Positions 1-64,000 of a stretch of 64,000 bases of DNA are shown in pieces. The stretch's first letter is position 1. Every line of letters starts with the position of its first letter. Source of the stretch: Sipunculus nudus. Lineage: Eukaryota > Annelida > Sipuncula > Golfingiida > Sipunculidae. Location: positions 8,903,676 through 8,967,675 of the forward strand of contig CM049311.1 of NCBI GenBank assembly GCA_026874595.1, given 5' to 3'. The notes beneath the pieces are model-generated. The model worked only from the letters and a program-made list of their open reading frames with translations. It was not told where the DNA came from and did no database searches. A program made the position numbers and the translations under genes.

Positions 1-1290
1 ATTATGCAAATAAAAGTTATCTGATAATAGGCATTTATTTTTTATAAAGTCGTCTTCCAACTTGATGCAGCTGCTTGTCCCTTTTCGGCCCGCCGATATC
101 GCCGCCTGGCGGGTTAACTTGAAACAACTGGTGGTTACATGAGAAGCCGTCTATGTCAAGTGATCGTACCTATACGCGAAGTAGTGATCATTTTGTAAAG
201 TGATTGAGCTCAGTTTGATTAATCATTTGCGGACTGCGTATAATTCATGTGACGGTTGGAAGCCCGTTTGTAGAAAATACTGTTAAGCTAACAAAACAAA
301 CTTATATACGACCAAATTATCACTCAATTCATATGACCGCTCGAGTGTCAGAGCGGCTCTGCGTCTCTACGGAAGGTTATCAAACCGTATGCCTCTAATA
401 TCTCGACCATCGAAAATTCTGCATGAAGACAATTTTCAAATATCCTCCATTATCTCGACCTCTGAGAAAATTAATTATTTTTAAGTGGTCGCCAAATTAG
501 AATAAATACGGTATACAAGATTACATAGTTACAATAACTGTTTGTCAGCAGTAGCCCCTGGACCTTGTTTACTAACAGCCCGTTGATAAATAAGCTCATA
601 CATCTGTCATACAAGAAATTATTTACAGTTCATAAACATGTACAGGCCTCCCATAATACTCTCTTTTAAAATCATCTTTGAAAATGATGCTAATTACTCT
701 TTTTTACTCTATTTTCAGCAGCTTTTATAATTGAAAGAATTCTGATATATACTATTTTTTTCCTGCTTTAACAGCCCAGTTAGAACAAGAATGGGGGAGA
801 GTTCGCAATTTTCTTGTTAGCAAATGTCAAGCATATGTCACAACATGTGAAAAAATACCCTTATCTTCATACAGGGAGATGTGCATCATGTATGCTTTTG
901 ACTCAGGAAACAATATGTGTGAATAAAGTTACACAATTGCGGTATGCAAAGCTTATCAAAAAGGGGAATCGATGCTAATTTTACTCTTTTTTTCACTCTT
1001 TATTTTAAAGACTTCTACCACCTACTTTTTTGCCCATACCTTTGGCAGGTATGCAGAGTAGGCAGGATTCACTTTACAGAAAAGGTAGATGACTTACTGA
1101 CTTAAAATTCCTTTAAGTTTGAAACTTCGAAGTGGTGAATTTTATTCCATTTCTTATATGCAGTCTTCAATTCTGTAACATGATATATTGGCAGTAAAAA
1201 GGGAGGTGAAAAACTGCCAGCAGTGCAAAATGTTGTTTGGTGCCATGTATATGATCTTATTACTTTAAATCAATGTCTTTTCTTTTACAG
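1..1290. other. Intron upstream of exon A, no feature recognised
   Basis: AT-rich non-coding sequence, slightly more GC-rich at 80-450, where GCCCGCC (90-96) and GGCGGGTT (109-116) could pair as a hairpin. I see no exon with proper splice sites and no clear repeat boundary. Confidence 0.5.
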
Positions 1291-1410
1291 ACACTGAACA
1301 TCTCAGCTGACAACATGCGGTGTGTGCTTGAGCGTTACTATAATGATCTGAGACCACTCTCCTCACCAAATAAAACTCTCAAATCTGAAGGCTTCTACAA
1401 AAGCAACAAG
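1291..1410 (+). CDS. USP47: USP47 exon A (start of a ubiquitin-like segment)
   Basis: Forty codons in phase 0, from [14 protein letters not shown] to [13 protein letters not shown]. The acceptor is a pyrimidine-rich tract ending in TTTTACAG at 1290. The donor is AAG followed by GTCAGG, a weak 5' splice site because it lacks the usual R at +3. The peptide runs directly into exon B, as in vertebrate USP47, where the equivalent stretch is continuous. The identification rests on KTLKSE and on the join to exon B. I see no earlier exon between 1 and 1290. Confidence 0.85.
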
Positions 1411-4400
1411 GTCAGGATTATAATGTATTTATTACTGTAGTTAGACAGTTTCTCCTTAAGGCTATGCCATAAAAAATGAATTGCTTCTTGGAGTGTGGGG
1501 CAAATATAAATACATGGAGTGGGTGGATATTTTAAAGTTATCCATCAAGACAAAATATGTTGCAGCCTCATGAATGAAATTTTTGCACTTTAAATACCCA
1601 TAATTATTCTCAAGGGATTCAGGCAACAGGACCAATGTGCAACAATACGACGGTGGACCTTGCCCTCATTCACCCTTATAAAAAAGTGCTTAATCAAAAA
1701 AGAGCGGTGATTCTGTGAAACATTTGGCTTTTACAGTATGGCCTAATTGTAATTTCATTTTTATATGTCCGTCATATGATGGGAGTATCATGGTATATCC
1801 ATTGTCCGTCCGTTAACTTTAAGTGATTCCTTACAAGGGCTTTGATGGATTTCCACGAAACTCACCAGAACTACTTACCAACAGATAATCTCACCCGCTT
1901 TCAATTATGGACATCATCCAGGCATACTAAGTATTTAATAAGGTCAAGCATCACAAGCCTACGTTGTGGTGTCTTCACGATAACAAATGAGGAATATGAA
2001 GGATTTGATCAAACTCATCAGAAATATTAATCAATAAAATATCTTTTTTTTTTTAGCAAACCTGTGAGCTAATGCGATGGTGCGGCGTTGTCCGTCGTAC
2101 GTTGTGCATCGTTAACTAACTCAAATACGGCAGGAGCTAGCATCACCAAATTTTGCAAATAATCAGTAATCAGAAAATTTTTTTTCGGATTTTGTTTATT
2201 TTTTAGCTCAGCTGACTATAAGTCATCTGAGCTATAGTCGTGGTCCATTGTCCGTCGTCTGTCCGTCTGTCCATCCGTCCGTCCGCCGATGTGGCACGTT
2301 TTAAAACCGTAAGACCTAGGAATCCAAAATTCGGCATAATGTTAGATGTCCCCAAGATCTCCTACCAAGCCAAAAACTGGGTCTTTGCGACTTTGTTCCT
2401 TTTAGAAATTAAGGAAAAACCTCAATTTTTTATTAAAAACCTTTTTTTACACTTCAGGACTGCCTAATATCAAAACCACTCATCTGTTTTTCCTCATATT
2501 TACCATAATTATTTCTCTATATAGTTCCTATGTACATGCCAGAAATTATGTCTGTATTATGTAAATTTAAAAAGTTATGGGCCAAAACATAATGCATTGT
2601 GTAAAAAATCAGGAAAGATATTTGATCACTTAACACAAAATATGTTAGAGCTATAAACTTTTTTCCAGAAATATAACTTTATTAATCAAAATTAAATTGT
2701 ATACCCAAAATAAGATCAAAATCTTTTAAATTTTTTAAAATATTAACAAAAATAAAAAATTGGTACCTTAAATTTTGCCCAACTTTGACCGTGGCAGGTT
2801 TTTTTTCCTGTAAGTACTGTGGATTTAATTTTCACAGCATGTTTTTATTAGCATTTTGTCTCTAAACACCAAAAATTTAAAACCAGTTGATCAAAAACTG
2901 TAGATTTTATTCAAGTTTTCAAGCACCATGTAACATATTGTTTACATCAAGCTAGTGTCATGCAGTTTGCAAGTGCTCAGCTCCCCAGCTTCAGCTCACA
3001 GTTCCTAAAATTTGGCATGCAATTAGATGTCTCAAAAATCCCCTACCATGCCAAGAATTTGGTCAGTAGGACTTAATACCTTCGAGATATTAATGAAAAA
3101 CTTCATTTTTCCATTAAAAACCCATTTTAACACTTCAAGACTGCCAAATATCAAAACCACTGATCTGACTTTAATCATATATAATATACATCTTTTTCTA
3201 TACATTCTCTATGCACATGCCAGAAAATGATGTCAGTATTGCATAATTGTTTTAAGTTATGGGCCCAAACATAATACACTTTGTAAAAAATCAAGAAATA
3301 TATTTACTCCCTTAATAGGAGGATTGCTGAAGCTAGAGATTTTTTGTCAGGGATGTAACATTATTTAATCAAGATTCAATTGAATACCCAAAATTAGTTT
3401 TGAATTTTTCAAATTTTATAAGTTATTAGTATAAATATAAAATTAGTACCTTATGTTTTGCCCAACTTTGACCATGGCATGTTTGTTTCCTGTGAGCACT
3501 GTTGATATAATTTTCATATCATGCACACATAAAGATTTCAGCTTTTAGTTTAAAAAGCTGAAAGAAATTGGCCAAAAATTGTAGCTTTTATTAATGTTTT
3601 TATGAGACCATGTCAGACCTTGGCTCTCTGTAGCACCTCTTGAGTCACCTGTAAGTTGACCTTGTTGAACTTTCAGCAAATTATGCATGCTTGAGGGAGG
3701 CATAAACTGGGGCTCCAGGCAGCTTATTATATGATGGCCAGCCACAGTTGATCCAGGTGTCCAACCAAACTCATCTAGTAGTTTTAACCAACAACATAAC
3801 AATAAACAATAAATTAATAAATTTTTATTGGTTTTTAATAACAAATTAAAGAAAAATAGAAAAGGAATTTGTTAGTTGATAATAACAGGAAATTAACTTG
3901 CAATTACCGATGATATAAGAATCTTGTATCGATGGATAGAATGTCACGTATTCCAAATAACACCATGCAGTCACCTATGGTATTTTTCAGTTCAGTTTTA
4001 ATGATAAAAAAGTAAATCATATTATTCATTACTAATCATTAGGGATCATATGAAGGAAATTAATGATAGACAAAGATGCAGTGATAATATTATTATCTAG
4101 ATTCCTACTGTGTCTATAGTTAGTACATTGATGTGAAATTAGTCCAAAATGAATATATTACATTTTTTTTTAATATAAATAAAAGCCATAAAACCAGGTA
4201 CTTATGATCATTATTTAAATGTGTGAATTTTGTATATTCTGGATTCTCAACATCATTGTTTGGTGAAAACTGAATAAATACCAGACATGGTGCGAATACT
4301 TTGCAATTGTATTTAAACACGAATATGAATATGTACTCCATTATAAAATTTCTTTCATAAGAATGGGAATTCAGGTAAAAATGAAAGTATATGAATATCA

Positions 4401-7400
4401 GTGCAAATACTTTCAAAATGTATTAATGAATGCATTCATGAATATATTCTTTATTATTATTTTAATAATCATTTCAGTTATAATTTATTTGAAAAATTCA
4501 TACTATTCTCTTATTATTTTTAATAAAAATTATATTTGGGACAATATTTGTATTTTTTTTAATAAATAGTTAAACTCTTATATTATATGTTCTGCTTATA
4601 AGTTATATGGCCAAGTCAAAATCTGTGTGACAATCGCACTCCATTTGTTAATAAAATAAATGAAAATAATCCTCTTTCCTGTCTCCAAAGGTACTATCAA
4701 AATCATGCATAAGCTAAAGAACAACAACTCATAATACAGCTTATTTTTATTACCACATAAAACCAGCATGTGCCTCATTTCTAAATCATATTTTTTTATC
4801 ATATATAACAGCTGAGCGCCTTGACCCATAGGTCCCTTGTTTTATAAAAGATTTGTCATCTTAAAATTTATTGGATTTTTAGCGATCTTGTGAGCTTATG
4901 CAATGTTGCTGCATGGTCCATCATGCGTCAGTGCATAGTGGGTTATCTCTAGTTAACCATGCCTATCTCAAAAATGGCAGGAGCTAGCATCACCAAATTT
5001 TTTGCAAATAATCAGTCATCAGTCATCATTTGTTTATTTTTTTCTAACTGCATTTTCATAGATTTTTGCACAGCGTCCTTCTGTTTATCTGCCTTGGGAT
5101 AAAAACACTCATATCTCTGCATTGGTTGGACTTATCCACCTGAAATTTTGCATGTATATACATTTTGGACAGCTTTCTTGATTTTATGACAGGTGGCGCC
5201 ACCTACATTTATGTATACGCTGCAAACATTCAGGCTTATATCTCAGGACTGGTTTGACATATCCCCCAGAAATTTTGCATGTGTATAGATCTCACATAGC
5301 AATTAATCATACACAAAATTGGTGGCGCCACCTGCCATCTTTTTTGCACAGCCTCCGTCTGTTTGTCTGCCGTGGGCTAAAATCACTCATATCTCGGTAG
5401 TGGTTTGACTTATCTGCCTAAAATTTTGCATGTTTATAAATTATGGATAGCTTTCCTCGATTTTGTGGCAGGTGGCATCACCTACATTTATGTATACGCT
5501 GCAGACATTCAGGCTTATATTTCAGGGCTGGTTTGACATAACCTCCTGAAATTTTGCATGTGTATAGATCTCACATAGCTCTTAATCATACACAAAATTG
5601 GTGGGCCCCCTGCCACCATTTTTGCACAGCGTCTATCTGTTTGTCTGCCATGGGCTAAAATCACTCATATCTCAGTAGTGGTTTGACTTGTTTGCCTCAA
5701 ATTTTGCATGTTTATAGCTTACAGCTTTCTCAATTTTGTGGTAGGTGGCACATTTCGGCTGCAGACATCCAGGCTATTATGCAACACACCTCACTCTTTT
5801 TCCCCATGCCACTCAATCCATGCCTCACTTCACCTGTCCAACTCTGATTTTGGCGGATACAAGTAGTCGCTTGTTGACTACCCGTATTCTAGTATTTGTG
5901 TTGTGTGCACCCATGCTAGAATTTCAGCAGTGATGTTTGTTTAATTGTTTCTTGTTCTGAGTGTTTAGTACTTACATTGTTAATATACATGTTACACATG
6001 TTCTTGAAAAGTGATGGTCAAGCATTGAAGCATTATGCCTGGTGTAATCTCATTGCACAGGTTCGCATTAGGCCTGTAGGCCTTGTTTTAAATTTTTTGG
6101 CAGAGGTTACCGCCTTCATTTTTTAATGCTAACTTAACTACATATATGTACATCTGCAGAAATCCGTTTCCCGGTTTCAGACTATGTGACAGGGAGGTTT
6201 CACACGCTTCCTTTCATTAGCTCAGCTGACTATAAGTCATCTGAGCTATAGTCGTGGTCCATTGTCCATCGTCCATCTGTCTGTCTGTCCGTCTGGATGT
6301 CCGTCCGTAAGACTGGCACGTTTCGACACCGTTGGACCTACAAATCTGAAATTCGGCATACAGTTAGATGTCCCCAAAATCTCCTACCATGCTGAAAATT
6401 GGGTCAATAGGACTTAGTTCCTTCGAGATATTAAGGAAAAACCTCAATTTTTTATTAGAAATCTATTTCACACTTCAGGACTGCCTAATATCAAAACCAC
6501 TCGTCTGGTTTTCTTCATATTTACCATAAATATTCCTCTATATAGTTCCTATGTACATGCAAGATATTAAGTCAGTATTATATAATTTAAAAAAGTTATG
6601 GGCCCAAACATAATGGACTTTGTAAAAAAATCAGGAAGATATTTGGTCACTTAAGACCAAAAGTGTTAAAGGTGGGGACTTTTTTCAAGTAATACAACTT
6701 TAATTAATCAAAATTTAATTGTATAACCAAAGTTAGATCAAAATCTGTTAAATTTTTTTAAATATTAGCTAAAATATAAAATTGGTACCTTAAATTTTGC
6801 CCAACTTTGGCCATGGCACGTTTTTTTCCTGTAAGTACTGTGGATTTAATTTTCACAGCATGTATACATAAGGATTTGATCTGTTAAAATCTGAAATTTG
6901 AAAATAAAAGCTGCAAAATTAGGCAAATTTTTTTGGAGGCTCTTGTTGTATTCCCTTACATTGTCAAGCAGTCCACTTTGATGACTGTTGGTCATTCAGT
7001 GCACATCTCTATGCTCCCCAGGCTGTTGGCATAATTTTAGATGTCCCCAAAATCTCCTACCATACTGAAAATTGGGTCATTAGGACTTCGTTCCTTCGAG
7101 ATATTAAGGAAAAAAAACTCTGTTTTCCATAAAAAAGCCATTTTACACTTCAAGGCTGCCTAATATAAACCACTGATCTGTTTTTGATCGTATTTAGTAT
7201 TCAAATAGACCAGTTACAGATCGAGTTCGCGTTTCGTCCCGGTTGACATACTTTTGACCGTTTTACGGCTCCTAAACTTAGAAAATTTCATGAAAAATAG
7301 AAATATTCATGACAGATACACATGTACGGACTTTTTTTCGCAATGCCTGCAGATATTGGCCTGATTTTTGGTGTGTGAGCAGATATAGACCAGTTACAGA

Positions 7401-10400
7401 TCGAGTTCACGTTTCGTCCCTGTTGACCTACTTTTGACCGTTTTACGGCTCCTAAACTGAGAAATTTTCATGAAAAATATGAAATTTCATGACAAATACA
7501 CATGTACGGACTTTTTTTCGCAGTGCCTGCAGATGTTGGCCTGATTTTCGGTGTGTGGACAGATATAGACCAGTTACAGATCGAGTTTACGTTTCGTCCC
7601 GGTTGACCTACTTTTGACCGTTTTACTGCTCCTAAACTTAGAACATTTCATGAAAAATAGAAATATTCATGACAGATACACATGTACAGACTTTTTTTCG
7701 CAATGCCTGCAGATATTGGCCTAATTTTTGGTGTGTGGGCAGATATAGACCAGTTACAGATCGAGTTCGCGTTTCGTCCCGGTTGACCTACTTTTGACCG
7801 TTTTAAGGCTCCTGAACATAGAAAATTTCATGAAAAATATGAAATTTCATGACAAATACACATGTACGGACCTTTTTTGGCAATGCCTGCAGATATTGGC
7901 CTGATTTTTGGTGTTGGCAGATATTGACCAGTTACAGATGGAGTTCGCATTTCGTCCTGGTTGACCTACTTTTGACTGTTTTACAGCTCCTGAACATAGA
8001 AAATATCTTGTAAAATATATATTTTCATGACAAATACACTTGTACAGACTTTTCTTCACAATACCTGCAGATATTGGCCTGATTTTTGGTGTGTGGGCAG
8101 ATAATGACCAGTTACAGATCAAGTTCACGTTTATCCCAGTTGACCTATTTTTGACCGTTTGACGGTGCTCTAACATAAAATTTTCATAAAAAGGTGCACA
8201 TGTATGGACTTTTTTTTGCAGTGCCTGCAGATTCAGGCCTGATTTTTGGTGTGTAGGCAGATAATGACCAGTTACAGATCGAGTTCTTGTTTTGTCTCAG
8301 TTGACCTACTTTTGACCATTTGACTGCTCCTGAACATAGAAATTTTCATGAAAAATATAAATTTTCATAACAAATGCATATGTACTGACTTTTTTGTACT
8401 GATAATGACAGTTACAGATCGAGTTTGCATTTCATCCCGGTTGACCTACTTTTGATTGTTTTACGGCTCCTAAACATAGAAAATTTCATGAAAGACAGAA
8501 ATTTTTATGGAAAATGCACATGTATGGACTTTTTTTCACAATGCCTGCATATACTGGCATGATTTTTGGTGTGTTGCTTGATAATGACCCGTTACAGATC
8601 GAGTTTGCATTTTGCCCTTGTTGACCTACTTTTGACCATACGACACCTCCTGAACTTAAAAAATTTTCCAAATTTTACAAATGTTTCTAATTTGCCCAAG
8701 GCGGGGGCATTCGTGTCGTTCCGACACATCTAGTTTCACTTAACTCTACAGTTAAAAGGATAGTTTTCCCCTCTTCAGCCAGTGTTGATCATCTGTTTAT
8801 CATTGCCTTGATATTGACTGTGTCTATTTGTTCATAAATTTTACACATCTATTTAACTTGTTTCCAAAATGCAAAAAAAATTTTTTTTGTGATGGCGCCA
8901 TCCATATTTGTTGACGCAGTAACAGAAGCTAAATCATTCAGTTCTCCAAGTTAATTAACTATATAGTTATTTTGAAGCCATCTAATTATGCCAAATCATT
9001 ATTTGGTAGAAATTGAATCAAACCTCAAGGAATTACGTTGGTTTATTATAACAGCATCTTGACAGAATCAACTTTTTGTTTGTGTCATAATTTAATGAAT
9101 CAAGGGTCTGTTAATAAGATGAAGATGTTGAAGAACTGTTCTATTAAATATTAAAATCCCAGTTTTAATAGGGCAAATATACAGAAGCTCAGCCTGCTGT
9201 CATGAATCTAGAATTCTTATTTCCATTTTTTTAAAGAGTAATTTGAAGAATGCTGTAGTTCCATCAAATGTCAGGCAATTCTTTGGTTTTTAGCTCAGCT
9301 GACTATAAGTCATCTGAGCTATAGTCGTGGTCCATCCTTTGTCCATCTGTCCATCAGTAGATGTGGCACGTTTTGAAACCAGAAGACCTAGGAATCCGAA
9401 ATTTGGCATTATGTTAGAAGTCCCCAAGATCTCCTACCAAGCCAAAAACTCGGTCTTTGCAACTTCGTTCTTTGAGAAATTAGGGAAAAACCTCAATTCT
9501 TTCTACCCTAACACCCCCCCCCTGCCAGTTCCTCCCACCAACACCACCAATTATATTGCAATACATGGTTTGTTATTGTCAACTGTAATTACTGAAGTTT
9601 TCAGATGCTCTAATGTATTTGCATTTTGTATATCCAAGACCGCACTCTTGATCACTACAGCCTTGCCTAGGTAACCTTATTAGCGATGCAGCACTGGCAG
9701 AACACCCCTGCTGTAATAAACATACACTTATTCTCATGGGCTGTACCCTAATATCCCCCCCCCCACTACCACCACCATCACCAATTATATTGCAATTCAT
9801 GGTTTGTTATTGTCAACTGTATTTCTTTAAATGTAAAGCTGTTTTTGATCTAATGTGCACAACTTTTCTTGAAATATTAATTCTAGAAGTAATCCAAGAG
9901 ATGCCACGTTGTTCTGATGTAGCATTCTTAAGAAATCATTTCCTCTTAAATAATTAAACAAAATATAATTTAACCCATCAGTAGGCATAATTTGATAATA
10001 TATGAAACAAATCATGGATAAATAATGGTGCAATTTAAATTTGTGAATTCTGGAGTGTTATTTCCATATATTTATTGCTTTGCAATTTAAAAAAATATAT
10101 ATTTTATAAAAAAAAAAAGAAATATATCTTTGTGCATTATGTGATGTTACCTGACTAAATTAAGTATAAATGTTGATGCAATTTTGATTTTTGAATCAAT
10201 TTAAATATTCAGATATATATGTTATACTGTAAATATATAGTAAAATTTATAAACTTAAAAAAAAATGAATTAACAAAGAAAAAATAGGATCTAATGCAAA
10301 TATTTGTTCATTATTTTCCTGTCTCAGTAGAATGGAAATTAAAGTTATTTACTTTGTTTTCCATCTCTCTGCCTGTTTTTAAATATTTAAAATAATTTCA

Positions 10401-13400
10401 TTTAAATCAAATTTTATCCTTAACGTATATGCAGAGGTGCTGTAACTCCCACCGGTCCCTGTAAGCACCATTGAATTTAATTCCGTATTCTATATTTATA
10501 TCCAAAGGTGTTGTAACTCTCCCCCCCCCCCCTCAAGTCATTGAGCCCTAGTTCATGAGCACTGAGGATAGTATTTTTATTGCAACTTTAAAAAAATCTA
10601 TGGTGATGCAGTTAAAACTGTCACAATCAGCTGGGTGCCATGACCCATGGGTCCCTTGTTTAGTTTAGAAATGGTTATTTTTTTCCAAGTGAAGTAAAAT
10701 TTTTAATACTCGGTGTTAGATTTCTTATTGTGCTGAATGTTTCTTCAGTACAGACAATTTTGATCTTTATAAACTGATTGAAGACTTTTGAGTGGCAATT
10801 CAACAGAACATAAAATATATTGGTTGCACATTACAACATGTGTTGCATTTTGTTTTGATTTAATTCATTTAATTACCTAAAATTCCAACCTTCAATTTTA
10901 TACCAACTTATAGCTGAATATGTGACTCTCATGCACTTTCTATGTGACTCACATGCAAAAGTAAGATATATAGGTGGCGCCATCTACATTGAGCTACTTT
11001 TTAGCTCAGCTGACTTTCAGTCATGCTGGGCTATAGCGATGGGTCTTTGTCCGTCGTCCTTCCGTCTGTCCGTCCGGCCGGCCGGCCGTCCGTTAGCAGG
11101 GCACAAATCGTAACAGTAGGGGCTAGGGCCATGAACCCTATGCAGTCTTAGAGGTTATAAAAAGATCTCCTTGCAAACCTGAAATTAGGTCACTGCGACC
11201 TATATTATCGAAGTTATGGGGTGTGTTTGCACCCCCCAGAAATAACTCTTTGAGACAAAATTTTCATCCCAAACCTTCCATCTTTCACATACAGCTCACC
11301 TAACAACAGGGGAAGAACCATACTTTTTTTGAGGTCAAAAGGTCAAAGGTCAAGGTCACAGGAGCCTCTTCTTTGAAAAGCCTGTGGATGCATTTTAAGC
11401 CAACCCTTTCATCCCATTTCTTTGATTTTTCACATATAGCTCACCTACTAAGTTGGAGAAGAATCCTATAGATTTTGAGGTCACAAGGTCAAAGGTCAGG
11501 GTCAAAGGATCCACTTCTTTGAAAAGGTTGTGGACACATTTCAAGCTAAACTTTTCATTCCAAACCTTCCAGCACTGATATCGCTTCTCTGCCAACAGGG
11601 GAAAAGACCTGTTGATTTTGAGGTCAAAGGTCAAGTTCACAGCACCCACTTCTTGCGTGGAGTCATTTTCAGGCAAACTTTTCAATCTGTACCTTCCATC
11701 TGTCATATATGGCTTACCTACCAATAAGGGAAGAAGCCTATTGATGTTGAGGTCAAAAAGTCAAAGGTCAAGGTCACAATATTTAATTGTTCTAAATGCT
11801 TGTGAGCATATTTCAAGTGTAACTGTTCAACCCAAACCTTCAGTCTTTCACATATGCCACATCTATGCATCACTCAGTTTGACTCAAACTTCATATTTAT
11901 GGGTCTTTTTGCTTGAATAAATAACTTATTGATTTTGGGGTCAGCTGGTCAGCAGGTTAAAGGTTGCAGGTCAAAGTTATTCAATCATTGGTTGCCAAGT
12001 AATTACACCAGATTTAAGTGGTTAGTAGTTACCCATCATTTAGAAAGAATCCAGTTGATATGTTGGCAAAAGGCCAAGGTCATAGGTCAGGGATGTTCAC
12101 AATTACTTATTTTATAGACTATCTCTATTTTTCTTGTATATATAACCATCCCACTCCAGCTGGTACATCTCCCTGTGTGGCTGTAATTGTGAGTGTCACT
12201 GGTGACATATGACTCCCTTTTGTATCAGCCTATTAAGTGATAAGGCTCAGTGATAAGTACCTCGTTACTTCATAACAAAAACACTGTTGTCAGAATGCTT
12301 CAGCCAGGCATTAAGACTATGAGAGTATAGTATAAGTGTTTAGCTACTGATTTATAAGATGATGGGAACATTTTGCAGTTTATTTTATGGAATCCTAGCA
12401 ATTAACTTAGTTTCCTAGATATTTTATTATATATCACCACATATAAAAGCAAGTGTTTGTTCTCATAATATGTGGATGTGTACCTTGATTTAGGATGGCT
12501 TTTTGTTTTATTTCAAGACTTAGTCATGCTTTCTGCATTTCTTTTCTTTCAGGTTTGGCAGTTTACCTACCCTGCTGACCCCATTGAAAAGCAGAGTGAT
12601 AATAAAAAATATTGGACTTACACTTTTTACAACTGCATATCTATAAATCTGATATGAGGGCTTGGACATGCCTTTTGAATTATTTTGGGCATTCATTACT
12701 GGATAATTTGCCCCAAGTTTGGTCTCTTATTGGAGAATGCGGGATATCAAATGTCATACTTGTCAGAAATCCATTATGTCTGCCAGTTAGCCACCTTAGA
12801 AATTCTTTCTTCAGTGCAGGTACAGTAATTTTTCTTTAATGTTTGGTCCGATTTAAAGAATGTTTGTTGTCTGATTTCAGACTTGTCAGAAGTCCAATAT
12901 GGCCACCAGGCAACCATCTTTTAATTCCTTTTGATCATATTATCTCAAGAACAGTTAAAGTGAATGCAGTTGGATGTATATTTATGTAATCTTGTAAAGG
13001 ATTGGGTCAAATATTTCTGAATAAATATTACCATCATTTATAAAAGTGCAGTACAGTTGGCTTGTATTGAATAAAAATTCATAAAGAAGCACCTGTTTCT
13101 CAATAATTCTTGCATGTATTTCCTTGATTTTTGCTATATATTTTGATCTTATATTTGCCCTTTGTGGTGTTCCTTTTGAGACTGACAGGTTTCAAGCAAG
13201 CTGTTGGAATAGTTCCTGATAGCTTAACAATCATGCATTTTCCTCAGACCATCAATTCACTGTGTTTTAACAAGACATAGGTGATATATATTTCTGTTGT
13301 CATAGAAAATTTTCAACAAATTGGCAAATTGGTTCTTCAAAATGTGACTGGAAGTTGTGAATCTCAGTCCATGATGTCACAGGTCATGCTTGGCAGCTGA

Positions 13401-13651
13401 GCGTCATGACCCATGGGTCACTGGTTTTAAGTAGCAATGATTCATTGTTCACATTCACATATTCACCCAGCCAAGTCAGAAATTATTCAGCTGCATCTAC
13501 CTGTTGCTAAGGTAATTAAATTTACTGATAGTTCAGTTGTGTTCAAAGGACTTAGAAATTTCACTATATTCAGTTTTTATCTTTGATATACCACTCTTTT
13601 AATTAATCAAATTGAAATTAAACATTTTGAGCCAAATTAAAGCTTTTTGAC

Positions 13652-13691
<40 letters not shown>

Positions 13692-16600
13692 TTATTCTTT
13701 AGGTAAAGCTTCAAATTTGCAGGCCATAACATATCTTGCTGAATCAGCATTTTTCTCACAGGTGTTCATTGAATGTTCGGGAGAAGATGACCCTGAGGCA
13801 GCCTTCATGGAGACCAAGTTTTATAAGCTGCTAGACCGTTATCAGAACACAATCCGTATTTACATCAGCCTACCAAAGCAGAGAGGTAAGCTGTCATCAA
13901 ACTCTGTAACAGCAGAGAACTGTGAGATGATTAAAAAGACAAAGCTCTGTCAAGGATGGAATGTCCTAAATTTAAAAGGAAGACTTCTCTCAGACTGTTC
14001 TTTAAAGCATGAAAATAGCCGTAACCAGACATGTAACCAAATAATGACATGTAGGTTAGAATCCTTTGATTCCTCTCCATGTTTAAGCTTCTTATGATAT
14101 TTTCTTGTTGGTTTTTAATTGAGCATTTTTGTGTAGCTGTTGAATGTTATGTATACTGATAGTTGTAACACCAGATTAGACTATGTTTGGGAGATTATGG
14201 TCATGTAATAGTATATTGTGCTGGCACCTTATAAAAACCTTGTGTGCAGGATAAATAATGGAATATTTCCTTTAAAGATTACATGTTCATGAGATATCAG
14301 TCTCCTGTCAAAATTAGAGTATTCAAAATTAGCAAGAACCTGACTTTTAGAATGGCATCAGAACTGAGTTTGCACCATTTAGAGTAAAATTCATACCAAA
14401 CATAAGATTTCTAAGGAAATACAATTGCAGAATTTTCTTGAAATTTAGTATGCCTGTCCTTTTTACAGTAGGACAGCATTCTACATTATACAAGACTTCA
14501 CTCTAAAATTTTTATTTAAACAAAATACTTTACATAAAATAATCATACAGTCTCAGTGGTGATTCCTTTAGAAAGAAATAAGTCAATTCAAATTTGATAT
14601 TACCATAAAACCTATTCTTTTATTTTAAATTATTATATGCTTTATAAAACTATAAATTATTGTTCATTTGGGATAGAAAATAACTGCGAATTGTAAACTG
14701 TGTGAAAACTTGGGGAAAAACATCACAGAAGGATCAAGAACCGACACTATCAGAGGACAGGTAGCCATGAATACCGGCTCAGAAGGCTTGTAAGCCTGAA
14801 CATGAGATGTGACAAGTCTTATGTGAGAATGCACTCTTAACAGCCTTTCATCCTATTGCATCAACACTGTGGTAAACAGGTGGTTATCTTTACATCAGGT
14901 TACACATGATGTGATGAATAACATAAAAGAATACATGTGAGTTTAAAAAGCGAAGTGTAAATCCATCTCTATGGTTACAGGTCAGTCGCTGTGTGGTGTT
15001 CAAGTTGGTTGTCATGCTTGTGGGGAACATGCTTGTATTCTGGTGGTCAGTATTTAAAAAAATATGCAAGGAGTTTACCAATATCCTGAATAAAAAGTGT
15101 CAGAAGGTACACAAATAACACTAACAATTGATGTGGTTTATTTTAAGTGACAATGTACCATGAGGCATTGATAAAAATTATGAAAATATTTGCATTCCAG
15201 TGTTGTTCAAGTTTGAGTCATGCTTATGGGGAACATGCTTGTATTCAGGTGGTCAGTATAAAGTGTAAGAAGGTACACAAATAACACTAACGATTGATGT
15301 GGTTTATTTTAAGTGACAGTGTACCAAGAGGCGTTGATAAAAAATATGAAAATATTTGCATTCTCATTACGCCTTATAGTGTTGCCCTCAATACAAGATG
15401 TTAGTTAAGGCACTCTGACGCTGGTCAGAGACTGTATTGTCAGGGGCCAAAATGGCCCTCATGAACAGGATTGCATCCTCTTGTGCTGCACTATAAATAA
15501 ATTTTCTAATGCAAATTATATGATTATATGAATCAGCACATTTCATTTAAATACTTGTTCTCAGGGGTAGATTACACTTAAGAGCAAGTTTAGCTTTACT
15601 CTTGAAGTATTTAGTCAGTACTAGAAAAGGGCCGATATTCATAGCAATCAGCCTGCATTTTTACACTGTCTTCACAGATTATCTCTGTCTAGACTGGATC
15701 ATTATGAGAAGACTATATGACCTTAAAAATCCTTGGTATGGTTATGGATTCTTTATGTTATTAATATTTAAAGGAATATAACTCCAAGCGTGAAAGGGTT
15801 TGGTGTATTATCCTTTTTGCTTGGTCTCTTGACTTTAAAGGTTCATATTTCAAGACCCAAGGAGCTTTAATGTGAAGGGATGAAAATTTCTTGTGGGATT
15901 CACAGATTTATTCTAAATATACCTCTTTTCAAAGTATTTAATCCTTATACCTGAGTATGAGTTCTTAAGATTTTAATTCATATCCATATGTCCATGAAAC
16001 ATGAAATTCATAAGATTTAAAAATATATAATATAAAAAAATTGTATTATGATATAAAATATATCTTAAATATCACATATTTTAATTAAATATATATCATT
16101 CATTTTCATATATCCATGGTCTGTTAGGAGTGAAAGATCCTCACTAGGGCTGCTGCCTGTAACAATTGATTCAACCAAGAGGGCTGATGGAAAAAAGCTC
16201 TTACTAGTATCAATTTAACTATTGATGGCCCCAAAAATAATTGCTAGAATTACTTTTGGCTCCTATGAGATTTGAAATAAATATTAATATAGTCTTCATA
16301 AAATATATACAATTATAAAAAAAAAGAATAATTCACCTTTATGATATTTTCTGTGAGTAAATTACTTTGTTGCTTCATTGGTGAATGTTCCTTGGACTGG
16401 TTTTCCTCTGGCGAATGTATCTAAAACAAACCAGACGAATCACGTAAATTTAGCTCAGCTGGCTGACTTGAGTTTATTAGTGTACCTTGGGTTTATTGTT
16501 CTTTGGTAAATATACCTGGGATAATTGCTCCCAAGCAAATATTCTGAACCTCACTCAGTCATCACTTTCTTGCCTTTTAGGAAACAAAAAATATTATATG

Positions 16601-19600
16601 AAGGATAGGCGTTTCTTTGACAGAAATGAATGTTTGACAACAGAGGTGTTATGTTTTACCTGACACAGCAGACAGCGTGGCTGTTCAACTGATTGCCTCC
16701 CGGGGGGCCTAACATGCAATCGTGTTAATATCTGTTCACTAGTCTTTAGCTCAGTGGATTATAAGTCATCTGAGCTATAGTCATGTTCCTTTGTCCATTA
16801 ACAGAGCACGTTTTGAAACTCCAAAATCCCTGGTCCTTCATGTTAATCTCATCAACATAAATATGTTAATCTCATCAGTGTTAATGTTAATTGGGTACCC
16901 CTGATGTTTGGTCTGCCAAGAGCACACACAGATAATAACAGGATAATGTATAAATACATTGTATGTGGTTATTAACCCCACATATGTCAGGGGTGCAACG
17001 GACAAAGAATCCCTTCATTTCAATGGCCAGTATATGGGGCAGAGTTCACCGTACCCCTCTGACCAATGGAATGAATGGGGTGACGTGCTTGATTCTACCC
17101 CAATGAGAGAGAGAGAACAAAAGCCTGCATATGATTTTGTGTGGGACAGATTACTTTTTTGCGACTCGGCACCTGAGACAGTTTCTGTGTATGGACATCT
17201 TTATCATATACTGGATAGGAGAAGAAAAAAAAATGGTTACCTTAGTTACCAAATTTGTGTGTTGTGGCTGTGTGCCACAAGGGACACAAACCTGTATTAG
17301 TGCATGGGAGAGTAACAGAACTGTATAGTGTATATTTCAATGGGCTACCAAGCACTTTCGACCGCCATGCAAATTGACAGGCACCTCAAAGAACATCTGA
17401 TTGTGCTGGTGATTCCTGCAATGTGATCGGTAAAATAATACACAGGAGGAATTGCACAGAGACAACACTGCCTGGTGGCCAAACCTAAAAGGCAACCATG
17501 GTGTCTCACAGCAGTTAGTGGAGTGAATAGTTGTGAAATGTAATCACTGCTTATGGAGTGTAAAACCTACATATGATGGGAGTATTATGGTATACCCACA
17601 GTCCATCCGTTAACTTTTAGTGTCTCTGCAATCACTTACCCGGGCTTTGACGGATTATCACGAAACTCACCAAAACTTCTTACCAACAGATTAACTAGCC
17701 CAAGTTTGATTATTGGCAACATCCATGCATAATTAATAAGGTCAGGGGTCCCTAGGCTACTTTGTGGTGTCGTGGAGATAACTTATGAAGACTATGAAGG
17801 TTTTTTATAAAACTCATCAGAAATGTTAATCAATTTATTAAATGCATATTTAATGAGGTCAGAGGCCACCGCACTTTGGAGGCACCTTGGTGACTTACCC
17901 GAAATCCTATGGATTTTCATGAAACTCATTTTAGATATTTACCAATGAGTTTCTCACCTGAATTACCTTCTCATCTCTAAATTCACGCATATTTAATGAG
18001 GTCAGAGGTGACCAGATACATGTTGGGCGTATTATGCATGTTTGTGGTACTCTTGTTTTCTCTCTCTCATAAACCATGCCTTAACAATTAAAAGTTACAC
18101 CTGGTAATAATATTGACCACAAAACTATTAATTATTCTATGATAGTCCCTGACCTGGGCAACCTCCAGGAACTGCACCTTCCTGTAATTAATGAGAGTTT
18201 TACTTTGGCAGAAAGTTTGGCCACTCAAAGCAGGGACCACTGTTATTATAAATTATAAATGTTAAGTTGAGCACCACAGACTTTTCGTCAATTAGTAACT
18301 TTTCATTTAGTCTGAGATGGTTAGGGGTGTTTTTAGCATAATTATTTGTTGATAAAATGTTGATTTTTATTTTACAGCAGCACACTTGGACAGTCCGCTC
18401 CTGAAAGAACTCCAGGAAGAGGCTGCCAAAGAACAAGAGATGGACGAAGGTATCGATGAACAAGATGGTGGCAAACATTCATTTCCATCGGCAACACCAG
18501 CATGTGACCTCCCGGGGTGTGGGCCCCTGAGGTCATCACACGTGAGCAGTGCCGATGTCCATAGCATGATCAGTGAAACAATTCACCGTCAGAACCTTAG
18601 TGAAACCCAGCGCAGCCTCAGTGATACCACCTTGGCCTCAGCCAGTGCCAAAGCAAGTGTGAAATACAGTGATGAAACGCCAAGAGATACGTCGTACGGT
18701 ATGAAAGGTGGGGGAAGTGGAGACACTGGTCCTGCTCAGTCCATAAGTGAAGGAACTGCAAGCGTGACTGAGGGACCCTGCAGCTCACCTGTTCAAGAGA
18801 CAGACCCGCAAGAACCAGGCAGCTATACAGGTCAAATAGAATCTGAAAAATCGGAGATGGGTGGAGAAAAATTTGGAACAGAAAGAGCAGAATCGGAGAC
18901 GACAGGTGCGCAATCAGAGGAGACAGAACAAAGTAGTCATAGTCCAGCTGACACTTCAGGTAACACAGAAACAGTCCCTGTGTCTCAAGGAAGTGAGGAA
19001 CAGACAGACACACCAAGCCATGCAGATCTAAACACATCAACAGCCCCTGACAGGGATGCTGCAGAAGCATCAGGCAGCCGCTGGCAGAAAAGAGAACCAG
19101 AGAATGAACAACAAGCCCCTGCTGAGGAAGAGTACCACTACTTCAGAGCGATCGAGAACAGCGATCCTGATACCAACGATCGAGGTGAGAATAATGATTA
19201 TGATACCAAAGTTTGAGGTAAAATTAGTGATCATGATACCAACAATTGAGATAAAAAAAAGTGATCATTTTGCTAATGATGGAGGTAAAATAGTGATCAT
19301 TATACAATCAATCGAGGTAAGAAATGTGATCCTGACACCAACAATTGAGGTAAGAATACTAATCCTGATACAAATGATCAAGGTGAGAATAATGGTCATG
19401 ATACCAGCAATCGAGGTTAGAATAATGATCATGATACCAAAATTTGAGGTAAAGATTAGTGATCCTGATACCAACAATGAAGGTAAGAATAGTGATCATG
19501 ATACCAACAATCAAATTGAGAATAGTGATCCTGATACCAACAATTGAGGAAAGATTAGTGATACTGATACCAACAATCATGGTAAGAATAGGGATCCTGA

Positions 19601-22600
19601 TTCCAACAATAATGGTAAGAATAGTGATCCTGATTCCAACAATCATGATAAGAATAGTGATCCTGATTCCAACAATCATGGAAAGAATAGTGATCCTGGT
19701 ACCAACAATCATGGTAAGAATAGGGATCCTGATTCCAACAATAATGGTAAGAATAGTGATCCTGGTACCAACAATCATGGTAAGAATAGGGATCCTGATA
19801 CCAACAATTGAGGAAAGATAAGTGATCCTGATTCCAACAATCATGATAAGAATAGTGATCCTGATTTCAACAATCATGGTAAGAATAGTGATCATGATTC
19901 CAACAATCAAGGTGAGAATAAGGATCCTGATACCAACAATTGAGGAAAGATTAGTGATCCTGATACCAACAATAAAGGTAAGAGTACCGTAGTGATCCTG
20001 ATACCAACAATCATGGTAAGAATAGGGATCCTGATTTCAACAATCATGATAAGAATAGTGATCCTGATTTCAACAATCATGGTAAGAATAGGGATCCTGA
20101 TTCCAACAATAATGGTAAGAATAGTGATCCTGATTCCAACAATCATGATAAGAATAGTGATCCTGATTTCAACAATCATGGTAAGAATAGGGATCCTGAT
20201 TCCAACAATCATGATAAGAATAGCGATCCTGATTTCAACAATCATGGTAAGAATAGTGATCCTGATACCAACAATCATGGTAAGAATAGTGATCCTGATA
20301 CCAACAGTCATGGAAATAATGATCCTGACACCAACAATTGAGGTAAGAATACTGATCCTGATACAAATTATCAAGGTGAGAATAATGGTCATGATACCAA
20401 AATTCGAGAAAAGATTAGTGATCCTGATACCAACAATCATGGTAAGAATAGTGATCATGATACCAACAATCGAGGTGAGAATAGTGATCATGATACCAAC
20501 AATCGAGGTGAGAATAGTGATCATGATACCAACAATCGAGGTGAGAATAGTGATCCTGATACCAACAATTGTGGAAAGATTAGTGATCCTGATACCAACA
20601 ATCATGGTAAGAAGAGGGATCCTGATTCCAACAATAATTGTAAGAATAGGGATCCTGATACCAACAATCATGATAAGAATAGTGATCCTGATTCCAACAA
20701 TCAAGATGAGAATAGTGATCATGAAACCAACAATCAAGTTTAGAAAAGGGATCCTGATACCAACAATCATGGTAAGAATAGTGATCCTGATTTCAACAAT
20801 CATGGTAAGAATAGTGATTCTGATACCAACAATCATGGTAAGAATATTGATCATGATACCAACAATCATGATAAGAATAGTGATCATGATACCAACAATC
20901 GAGGTGAGAATAGTGATCATGATACCAACAATCGAGGTGAGAATAGTGATCCTGATACCAACAATTGTGGAAAGATTAGTGATCCTGATACCAACAATCA
21001 TGGTAAGAAGAGGGATCCTGATTCCAACAATAATTGTAAGAATAGGGATCCTGATACCAACAATCATGATAAGAATAGTGATCCTGATTCCAACAATCAA
21101 GATGAGAATAGTGATCATGAAACCAACAATCAAGGTTAGAAAAGGGATCCTGATACCAACAATCATGGTAAGAATAGTGATCCTGATTTCAACAATCATG
21201 GTAAGAATAGTGATTCTGATACCAACAATCATAGTAAGAATAGTGATCCTGATTTCAACAATCATGGTAAGAATAGTGATTCTGATTCCAACAATCAAGA
21301 TGAGAATAGTGATCATGAAACCAACAATCAAGGTTAGAAAAGGGATCCTGATACCAACAATCATGGTAAGAATATTGATCATGATACCAACAATCATGAT
21401 AAGAATAGTGATCATGATACCAACAATCGAGGTGAGAATAGTGATCATGATACCAACAATCGAGGTGAGAATAGTGATCCTGATACCAACAATTGTGGAA
21501 AGATTAGTGATCCTGATTTCAACAATCATGGTAAGAATAGTGATTCTGATACCAACAATCATGGTAAGAATATTGATCCTGATTCCAACAATCATGGTAA
21601 GAATAGTGATCCTGATTTCAACAATCATGATAAGAATAGTGATCCTGATACCAACAATCATGGTAAGAATAGGGATCCTGTTTCCAACAATCAAGGTGAG
21701 AATAGGGATCCTGATACCAACAATCATGGTAAGAATAGTGATCCTGATTTCAACAATCATGGTAAGTATAGTGATCCTGATTCCAAAAATCATGGTAAGA
21801 ATATTGATCCTGATTCCAACAATCAAGGTAAGAATAGTGATCATGATACCAACAATCGAGGTGAGAATAGTGATCAATATACCAACAATTGAGGAAAGAT
21901 TAGTGATCCTGATACCAACAATAAAGGTAAGAGTACCGTAGTGATCCTGATACCAACAATCGTGGTCAGAATAGTGATCCTGATACCAACAATCAGGATA
22001 AGAATAGTGATCCTGATTTCAACAATCATGGTAAGAATAGGGATCCTGATTCCAACAATAATGGTAAGAATAGTGATCCTGATTCCAACAATCATGATAA
22101 GAATAGTGATCCTGATTTCAACAATCATGGTAAGAATAGGGATCCTGATTCCAACAATCATGATAAGAATAGTGATCCTGATTTCAACAATCATGGTAAG
22201 AATATTGATCCTGATTCCAACAATCAAGGAAAGAATAGTGATCATGATACCAACAATCGAGGTGAGAATAGGGATCCTGATTCCAACAATCATGATAAGA
22301 ATAGTGATCCTGATTTCAACAATCATGGTAAGAATAGGGATCCTGATTCCAACAATAATGGTAAGAATAGTGATCCTGATTCCAACAATCATGATAAGAA
22401 TAGTGATCCTGATTTCAACAATCATGGTAAGAATAGGGATCCTGATTCAAACAATCATGATAAGAATAGTGATCCTGATTTCAACAATCATGGTAAGAAT
22501 ATTGATCCTGATTCCAACAATCAAGGTAAGAATAGTGATCATGATACCAACAATCGAGGTGAGAATAGTGATCAATATACCAACAATTGAGGAAAGATTA

Positions 22601-25600
22601 GTGATCCTGATACCAACAATAAAGGTAAGAGTACCGTAGTGATCCTGATACCAACAATCGAGGTCAGAATAGTGATCCTGATACCAACAATCAGGATAAG
22701 AATAGTGATCCTGATTTCAACAATCATGGTAAGAATAGGGATCCTGATTCCAACAATAATGGTAAGAATAGTGATCCTGATTCCAACAATCATGATAAGA
22801 ATAGTGATCCTGATTTCAACAATCATGGTAAGAAAAGGGATCCTGATTCCAACAATCATGATAAGAATAGTGATCCTGATTTCAACAATCATGGTAAGAA
22901 TAGTGATCTTGATACCAACAATCATGGTAAGAATAGTGATCCTGATTTCAACAATCATGGTAAGTATAGTGATCCTGATTCCAAAAATCATGGTAAGAAT
23001 ATTGATCCTGATTCCAACAATCAAGGTAAGAATAGTGATCATGATACCAACAATCGAGGTGAGAATAGTGATCAATATACCAACAATTGAGGAAAGATTA
23101 GTGATCCTGATACCAACAATAAAGGTAAGAGTACTGTAGTGATCCTGATACCAACAATCGTGGTCAGAATAGTGATCCTGATACCAATAATCAGGATAAG
23201 AATAGTGATCCTGATTTCAACAATCATGGTAAGAATAGGGATCCTGATTCCAACAATAATGGTAAGAATAGTGATCCTGATTCCAACAATCATGATAAGA
23301 ATAGTGATCCTGATTTCAACAATCATGGTAAGAATAGGGATCCTGATTCCAACAATAATGGTAAGAATAGTGATCCTGATTTCAACAATCATGATAAGAA
23401 TAGTGATCCTGATTTCAACAATCATGATAAGAATAGTGATCCTGATTCCAACAATCATGGTCAGAATAGGGATCCTGATTCCAACAATAATGGTAAGAAT
23501 AGTGATCCTGATTCCAACAATCATGATAAGAAAAGTGATCCTGATTTCAACAATCATGGTAAGAATAGGGATCCTGATTCAAACAATAATGGTAAGAATA
23601 GTGATCCTGATTTCAACAATCATGGTAAGAATAGGGATCCTGATTCCAACAATAATGGTAAGAATAGTGATCCTGATTTCAACAATCATGATAAGAATAG
23701 TGATCCTGATTTCAACAATCATGATAAGAATAGTGATCCTGATTTCAACAATCATGATAAGAATAGTGATCCTGATTTCAACAATCATGATAAGAATAGT
23801 GATCCTGATTTCAACAATCATGGTAAGAATAGTGATCCTGAATTCAACAATCATGGTAAGAATAGTGATCCTGATTCCAACAATCATGATAAGAATAGTG
23901 ATCCTGATTCCAACAATCATGATTAGAATAGGGATCCTGATTTCAACAATCATGGTAAGAATAGGGATCCTGATTCCAACAATAATGGTAAGAATAGTGA
24001 TCCTGATTCCAACAATCATGATAAGAATAGTGATCCTGATTTCAACAATCATGGTAAGAATAGGGATCCTGATTCCAACAATAATGGTAAGAATAGTGAT
24101 CCTGATTCCAACAATCATGATAAGAATAGTGATCCTGATTCCAACAATCATGGTAAGAATAGGGATCCTGATTCCAACAATCATGATAAGAATAGTGATC
24201 CTGATTTCAACAATCATGGTAAGAATAGGGATCCTGATTCCAACAATAATGGTAAGAATAGTGATCCTGATTCCAACAATCATGATAAGAATAATGATCA
24301 TGATACCAACAATCATGGTAAGAATAGGGATCCTGATTCCAACAATCATGATAAGAATAGTGATCCTGATTTCAACAATCATGGTAAGAATATTGATCCT
24401 GATTCCAACAATCAAGGTAAGAATAGTGATCATGATACCAACAATCGAGGTGAGAATAGTGATCAATATACCAACAATTGAGGAAAGATTAGTGATCCTG
24501 ATACCAACAATAAAGGTAAGAGTACCGTAGTGATCCTGATACCAACAATCGTGGTCAGAATAGTGATCCTGATACCAACAATCAGGATAAGAATAGTGAT
24601 CCTGATACCAACAATCAGGATAAGAATAGTGATCCTGATTTCAACAATCATGGTAAGAATAGTGATCTTGATACCAACAATCATGGTAAGAATAGTGATC
24701 CTGATTTCAACAATCATGGTAAGTATAGTGATCCTGATTCCAAAAATCATGGTAAGAATATTGATCCTGATTCCAACAATCAAGGTAAGAATAGTGATCA
24801 TGATACCAACAATCGAGGTGAGAATAGTGATCAATATACCAACAATTGAGGAAAGATTAGTGATCCTGATACCAACAATAAAGGTAAGAGTACTGTAGTG
24901 ATCCTGATACCAACAATCGTGGTCAGAATAGTGATCCTGATACCAATAATCAGGATAAGAATAGTGATCCTGATTTCAACAATCATGGTAAGAATAGGGA
25001 TCCTGATTCCAACAATAATGGTAAGAATAGTGATCCTGATTCCAACAATCATGATAAGAATAGTGATCCTGATTTCAACAATCATGGTAAGAATAGGGAT
25101 CCTGATTCCAACAATAATGGTAAGAATAGTGATCCTGATTTCAACAATCATGATAAGAATAGTGATCCTGATTTCAACAATCATGATAAGAATAGTGATC
25201 CTGATTCCAACAATCATGGTCAGAATAGGGATCCTGATTCCAACAATAATGGTAAGAATAGTGATCCTGATTCCAACAATCATGATAAGAAAAGTGATCC
25301 TGATTTCAACAATCATGGTAAGAATAGGGATCCTGATTCAAACAATAATGGTAAGAATAGTGATCCTGATTTCAACAATCATGGTAAGAATAGGGATCCT
25401 GATTCCAACAATAATGGTAAGAATAGTGATCCTGATTTCAACAATCATGATAAGAATAGTGATCCTGATTTCAACAATCATGATAAGAATAGTGATCCTG
25501 ATTTCAACAATCATGATAAGAATAGTGATCCTGATTTCAACAATCATGATAAGAATAGTGATCCTGATTTCAACAATCATGGTAAGAATAGTGATCCTGA

Positions 25601-28600
25601 ATTCAACAATCATGGTAAGAATAGTGATCCTGATTCCAACAATCATGATAAGAATAGTGATCCTGATTCCAACAATCATGATAAGAATAGGGATCCTGAT
25701 TTCAACAATCATGGTAAGAATAGGGATCCTGATTCCAACAATAATGGTAAGAATAGTGATCCTGATTCCAACAATCATGATAAGAATAGTGATCCTGATT
25801 TCAACAATCATGGTAAGAATAGGGATCCTGATTCCAACAATAATGGTAAGAATAGTGATCCTGATTCCAACAATCATGATAAGAATAGTGATCCTGATTC
25901 CAACAATCATGGTAAGAATAGGGATCCTGATTCCAACAATCATGATAAGAATAGTGATCCTGATTTCAACAATCATGGTAAGAATAGGGATCCTGATTCC
26001 AACAATAATGGTAAGAATAGTGATCCTGATTCCAACAATCATGATAAGAATAATGATCATGATACCAACAATCATGGTAAGAATAGGGATCCTGATTCCA
26101 ACAATCATGATAAGAATAGTGATCCTGATTTCAACAATCATGGTAAGAATATTGATCCTGATTCCAACAATCAAGGTAAGAATAGTGATCATGATACCAA
26201 CAATCGAGGTGAGAATAGTGATCAATATACCAACAATTGAGGAAAGATTAGTGATCCTGATACCAACAATAAAGGTAAGAGTACCGTAGTGATCCTGATA
26301 CCAACAATCGTGGTCAGAATAGTGATCCTGATACCAACAATCAGGATAAGAATAGTGATCCTGATACCAACAATCAGGATAAGAATAGTGATCCTGATTT
26401 CAACAATCATGGTAAGAATAGGGATCCTGATTCCAACAATAATGGTAAGAATAGTGATCCTGATTCCAACAATCATGATAAGAATAGTGATCCTGATTTC
26501 AACAATCATGGTAAGAATAGTGATCCTGATTCCAACAATCATGATAAGAATAGTGATCCTGATTTCAACAATCATGGTAAGAATAGTGATCCTGATACCA
26601 ACAATTATGGTAAGAATAGTGATCCTGATACCAACAGTCATGGAAATAATGATCCTGACACCAACAATTGAGGTAAGAATACTGATCCTGATACAAATTA
26701 TCAAGGTGAGAATAATGGTCATGATACCAAAATTCGAGGAAAGATTAGTGATCCTGATACCAACAATCATGGTAAGAATAGTGATCATGATACCAACAAT
26801 CGAGGTGAGAATAGTGATCATGATACCAACAATCGAGGTGAGAATAGTGATCATGATACCAACAATCGAGGTGAGAATAGTGATCCTGATACCAACAATT
26901 GTGGAAAGATTAGTGATCCTGATACCAACAATCATGGTAAGAAGAGGGATCCTGATTCCAACAATAATTGTAAGAATAGGGATCCTGATACCAACAATCA
27001 TGATAAGAATAGTGATCCTGATTCCAACAATCAAGATGAGAATAGTGATCATGAAACCAACAATCAAGGTTAGAAAAGGGATCCTGATACCAACAATCAT
27101 GGTAAGAATAGTGATCCTGATTTCAACAATCATGATAAGAATAGTGATCCTGATTTCAACAATCATGGTAAGAATAGGGATCCTGATTCCAACAATAATG
27201 GTAAGAATAGTGATCCTGATTCCAACAATCATGATAAGAATAGTGATCCTGATTTCAACAATCATGGTAAGAATAGGGATCCTGATTCCAACAATCATGA
27301 TAAGAATAGCGATCCTGATTTCAACAATCATGGTAAGAATAGTGATCCTGATACCAACAATCATGGTAAGAATAGTGATCCTGATACCAACAGTCATGGA
27401 AATAATGATCCTGACACCAACAATTGAGGTAAGAATACTGATCCTGATACAAATTATCAAGGTGAGAATAATGGTCATGATACCAAAATTCGAGAAAAGA
27501 TTAGTGATCCTGATACCAACAATCATGGTAAGAATAGTGATCATGATACCAACAATCGAGGTGAGAATAGTGATCATGATACCAACAATCGAGGTGAGAA
27601 TAGTGATCATGATACCAACAATCGAGGTGAGAATAGTGATCCTGATACCAACAATTGTGGAAAGATTAGTGATCCTGATACCAACAATCATGGTAAGAAG
27701 AGGGATCCTGATTCCAACAATAATTGTAAGAATAGGGATCCTGATACCAACAATCATGATAAGAATAGTGATCCTGATTCCAACAATCAAGATGAGAATA
27801 GTGATCATGGAACCAACAATCAAGGTTAGAAAAGGGATCCTGATACCAACAATCATGGTAAGAATAGTGATCCTGATTTCAACAATCATGGTAAGAATAG
27901 TGATTCTGATACCAACAATCATGGTAAGAATATTGATCATGATACCAACAATCATGATAAGAATAGTGATCATGATACCAACAATCGAGGTGAGAATAGT
28001 GATCATGATACCAACAATCGAGGTGAGAATAGTGATCCTGATACCAACAATTGTGGAAAGATTAGTGATCCTGATACCAACAATCATGGTAAGAAGAGGG
28101 ATCCTGATTCCAACAATAATTGTAAGAATAGGGATCCTGATACCAACAATCATGATAAGAATAGTGATCCTGATTCCAACAATCAAGATGAGAATAGTGA
28201 TCATGAAACCAACAATCAAGGTTAGAAAAGGGATCCTGATACCAACAATCATGGTAAGAATAGTGATCCTGATTTCAACAATCATGGTAAGAATAGTGAT
28301 TCTGATACCAACAATCATGGTAAGAATATTGATCATGATACCAACAATCATGATAAGAATAGTGATCATGATACCAACAATCGAGGTGAGAATAGTGATC
28401 ATGATACCAACAATCGAGGTGAGAATAGTGATCCTGATACCAACAATTGTGGAAAGATTAGTGATCCTGATTTCAACAATCATGGTAAGAATAGTGATTC
28501 TGATACCAACAATCATGGTAAGAATATTGATCCTGATTCCAACAATCATGGTAAGAATAGTGATCCTGATTTCAACAATCATGATAAGAATAGTGATCCT

Positions 28601-31600
28601 GATACCAACAATCATGGTAAGAATAGGGATCCTGTTTCCAACAATCAAGGTGAGAATAGGGATCCTGATACCAACAATCATGGTAAGAATAGTGATCCTG
28701 ATTTCAACAATCATGGTAAGTATAGTGATCCTGATTCCAAAAATCATGGTAAGAATATTGATCCTGATTCCAACAATCAAGGTAAGAATAGTGATCATGA
28801 TACCAACAATCGAGGTGAGAATAGTGATCAATATACCAACAATTGAGGAAAGATTAGTGATCCTGATACCAACAATAAAGGTAAGAGTACCGTAGTGATC
28901 CTGATACCAACAATCGTGGTCAGAATAGTAATCCTGATACCAACAATCAGGATAAGAATAGTGATCCTGATTTCAACAATCATGGTAAGAATAGTGATCC
29001 TGATACCAACAATCAAGTTAAGAATAGTGATCCTGATTTCAACAATCATGGTTAGTATAGTGATCCTGATTCCAAAAATCATGGTAAGAATATTGATCCT
29101 GATTCCAACAATCAAGGTAAGAATAGTGATCATGTTACCAACAATCGAGGTGAGAATAGTGATCAATATACCAACAATTGAGGAAAGATTAGTGATCCTG
29201 ATACCAACAATAAAGGTAAGAGTACCGTAGTGATCCTGATACCAACAATCGTGGTCAGAATAGTGATCCTGATACCAACAATCAGGATAAGAATAGTGAT
29301 CCTGATTTCAACAATCATGGTAATAATAGGGATCCTGATTCCAACAATAATGGTAAGAATAGTGATCCTGATTCCAACAATCATGATAAGAATAGTGATC
29401 CTGATTTCAACAATCATGGTAAGAATAGGGATCCTGATTCCAACAATCATGATAAGAATAGTGATCCTGATTCCAACAATCATGATAAGAAAAGTGATCC
29501 TGATTTCAACAATCATGGTAAGAATAGGGATCCTGATTCCAACAATCATGATAAGAATAGTGATCCTGATTTCAACAATCATGGTAAGAATAGTGATCCT
29601 GATACCAACAATCATGGTAAGAATAGTGATCCTGATTTCAACAATCATGGTTAGTATAGTGATCCTGATTCCAAAAATCATGGTAAGAATATTGATCCTG
29701 ATTCCAACAATCAAGGTAAGAATAGTGATCATGATACCAACAATCGAGGTGAGAATAGTGATCAATATACCAACAATTGAGGAAAGATTAGTGATCCTGA
29801 TACCAACAATAAAGGTAAGAGTACCGTAGTGATCCTGATACCAACAATCGTGGTCAGAATAGTGATCCTGATACCAACAATCAGGATAAGAATAGTGATC
29901 CTGATTTCAACAATCATGGTAAGAATAGGGATCCTGATTCCAACAATAATGGTAAGAATAGTGATCCTGATTCCAACAATCATGATAAGAATAGTGATCC
30001 TGATTTCAACAATCATGGTAAGAATAGGGATCCTGATTCCAACAATCATGATAAGAATAGTGATCCTGATTTCAACAATCATGGTAAGAATATTGATCCT
30101 GATTCCAACAATCAAGGAAAGAATAGTGATCATGATACCAACAATCGAGGTGAGAATAGGGATCCTGATTCCAACAATCATGATAAGAATAGTGATCCTG
30201 ATTTCAACAATCATGGTAAGAATAGGGATCCTGATTCCAACAATAATGGTAAGAATAGTGATCCTGATTCCAACAATCATGATAAGAATAGTGATCCTGA
30301 TTTCAACAATCATGGTAAGAATAGGGATCCTGATTCAAACAATCATGATAAGAATAGTGATCCTGATTTCAACAATCATGGTAAGAATATTGATCCTGAT
30401 TCCAACAATCAAGGTAAGAATAGTGATCATGATACCAACAATCGAGGTGAGAATAGTGATCAATATACCAACAATTGAGGAAAGATTAGTGATCCTGATA
30501 CCAACAATAAAGGTAAGAGTACTGTAGTGATCCTGATACCAACAATCGTGGTCAGAATAGTGATCCTGATACCAATAATCAGGATAAGAATAGTGATCCT
30601 GATTTCAACAATCATGGTAAGAATAGGGATCCTGATTCCAACAATAATGGTAAGAATAGTGATCCTGATTCCAACAATCATGATAAGAATAGTGATCCTG
30701 ATTTCAACAATCATGGTAAGAAAAGGGATCCTGATTCCAACAATCATGATAAGAATAGTGATCCTGATTTCAACAATCATGGTAAGAATAGTGATCTTGA
30801 TACCAACAATCATGGTAAGAATAGTGATCCTGATTTCAACAATCATGGTAAGTATAGTGATCCTGATTCCAAAAATCATGGTAAGAATATTGATCCTGAT
30901 TCCAACAATCAAGGTAAGAATAGTGATCATGATACCAACAATCGAGGTGAGAATAGTGATCAATATACCAACAATTGAGGAAAGATTAGTGATCCTGATA
31001 CCAACAATAAAGGTAAGAGTACTGTAGTGATCCTGATACCAACAATCGTGGTCAGAATAGTGATCCTGATACCAATAATCAGGATAAGAATAGTGATCCT
31101 GATTTCAACAATCATGGTAAGAATAGGGATCCTGATTCCAACAATAATGGTAAGAATAGTGATCCTGATTCCAACAATCATGATAAGAATAGTGATCCTG
31201 ATTTCAACAATCATGGTAAGAATAGGGATCCTGATTCCAACAATAATGGTAAGAATAGTGATCCTGATTTCAACAATCATGATAAGAATAGTGATCCTGA
31301 TTTCAACAATCATGATAAGAATAGTGATCCTGATTCCAACAATCATGGTCAGAATAGGGATCCTGATTCCAACAATAATGGTAAGAATAGTGATCCTGAT
31401 TCCAACAATCATGATAAGAAAAGTGATCCTGATTTCAACAATCATGGTAAGAATAGGGATCCTGATTCAAACAATAATGGTAAGAATAGTGATCCTGATT
31501 TCAACAATCATGGTAAGAATAGGGATCCTGATTCCAACAATAATGGTAAGAATAGTGATCCTGATTCCAACAATCATGATAAGAATAGTGATCCTGATTT

Positions 31601-34600
31601 CAACAATCATGGTAAGAATAGGGATCCTGATTCCAACAATAATGGTAAGAATAGTGATCCTGATTCCAACAATCATGATAAGAATAGTGATCATGATACC
31701 AACAATCATGGTAAGAATAGGGATCCTGATTCCAACAATCATGATAAGAATAGTGATCCTGATTTCAACAATCATGGTAAGAATATTGATCCTGATTCCA
31801 ACAATCAAGGTAAGAATAGTGATCATGATACCAACAATCGAGGTGAGAATAGTGATCAATATACCAACAATTGAGGAAAGATTAGTGATCCTGATACCAA
31901 CAATAAAGGTAAGAGTACCGTAGTGATCCTGATACCAACAATCGTGGTCAGAATAGTGATCCTGATACCAACAATCAGGATAAGAATAGTGATCCTGATA
32001 CCAACAATCAGGATAAGAATAGTGATCCTGATTTCAACAATCATGGTAAGAATAGGGATCCTGATTCCAACAATAATGGTAAGAATAGTGATCCTGATTC
32101 CAACAATCATGATAAGAATAGTGATCCTGATTTCAACAATCATGGTAAGAATAGTGATCCTGATTCCAACAATCATGATAAGAATAGTGATCCTGATTTC
32201 AACAATCATGGTAAGAATAGTGATCCTGATACCAACAATTATGGTAAGAATAGTGATCCTGATACCAACAGTCATGGAAATAATGATCCTGACACCAACA
32301 ATTGAGGTAAGAATACTGATCCTGATACAAATTATCAAGGTGAGAATAATGGTCATGATACCAAAATTCGAGGAAAGATTAGTGATCCTGATACCAACAA
32401 TCATGGTAAGAATAGTGATCATGATACCAACAATCGAGGTGAGAATAGTGATCATGATACCAACAATCGAGGTGAGAATAGTGATCATGATACCAACAAT
32501 CGAGGTGAGAATAGTGATCCTGATACCAACAATTGTGGAAAGATTAGTGATCCTGATACCAACAATCATGGTAAGAAGAGGGATCCTGATTCCAACAATA
32601 ATTGTAAGAATAGGGATCCTGATACCAACAATCATGATAAGAATAGTGATCCTGATTCCAACAATCAAGATGAGAATAGTGATCATGAAACCAACAATCA
32701 AGGTTAGAAAAGGGATCCTGATACCAACAATCATGGTAAGAATAGTGATCCTGATTTCAACAATCATGGTAAGAATAGTGATTCTGATACCAACAATCAT
32801 GGTAAGAATATTGATCATGATACCAACAATCATGATAAGAATAGTGATCATGATACCAACAATCGAGGTGAGAATAGTGATCATGATACCAACAATCGAT
32901 GTGAGAATAGTGATCCTGATACCAACAATTGTGGAAAGATTAGTGATCCTGATACCAACAATCATGGTAAGAAGAGGGATCCTGATTTCAACAATCATGG
33001 TAAGAATAGGGATCCTGATACCAACAATCATGGTAAGAATAGGGATCCTGATTCCAACAATCAAGATGAGAATAGTGATCATGAAACCAACAATCAAGGT
33101 TAGAAAAGGGATCCTGATACCAACAATCATGGTAAGAATAGTGATCCTGATTTCAACAATCATGGTAAGAATAGTGATTCTGATACCAACAATCATGGTA
33201 AGAATATTGATCCTGATTCCAACAATCATGGTAAGAATAGTGATCCTGATTTCAACAATCATGATAAGAATAGTGATCCTGATAACAACAATCATGGTTA
33301 GAATAGGGATCCTGTTTCCAACAATCAAGGTGAGAATAGGGATCCTGATACCAACAATCATGGTAAGAATAGTGATCCTGATTTCAACAATCATGGTAAG
33401 TATAGTGATCCTGATTCCAAAAATCATGGTAAGAATATTGATCCTGATTCCAACAATCAAGGTAAGAATAGTGATCATGATACCAACAATCGAGGTGAGA
33501 ATAGTGATCCTGATACCAACAATTGAGGAAAGATTAGTGATCCTGATACCAACAATCAAGGTAAGAGTAGTGATCCTGATACCAACAATCATGGAAAAAA
33601 GTGATCCTGATTCCAACAACCATGGTAAGAATAGGGATCCTGATTCCAAAAATCATGGTAAGAATAGTGATCCTGATACCAACAATCATGGTAAGAATAG
33701 TGATCCTGATTCCAACAATCATGGTAAGAATAGTGATCCTGATTCCAACAATCATGGTAAGAATAGTGATCCTGATACCAACAATCATAGTAAGAATAGT
33801 GATCCTGATCCCAACAATCATGATAAGAATAGTGATCCTGATTCCAACAAATCATGGTAAGAATAGTGATCCTGATTCCAACAATCATGGTAAGAATAGT
33901 GATCCTGATACCAACAGTCATGATGAGAATAGTGATCCTGATTCCAACAATCATGGCAAGAATCGTAATCCTGATTCCAACAACCATGGTAAGAATAGGG
34001 ATCCTGATTCCAACAATCATTGTAAGAATAGTGATCTTGATTCCAACAATCATGGTAAGAATAGTGATTATGATTTGAACAGTCAAGATGAGAAAAGTGA
34101 TCCTGATACTATTAAATGAGGTAAGAATAGTGATCCTGGTACAGTTGATACCAACTTTGAGGTGGGAATGGCAATCTAGAATTCCAGATTTTAATGGAGA
34201 ATAGCTATCCTGATAACAACATTTCAGGTGAGAATAGTAATCCCAGTAACAACATACATCGTATGAACAGGTATCCAGATGCCAAAGACTGAGGTGAGAG
34301 TGGTGATCCTGAGACCAGCAATACCAACATTGAGGTTTGGATTAACAATATAGGTCCCAACATTCTACTTAAGATTAGCCGTCCTGATACCAACATTCAA
34401 GGTATAAATACTGATCCCTGTACCTTCTGTAACAAAACTGTGATTAATTCCTAACTCACACTTAACTTGGTTTGTTAAAGTCATTTCATAAAATGGTATG
34501 AGTAACTTAAAATATTCCATTGTGGTCATGTAACTTAATAATTTCTTTAAATGACCAAAACTTCTTGCTTAGTTCACAAAATGGTAAACTTACTTGGGTC

Positions 34601-37600
34601 TACTATTTAATGTTACAAAATCTTAATTTAGATTGCCTTTCTTAGTCATATCACCAAATCAACTTTGACAAAACTGTTACATAAAATGGTTGTCCTGCTT
34701 CACGTCACAACACTTTTAACTTTATATCACCCACCAAGGCTACATCCTGAAATTATTACTTAATGTAGTTGTTATGATTACCTCCTGCATTATAAACATT
34801 GTTATTAGCTTCATCTGTTGTAATGTCATTCCCTGTGTCGATTGTTCTACGTCATGTCTGATCTCGTTTCAGTGCTTACGGTTCACCTGGACAAGAGGAT
34901 AACTTTGAACACATTGAAGAAAGAACTTGAGAATTTCCTTGGAGTCAGCTCAGACCACTTTAATGTAAGAAATGATTAATTCTGCCTAGGAGGTTATGTT
35001 TCAGCCCCACTCTCTTTGTTTCTTTGTTAATATGTGTGTTTTTTCATTGGATTATACAAAAATTACTCAACTGATTTTTATGAAACTTCTTTAAAAAGTT
35101 GGGACAAAGGCCAGGAGAGAACCCTTTACATTTTGATAGAGATTTAATAACTATGTGTACAGCTCTTTTCCAGCATCTAATCTACTCCCTGTTATGGTAC
35201 CAGATCTTTGTTTCTTCACTGATCCTTACTGTTACTATGGTAACCTAATACAAACACTGGAGGGAACAGCAAATGAACTGTGCTGAAGTCCCATTAAAAG
35301 CTCACCCAGCTCACTCTTGTCCGGGGAAGACTTCATTAATTTGAATGGTGATATAGATTTCCCATTTTGTAATCCTTGCAAGTATCCATTTTAATTAAGG
35401 CATATATACTTCAAAAGGGTCTACAGTATGTGAGACTAATATACTTGATTAATTAGAATTCTCAACACAATAGTATCCTGAAACATGAACCATATGGGAC
35501 TGTCAGGTAATTAGCAGTATGAAAATTAGCTTAATTAAATGTGGTTAAAAAATGGCCTTAAATTGACCAAATTCCTTAGATTCAAGTTTTTTCAGTGGTC
35601 ATAACACATTGATGTAAGTAGTTTTAGATGGTTTTAGTTCATCAGGTTAAGCTACAGCCACAGGATAATCACTTGTAACAGGTCTGCCTAGATCATGCTG
35701 TAACATCTTCAGTGTTGCTGAATTTAATTAAAAAATTTGAACACAACAACTGTTGATGGGTCAGTGGGTGAAAGTTTTAATTAAAGCAAGATGGTCTTAA
35801 TCAGATTTGAGTATTGCACTCCTTAATATTTTTTTTTTATTGTTCTAACATGTGTATGTATATATTTATTGAATTCTCTTAGGAACTGGTCTGAGGTCAT
35901 TCTGTTTTATTGTAGGTGTACAAAGTTTACTCAAACAACCAGGAGTTTGAAGCCACACGGTTAAACGAGACTCTGTCTTCATATGTTGATGACAGCAAGG
36001 TTAGTGATTTTTAAACATATTTATATATAAACAGTAAAACATTGCTTGACAACCACCACAGTTCAGTGACCACCTCAAGATAACGACCACTTTTTCACGG
36101 TCCCAATTCTTTTTTCCCCTTTATATTAGATATCACTTAGATGACAGTATTGAAAATGCAACCACTTAATTGATGTCCCGTAGATGGTTGTAATTTTGAG
36201 GTTTCACTGTATTTACAGGATAAAAGTGAATTATATAATAAATATGGTATATATGGTGTGACTAAAGTAAAGTACCAAATGTATTTTAATATTTGTGATA
36301 TTTTATATACACATATGTTAGTTTTTATACACACATAAATATGGTAAATCTAATTTGAATTTTTAATGTTAATTAAGTAAAGTGCATCTTACAAGTACTT
36401 ACTCATAGTTATGTTTTGATGGCAGCAATTTATAAAAAAAATTATGTACCTTAAAATAATAAAATACATTTTGGAACTGTCTGATTATTAATACACTTAT
36501 TAGTTTAATCAAAAATAATCTTTTATTTTGTTCTATTTAGTTGATGGTCAAATATGGCCGAGCACTGAAAAAGGGAGAGTATCGAATCAAGATCTTTCAG
36601 CTCCTCATCGATGAACCTGAGGTTAGTGATTACATACATCTTGTATCAGCCCTCATCTCAGTGTAGCATTATTATGACTGCTGGAAGCGTGTTTAGTGTA
36701 ATAACTGTATGAGAATAAAGATTAATGAATATAAGAGTAATTAATAATTGACGCTGCGAAAGTGCAATGTTGTATTGCACCATATGGTATCGGATAAACA
36801 TCTAGTCTGACCTGAAGGATGGATGACCCTTATATAGTTCAACCACTCACTTGCTACCCAAGTAAGTGACTTGACTTGAGATAAGCAGATGTGTTTTCTC
36901 TGAATTTTACAAAAACTACACAACTGGTAGGCCTAAAATGAGTCATGATACAAGCTATATTTAGGAATGCAGTGCAGTGGTCTTCCATCATGTTGCATAC
37001 ATATCATGGTAAACAGCCCATAATCTCAACATTAAGCTAAGAATAATGAATTCACACAAAAGACAACATGCAAGCCATATTTGTATTCATGCAGTCAAAA
37101 ATTTAACAACCATGTGGAGGGATTTAACAATATGCTGACTTAAAATGGAATTTTCCTAACTATTAAATGTTAGGTTTTGTTAGAAAGTATACTAAATAAG
37201 CTAAAGATTGGTCTGGTTTATGTCAAGTGAGGAGTTGTCAGAAATGATGAAAATATTTGCATCCTGATAGAGCCTTAAAATGTGTTCCTTGCTGAAGGAT
37301 GTAACGGTGACAGCCAGAGAGCTGGTCGTGAACTCTCTTTATGTGAGAGGGATGAAATGGGGCTAGTACGGGGAACAGTCTTTTGCCCCATCTGTATAAT
37401 TTGTTAACCTTTTTCCCTTCTCTGAATCTCAGTTTAATTAATGCATTATAATACCTTAAAAGCAAAGAATAATTTTAGTGATCGATTTTTATATATTTTT
37501 GCGAAAGCAAAACTTGTTAACATTTATTTGATTCCTGTAAACTAACACAAGTCAACCTAGCTCTTCTTTGTATTTAGTATTCAGTATTCAGAGAACCATG

Positions 37601-40600
37601 TCCTGGAGATGAGATTAGGAGCAAATGGCAAATGAAATAGAGATTTTCCTCTATTTGATCTTTGTCAGCCATGATGAGGGTATATAAGGATCAGTTTCTT
37701 TCAATTGAATGTCCCTGTGTTTGGTTTCATGTCTGCAGACTCTTGTACAACATAACGTATCAAAAACATAATTCAGATCCTCTGCTAATTGACATGATGG
37801 ACTTATCTGGTGATTCACCTTTCCTCATAGGTTTGATCTATCATGTTTACAGATTTTTTTGGTTCAGCTTTGACTTAATTTTGTATGCAACACTATTTCA
37901 GCTGCTGTATAAAAGTTTTATTGATTTGGCAGAATGCTTTATCACAAGAATGATAAGCTATGTCCATCTGTTCATAAGTAGAACTTTCATATATGACACA
38001 ATATCTCCAGTAGCATAAATGTTTACCAGTAAGTGTCTGTGATGTTTTATGATATTTATGAAGAGCAACAGTACAGATTACTCAAATTCCCACTTTTTAG
38101 CGAACCTGTGAGCTTATACGATGGTGCGGCCGCGTCCGTTGTCTGTCGTGCATCGTCTGTACGTTAACCATAGCTATCTCAAAAACGGCAGAAGCGAGCA
38201 TCACCAAATTTTTTACAAATAATCAGTCATTTTAAAAACTCTATTGGATTTTGTTAATTTTTTTTCTAACTGCATTTTCTTAGATTCTGTATATGGAAAA
38301 AGCTAAAAAAATTTTTAAATCTTCTTCTCCGAAACTGTCCAGCCAAATTGTCCAATATTTCACAGAAATGATCCCTGGAACAATCTTTCACAAGTTTGTT
38401 CGAATGGTTCCGGTTCAGAGATTTTTGGATGAGTTACAGGAGGTTGAACTTAGTCATCTGTCCAAAAAAGAACACTAAAATTAAAATTTCAGAAACGGCT
38501 AGAGCTATAATCACCAAATTTTATACCAATGTTTGTCACATATGTCATATCTTAAATTGTCAAGTCAATAGGTCACTCAGTACAAACAGGTGGGGTCCAG
38601 GCATCACCATGGCAACTGACCTGGCTCTGGCGGGTGTATAGACAATGTGTCTAGACGTCTAGACACAGGGTCTAGACGTCTAGACACAATGTCTAGATGC
38701 TGAATTCCCAGATTATTGGAACTATATCTTTCAACTGTTTGAAAAAAACATGGTTTGCATTTTAAGCGAATCGGGTTTATCATCAGGTCACATTTGAACT
38801 GCTGCGCCCTCATTTTTGGTTGACCTCTGACCTTTCCTCGCTGCCCAGCGTCCATTTGTGCGTCTGTTTCAACACAAAAACCCACATATCTCGGGAACCG
38901 TTTGACCGATCAGGCTAAAAATTTTGCACAAATGTAGCCCTTTGATAGCTTTATAACATACACTAAAAATGGTGGCGCCACCTGCAACCATTTATGCACA
39001 GCGTCCATCTGTTCATCTGCCTTGGGATAAAATCACTCATATCTCAGCAGTTGTTTGACTTATCCACCTGAAATTTTGCAGGTTTATACATCCTGGATAG
39101 CTTTCTTGATTTTATGACAGGTGGCACCACCTACATTTACATCTACTCTGCAGACAACCAAGCTCATATCTCGGGAACCGTTTGACCGATTGGGCCAAAA
39201 TTTTGGATTTGTATAGATCTCACATAGCTCTTCATCATAGGCAAAACTGGTGGCACCACCTGCAACCATATATGCACAGCATCCATCTGTTCATCTGCCT
39301 TGGGATAAAATCAATCATATCTCAGCAGTGGTTTGACTTTTCCACCTGAAATTTTGCAGGTTTATACAGCCTGGACGATTTTCTCGATTTTATGACAGGT
39401 GGCACCACCTACATTCACGTTTACGCTGCAGACATCCATGCTAATATGCAACACACCTCACTCTATCCCCCTTGCCACTTAATCCATGCCTCACTTTACC
39501 CGTCCCAATCTGATTTCTGCGGATACACATAGTCGCTTGTTGACTACCCATATTCTAGTTTTAAAATGTCCTAGTCTGAAACTTGCAGGTCCGAAATGTC
39601 CATTTTGCTGAAATCATAATGACTAAGGTAGATATGCAGGACTTAAGAGGATCAATATTAAATTTTAAAAATAAACCTCCATTCATACTCCCAAAATTTG
39701 CACAAGTTCGCATTAGGCCTGTAGGCCTTGTTTAGAAGATTAAACCATGGTCCAAGTTATTTCTAGTTTTAATTCACTCACAAATACAGACTTCTTATTG
39801 ATGTTATGGTCTGTGAGCTGATGAAATTATTACAGTTTTACATTGTGGAAAAAGCCAGTGACTCCTACCAGTAAGACATTGATTCACATTTAGGTTCACA
39901 CATAGATGTACAAAGAATGAAAACTCCTCATACATCACAGGTGATGGGATCGTGTTTTACTCTGTGGGGGGTCAGATTCCCCGGCTCCTGTGATATCTCA
40001 GGACAGCAGAAGAAATTTGTGGCAGGTTCTTTGGAACCATCTTTGACATTATCTTTACTTTTTAAATTTACAAACTAGAAGTCTGCTGCGAGCATTGTAT
40101 TTTATTATGCTTAATCAAAAACTTTAGTGTAAAATCAATACCTGTCACATATAACAGTCATGTAGGAATCAGGTCGAAAATTTCCTGCAGTGAGAGGTGT
40201 TGGTTGAAATAGGAGAATGCTAGATTTCACCACAGCTCATATTTTAAAAGAGGTTGAAAATATCTTGGAGGCAAAGGTTTCTGGTAGTGGGTTTTCTAAA
40301 ATATCATTCTTGTTAGTGCAGGGCTCTGGGCTGTCGTGAAATCATGAAAACCTGAGAAAATGAGTTTCACTTTTACCAGTACAGGAATTGAGTAAATTTG
40401 ATAAAAATGCTGCTGAATTCATGGAATATTATTGGCGAAAAGGAAAAAGTGGTCAGCCAGTCATTTCTTTTTTTTTCTGTTTTGATAATTGTTGATAATT
40501 GGCTGTTTTGGCAGTGTTTTTCAGTGCATTGTGTTCTTTGATTTAAGATGCTCATATTGCATTTATTTCTCAATGCAACAACATCAAAGATATGACAAAA

Positions 40601-43600
40601 TGGAAATAGGTGGAAATAAAAGTCTTTGTAAATTTGAAAATTCCTCAGGGAAAACTCATGAAAAAAAAATTGGGATTTTGCTGAAGCCTTGCACATACAT
40701 CAAAGAATGAGAGACACTATGTATATGGGACAAAACTTTTGGTTTTAATAATGAAATGGTAAAAATGGGATTACTGTATATAAAATGATGTAAAACATTT
40801 TTAGCTCAGCTGACTGAAAGTCATCTGAGCTATAGCGATCACTCTTTGTCCGTCGTCCGTCTGTCCGTCTGTCTGTCTGTCCGTCTGTCCGTCTGTCCGT
40901 CCGTTAACCAGGCACAAATTGTAACCGCTGGACCTAGAACCTTGTAACTTGGCATTCTGAGAGGTCCATGAAAAATCTCCTTGGAAACCAGAAATTAGGT
41001 CTCTGTTACCCATATCCTTCGAGCTATGGGGCCCCAAAGTACCCCCCAGAAAAGTCCAAAATTTCATACAAAAACTTCAATATCTCATGAACTACTTGAC
41101 TGATGGTCATGATTTTTGGCATAACTATTGATCATGAGAGGTTCCAACAGTTCCTTAAGACTGGTGGCGCCACCTGTATTTTTCGATTTTTTACGAATTT
41201 TTTTCTCTATTTTTGAGACCTTTAAAAATGTGAACATCTGTTAACAAGGCACAAATCGTAATGACTGGACTTAGAATCTTCATTCTCGACACACTGAGAG
41301 ACCTATGAAAAGTCTCCATGGAAACCAGAAATTAGGTCTCTGTTACCCATATCCTTCCAGCTATGGGGCCCCAAACTACCCCCCCCCCCCCAGAAAAGTA
41401 AAAAATTTCAAACAAAAACTTCAATTTCTCATTAAATACTTGACTGATGGTCATGATTTGTGTCATACATATTGATCATGAGATGTTCCATCACTTCCTG
41501 CAGACTGGTGGCGCCACCTGTATCGTTCAATTTTTTACGAATTTTTTTCTCTATTTTTGATACCTTTCAAAATGTAAACATCTGTTAACAAGGCACAAAT
41601 TGTAAAGACTGGACCTAGAATCTTCATTCTTGACACACTGAGAGACCTTTGAAAAGTCTCCATGGAAACCAGAAATTAGGTCTCTGTTACCCATATTCTT
41701 CGAGCTATGGAGCCCCTAAGTACCCCCAAGAAAAGTAAAAAATTTCATACAAAAACTTCAATATCTCATTAACTACTTGACTGATGGTCATGATTTGTGG
41801 CATAACTATTGATCATGAGATGTGTCATCACTTCCTGTAGACTGGTGGTGCCACCTTTATTGTTCGATTTTTTACGATTTTTTCCTCTATTTTTGAGACC
41901 TTTCAGGATGCTGTCATCTGTTAGCATGGCACAAATCGTAACGACTGGACCTAGAATCTTCATTCTTGACACACTGAGAGGTCCATGAAAAATATCCTTG
42001 GAAACCAGAAATTAGGTCTCTGTTAACCATATCCTTCGAGCTATGGGGCCCCAAAGTACCCCCCCCCCCCCCCCAGAGTAGTCAAAAATTTCATACAAAA
42101 ACTTCAATATCTCAATAACTACATCACTGATGGTCATGATTTTTGGCATACATATTGATTATGAAATGTTCCATCAGTTCCTGCAGACTTGTGGCGCCAC
42201 CTGTATTGTTTGATTTTTTACGATTTTTTCCTCTGTTTTTGAGACCTTTAAGGATGCTGTCATCTGTTAACGTGGCACAAATCATAACGACTGGACCTAG
42301 AATCTTCATTCACGACACACTGAGAGACCTATGAAAAGTCTCCATGGAAACCAAAATTAGGTCTCTGTTACCCATTTTCTTCGAGCTATGGAGCCCTAAA
42401 GTACCCCCAAGAAAAGTAAAAAATTTCATACAAAAACTTCAATATCTCATTAACTACTTGAATGATGTTCATGATTTGTGGCATAACTATTGATAATGAG
42501 ATGTGTCATCTGTTCCTGCAGACTGGTGGCACCACCTGTATCTTTCGATTTTTTACGATTTTTTCCTCTATTTTTGAGACCTTTAAGGATGCTGTCATCT
42601 GTTAGCATGGCACAAATCGTAACGACTGGACCTAGAATCTTCATTCTCAACACACTAGAAGACCTATGAAAAGTCTCCATGGAAACCAGAAATTAGGTCT
42701 CTGTTACCCATATCCTTTGAGCTATGGGGCCCCAAAGTACCCCCCCAGAGTAGTCAAAAATTTCATACAAAAACTTCAATATCTAAATAACTACATCACT
42801 GATGTTCATGATTTTTGGCATACATATTGATTATGAGATGTTCCATCAGTTCCTGCAGACTGGTGGCGTCACCTATATTGTTTGATTTTTTTACGATTTC
42901 TTCCTCTATTTTTGAGACCTTTAAGGATGCTGTCATCTGTTACCATGGCACAAATCGTAACGACTGGACCTAGAATCTTCATTCTCAATACACTAGGAGA
43001 CCTATGAAAAGTCTCCATGGAAACCAGAAATTAGGTCTCTGTTACCCATATCCTTCGAGCTATGGGGCCCCAAAGTACCCCTCAGAGTAGTCAAAAATTT
43101 CATACAAAAACTTCAATATCTCAAAAACTACATCACTGATGGTCATGATTTGTGGCATAACTATTGATCAAGAGGTGTTCCATCAGTTCCTGCAGACTGG
43201 TGGCACAACCTGTATTTGTTCGGGGTTTTTTTTACGAATGTTTTCTCTATTTTTGAGACCTTTAAAGATATGAACATCTGTTAACAGGGCACAAATCATA
43301 AAAACTGGACCTAGAATCTTCATTCATGACACACAGGGAGACCCATGAAAATTCTCCATGGAAACCTGAAATTAGGTCTCTGTTACCCATATTCTTTAGG
43401 CTGTATGGCTCCAAAATACCCCCCAGAATAATGGAAAATTTGATACAAAAAGTGCAGTATCTCAATAACTACAACACTGATGGTCATGATTTTTGCATAC
43501 ATATTGATCATGAGCTGTTCCATCAGTTTCTGCAGAGAGGGTGCGCCACCTCTATTTTTTTCAAATTTTTACGAATTTTTTTTCTCTTTTTTCGAGACCT

Positions 43601-46600
43601 TTGAAGATGTGGTTATCTATCAAGAGGGTACAAATTGCAACAACTGGACCTAGAAACTTCATTCTTGTCATGCAAGGAGGCCCATGAAGAGTGCCTGTGG
43701 AAACTTGAAATTAGGTCTCTGTTACCCATATCCTTCAAGCTATAGGACTCTGAAGTATCCCTCAGAATAATGGACAATTTGATACAAAAGCTGAAGTATC
43801 TGAACAACTAATATGGAGATCATCATGATTCTTTGCATGGATATTGACCATTAAGTGTTTTTAGCTCAGCTGACTGTAAGTCATCTGAAGTATCCCTCAG
43901 AATAATGGACAATTTGATACAAAAGCTCAAGTATCTAAACAACTATTGCAGTGATCACCATGATTCTGTGTATGGATATTGATCATGGAATGTGTCATCA
44001 GTTTCTGCAGTATGGTGGCACCACCTGTATTTTTTTTATTTTTACGATTTTTTTTCTCTATTTTTGAGACCTCATAAGATGCGGTCATCTGTTAACATGA
44101 CACAAAACGTAACAACTGGACCTAGAATCTTCTCTCTTGACATGCTGAGAGGCCCATGAAAAGTTTCCTTAAAAACTTGAAATTAGGTCTCTGTTACCCA
44201 TAACCTCTGAGCTATGGGGCTCCGAAGTACCCCCCAGAATAATGGAAAATTTGATACAAAAGCTCAAGTATCTGAACAATTATTATTTTGATCACCATGA
44301 TTCTTTGCATGGATATTGATCATGAAATGTTTCATCAGTTTCTGCATTCTGGTGGCGCCACCTGTATTTTTTCAATTTTTAGCTCAGCTGACTGAAAGTC
44401 ATCTGAGCTGTAGGGATCACCTTTTGTAGGTCGTCCGTCCGGCCATCCAGGCGTCTGTCTGTTAACAGGGCACAAATCGTAACCGCTAGACCGGGAATTT
44501 TCTGACTTGAAATCCTGGGAGGTCTATGGAAATTCTCCTTGTAAACCTGAAATTAGGTCACTGTGACCTATATTCTTCGAGCTATGGGGTTCTGAAGTAC
44601 CCCCCAGAATAATGCAAAATTTAATACGAAAGCTCAAGTATCTGAACAACTAATGCATTTATCACCATGTTTTTTTGCATGGATATTGATCATGGAGTGT
44701 TTCATCAATTTCTGGAGATTGGTGGCGCCACCTATATTTTTTTTATTTTTTACGATTTTTTATGCCCCCGCCACAAAGTGGCCGGGGCATATAGTTTTAC
44801 CCATGTCCGTCATTCCGTCATTCTGTCATTCCGTCATTCCGTCATTCCGAAATCAAACAGTTGTACGGACCTTTTTTCGCAATGCCTGCAGATATTGGCC
44901 TGATTTTTTGTGTGTGGGCAGATAATGACCAGTTACAGATCGAGTTTGCGTTTCGTCCTGGTTGACCTACTTTTGACTGATTTACGGCTCTAAAACTTAG
45001 AAAATTTCATGAAAAATAGAAATTTTCATGACAAATACCCATGTACGGCTTTTTTTTTCACAATGCCTGCAGATATTGGCCTGATTTTTGGGGTGTGGGC
45101 AGATAATGACCAGTTACAGATCGAGTTCGCGTTTCATCCCGGTTGACCTACTTTTGACCGTTTTACGGCTCCTAAACATAGAAAAATTCATGAAAAATAG
45201 AAATTTTCATGACAAATACACATGTACAGACTTTTTTTCGCAATGCCTGCAGATATTGGCCTGATTTTTGGTGTGTGGGCAGATAATGACCAGTTACAGA
45301 GCGAGTTCGCGTTTCGTCCCGATGACCCATTTTTGACCGTTTTACGGCTCCTAAACTTAGAAAAATTCATGAAAAATAGAAATTTTCATGACAATTATAC
45401 ACATGTACGGACTTTTATTCGCAATGCCTGCAGATATTGGCCTGATTTTTGGTGTGTGGGCAGATAATGACCAGTTACAGATCAAGTTCGCGTTTCGTCC
45501 CGGTTGACCTACTTTTGACCGTTTTACGGCTCCTAAACTTAGAAAATTTCAAGAAAAATAGAAATTTTCATGACAAATACACATGTACGGACTTTTTATC
45601 GCAATGCCTGCAGATATTGGCTTGATTTTTTGTGTGTGGGCAGATAATGACCAGTTACAGATCGAGTTCGCGTTTCTTCCCGGTTGACCTACTTTTGACC
45701 ATTTTACGGCTCCAAAACTTAGAAAAATTCATGAAAAATAGAAATTTTCATGACAAATACACATGTACAGCCATTTTTGGCCCTCAGCGCATAGGCTGAT
45801 AGGCTATTGTCGTCACCGAAGCTGTCCGTCCGTCCATCTGTCTGTCCGTGCGTCCGTTCCGCGTCTGTTAACTTTTACCTTGTGAGCGGGATATCTCTAA
45901 AAGGATTCACCGTTGGAATTTTATTTCATCAGTGAAGATGTATATCGATAAAATCTCAGTCAAGGTCGAAGATGGGTGACCTTGACCCATTTTTCTACAT
46001 TTTACAGCTGATTATAGAAAAACACTCAGAAGTTTATATCTCAGGAACTATTGTGTGGATTTTCACAAAACTTACTATGATCATTGGGACTGATGGTCTG
46101 TATGTGCTGCACAATTTTGGTGGTGCCACCTGCAATTTCTGATTTTTTAATGAAATTTTATCGGATTTTTTCAATTTTGGCCTTTTGTGCAGGATATCTC
46201 CAAAGGTATTCAACACAGGAACTTCATTTGTTCAGTGCTATTGCATTATATTTACAAAATCTTGGTCAAGTTCAAAGATGGGTGATCTTGACCTACTTTT
46301 CAAGGATACAGAGCTTAGTATAGAAAAAAACTTAGGAGCTTATTTCTCAGGAAGCATTTGGTGGATTGTTTTGAAACATGGCATATACCTCTCCAATTTA
46401 AATTTATGAATGATTATCAACTTTTGCTAATATTCTAGTTTTGCAATGCAATGCTTACAGATACTGGCCTAATGTTTGGTCTGTGGGCGCATAATGACCA
46501 CTTACAGATCGAGTTCGCGTTTCGTCCCAGTTAACCTATTTTTCACCATGTGACAGATCCTGAACATAGAAAATTTCATGAAAGACAGAAATTTTCATGA

Positions 46601-49600
46601 TAAATGCACATATATGGACTTTTTTCACAATGCCTGCATATACTGGCCTGATTTTGGTGTGTTGCTTGATAATGACCCTTTACAGATCGAGTTTGCATTT
46701 TGCCCTTGTTGACCTACTTTTGACCATACAACACCTCCTGAACTTAAAAAATTTTACAAAATTTAACAAATGTTTCTAATTTGCCCAAGGCGGGGGCATT
46801 CGTGTCGTTCCGACACATCTAGTTTTCTCTACTTTTGTGATCTTTAAACATTTGGTCATCTGTAAAGAGGGCACAAATCATAATGACTGGACCTAGAATC
46901 TTCTGTCCTCACCTCCAGGGAAGCCCAAAAAAGGTCTACATGGAAACCCAAAATAAGGTCCTTGTTACCCATATTCTGTGAGCTATGGGGCTCTGAAGTT
47001 TCCCCAGAATAAAGATTTGGTCATATATTAACAGGGCACAAATCATAATGACTGGACCTAGAATCTTCTGTCCTCACCTCCAGGGAAGCCCATAAAAGGT
47101 CTACATGGAAACCCGAAATAAGGTCCCTGTTACCCATATCCTTCATGCTCTGGGGCTCCAAAGTACTCCCCAGAATAAAGATTTGGTCATCTGTTAACAG
47201 AGCACAAATTATAATGACTTGACCTAGAATCTCCTTTCTTGATATGCTCGGTGGCCCCTGAAAAGTCTCCTTGTGCACCTGAAATTACATCTCTGTTACC
47301 CATATCCTTCATCCTATGCGGCTTTGAAATACCCCCCAGAATAAACATTTGGATTTGTTAACAGGGCACAAATCACAATAACTGGACCTAGAATTTTATT
47401 TTTTGACATGCTGGGAGACCCCTGAAAAGTCATCTTGTAAACCTTGAAAATAGGTGTCTGTTACCCATATCCTTCATGCTACAGAGCTCCATAGTACCCC
47501 AATGAATATTGGATGATTTTATACAAAAGGTCAAGTTTGGAAAAAGTATTTCATTCAAATTTGACATTCAGATGATAAAATTACTTTTGTCAATGTCTTC
47601 CTGGTCAGCTGAGCGTCATGACCCCTGGGTCACTTGTTATTTAAAGACTGAGGTGTTGCTTTATCATTAACTAACAAGTGATGATGTACAGTTATGAGAA
47701 ATTAATATATGAGTAAACTGATAAATGATCTTAAGTTTAGGGGGACTACTTTGTCATACTTGGTGCTTAGTGACCATGTAATAATAACATCATCTTTTGT
47801 TGTTGGGAAAATGGCCTGTAAGTTAACCAAAGCTTCAGCGGATACATTTAGCCCAAGGACTACCAATGATAAAGCTTAAATGGACTTCAATAAAGATGGA
47901 TGTCCTCAGGCAGAACTATGATCTGTGTGATATTTGGAATTTCTAATTTTTACTAAAATTGGGTAGAAGTATGAAAAACAAGCGAAAATCAAATGTGAAG
48001 TAACAATGCAAAAACTATTCATTGATGTCATAAGACAAACCTTGAATCCAAGTGATATTTAATATAACATTATTGCAGTAGAACTCTGAAATGTCAAAAA
48101 AATGTGTACACGTTTCTCAGTAAATTTTGATATGATTCGAAAACATAAAGCTACCTCTCTGCATCAGTGGCATTTAAGATTAAAATCCTGCATCCTGAGT
48201 CGTGACAATTAAGGTGCGTTATAATGTATCACTTACACCTGGTATTCATAAGATAAAATATAATATATATAAAATATATATTTTTCAAACAATCAAACCT
48301 GGAGCATAAAAACTTTGTTATTAATCTTCTTATAAGGCCCACTGTAATATAAAGGATGATAATTTGTTAAATGGCAGTTTGTATGAATTCCTTTTTTCTC
48401 TGCTGTCATTAGATTCTGTCATATTATACCATTTGGTATGTATGAGGCTGTCTGTCAGGCACTGTGTGTAGGACACATTAAGCTGGATATGGGACAGCAT
48501 TTAGCAATTAATGCTTGGCTGTGAACCATCCAAATAAGAACCATGTATTTAGATAAATGGTAACAAAATTTTATGTTTGTGAAGGATGAAATCTAATAAA
48601 ATGAATGCTCTAAAATGCTATATTACATTCATAAATAATTTATATATATTTATTTTTTGCATGTTATCAATTAGATTTTTAATTATAATTTGTGTTACAG
48701 GAAAAGCACATGGTATGATGAATTACCTCATTGGAATTACGTCAACTGCTGTTCTGAGGATGAATTATTTTTCTTAATAAATTTATAGAATTGCATGCAG
48801 TGTTACAGTGCCATTAATCAATAAACCAGTGTTAATGACATAAGGAGAGCTAATATTACAATGAATGAAACTTGATATTGGACTAATTCAGAATTTTAAT
48901 ACCTCAGGCCCTTATGTTACATTCACACTGACATCTTGGTTGGTATTGTTTCATGCTGGAGTTTCAAGCAAAACTTTCAAATTACAGCCCATTATTTGAG
49001 TGCATCTTGAAACTTTGCATCTTTTATATTCATTTTAAATGTTGCACTCAAGTTATTTGTCATGTTCACATGACTATTTGAAGTCTTCCATCACTCAAGA
49101 AACAAGGATGGTGTGATCGAGTTTCTTGGAGCTTAAAATTAACCCAAAACACCTGCCATTAGTGGTCGGAATCAATGATCGATTATTAATCAACAATTCT
49201 GTGTACCTTCTATGTACCATGAAATTTTCTTAATAGAGTAATACCTAAATTATTGACTATATAAATTCCGTCCCGTACTTGTTCATTTTGCTGAAAGATC
49301 ACGGTACTGGCCAAGTTGTTGACACTTGTTTGCAGAGCAATGTTCGTTTTTGTGCTTTTGTGTCCTTTTTCATTTGTGTCCCATCTTTCTTATGTCTCAG
49401 ATTGGATTTGAATATTTTTTTCTGGTTAATGTGAATTCTTTAAATGAACATACATATTTTTTTGTGATCGATTATACAAAAGTGTAACTGATAAAAAGTA
49501 ATTGATATTTTGCACATCACTACCAGCCATCATACAGCTTACTTTTAATTTCCCAAACTTTCATATGAAAGATGGTATCAAACAGAGAGACAGACAGTCA

Positions 49601-52600
49601 AGGTTGATACATAACCTTTGTTCAGCTTGCAAAGACACAGAATCTAGAGGAAGCAAATCTGTCAGCAAGGACTAGCACTTTGTATACTATGGTGAATAAA
49701 CTGCATCATCTGCCCAGTAGTGACAGAATAATGGTCTAACAGCTGAAATGTCTGACATCGGGGAATTGTTAAATTTGACTACTGTGGTGTTGCAGTTGAA
49801 ATTACGGTATATATGTCTGTGTTATGTGACATAAACAACCTCTCTGAGCAGAGTAATCACTAAGTAATGTTTATTTCAAAACAATTTGATGATCAGTCAA
49901 CTTGTTTGGTATTAATGATGTTTCCTTTGACATATCTTATATGGCTCTGAGGGACTATTGATAGTTGTTTGACATGGCTATCCATCAGATGATCAAATAT
50001 AATTTAATTAAATTATCATTACAGGAACAATACCATTATCTTATATTGTCAAATTTCTCCCACAGATAAAATAAGATTCCACAGAATATGAGGTTACATC
50101 ACCAAAATGGCCAAAAAATCTGTCTATTTTTGGAATAAATATCATAATTAAGCCAAAACTGATCAAAATGCCAATCCTTGGCATAATGCTTAGCTAGGCT
50201 CCCCAGGACAGCCTACTTTGGTCATAAGATTGTTCATGGGTCATGAAAGAGGGGTGATAGGTAGCTATGCTTTCTCACAATATGACTGTTTTATTATTCT
50301 TCACAAGTTTAATTGTTGTGACAGCTTTAAAACCAAGAAAATGCCATCATCATATCTGAACCATATTACACCCCCCTATAATCAGCACCTAAGAGTTCAG
50401 TAACACAGGTTGAAATAGGGTTTGCAACCTAGTTATATAAATTATATATTGTATCCGTCGGAACAAATTTTTCTGATACTATGTTTTTCACCTGGTTCTA
50501 CTGCCACCTCTGCTGCGGCCGCCGTCATTTCCAGAAAACTTCTCTGAATCCACTGGACCAATCTTTCTGAAACTTTCACTTCAGTATCAGGTCAGGTGAA
50601 CTGGTGCCTAACCATTTGTGTTGACCTCTGACCTTTCCTCTCTGCCGTGCATCCATCTGTGTGTCTGTTTACGCACAATAACCTACGTCTTAGGACACAT
50701 TTGACCAATCGGGCTGAAATTTTGCACAAGTGTAGCTCTTGGATAGATTTATATCATACCTACAAAAAAACTGGTGGTGCAACCTGCAACCATTTTTGCA
50801 CAGCGTCCATCTGTTCGTCTGCCTTGGGTTAAAATTGCTCATATCTCTGCAGTGGTTGGACTTATCCACCTGAAATTTGTATGTTTACATATCTTAGATA
50901 GCTTTCTTGATTTTATGACAGATGGAGCCACCTACATTCATGTTCATGCTTTAGACATCCATCCTAATATCTCAGGACTGGTTTGACTTATCCTAGCTTC
51001 TGAAATTTTGAATGTGTATACATCTCACATAGCTCTTTATTATACAATAACTTGTTGCGCCACCTGCAGCCTTTTTTGCATGTATGTCTGTTTGTCTGCC
51101 ATGGGATAAAATCACTAGTATTTCAGCAGTGATTTGACTTACCTGCCTTAAATTTTGCATGTGTATATACATATTGGATGATTTCTCAATTTTTTGTCAG
51201 GTGGCACCACCTACATATACATGTATGCTGCAGACATCCATGCTAATATCTCAAGACATGAAAGACGTATCGACCTGAAATTTTGCATGTGTATATAGAT
51301 TACACATATAGCTCTTTATCATACAGAAAACTGGTGCCACCTACAATCATGTTCACCTGGCAGACATCCTTGCTAATACGCAACACATCTCACTCTATTT
51401 CCCCTTGCCACTCAATCCATGCCTCACTTCACCCATCCCTCTCTAATTTACACTTATTCACTTGTTGACTACCCATATTCTAGTTTTACATGGACTGTTC
51501 AACTAGTAATTTTCAATAATGCACTCTCCATGGCTCAGATGACGGTGTCTGGTAGTCTCTAGAGGTATAGGAAACCAGAGAAGCCACTTCGATCAAGTAC
51601 AACCCACTCTCTTAGCCACACAGGGAATCAAGTGCTAAGTAATGTACGACTCAACTGTCCAGGCCGCTAGATACCAAATTAAAAATTTTAAGATTTTCAG
51701 AAATGTTTTCTTGAGCTGACTTGATTCTATCCTTTGTGTTTTCAGCCAAGCAAGTTTCTGTTTGAGACTGTATTTGCCAAAGGGATGACGGTCGAGCAGT
51801 CCAAGAAGCTGGTGTCTGAGGAGCTGAGGGTCCAGTGTGGGATGAACATCCCTCCTGAAAAGTGAGTTGTCATTTTCTTTGTATGGTTTCTTAACCCTTT
51901 CAAATTCTGCAGAAAATCTTAAAATTTGTAATATGAATGAAAAAAGTCATGATTTTTTTAAGCATAAAAGAATGTAAGTCATGGAAAAAATATGAAATTT
52001 TTATTTTTTCATACATTTACAATGTAAAATCATTCAAATTGTTATGTTTAATCATGACATTAGAAATAAATGGGCATTCCAATATGTAAAGATTATATAG
52101 TAAATGATGCAAAAAAGTCTTAATAGTTTTATAAAGTTTTATTTTTTTTTTGAAAACTTTAACGAAAATTCATCTTAGTAGGGGTATTCTCTTTAAGAGC
52201 TGTTCCAAGCATTTTGAAAAAAATGAGGAAGATGCATCATATCAAGCAGTAGATACCAATTAAAAAAGTTAGCCTTACCTTAAAAAAAAACATGAGTCAG
52301 TTGTGATTGTAACATTTTGTTGTCTTGTTATGCACCTATATTACCCATTGGTTTCATATTTTAGATATCTCACATTTATGATTATCTTTTCATAAGGTTA
52401 GCCATAATGTTTTCCATTGCATGTGTTTTATGTAACTAGGTAAGGGTGACTGACAAAAAATTGTATCGTATGATTGACAGCATAACATTTCCATCATAGT
52501 ATATGCAGAGCAGAATTATTTGAAAGCGTTTATGGTATTGTAGTCATTTTAATGTCTCAGAACTCTTTTAAGGGGAACACTTTTTCAGTTTTCCCTTAAT

Positions 52601-55600
52601 ATTACTAATACTCGAGCTCTGGAACCACTTGATATGTACATATTCTGAAAGCTAAAAATATACTATACAAGGTAGTTTGTGAAAACTATGGAATTTATCA
52701 CAACTGTTTGATATCTTAAACATTTAAATAAATTTACAGTAGTTATATAAATATTTATCTTTTAATCAATATTTTGCATCCATGAATTTTTCATAACAAT
52801 CAGTTTTCTGCTTATAGAGTTGTAAACACCTGATCTGATAGCTGATGTTTTTGCCAGTGTTTAGTGGGGAGGCTTTTATAGGTGAAAATTAAAAAAAAAT
52901 TTTTTCAGGTACATTTCAAAATTAAATAACCATAAAATCATACATTTTTAAGTGGACACCCCAGATGAGAACAAATGGATGGTGTTTTTACAAACTTTTT
53001 TTTGCATGGTTCTCAAAATTCTACTGTATATGCAACAGGTATGCTGGAATAAATGTTTTTTTCGTTTGATTGTCAGTAATTAAAAAAAAAAAATATTTTA
53101 AAATCTAGATAAAATTAACCAGTTTTGGAAATTAAGCCCCATTTGGCATAATGCATATCCCAGATTAGTAGTTTCTAAATTATGAAAAAATGAAACAATG
53201 CTTACACATGCCGTGAGACAGCTCTGTGACCTTGACCCATGCCTTTTTCAGAAACATTGAGACAAAGAATTGCATATAAATAGTCAGTAGTGTTTGCTCT
53301 CTATCTTGCTACATGTGTATAATATTCATATCAGAATAGATCTGCTTTCTAGAGTTCACATGATCCACTTTTGACAGGTAAAGAGAGTCATTTGTAAACG
53401 GGCCATGCCTTCTTCAGGGAGAATACACGAGTCATGAAGGCGTGTTTTGCTACATTGATCAGATCCCATCAGATTATACTGTACCCAGGACTTAAAGCAT
53501 GGACTGTCATGCCGAGACCATGTCATCACGGAAGAATACACCTTTACATGGTCTCTTCCTGCCTATGATAAATATTCATTCATTCACAATCGAGAATCGA
53601 TATAAAAAAAGATGGCTTCATGTCTTGTGACATTCTAGGAATGTCAAGGAATATTGTGATTATTTTGCATGAAGGTGGCCAACACTCATTAAGACTTTGG
53701 AAAAGTGATCAGTTCTTTTTAATGCCATTTTAATCAATTATGATATGTTTCACTCAATAACTGGAGGTAAAATATGCATTTCTTCCTGTTGCCCTCATTG
53801 CCATCATTCATAATGGCCATCATAGTATAATTATTGGTAATAGACATGCCTCGTTTTAATATCCTGATTATTAACTACAGCCTTCACTCAGTGAATGTGG
53901 GTAAAATACAAAGTCTTTATAGATTTAATCAGTTTCATATTTGGTCTTAAGTAGTAACTCTTAAGAAAAGATATTTTATTTTGTATAGATTAGTTTAGGG
54001 TCACTGGCCTTCATTAATGACTGTTGGTAAAACAAGGAGACCTTTCAAGTTTCATTAAAATTGTTGTCTTCATTTAAGATGGGCTTCATGTTATAACTGT
54101 TAAAACATGCAGTCATTTTTAAAACCTTCATTTTCACTACTTAATGATAGTCATATCACATTAATGGAATCTAATTTGATTGATTTAATTATTTTAACCG
54201 GCTGTCCAGTAGTTACAATAGCAACTATAAGCCGTGATACCTCTCGTTGGTTCAATTTTATGATATATTATATGCTTTACAGTTTTACCAAATATTTGCA
54301 GTACCACCAGAGGGTGACAGGTATGCATATGAGTGAACATCTTGATTGGTCATATGGAATAAATTTGTTATAAATAAACTTTATCTATTTTACATGACTT
54401 GTACAACTAGTTATAATAACTAATATGAGGTACTCTCCAAGGCTCAGATGGTGACATTTGGAAGTATTTAGAGGTGGAGGAATACTATAGGAAAGAACCA
54501 CTGAACTTAGATGGGAAACTGTAACCAAATCTCATAGCCATCAACCCTTGTCTCTAGTTGAGATAGGTAAGGGTTCACCCCTTTGTCTGTCCAGGCCACT
54601 TGTGTTGTGTTATACCCGTGGTGTTCTGGAGTGATAATTGGCATTTACTGCCCATATCAATAGACCCTTCCATATCTTGACACGACTCACTTATTCTGTA
54701 ATTCAGGTGCCGATTACGGAAGAAAGCATGGAAGAATCCTGGTGTGATCTACCTAAATGAACAAATCCACGACCAGGATATTGCTATTTATGCCAATTTT
54801 GAAATTTTCCTAGAAATCCTAGATGGTGAGTTTTGGGATTTTAAATCCTATATGTTTGGCACATTTTTACTGATAAATTTACTCCCTCCTAACATATTTA
54901 TTTGCCAAAGAAGGATACTGCTCTCAGAATGGTTTTACTATCTCTCTTTGGTTTTAAGTGCAGGTCACTGTCACCTCTATTGGACAACCTCAGAATGGAC
55001 GGTAACATGTGCAGGCTTTGTTCAATCCACGGGGGATATATCAACTGCTTGTGATAGATCTATTCTGTTTTAGATTTACACATTTCCTCTCAGTACAAAA
55101 AAAGAGTAACTAAAACTGGGTCACTGTGACCTCATTTTTTGGATAAACAACATTGATAATAAAAATGAGATTACCATATATATATATACATTATACCTTT
55201 GAAGACTTCACGAGGCAAATTGTAGTTTCTGAGCAAAGTCAGTCTGTTTATTTATAATTCTAAAGACTAATATATTCTCTGATTAAAATCACTGACCAGT
55301 GCTGCTTGCTGGTTAACCTTGTATTTATCCTATATGTATTCTATATAATATTATGTATGTTATATTGTGAAAATAATATTGTATATTGTGTCTTGTCAGA
55401 ACCAGACCTGAAAACGAGCATGACACAGTTGGCTGTATATTGTCGCCGCTGGTGGCCTTCCAAGTACGAAGTCGGACCATTCAAGGAAGTTGTGTTGGAC
55501 AAGTCTAGTGTTGATGAATTGAAAGAAAAGGTGAGTTAATAATATTAATTTGCTGCTTCAGCTTGCGTAGCCTGGAGGGATTATTTTACTGCTTATTTGT

Positions 55601-58600
55601 TAAATAGAAATATTGCCATTGGTCCTGCTATATTTACACTCCGCGTTAGCTCAGTGAGTCATAATGAATCAAAATCAGATTGTGAGAAAGCCCCTCAGGT
55701 CTCAGAGGTAATATAGTCATCAAAACCAAAAGAAATGGGGGATAGTTATTGAACAAACTGCCCTCTCTTAGTTATTACTGATATAGGAATTACAATTATG
55801 ATTATGTAGTAAGGCCTCACTCCAAACAGATCATACTCGAACTTTTTGAGTTACTAATTACCTAAAAGTAGAGATAATCAAATTTAAGATAAATCCTTGT
55901 GAAGAGCACACATTGATACACTCATGTCAGACTGGCTATTCATCTGTCAGCATCACAAATCTGTCACTGACTTATGTTCTTTCACGCTACTTTCACGTTG
56001 CTATAATAATAAACTTTTAGATCAAGCAATTACAAATATGATAACATTATTCCTTTATTACCCCCTCGCAACGAAGTTGTGAAGGGGATATAGTAACGCC
56101 TCTGTTTGTGCATCTGTCCAGCTGTCCGTCTGTCCGTCTGGAATTGAGGTCACTGGGTCAAAGGTCACAGCCTCAGGACCCACTTCTTGAAAAAGGTTGT
56201 GGACCCATTTAAAGCCAAACTGTTTGACCAAAACCTTTCATCTTACACATATGGCTCACCCATCCATGGATGAAGATCATATCGATTTTGAGGTCACAGG
56301 TTCAAAGGTCACAGCCACAGGGCCAATTCTTGAAAAAGCTTGTGGACCCATTTAAAGCTAAACTGTTTGACCAAAACCTTTCATCTTGCACATATGGCTC
56401 ATCTACCCATAGATGAAGAAACCTATCAATTTGCAGTCACTTGGGTCAAAGGTTGCAGCCAAAGGGCCCACTTCTTGAGAAAAAAATGTGGAACCCTTTT
56501 AGGTCAAACAGTTTGACCAACACCTGTCAGTGTCATCTTGCTCATTTGGCTCATCCACCCATGGATGAAGATCCCTATTAAGTTTGAGGTCACAGGGTCA
56601 AAGGTCAAAGCCACAGAGTTGCACTCCTCATCTTCACCGTCTGTATAATACATCAGTTCTAATTATGCCCTTTGCGAGGGGATGCTCTGCTTCGCAGTAC
56701 CCTTGTTACAAAACAAACACAACTCCCCCATGGCATATGTTTAGTCTAAATTATATCAAAATGCAAATTTAATTAAATCTGTCTTATAAGTGTATTATAG
56801 CATTAGGGGTAGGATGTAACATAGTGGTTAAGGCTCTGGTCTCAGGAGCTGATGGTCCCATGTTCAAAACCCCGCTACTTCCTCAATGGCATAATGGTGA
56901 AAGCTTGTTATAGAACCTCAGAGATTGGCTCTAATGTCTAAATTACAGTTAATGACTTCTGGATTATTCCTTATGTTGTGCATATAAAACCTGAAATTGT
57001 GAGGGGTTAATGATGACATATCATTCTTATCATACCATTCTTAACAGGACATGGAATTATACTTTATAAAAAAATAAAGGAATGTTATAGCATTTGTGTC
57101 AATCATCTTTTCATTCTGTAATGATAACTTGCCTAAATATGGTTAATTTGAATAGAATTATATTCAGAATGACATATTCAGGGAAATTTGAATTTTGCCC
57201 TAAAAAATGACAATATCAGTTTGCCAAAATTCTGGCAAATCATTGGCTCTTTGGTAAAAATTGTGAAGAATTCAAATGGATTATTGGGGTCTCAAGGGCC
57301 CATACCAAATTTGAATGGTCCATATAAAATAAATCAATAATTTTCATTATTATACATTTAATAACACAGAATATAAACAGGATATATCACAAAGCCTTTC
57401 CATATCTAAAAAATAAAAGAATGCATCATGTTAGATCTATTCATGGTCACAAGATACACCATTTAATGGATATTCAATTTATTTTAAAAAAGAAAACTCA
57501 TTCACTGGTTTAAGGTATGAATTTCAAGAACTCATTATCTAAGTTTCAATTTATAAATAAACAATCCAACACTACTGTCCACTGGTCTCTGTTTATTCAA
57601 GAAATTTTATCTAAGGCAGTAAAGGTCACATGGCCCAATGTCTTGACGCTGTTATATATGTGCTTGCACTTTTAATGATTTGAGGAGTTAATGTCAGTGA
57701 AAATTGTAAGTTGCAACAGTTACCTGCTATGGTAACTTAAGTATATCATTATATACACACTATTAATGTCTGTTACTGCTTTCCATATATTACAGTGAAA
57801 TTAACCTCCATCGTATTGAATTCATATCACTTTCCCTTTTATGTATTGGCAAAATATGAGTCTCTGGCTGTTACAAGAAAGTTATGAAATTTGTTTGCAG
57901 CATATTTTAATTTAATGCTACATTTATATAAACTCTGGAAATTGTTAGGATATAAGGCTGATGTAAATGACATTTGTTGGATGCATGTGTCCGGATGGCA
58001 CGTCTGAACCTCTGATCGCTGACTTTCGGCAGATCGGTCCAGTATTGTAACCCAGTAGTACAAAAATCCATATAGTAAGCCTTCCCGATGCCCCGCTCAC
58101 GTGGGTCGCACGGTCGAGGGCTCATGACGCCATAAGGGTTTACTAGATCTCCTGGCTTCTCTGTAGGAATTTTTCAAATTGGGAAAGTTGGTGGGAACTT
58201 CTTCCTACTTCATGACGGCCCTGCATGTAGCAGCTTGCCATGTTTTTTTAGAAAAAAAAAGAGAAAAAAATGACATTTGTTCATGTGTTGTATCTCTTCC
58301 ATTTATAAATATAAATAACACATGATGCAGCATTTCATTGAATAAAATTTAAAGAAAATTGAGCATTTCACTGTACAGTATTTATACTTACAACACCTGG
58401 AATTGGCATAATCTGGGAAGTAGCTGTACTAGATGTTATATCAAGGTTGGTACAGAAAAATGTTCTATACAGCATAATTGATCCTATACGTAAAGTAGTG
58501 ACTTGATAATCTGACAGCAAATGAAAATCTTTAATTTATGTCAGATTACAAGGCTGTCAGTTTATCAAATCACGATAAATATGACCTGTATTCTATGAAA

Positions 58601-61470
58601 ACAGATGTCACTCACTTCATGATTCATGAATGTTATTGTGTGAAAATTCAACCCATGTATTGATTGTGTTTTGCAATGATTTGCAGCAAAATTCATGAAG
58701 CAAAACAGCATTAACAGAGAAGTAGTGTTCTGACACTGTGAACTGATGATTCCACTGTTGGATTAGTTTATATATAAGCTCTGTGTAGTCACAAGGAAAC
58801 TATACTTATTATTTTAATATTTAAATATCATAGATCTTCAAAGAACCACAGACAAGTTCATTATGTTTTGATATGCACAATAGTCGTTGCTCATGAAAGT
58901 GATACAAACAAACTAATTAATCAGACAAAGAAATATCAAAAGGAGAGCAGCAATGTTTGTTTTCAGCACAATCAATTAGCCATGCATGGTTCAGCAGGCC
59001 TGGCTACCAAAATGAAGCAAACTGACAGTAATTTGTTGACCATGGTATTGAACTAGTAATCAGTAGCATGTAGCTGATCGTCAGGCCTAAACCATGCCGT
59101 GTAATGTCTGACATCAAAGGTAAATGTTACAATCAGAAATCATCTCAGATTTCTAATTCAAAATACAGTTCTTAAGCAGTTTTGTTTTATAATACCATGT
59201 CAGAGTCTGAACCCAAGGATGTCAGATTGTCAGAGACAGGTTTAATGGAATACTTTCATTATTGTTGAAATTTCGTCAGATTGCAGGGGTTCTGGATTGT
59301 TAGAGATGGCAATGTCAAGTCACACCTTTAGATTAAGTGTATTATTTATTGTCCAAAAATTATAATTATTGTATCCCCAGACAAAGTCGGGATACCATGG
59401 TTTCACGACGGTCCCGCCGCCGCAGAAACACCTTGTGAGCGGGATAACTCAAAAAATATTTTACTGACCTTTTTTTAAACTTTACATTTGTATAGATATA
59501 GGTAAGGGGACGAAGCCTATTTAAAATGGGGTCATGACCTATGCTAGGAATGTGACATTAACCTTGAATAGGTCCTTTTTTGCTGAAAATAACACAAATT
59601 CTTAAATATCTCAAGTAAGCTTCAATAGACTGGTCCAAAAATCCAGGTGACTGAAGATCTTGGATAGCCTTGTGATATATCAGAAACTGGTGGCGTCACC
59701 TATTATCCTTTTCTTTTTTACGCCTTTTAATACCCCCATAATTGCCACTTGACAGTACTGTAAGCATTATAAGTCAAAAACTAATGGACAGCTTTCTTTC
59801 ATATTATGCACATGTAGAGAGATGGGTTATGGGATGAGGTCTATTTACATTTGGGTCATGACCTTTACCATGAGAGTGGCCTTGACCTTTAATGTGTCCA
59901 TATTTGGTGAAAATCACACACCTCTTGTGATATCTCCAGTGTTGATAGCCATATGGATTTCAAACGTGACTTATGTATGGCCCACCACTAAAGTAAGAAG
60001 CCTATAGGTTCTAGGGTCATGAGGTGAAAGATCAAGGTCACTGGACTCGCATCTTAAAAGATACTGTGGATGCATTTTAAGCCAAACTTTCATCCCAGGT
60101 CTTCCGTCTTTAATATGTAGCTCACTCGCCAATAGTGGATGATCCATATCAATTTTGGGGTCACAAGGTCAAAGGTCAAGGCCACAGGAGCTATCTGTAA
60201 AAAAATTAGTTTCTGGATGATAATTCCTGCTTTTATTGATGTATTGATTTCAAACTTGACTTATATATGTCCCATTGAAAAAGCAAGACTCCAATTGATT
60301 TTGGGGTCATGAGGTCAAAGGTCAAGGTCACAGGACACATCTTTAATGAGATTGTGGATGCATTTTCAGCCAAACATTTCATCTCAGACCTTTCATCTTG
60401 CACATATAGTTCATCTGCCAATAGAGGAAGACCCCTATCAATTTTGAGGTCACAAGGTCAAAGGTGAAGGTCACAGGAGTCATCTGTCCAAAAATTAGTT
60501 TCTGGATGATAATTCCCGCTTCTATTGATGTATAGATTTCAAACTTGACTTGTATATGTCCCATTGGAAAAGCAAGACCATAATTGATTTTTGGTCATGA
60601 GGTCAAAGGTCAAGGTCACAGGACACATCTTTAAAAAGATTGTGAATGCATTTTCAGCCAAACATTTCATCTCAGACATTACATCTTGCACATACAGTTC
60701 CCCTGCCAATAGAGGAAGATGCCTATCAGTTGTGAGGTCACAAGGTCAAAGGTGAAGGTCACAGGAGCCATCTGTCCAAAAATTAGTTCCTGAGATGATA
60801 ATTCAAGCTTGGATGAATATTTGGATTTCAAACCTGACTTATATATGGCCCATCAATAAATCTAGACCTCTATTGATTTATATATAAAAGTAGATGATCA
60901 ATATCAATTTTGGGGTCACAAGGTCAAAGGTCAAGGCCACAGGAGCCATCTGTCAAAAAATTAGTTTCTGAATGATAATTCCTGCTTTTATTGATGTATA
61001 GATTTCAAACTTGACTGATATATGTCCCATTGAAAAAGCAAGACCCGAATTGATTTTGGGGTCATGAGGTCACAGGTCAAGGTCACAGGATCAACATCTT
61101 CAAAAGATTGTGGATTGATAGATGGAAGAAACAATAATTGCTTGCCAGGTTTCAGTATATGCTGCTAAAAATGCGGGCCTATTCTTAAAGGGGTTGGGGC
61201 CGTACTATGTCTGGGGATACTCTGGCACCTGTGGTGCCAAGAAATGTCTAGTTATAATATATACACTTGGTCCTTGTATATATATTAACCACTTATTTTG
61301 TCTTGCACTTCATCTCGGATCTGATTTTTTCTTAGATAATTTTTTGACAGAACTAGTCTTAAACAATGCCATGTCATCTAATGATCTTATTCTGTTTCAG
61401 ATATCAGAAATCAGTGGAATCCCACAAGAAAATGTAGAGTTTGCCAAGGTATGTGGACAGATCCACACTT

Positions 61471-61532
<62 letters not shown>

Positions 61533-62150
61533 TAATCTATCCTCTTTATTACCTGTAAAAGGGATGGTCCTCAGGACATCCTTGGGATGTCCTTCATTGT
61601 TTGTTCTTAAAGTGATAAAGAAATGTTTCAAAATCTGGGTCTGAGCTAATTCACTATTGCAGATTTTAATTCATTTGAATTATATATAAAGTTAAAGAAA
61701 AAAGTACTAAATTTGCAAGTTAGTTAAAAGTACAAATAATGAAAGTTTCAAATATGATGATTGAATTTTAAGAAATATACCTAATCATATTTACTCATAA
61801 CTGATGAGAGATAATAATAAGAAAAAAATATCTTTGAAATCTTAGAATATCAACAAATATGTTGGAATTTCTGTAAACACTTTCAGTTAAAGTTCATACC
61901 AAATTAAATTCTATGTCACTATTGCCACATCTTCCTGTAAGAGATATAATTTGTTTGAGTATATATTGCTTGTTGATATATTTTGAGGGTATTTTAATGA
62001 AACCTTTCTGATTAAACAGGCTCAGGGTTCATTCCCGTGTGAGATGTCAGTCCTTGAGATTCACAATGAGCTGGACTGGAACCCCGCTGTCACCTCCCTC
62101 AAGATGTGGCCACTTTATATATTTGATGATGGCAATGTGGTCTACTATAG
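1291..62150 (+). CDS. USP47: USP47-like ubiquitin carboxyl-terminal hydrolase, partial (11 internal exons)
   Basis: Spliced coding region: 1291-1410, 13762-13885, 18378-19184, 34873-34964, 35916-35999, 36541-36621, 51746-51861, 54707-54825, 55400-55530, 61401-61448, 62020-62150. All junctions are GT-AG and the phases agree throughout (0,1,1,0,0,0,2,1,0,0,2). The product matches the C-terminal half of USP47 as I remember the human protein: KTLKSE, KLLDR..NTIR, a long acidic linker, [59 protein letters not shown] and WPLYI. USP47 is a cysteine deubiquitinase of nucleus and cytoplasm; in mammals it stabilises DNA polymerase beta and is linked to the beta-TrCP ubiquitin ligase. The Cys/His catalytic domain must lie upstream and the last exon, expected to begin by completing an Arg codon, downstream. 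No promoter or polyadenylation site is in view. Oddity: exon C ends inside a giant minisatellite. Confidence 0.9.
1772..2040 (+). repeat. Dispersed repeat, partial copy (related to 17569-18058)
   Basis: It shares ATATGATGGGAGTAT, ATGGTATA.CCA..GTCC, TCCGTTAACTTT, GGGCTTTGA.GGAT and ACGAAACTCACCA with the copy at 17569-18058. The start is a short self-complementary segment followed by GTCCGTCCGTTAAC, the layout seen at 5' ends of the Helitron-like elements in this window. Confidence 0.6.
2051..2202 (+). mobile_element. Helitron-like family 2, 5' fragment
   Basis: Begins TTTTAGCAAACCTGTGAGCT and continues with GATGGTGCGG, GTCCGTCGTAC, TCGTTAACTAACTC and ATCACCAAATTTTGCAAATA, as in the fuller copies at 4879 and 38098. 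It is cut off by the family 1 element that starts at 2203. Confidence 0.7.
2203..4842 (+). mobile_element. Helitron-like non-autonomous element, family 1 (2.6 kb)
   Basis: The 5' end is TTTAGCTCAGCTGACTATAA (inverted-repeat arm GCTCAGCTGAC at 2206-2216), followed by a GTCC/GTCT microsatellite-like stretch. The 3' end has the partner CAGCTGAGCG at 4809-4818, then a short hairpin (GACC/GGTC, 4823-4834) and CCCTTGTTTT. This asymmetric inverted repeat, with the 3' arm inside a terminal hairpin, is the known layout of Helentron-type non-autonomous Helitrons. It contains two related internal copies (from about 2300 and from about 3000) and no coding capacity. Confidence 0.72.
4879..6089 (+). mobile_element. 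Helitron-like element, family 2, with nested family 5 element
   Basis: The 5' end is TTTTTAGCGATCTTGTGAGC. The 3' end has the arm CACAGGTTCGC (6056-6066), the complement of GCGAACCTGTG seen at the intact 5' end at 38100, then the hairpin AGGCCT-GT-AGGCCT (6070-6083) and CTTGTTTT. Interrupted at about 5064 by a family 5 segment that ends at CTAG 5889-5892 with its own hairpin GTAGTC/GACTAC just before. Confidence 0.72.
6216..7205 (+). mobile_element. Helitron-like family 1, 3'-truncated copy
   Basis: Begins ATTAGCTCAGCTGACTATAA (arm at 6220-6230), followed by GTCCATCTGTCTGTCTGTCC. The body matches the 2203 element, including the second internal copy near 7020. No family 1 3' end is found; it is interrupted at about 7205 by the 180-bp satellite block. 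Confidence 0.65.
7206..8737 (+). repeat. Nine-copy 180-bp tandem repeat ending in a family 3 Helitron 3' terminus
   Basis: CAGTTACAG occurs at 7211, 7391, 7571, 7751, 7929, 8109 and 8269, with decayed copies near 8409 and 8589, giving a period of about 180 bp. Conserved pieces include CCGGTTGACCTACTTTTGAC, TTTTACGGCTCCTAAAC and ATGCCTGCAGATATTGGCCT. The block ends with GGCGGGGGCA, the hairpin GTGTCG-TTC-CGACAC and ATCTAG, identical to the 3' end of the family 3 element at 46789-46822. The 5' end is missing. Confidence 0.8.
9291..10661 (+). mobile_element. Helitron-like element, family 1 (1.4 kb)
   Basis: 5' arm GCTCAGCTGAC at 9293-9303. The 3' end has TCAGCTGGGTG (10627-10637, one mismatch to the arm), the palindrome GACCCATGGGTC (10642-10653) and CCTTGTTT. 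It holds two copies of a segment with a C-run, CACCACCA, and AATTATATTGCAAT..ATGG (9505-9580 and 9740-9805), and further C-runs at 10520. Confidence 0.68.
11001..13426 (+). mobile_element. Helitron-like element, family 1 ends with internal AGGTCA-rich repeats
   Basis: 5' arm GCTCAGCTGAC (11004-11014), then a TCCGTC-type stretch and GGCCGGCCGGCCG. The 3' end has CAGCTGAGCG (13394-13403) and the palindrome GACCCATGGGTC (13408-13419). Between 11270 and 12100 a tandem unit of roughly 120-150 bp repeats, each with CAAACCTTCCATCTTTCACA-like and AGGTCAAAGGTCAAGGTCAC-like parts. The 3' part after 12200 may include unrelated sequence. Confidence 0.62.
13654..13688 (+). repeat. (GA)n microsatellite
   Basis: About 17 uninterrupted GA dinucleotides, 75 bp upstream of exon B. 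The complementary strand would be a CT tract; on the transcript strand it is purine-rich and lies just before the acceptor region. Confidence 0.95.
13762..13885 (+). CDS. USP47: USP47 exon B
   Basis: Forty-one codons plus one base, from [15 protein letters not shown] to YISLPKQR. The acceptor TTTTCTCACAG ends at 13761 and the donor is GAGAG followed by [26 protein letters not shown] matches the conserved WKLLDR..NTIRLFV..P block of USP47 (human sequence from memory). An open frame that starts further upstream and continues to 14097 is intron read-through on both sides, not a longer exon. Confidence 0.9.
14098..16440. other. Intron B sequence, mostly unclassified
   Basis: AT-rich non-coding sequence. 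It contains a local duplication (listed separately) and a very AT-rich stretch at 16015-16100. No exon, RNA gene or clear transposon end recognised outside the duplication. Confidence 0.5.
14992..15368 (+). repeat. Imperfect tandem duplication, about 200 bp unit
   Basis: Two copies, about 14998-15198 and 15203-15364, share GGGGAACATGCTTGTATTC, GGTGGTCAGTAT, AGAAGGTACACAAATAACAC, TGATGTGGTTTATTTTAAGT and ATGAAAATATTTGCATT. The tail motif ATGAAAATATTTGCAT followed by a GCCTTA-containing segment recurs at 37245-37275, so this is probably a dispersed repeat. Confidence 0.75.
16446..16800 (+). mobile_element. Two decayed family 1 Helitron-like 5' ends
   Basis: ATTTAGCTCAGCTGGCTGAC at 16449-16468, and TTTAGCTCAGTGGATTATAA with GTCATCTGAGCTATAGTC at 16745-16782. 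Neither has a matching 3' end nearby. Confidence 0.5.
16801..17568. other. Intron B, no supported feature
   Basis: Non-coding sequence that includes a chance open frame at 16959-17300. Its residue content and lack of splice or homology support do not make it a gene. GAGAGAGAG occurs at 17104-17112. Confidence 0.45.
17569..18058 (+). repeat. Dispersed repeat, fuller copy of the 1772 element
   Basis: Starts ACATATGATGGGAGTATTAT and includes internal repeats of CACGAAACTCACCA/CATGAAACTCATTT and AATGAGGTCAGAGG (about 17850 and 17996). It ends near GTGGTACTCTTGTTTT, a CTTGTTTT end like the Helitron-like families. I did not find a convincing inverted-repeat pair, so the class is uncertain. Confidence 0.5.
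18371..18383 (+). promoter_or_regulatory. USP47: NAGNAG tandem 3' splice acceptor of exon C
   Basis: The sequence TTTACAGCAGCAC offers two acceptors three bases apart, after 18377 or after 18380. Both keep the frame and differ by one Ala (AAHLDS versus AHLDS). NAGNAG acceptors are a known source of single-residue isoforms. Confidence 0.7.
18378..19184 (+). CDS. USP47: USP47 exon C: acidic Ser/Glu/Thr-rich linker ending at the minisatellite
   Basis: About 269 codons; the first two bases complete the Ala codon begun in exon B and the last base is the first of the codon finished by exon D. It opens with [22 protein letters not shown] and is then low-complexity, rich in Ser, Glu, Thr, Gly and Gln, like the disordered linker between ubiquitin-like segments of USP47. 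Near the end [11 protein letters not shown] aligns with the conserved MQYMYFKAE of vertebrate USP47. The last residues, NSDPDTNDR, are encoded by the first unit of the 33-bp array. The donor is CGAG followed by GTGAGA at 19185. Without splicing here the frame stops at 19214 (TGA). The exact donor is inferred from phase and from the fit to exon D. Confidence 0.88.
19158..19980 (+). repeat. Proximal, diverged part of the 33-bp array
   Basis: These are the most varied units of the array: AAAGTTTGAGGTAAAATTAGT, ATGATGGAGGTAAAATAGTG, CAATCGAGGTAAGAAATGTG and others, with small indels. They join the exon to the homogenised centre. Motifs found here (ACACCAACAATTGAGGTAAG, then TACAAATGATCAAGGTGAG) reappear as blocks deep in the array near 20320, 26650, 27410 and 32290, so this edge probably resembles the founder sequence. 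Confidence 0.8.
19181..19190 (+). promoter_or_regulatory. USP47: Authentic 5' splice site of exon C, also unit 1 of the 33-bp array
   Basis: CGAG followed by GTGAGA. Exon sequence before the GT (GATCCTGATACCAACGAT) and intron sequence after it (GTGAGAATAATGAT) are both the repeated motif of the adjacent array. It is chosen as the donor because it is the only one before the in-frame stop at 19214 and because it gives phase 1, which exon D requires. Confidence 0.8.
21927..24515 (+). repeat. Higher-order block 21+15+42 units
   Basis: Bounded by units carrying a 5-bp insertion (GGTAAGAGTACCGTAGT or GTACTGTAGT instead of GGTAAGAATAGT). Marker GTs at 21927, 22625, 23125 and 24516 give intervals of 698, 500 and 1391 bp, that is 33n+5 with n = 21, 15 and 42. 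A related series of 21, 15 and 27 units lies at 29815-31908. Confidence 0.85.
23125..26274 (+). repeat. Near-identical 1391-bp (42-unit) duplication inside the array
   Basis: The intervals 23125-24515 and 24884-26274 are both 1391 bp and separated by an 11-unit block. Translations of the open frame through each are identical. By eye I found one base difference: T at 23924 against A at 25683. This implies a very recent duplication of about 1759 bp, or a repeat-assembly effect. Confidence 0.85.
29815..31908 (+). repeat. Higher-order block 21+15+27 units
   Basis: Markers at 29815, 30513, 31013 and 31909 give 698, 500 and 896 bp. The first two intervals equal those of the 21927 block and the third is 495 bp (15 units) shorter than its 1391-bp counterpart, with matching beginnings and ends. 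It is best explained as a copy of the same block with a 15-unit deletion, or the reverse. Confidence 0.8.
34120..34425 (+). repeat. Distal degenerate edge of the 33-bp array
   Basis: Recognisable but decayed units: CTATCCTGATAACAACATTT, CAGGTGAGAATAGTAATCC, GATCCTGAGACCAGCAATAC, and GTCCTGATACCAACATTCAA before GGTATAAATACTGATCC. Unit spacing becomes irregular and fades into unique intron about 450 bp before exon D. Confidence 0.75.
34426..34872. other. Unique intron between the array and exon D
   Basis: Non-repetitive AT-rich sequence leading to the pyrimidine-rich acceptor of exon D. A motif of TTCATAAAATGGT/TTCACAAAATGGT/TACATAAAATGGT recurs at about 34485, 34573 and 34680, suggesting an old, faint repeat of about 100 bp. 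Confidence 0.5.
34873..34964 (+). CDS. USP47: USP47 exon D (ubiquitin-like segment, first strand)
   Basis: Ninety-two nucleotides: two bases complete a Val codon, then 30 codons from [20 protein letters not shown] to GVSSDHFN. The acceptor CTCGTTTCAG ends at 34872 and the donor is AAT followed by [14 protein letters not shown] and L..FLGVSS.HF match the conserved start of a USP47 ubiquitin-like domain. It is the first exon after the 33-bp array and fixes the phase of the exon C donor. Confidence 0.92.
35916..35999 (+). CDS. USP47: USP47 exon E
   Basis: Twenty-eight codons in phase 0, [20 protein letters not shown] then SSYVDDSK. The acceptor TTTTATTGTAG ends at 35915 and the donor is AAG followed by GTTAGT. 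NQEFE.(3)LNETLSS is a strongly conserved USP47 signature within the ubiquitin-like domain begun by exon D. Confidence 0.93.
36541..36621 (+). CDS. USP47: USP47 exon F
   Basis: Twenty-seven codons in phase 0, [20 protein letters not shown] then LLIDEPE. The acceptor TTCTATTTAG ends at 36540 and the donor is GAG followed by [16 protein letters not shown] is essentially invariant in USP47 proteins. A 15.1-kb intron follows. Confidence 0.93.
36622..38095. other. Intron F proximal part, no supported gene
   Basis: AT-rich sequence with a fragment of the repeat seen at 15170-15370 (ATGAAAATATTTGCATCCTG at about 37245). A chance open frame at 37662-38017 lies in low-complexity AT-rich DNA without splice or homology support. 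Confidence 0.45.
38098..39731 (+). mobile_element. Helitron-like element, family 2 (1.6 kb) with nested family 5 segment
   Basis: 5' TTTTAGCGAACCTGTGAGCT (arm GCGAACCTGTG, 38100-38110). The 3' arm CACAAGTTCGC (39701-39711) has one mismatch, followed by the hairpin AGGCCT-GT-AGGCCT (39715-39728) and CTTGTTT. From about 38635 to 39561 it holds a family 5-like segment with repeated TCATATCTC..GGTTTGAC, CCACCTGAAATTTTGCA and GGTGGC.CCACCT motifs, ending in the hairpin TAGTC/GACTA and ATTCTAG. Confidence 0.72.
38647..38698. promoter_or_regulatory. Cluster of GTCTAGAC palindromes
   Basis: GTCTAGAC at 38649-38656, 38657-38664, 38670-38677 and 38678-38685, with a partial fifth copy at 38691. The first pair lies in a perfect 20-bp palindrome (38647-38666). 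GTCTAGAC is the established palindromic SMAD3/SMAD4-binding element. Whether it is used here is unknown; it could equally be a structural palindrome of the host repeat. Confidence 0.55.
39732..40800. other. Intron F between Helitron-like elements, no feature recognised
   Basis: Non-coding, moderately AT-rich sequence. I see no exon and no repeat shared with other parts of the window. Confidence 0.45.
44761..46823 (+). mobile_element. Helitron-like element, family 3, carrying the 180-bp satellite
   Basis: 5' arm TGCCCCCGCC at 44763-44772. The 3' arm GGCGGGGGCA (46789-46798) is the perfect complement, followed by the hairpin GTGTCG-TTC-CGACAC (46802-46816) and ATCTAG (CTAG 46819-46822). After the 5' end come five short GTCATTC-type units, then 180-bp satellite copies (CAGTTACAG at 44930, 45111, 45291, 45472, 45652 and, after an insertion, about 46500). 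The ends and the CTAG-T terminus fit Helitrons well. No open frame for a Rep/helicase. Confidence 0.8.
45778..46440 (+). mobile_element. Putative Helitron-like element nested in the 180-bp satellite
   Basis: Satellite copy sequence stops after ACATGTACAG (45770) and resumes with GCAATGC...GCCTAAT at 46443. Between them is unrelated sequence beginning GGCCCTCAGCGCATAGGCTG, with a GTCCGTCCGTCC-like stretch at 45825-45865, and ending ATATTCTAGTT (CTAG 46435-46438). I could not find the inverted-repeat pair, so the boundary is approximate. It holds two related halves (CGGGATATCTCTAAAAGGAT-like and GGTGACCTTGACC-like motifs). Confidence 0.55.
47641..50451. other. Intron F distal part, no feature recognised
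   Basis: AT-rich sequence of 2.8 kb without transposon ends or exons that I can recognise; short AT-rich open frames are chance. Confidence 0.45.
50452..51485 (+). mobile_element. Helitron-like element, family 5 (1.0 kb)
   Basis: Starts TTGTATCCGTCGGAAC. Other copies of the family have CGGATACA just inside the 3' hairpin (5833-5845 and 39516-39526), the complement of this start. The 3' end is CACTTGTTGACTACCCATAT then TCTAG (CTAG 51480-51483); the hairpin is decayed here but intact at 5876. The body has three to four repeats with CATATCTC..GGTTTGACTTAT, CTGAAATTTTGCATG and GGTGGC.CCACCT. Confidence 0.65.
51520..51690. repeat. Dispersed repeat shared with 54410-54605
   Basis: ACTCTCCATGGCTCAGATGA..GTGTCTGGTAGT..TAGAGGT and GTCCAGGCC are shared with ACTCTCCAAGGCTCAGATGG..GTATTTAGAGGTGG and CTGTCCAGGCCACT at 54430-54600. 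Both lie shortly upstream of USP47 acceptors (exons G and H). Confidence 0.55.
51746..51861 (+). CDS. USP47: USP47 exon G
   Basis: Thirty-eight codons plus two bases, starting [20 protein letters not shown] and ending GMNIPPE. The acceptor TTTGTGTTTTCAG ends at 51745 and the donor is AA followed by GTGAGT. CKFL.(3)[12 protein letters not shown] in vertebrates aligns with this exon. The segment has the Thr-Val-x-Gln-x-K helix start typical of ubiquitin-like folds. Confidence 0.93.
51862..54409. other. Intron G, no feature recognised
   Basis: AT-rich intron with poly-A and poly-T runs. No exon or transposon ends recognised. Confidence 0.45.
54410..54605. repeat. Dispersed repeat, second copy
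   Basis: Partner of the repeat at 51520-51690 (see there). The class is unknown; no inverted repeats or poly-A tail are obvious. Confidence 0.5.
54707..54825 (+). CDS. USP47: USP47 exon H
   Basis: One base completes a Lys codon, then 39 codons from [20 protein letters not shown] to FEIFLEILD plus one base. The acceptor ATTCAG ends at 54706 and the donor is GATG followed by GTGAGT. RLRKK.WKNPG and FLE.LDG are USP47 landmarks. Confidence 0.93.
55400..55530 (+). CDS. USP47: USP47 exon I
   Basis: Two bases complete a Glu codon, then 43 codons including [15 protein letters not shown] and [17 protein letters not shown]. The acceptor TCTTGTCAG ends at 55399 and the donor is AAG followed by GTGAGT. 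SM.QLAV..RRW.PS and SSVDEL.EK are conserved in USP47 and open the last ubiquitin-like domain. Confidence 0.94.
56059..56707 (+). mobile_element. Complete small Helitron-like element, family 6 (0.65 kb)
   Basis: 5' arm CCCCTCGCAA (56062-56071); 3' arm TTGCGAGGGG (56672-56681), a perfect 10-bp complement; hairpin CTGC-TTC-GCAG (56687-56697), then TACCCTTGTT. A TGTCCGTCTGTCCGTCTGG stretch follows the 5' end. The interior is four units of roughly 145 bp with GGTCAAAGGTCACAGCC, CACTTCTTGAAAAAGGTTGT and CATATGGCTCA. It is the cleanest example of the asymmetric-inverted-repeat layout in the window. Confidence 0.75.
56806..57060 (+). mobile_element. Possible tRNA-derived SINE
   Basis: ATAGTGGTTAAGGCTCTGGT (A-box-like) is followed 30 bp later by TGTTCAAAACCCCG (B-box-like), the spacing of an internal RNA polymerase III promoter. 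The fold does not make a good tRNA. The body and tail cannot be delimited, so the end is approximate. Confidence 0.5.
57960..58275. repeat. GC-richer island with an A-rich end, possible retroposed repeat
   Basis: It stands out from AT-rich flanks with CCGGATGGCACGTCTGAAC, GCCCCGCTCACGTGGGTCGC and CATGACGGCCCTGCATGTAG, and ends in an A-rich run (58250-58270). Class not recognised. No open frame of note. Confidence 0.35.
58276..59371. other. Intron I, no feature recognised
   Basis: AT-rich sequence without exons or clear repeat ends. Confidence 0.45.
59372..61253 (+). mobile_element. Helitron-like element, family 7 (1.9 kb), rich in AGGTCA half-sites
   Basis: 5' arm TATCCCCAGAC (59372-59382); 3' arm GTCTGGGGATA (61209-61219), a perfect 11-bp complement; hairpin TGGCACC-TGT-GGTGCCA (61223-61239, 7-bp stem); then AGAAATGTCTAG (CTAG 61248-61251). 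The interior is a tandem of units of about 290 bp with TTGATTTTGGGGTCATGAGG, AGGTCAAAGGTCAAGGTCAC and TTGACTTATATATGTCCCAT. No replicase gene. Its 3' end lies 150 bp upstream of exon J. Confidence 0.8.
61401..61448 (+). CDS. USP47: USP47 exon J (48-nt micro-sized exon)
   Basis: Sixteen codons in phase 0, [16 protein letters not shown]. The acceptor TTCTGTTTCAG ends at 61400 and the donor is AAG followed by GTATGT. SEISGIP...EFAK matches vertebrate USP47. A CT/TA/CA compound microsatellite begins about 23 bp into the following intron. Confidence 0.93.
61471..61533 (+). repeat. Compound (CT)n(TA)n(CA)n microsatellite
   Basis: CT repeats, then TA repeats, then CA repeats in about 60 bp, starting about 23 bp after the exon J donor. 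Short open frames through it are artefacts. Confidence 0.95.
62020..62150 (+). CDS. USP47: USP47 exon K (last exon in the window)
   Basis: Forty-three codons plus two bases, [20 protein letters not shown], then [21 protein letters not shown] and the start of an Arg codon. The acceptor ATTAAACAG ends at 62019 and the donor is ATAG followed by GTAAGT. G.FPC..SVL.IH..LDWNP and WPLYI.DDG match the end of the USP47 ubiquitin-like region. One further exon with the C-terminal helix is expected beyond 64000. Confidence 0.94.
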
Positions 62151-62639
62151 GTAAGTCCCATCCAAATATAATTCACTATGATATGATTATTACTTTAATT
62201 ACTTGTCCCAATAATGCACACACTTAAGTCCTGAGCTTATGTCCCTATGAGAGGTTCTCAGTTTAGATTGGCCATAGAAGCCACTTATACTCTTGGGAGT
62301 ACTCTCAAGCGTCCACAGTAGAGAGGTGTCTGTAATAGGGAGGTGGCCGTAAAGGGAAGTTTATCTGTGCAGCATGTGTGGATGATCTTTTGTACTTACC
62401 AATTGATAAACAGAAACATTCTACACACAAAACACGTACGGTGATAGTAATAAAAATGTTTTGTACACTGCCAGAGCCTCAGCTTAGATACACTTGGGTA
62501 TGGTACCTTGGTCCAAAGTTTACAGCTTATAGCCATTGCCTAGATAATGAAGATTATTTTTCCAAATATATTTAGGAAAGACATTCCTCACTTAACTGCA
62601 CGACTCTGTTTTGACACAGACTAAGAAATTTGCTAAATC

Positions 62640-63200
62640 TTCAATACAGGCATGTACATAATGAGTACTCTGATACAGGCACTTGCATTATGGGTACTCT
62701 AATACCGGCACTTGCATTATTGGTATTCCGATACAGGCACTTGCATTATGGGTACTCTAATACCGGCACTTGCATTATGGGTACTCTGATACAGGCACTT
62801 GCATTATGGGTACTCAGATACAGGCACTTGCATTATGGGTACTCCGATACAGGCACTTGCATTATGGTTACTCCGATACAGGAACTTGCATTATGGGTAC
62901 TCTGATACAGGCACTTGCATTATGGGTACTCTGATACAGGCACTTGCATTATGGGTACTCTGATACAGGCACTTGCATTATGGGTACTCTGATACAGGCA
63001 CTTGCATTATGGGTACTCTGATACAGGCACTTGTATTATGGGTACTCTGATACAGGCACTTGCATTATGGGTATTCCAATACAGGCACTTGCATTATGGG
63101 TACTCCAATACAGGCACTAGCTTTATGGGTACTCCAATACAGGCACTTGCATTATGGGTACTCTGATACAGGCACCTGCATTATGGGTACTCCAATACAG
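62640..63200 (+). repeat. 29-bp minisatellite, about 19 units
   Basis: The unit is GATACAGGCACTTGCATTAT plus GGGTACTCT. Variants include AATACCGG, TATTCCAA, TACTCCGA and CAGGAACTTG; the first and last units are the most diverged. It lies in the intron after exon K, about 490 bp past its donor. The unit has no splice-site likeness to exon K. Confidence 0.95.
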
Positions 63201-64000
63201 ATATTTGTGTAGTTAAGGGGCATTATATAAAAGGCCTATATTATGCTATTTTATGCAAATTATAAACAAAAGTAATATTCTATAGAGGAGAATGCATGGT
63301 TTAAAAATAATGAGGGTAATATAATGAAAGGTGTTGTTGTTTAGGAGTCATTGTGGCTTAAAAGTCAATTTTATTGCCTCGAATTGTGATCTGCAGCCAT
63401 GACATTATGCCTGATGTTCATGTTACCAGGAAAAACAGCTATATTGGAGCAATTTATGTCATTATATATAAAATATATTGTTTATTAAAGGTGCCCCTTC
63501 ACCTTCCTTTTGAAAAAGAATGTATGTGATTTCTGGCTTCCTCTATGTATATATTAATGATCTAGAGGTAATTTTGGTTGTGAAAAATTCTAACAGTGAA
63601 TTTGTGATGTATGTTGGTACTTGTTTATCTACAACATGTTTGTAAACACAGCAATGTTGACAAAAGGGAAACATGTAACCTAAGGTGGTAGGTTATATGT
63701 GTATATTCACATATATGTGGATGTGAAAGCTCATTTGTTGCAAAAGGCTATTTGCAAAGCTCTGGTTTATCTGACTTGCTGCCAGATGCCTTTGTTTTGA
63801 TTATTTTAGCAAGCCCCCACATATTATAAACACGTTGATTTAAGCAAAACAAGCAGCCTGTGTGCAGTGATATCCACGTTTTCTGGCCTATTTTTATGAA
63901 AGCTCCAAGGGATAACCTTTAGTTTATAATAGTCAGATAGGTGATTGGGCCCCTTTAAACTAAATATGCCTTATTCTTATATAAGTATGCATTTCCTTGG
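63201..64000. other. Intron K distal part, no feature recognised
   Basis: AT-rich sequence. I looked for the final USP47 exon (expected to complete an Arg codon after the acceptor) and did not find it. Confidence 0.45.

Follow-up and report, generated by a model that had tools for sequence, protein, structure and literature searches.

Minisatellites whose unit spans an exon-intron boundary have been described in amphioxus under the name of 'mirage' minisatellites, in Adh3 and in the globin genes BflGb6 and BflGb9 (PMC3087553); TnC and, as imperfect copies, PGBD5 have been added to them (PMC3902484). In the available text of these papers the unit sizes are 10-72 bp (Adh3) or 150-160 bp, the BflGb6 mirage has 6 and 3 copies in its two haplotypes, length instability, germline or somatic, is reported for Adh3, and the mirages are reported without disturbance of normal splicing (PMC3087553, PMC3902484). 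In human segmental duplications, tandem repeats of about 30 bp at exon-intron boundaries can activate cryptic sites; they average about 4 copies and 160 bp, around half of them lie in coding exons and at some boundaries new introns were formed (PMC2812944, in the part available). Of what was consulted in search of a second intron filled from its own donor junction, these human repeats come nearest. The RdRp gene of potato gained an intron by tandem duplication of a gene stretch, a process in which splice signals can be carried along, according to the section consulted (PMC4974935). Among the matches listed in the literature searched we found no second intron filled from its own donor junction, and the available portions of PMC4732748, PMC3045353, PMC4039745 and PMC2206037 describe none.

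We have analyzed a stretch of 64,000 nucleotides (the window) in which a 33-bp tandem array of about 460 units, 15.2 kb in length, fills most of the 15.7-kb intron that follows one exon of USP47, here exon C. By its sequence anatomy, this array fits the mirage description on four testable features. As in the published amphioxus cases, the unit spans the exon-intron boundary (unit 0 consists of 31 bases of the exon and the GT), the authentic junction is the edge unit, judged by frame and orthologs, many units but not all keep AG/GT (AGGT in 97 of 460, GT in register in 307), and the core is homogenised while the array boundaries escape. Unlike what is described for them, the array consists of 33 bp repeated about 460 times and contains kilobase block duplications. 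The duplicated side is the acceptor in BflGb6 and the donor both in BflGb9 and in USP47. The mirages in the papers cited are known in cephalochordates; the USP47 array lies in a genome of 1.43 Gb (153 contigs, the one carrying the window measuring 88.9 Mb). Amphioxus genomes are near 0.5 Gb, and this difference in size makes a host outside the cephalochordates likely; a tree of 15 rows, with no named amphioxus among them, does not assign a place to the USP47 of the window. With the human boundary repeats, as far as they are described in the text cited, the array shares a minisatellite-sized unit at an exon-intron boundary, but in USP47 there is no sign of a new intron, and the end of the exon seems to be unaltered. 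Tandem copying of a gene stretch is likewise common to this locus and to what is given for potato RdRp, but again no intron gain is seen in USP47.

A preliminary description of this locus had considered an array built from the host's own splice junction unusual. That judgement is right, but the kind had been published, as the available text on amphioxus mirages documents (PMC3087553, PMC3902484). Measured against those accounts, the USP47 array is a giant case of a known but little-known kind, far exceeding the 3 and 6 copies of BflGb6. What is new is its size, its block structure and probably its lineage, the class itself being already known. If the host is not a cephalochordate, splice-junction minisatellites exist beyond amphioxus and can reach 15 kb in a conserved gene.

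The host gene and its exons

Homology identifies the plus-strand gene of the window as USP47, represented by its C-terminal half. Pfam USP47_C matches two exons downstream of exon C (E 2.3e-11 and 1e-13), and the other five pieces in the Pfam scan, exon C included, gave nothing above the curated cut-off. Of 2492 candidates in a protein search with the joined exons, 460 were hits at E <= 1e-5, and the best 120 of these 460 were mostly named USP47. The host gene given in the preliminary description is borne out by these matches. With the end of exon C as the only query there was no match at E 0.01 among 61 candidates, and a short-fragment protein search gave 5 relatives at 46-59% identity, none of them close. 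Exons with standard splice signals could be modelled between about 1290 and 62150 and also further on; the tblastn query for exons E to K was a human USP47 sequence. The parts of the model that frame the array are as follows.

18378-19184, plus strand: putative USP47 exon C, a linker exon of 807 bp (open frame; splice signals; end collinear with orthologs)
Splice signals of exon C, plus strand: acceptor TTTTACAG, donor GAG|GTGAGA
19182-19190, plus strand: 5' splice site presumed to be the real one, GAG|GTGAGA, with the intron beginning at 19185 (frame into exon D)
34870-34964, plus strand: acceptor CAG (34870-34872, reading TTTCAG) and predicted exon D (34873-34964)
35917-62150, plus strand: further predicted USP47 exons E (35917-35999), F, G, H, I, J and K (end 62150) (tblastn, Pfam, splice signals)

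Exons C and D join in frame, G|TG giving Val, across an intron of 15,688 bp. The predicted junction is composed of the exon C end ...AACGATCGAG and the exon D start TGCTTACGG. Frame, homology and the amphioxus precedent together suggest that the donor at 19185 is the one used. Exons x2 and C are out of frame with each other, so a small exon seems to be missing from the model between 13884 and 18378.

Extent and growth of the array

19154-19186, plus strand: unit 0, made up of 31 exonic bases and the GT of the donor (offset-33 comparison)
19187-34428, plus strand: intronic 33-bp array, about 460 units, both ends decayed (TRF, wrap-around alignment)
19989-33511, plus strand: core of near-identical duplicated blocks, except for gaps at 21255-21331 and 33033-33129 (ungapped self-scan)
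19214-19216, plus strand: in-frame TGA that any extended exon C reads, 30 nt into the intron
19380-19388, plus strand: first decoy donor (AAGGTGAGA) to equal or exceed the exon C donor in score, located 198 bp further downstream

TRF reports a single 33-bp array at 19284-34138, with 448.6 copies and 87% matches. The wrap-around alignment splits 19130-34450 into 463 pieces; 461 of these fall inside 19148-34428, and 430 of all 463 measure exactly 33 bp. Without two segments at the 5' end and twelve at the 3' end, the pieces agree with the consensus at 91% on average. Both methods agree with the preliminary description, which had placed about 450 units of 33 bp in the intron after exon C, at 19158-34425, coordinates that are right to within a few bases. 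It had also put the start of the array inside exon C, where it does lie, but the repeat reaches slightly further into the exon, from 19154.

The ungapped scan (at least 330 bp, at least 98.5% identity) assigned 87.6% of 19186-34428 to duplicate blocks. The longest pair, 21685-23752 and 29573-31640, extends over 2068 bp with 11 mismatches (0.53% divergent). Only the edges, 19186-19988 and 33512-34428, and the two gaps of 77 and 97 bp fall outside such blocks, and the edge units resemble the consensus of the centre less closely (0.80 and 0.75 vs. 0.92). A young core between old edges is the usual picture of unequal exchange, which would be the process behind it.

Origin of the repeated unit

When the sequence is compared with itself at a shift of 33 bp, 0 of 9 bases match at 19145-19153 and 24 of 32 at 19154-19185; homology to the array begins sharply inside exon C, at 19154. 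Read from 19163, the junction unit contains 22 exon and 11 intron bases. The exon bases 19163-19184 agree at 20 of 22 positions with a consensus built from the first 12 intronic units and at 18 of 22 with that of the whole array. Since the best background match at the same locus is 15 of 22 (ungapped, plus strand, about 148 kb outside), the exonic resemblance is no matter of chance. The main claim of the preliminary description, that the repeated unit is the gene's own exon-intron junction, is sustained by the 20 of 22 match and by the start of homology at 19154. Consensus units of the 5' edge match the junction at 29 of 33 positions, those of the centre at 27 and those of the decayed 3' edge at 26. 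Since the 3' edge is not nearer to the junction than the centre, the support from the edges comes from the 5' edge only.

The end of exon C has the length found in other phyla. The spacing between YF and xVxxDKR is 14 residues in the window and in P0001 (the scorpion Centruroides), P0109 (the annelid Owenia), P0019 and P0065, 15 in P0079 (Saccostrea), P0121 (Tegillarca) and P0118, and 17 in the fish P0125; the count covers ten proteins, of which P0122 and P0124 fell outside the search pattern, P0122 giving 14 by eye. Besides, Owenia USP47 and the window have a DP.T..R pattern in common at this end. As the exon C end is of ancestral length, the array most likely derives from it. That the exon end seeded the array, rather than the exon absorbing a repeat, is a reading well supported by these comparisons. 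In the vertebrate USP47 models P0115 and P0049 the sequence changes directly before LMVHVDKR, the place of the intron in the window. This hints that an exon border is placed there too and that the intron position may be old and conserved.

Donor-like sites in the array

We scored every unit as a donor, a check that the preliminary description had proposed, with a matrix of human donor frequencies that may not suit this animal. For these counts 460 segments from 19217 on were taken, the last of which, at 34429, is past the array. On the human matrix the exon C donor scores 10.75; of ten other USP47 donors, one reaches 12.4 and the remaining nine lie between 6.2 and 11.2. On this same matrix 47 of the 460 units equal or outscore the exon C donor, vs. 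1.8 sites at that level in first-order Markov versions of the array (mean of 20, maximum 3), and in 44 of 460 the energy of the U1 duplex is at least as good as for the exon C donor.

Most later units had been said to keep a donor at the same place, and these donors to be near-equal. A GT in register is indeed found in 307 of the 460 intronic units, but in 176 of these 307 it stands in the weaker context ATG|GTAAGA. As to equality, hundreds of units are donor-like, but measured against the exon C donor near-equality holds for the 47 just mentioned; 267 of 460 reach a matrix score of at least 6.1, about that of the weakest real USP47 donor. The array can be taken as a natural experiment in splice-site choice: a single donor has to be selected by the spliceosome where hundreds of close copies exist, with exon, intron and acceptor held constant and 37 of the 460 units carrying the identical 9-base donor GAGGTGAGA.

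Predicted RNA accessibility is 0.025 for the real donor and has a median of 0.021 for 82 strong decoys, with no clear difference; for the 176 ATGGTAAGA units it is somewhat lower, 0.007. The idea that RNA structure hides the decoys was dropped; the predicted accessibility is low for the real donor and the decoys alike. The preliminary description had inferred that the spliceosome must choose the first donor or that isoforms arise. Given the in-frame TGA at 19214-19216, later donors would lead to truncated products, and that inference has to be narrowed. The same TGA led us to reject an array-encoded repeat protein extending exon C.

Probable history of the array and other explanations

We favor, with considerable though not full confidence, a mirage-type minisatellite that arose by duplication of the exon C junction and grew by blocks, with the first donor used, the rest acting as decoys and the whole tolerated, probably without function. 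The initial event would have been a tandem duplication of the 33 bp that straddle the 3' end of exon C and the adjoining donor. The first slippage plausibly took place between two GAGAA motifs exactly 33 bp apart, one exonic (19154-19158) and the other within the donor GTGAGAA (19187-19191). The array would then have expanded through block duplication or unequal exchange, in recent times by blocks as long as 2 kb, with decay at both edges, as the pattern described above suggests. The upstream donor adjacent to the exon is presumably used, since it is the one defined by exon C, and the downstream copies would be decoys, following the amphioxus precedent. Use of a decoy would bring in the stop codon at once. 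Under this history the array would have no function of its own, and its effect on splicing is probably nil.

The order of events could be the reverse: an unrelated minisatellite would have appeared in the intron, and a shift of the donor would afterwards have made its first unit part of the exon. Tandem arrays are common along the locus in general (55 after merging, in 164 kb), and the USP47 linker is poorly conserved in sequence, which makes a replaced exon end conceivable. Nevertheless, the length of this end equals that of orthologs from other phyla (14 residues in P0001, P0109, P0019 and P0065), the DP.T..R pattern is common to Owenia and the window, and a swallowed unit of 31 bp should have lengthened the linker unless the old sequence was replaced exactly. 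We regard this origin as unlikely. It is highly improbable that the length of the array was inflated by mis-assembled reads: short reads would have difficulty with blocks as long as 2068 bp that diverge by 0.5%, but the contig is 88.9 Mb long in an assembly of 153 contigs, mismatches separate the duplicate blocks and both edges of the array pass into unique sequence.

Going back to the duplicated junction, the copies might serve a purpose if their U1-like sites recruited U1 snRNP, either buffering this long gene against premature polyadenylation or acting as a length-dependent switch towards isoforms that contain a stop. Sites with a matrix score of at least 8.2 number 265 in the array vs. 11.8 expected from the Markov versions, the duplex energies of strong units are about those of the real donor, and GT is in register in 55-85% of the units in every 20-unit bin. 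Donor positions +4 and +5 hardly vary (455 and 449 of 459), and a TGA right behind the real donor would suit an isoform switch. Against this, position +1 (G in 345 of 459, A in 110) is the fifth and +3 the fourth most variable of the 33 columns, column counts being crude owing to the shared ancestry of duplicated blocks. With +1 lost in one unit out of four, the pattern is hardly the one expected under selection for donors, and there is little to suggest that the decoys are kept by selection; the predicted accessibility is low throughout (0.025 for the real donor, decoy medians of 0.021 and 0.007). Such a function is in our opinion quite unlikely. Its more specific form, a U1 platform in USP47 that titrates or retains U1 snRNP and in which array length sets the share of stop-containing transcripts like a rheostat of splice choice, is very unlikely; if true, it would be a natural, length-variable control of splice-site choice in this gene. 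Recursive splicing, in which each AG|GT would act as acceptor first and as donor next, could draw on the 97 units with AGGT. However, the units are A-rich and have no polypyrimidine tract; upstream of an array AG the pyrimidine fraction is at most 0.61, in the decayed 3' end, and at the exon D acceptor it is 0.67. Pyrimidine tracts being absent from the array, we have rejected this mechanism as scarcely credible.

Tandem repeats in the surroundings

Among the 55 merged TRF arrays (period of at least 10) in the 164 kb around USP47, only the array described here has an exon of the model within 100 bp, and the second nearest array is 169 bp away; the test used 13 modelled exons, and exons beyond the model could change the count. 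In 160 kb of other DNA from the same genome, the 33-bp unit, compared at every third rotation, found no ungapped match above 23 of 33.

Other repeats are found along the locus. The window contains an array of 8.6 copies of a 337-bp unit (40903-43810), and 5.6 copies of a 338-bp period lie about 29 kb upstream of the window (L007:166-2018); both perhaps belong to one dispersed satellite family. Arrays with a 180-bp period at 7205-8535 and 44862-45768 have consensus units that share GACCAGTTACAGATCGAGTTC; this repeat occurs in two introns of USP47. Finally, a 29-bp minisatellite at 62644-63200 (19.2 copies, 92% match) begins about 494 bp after exon K, not at its junction.
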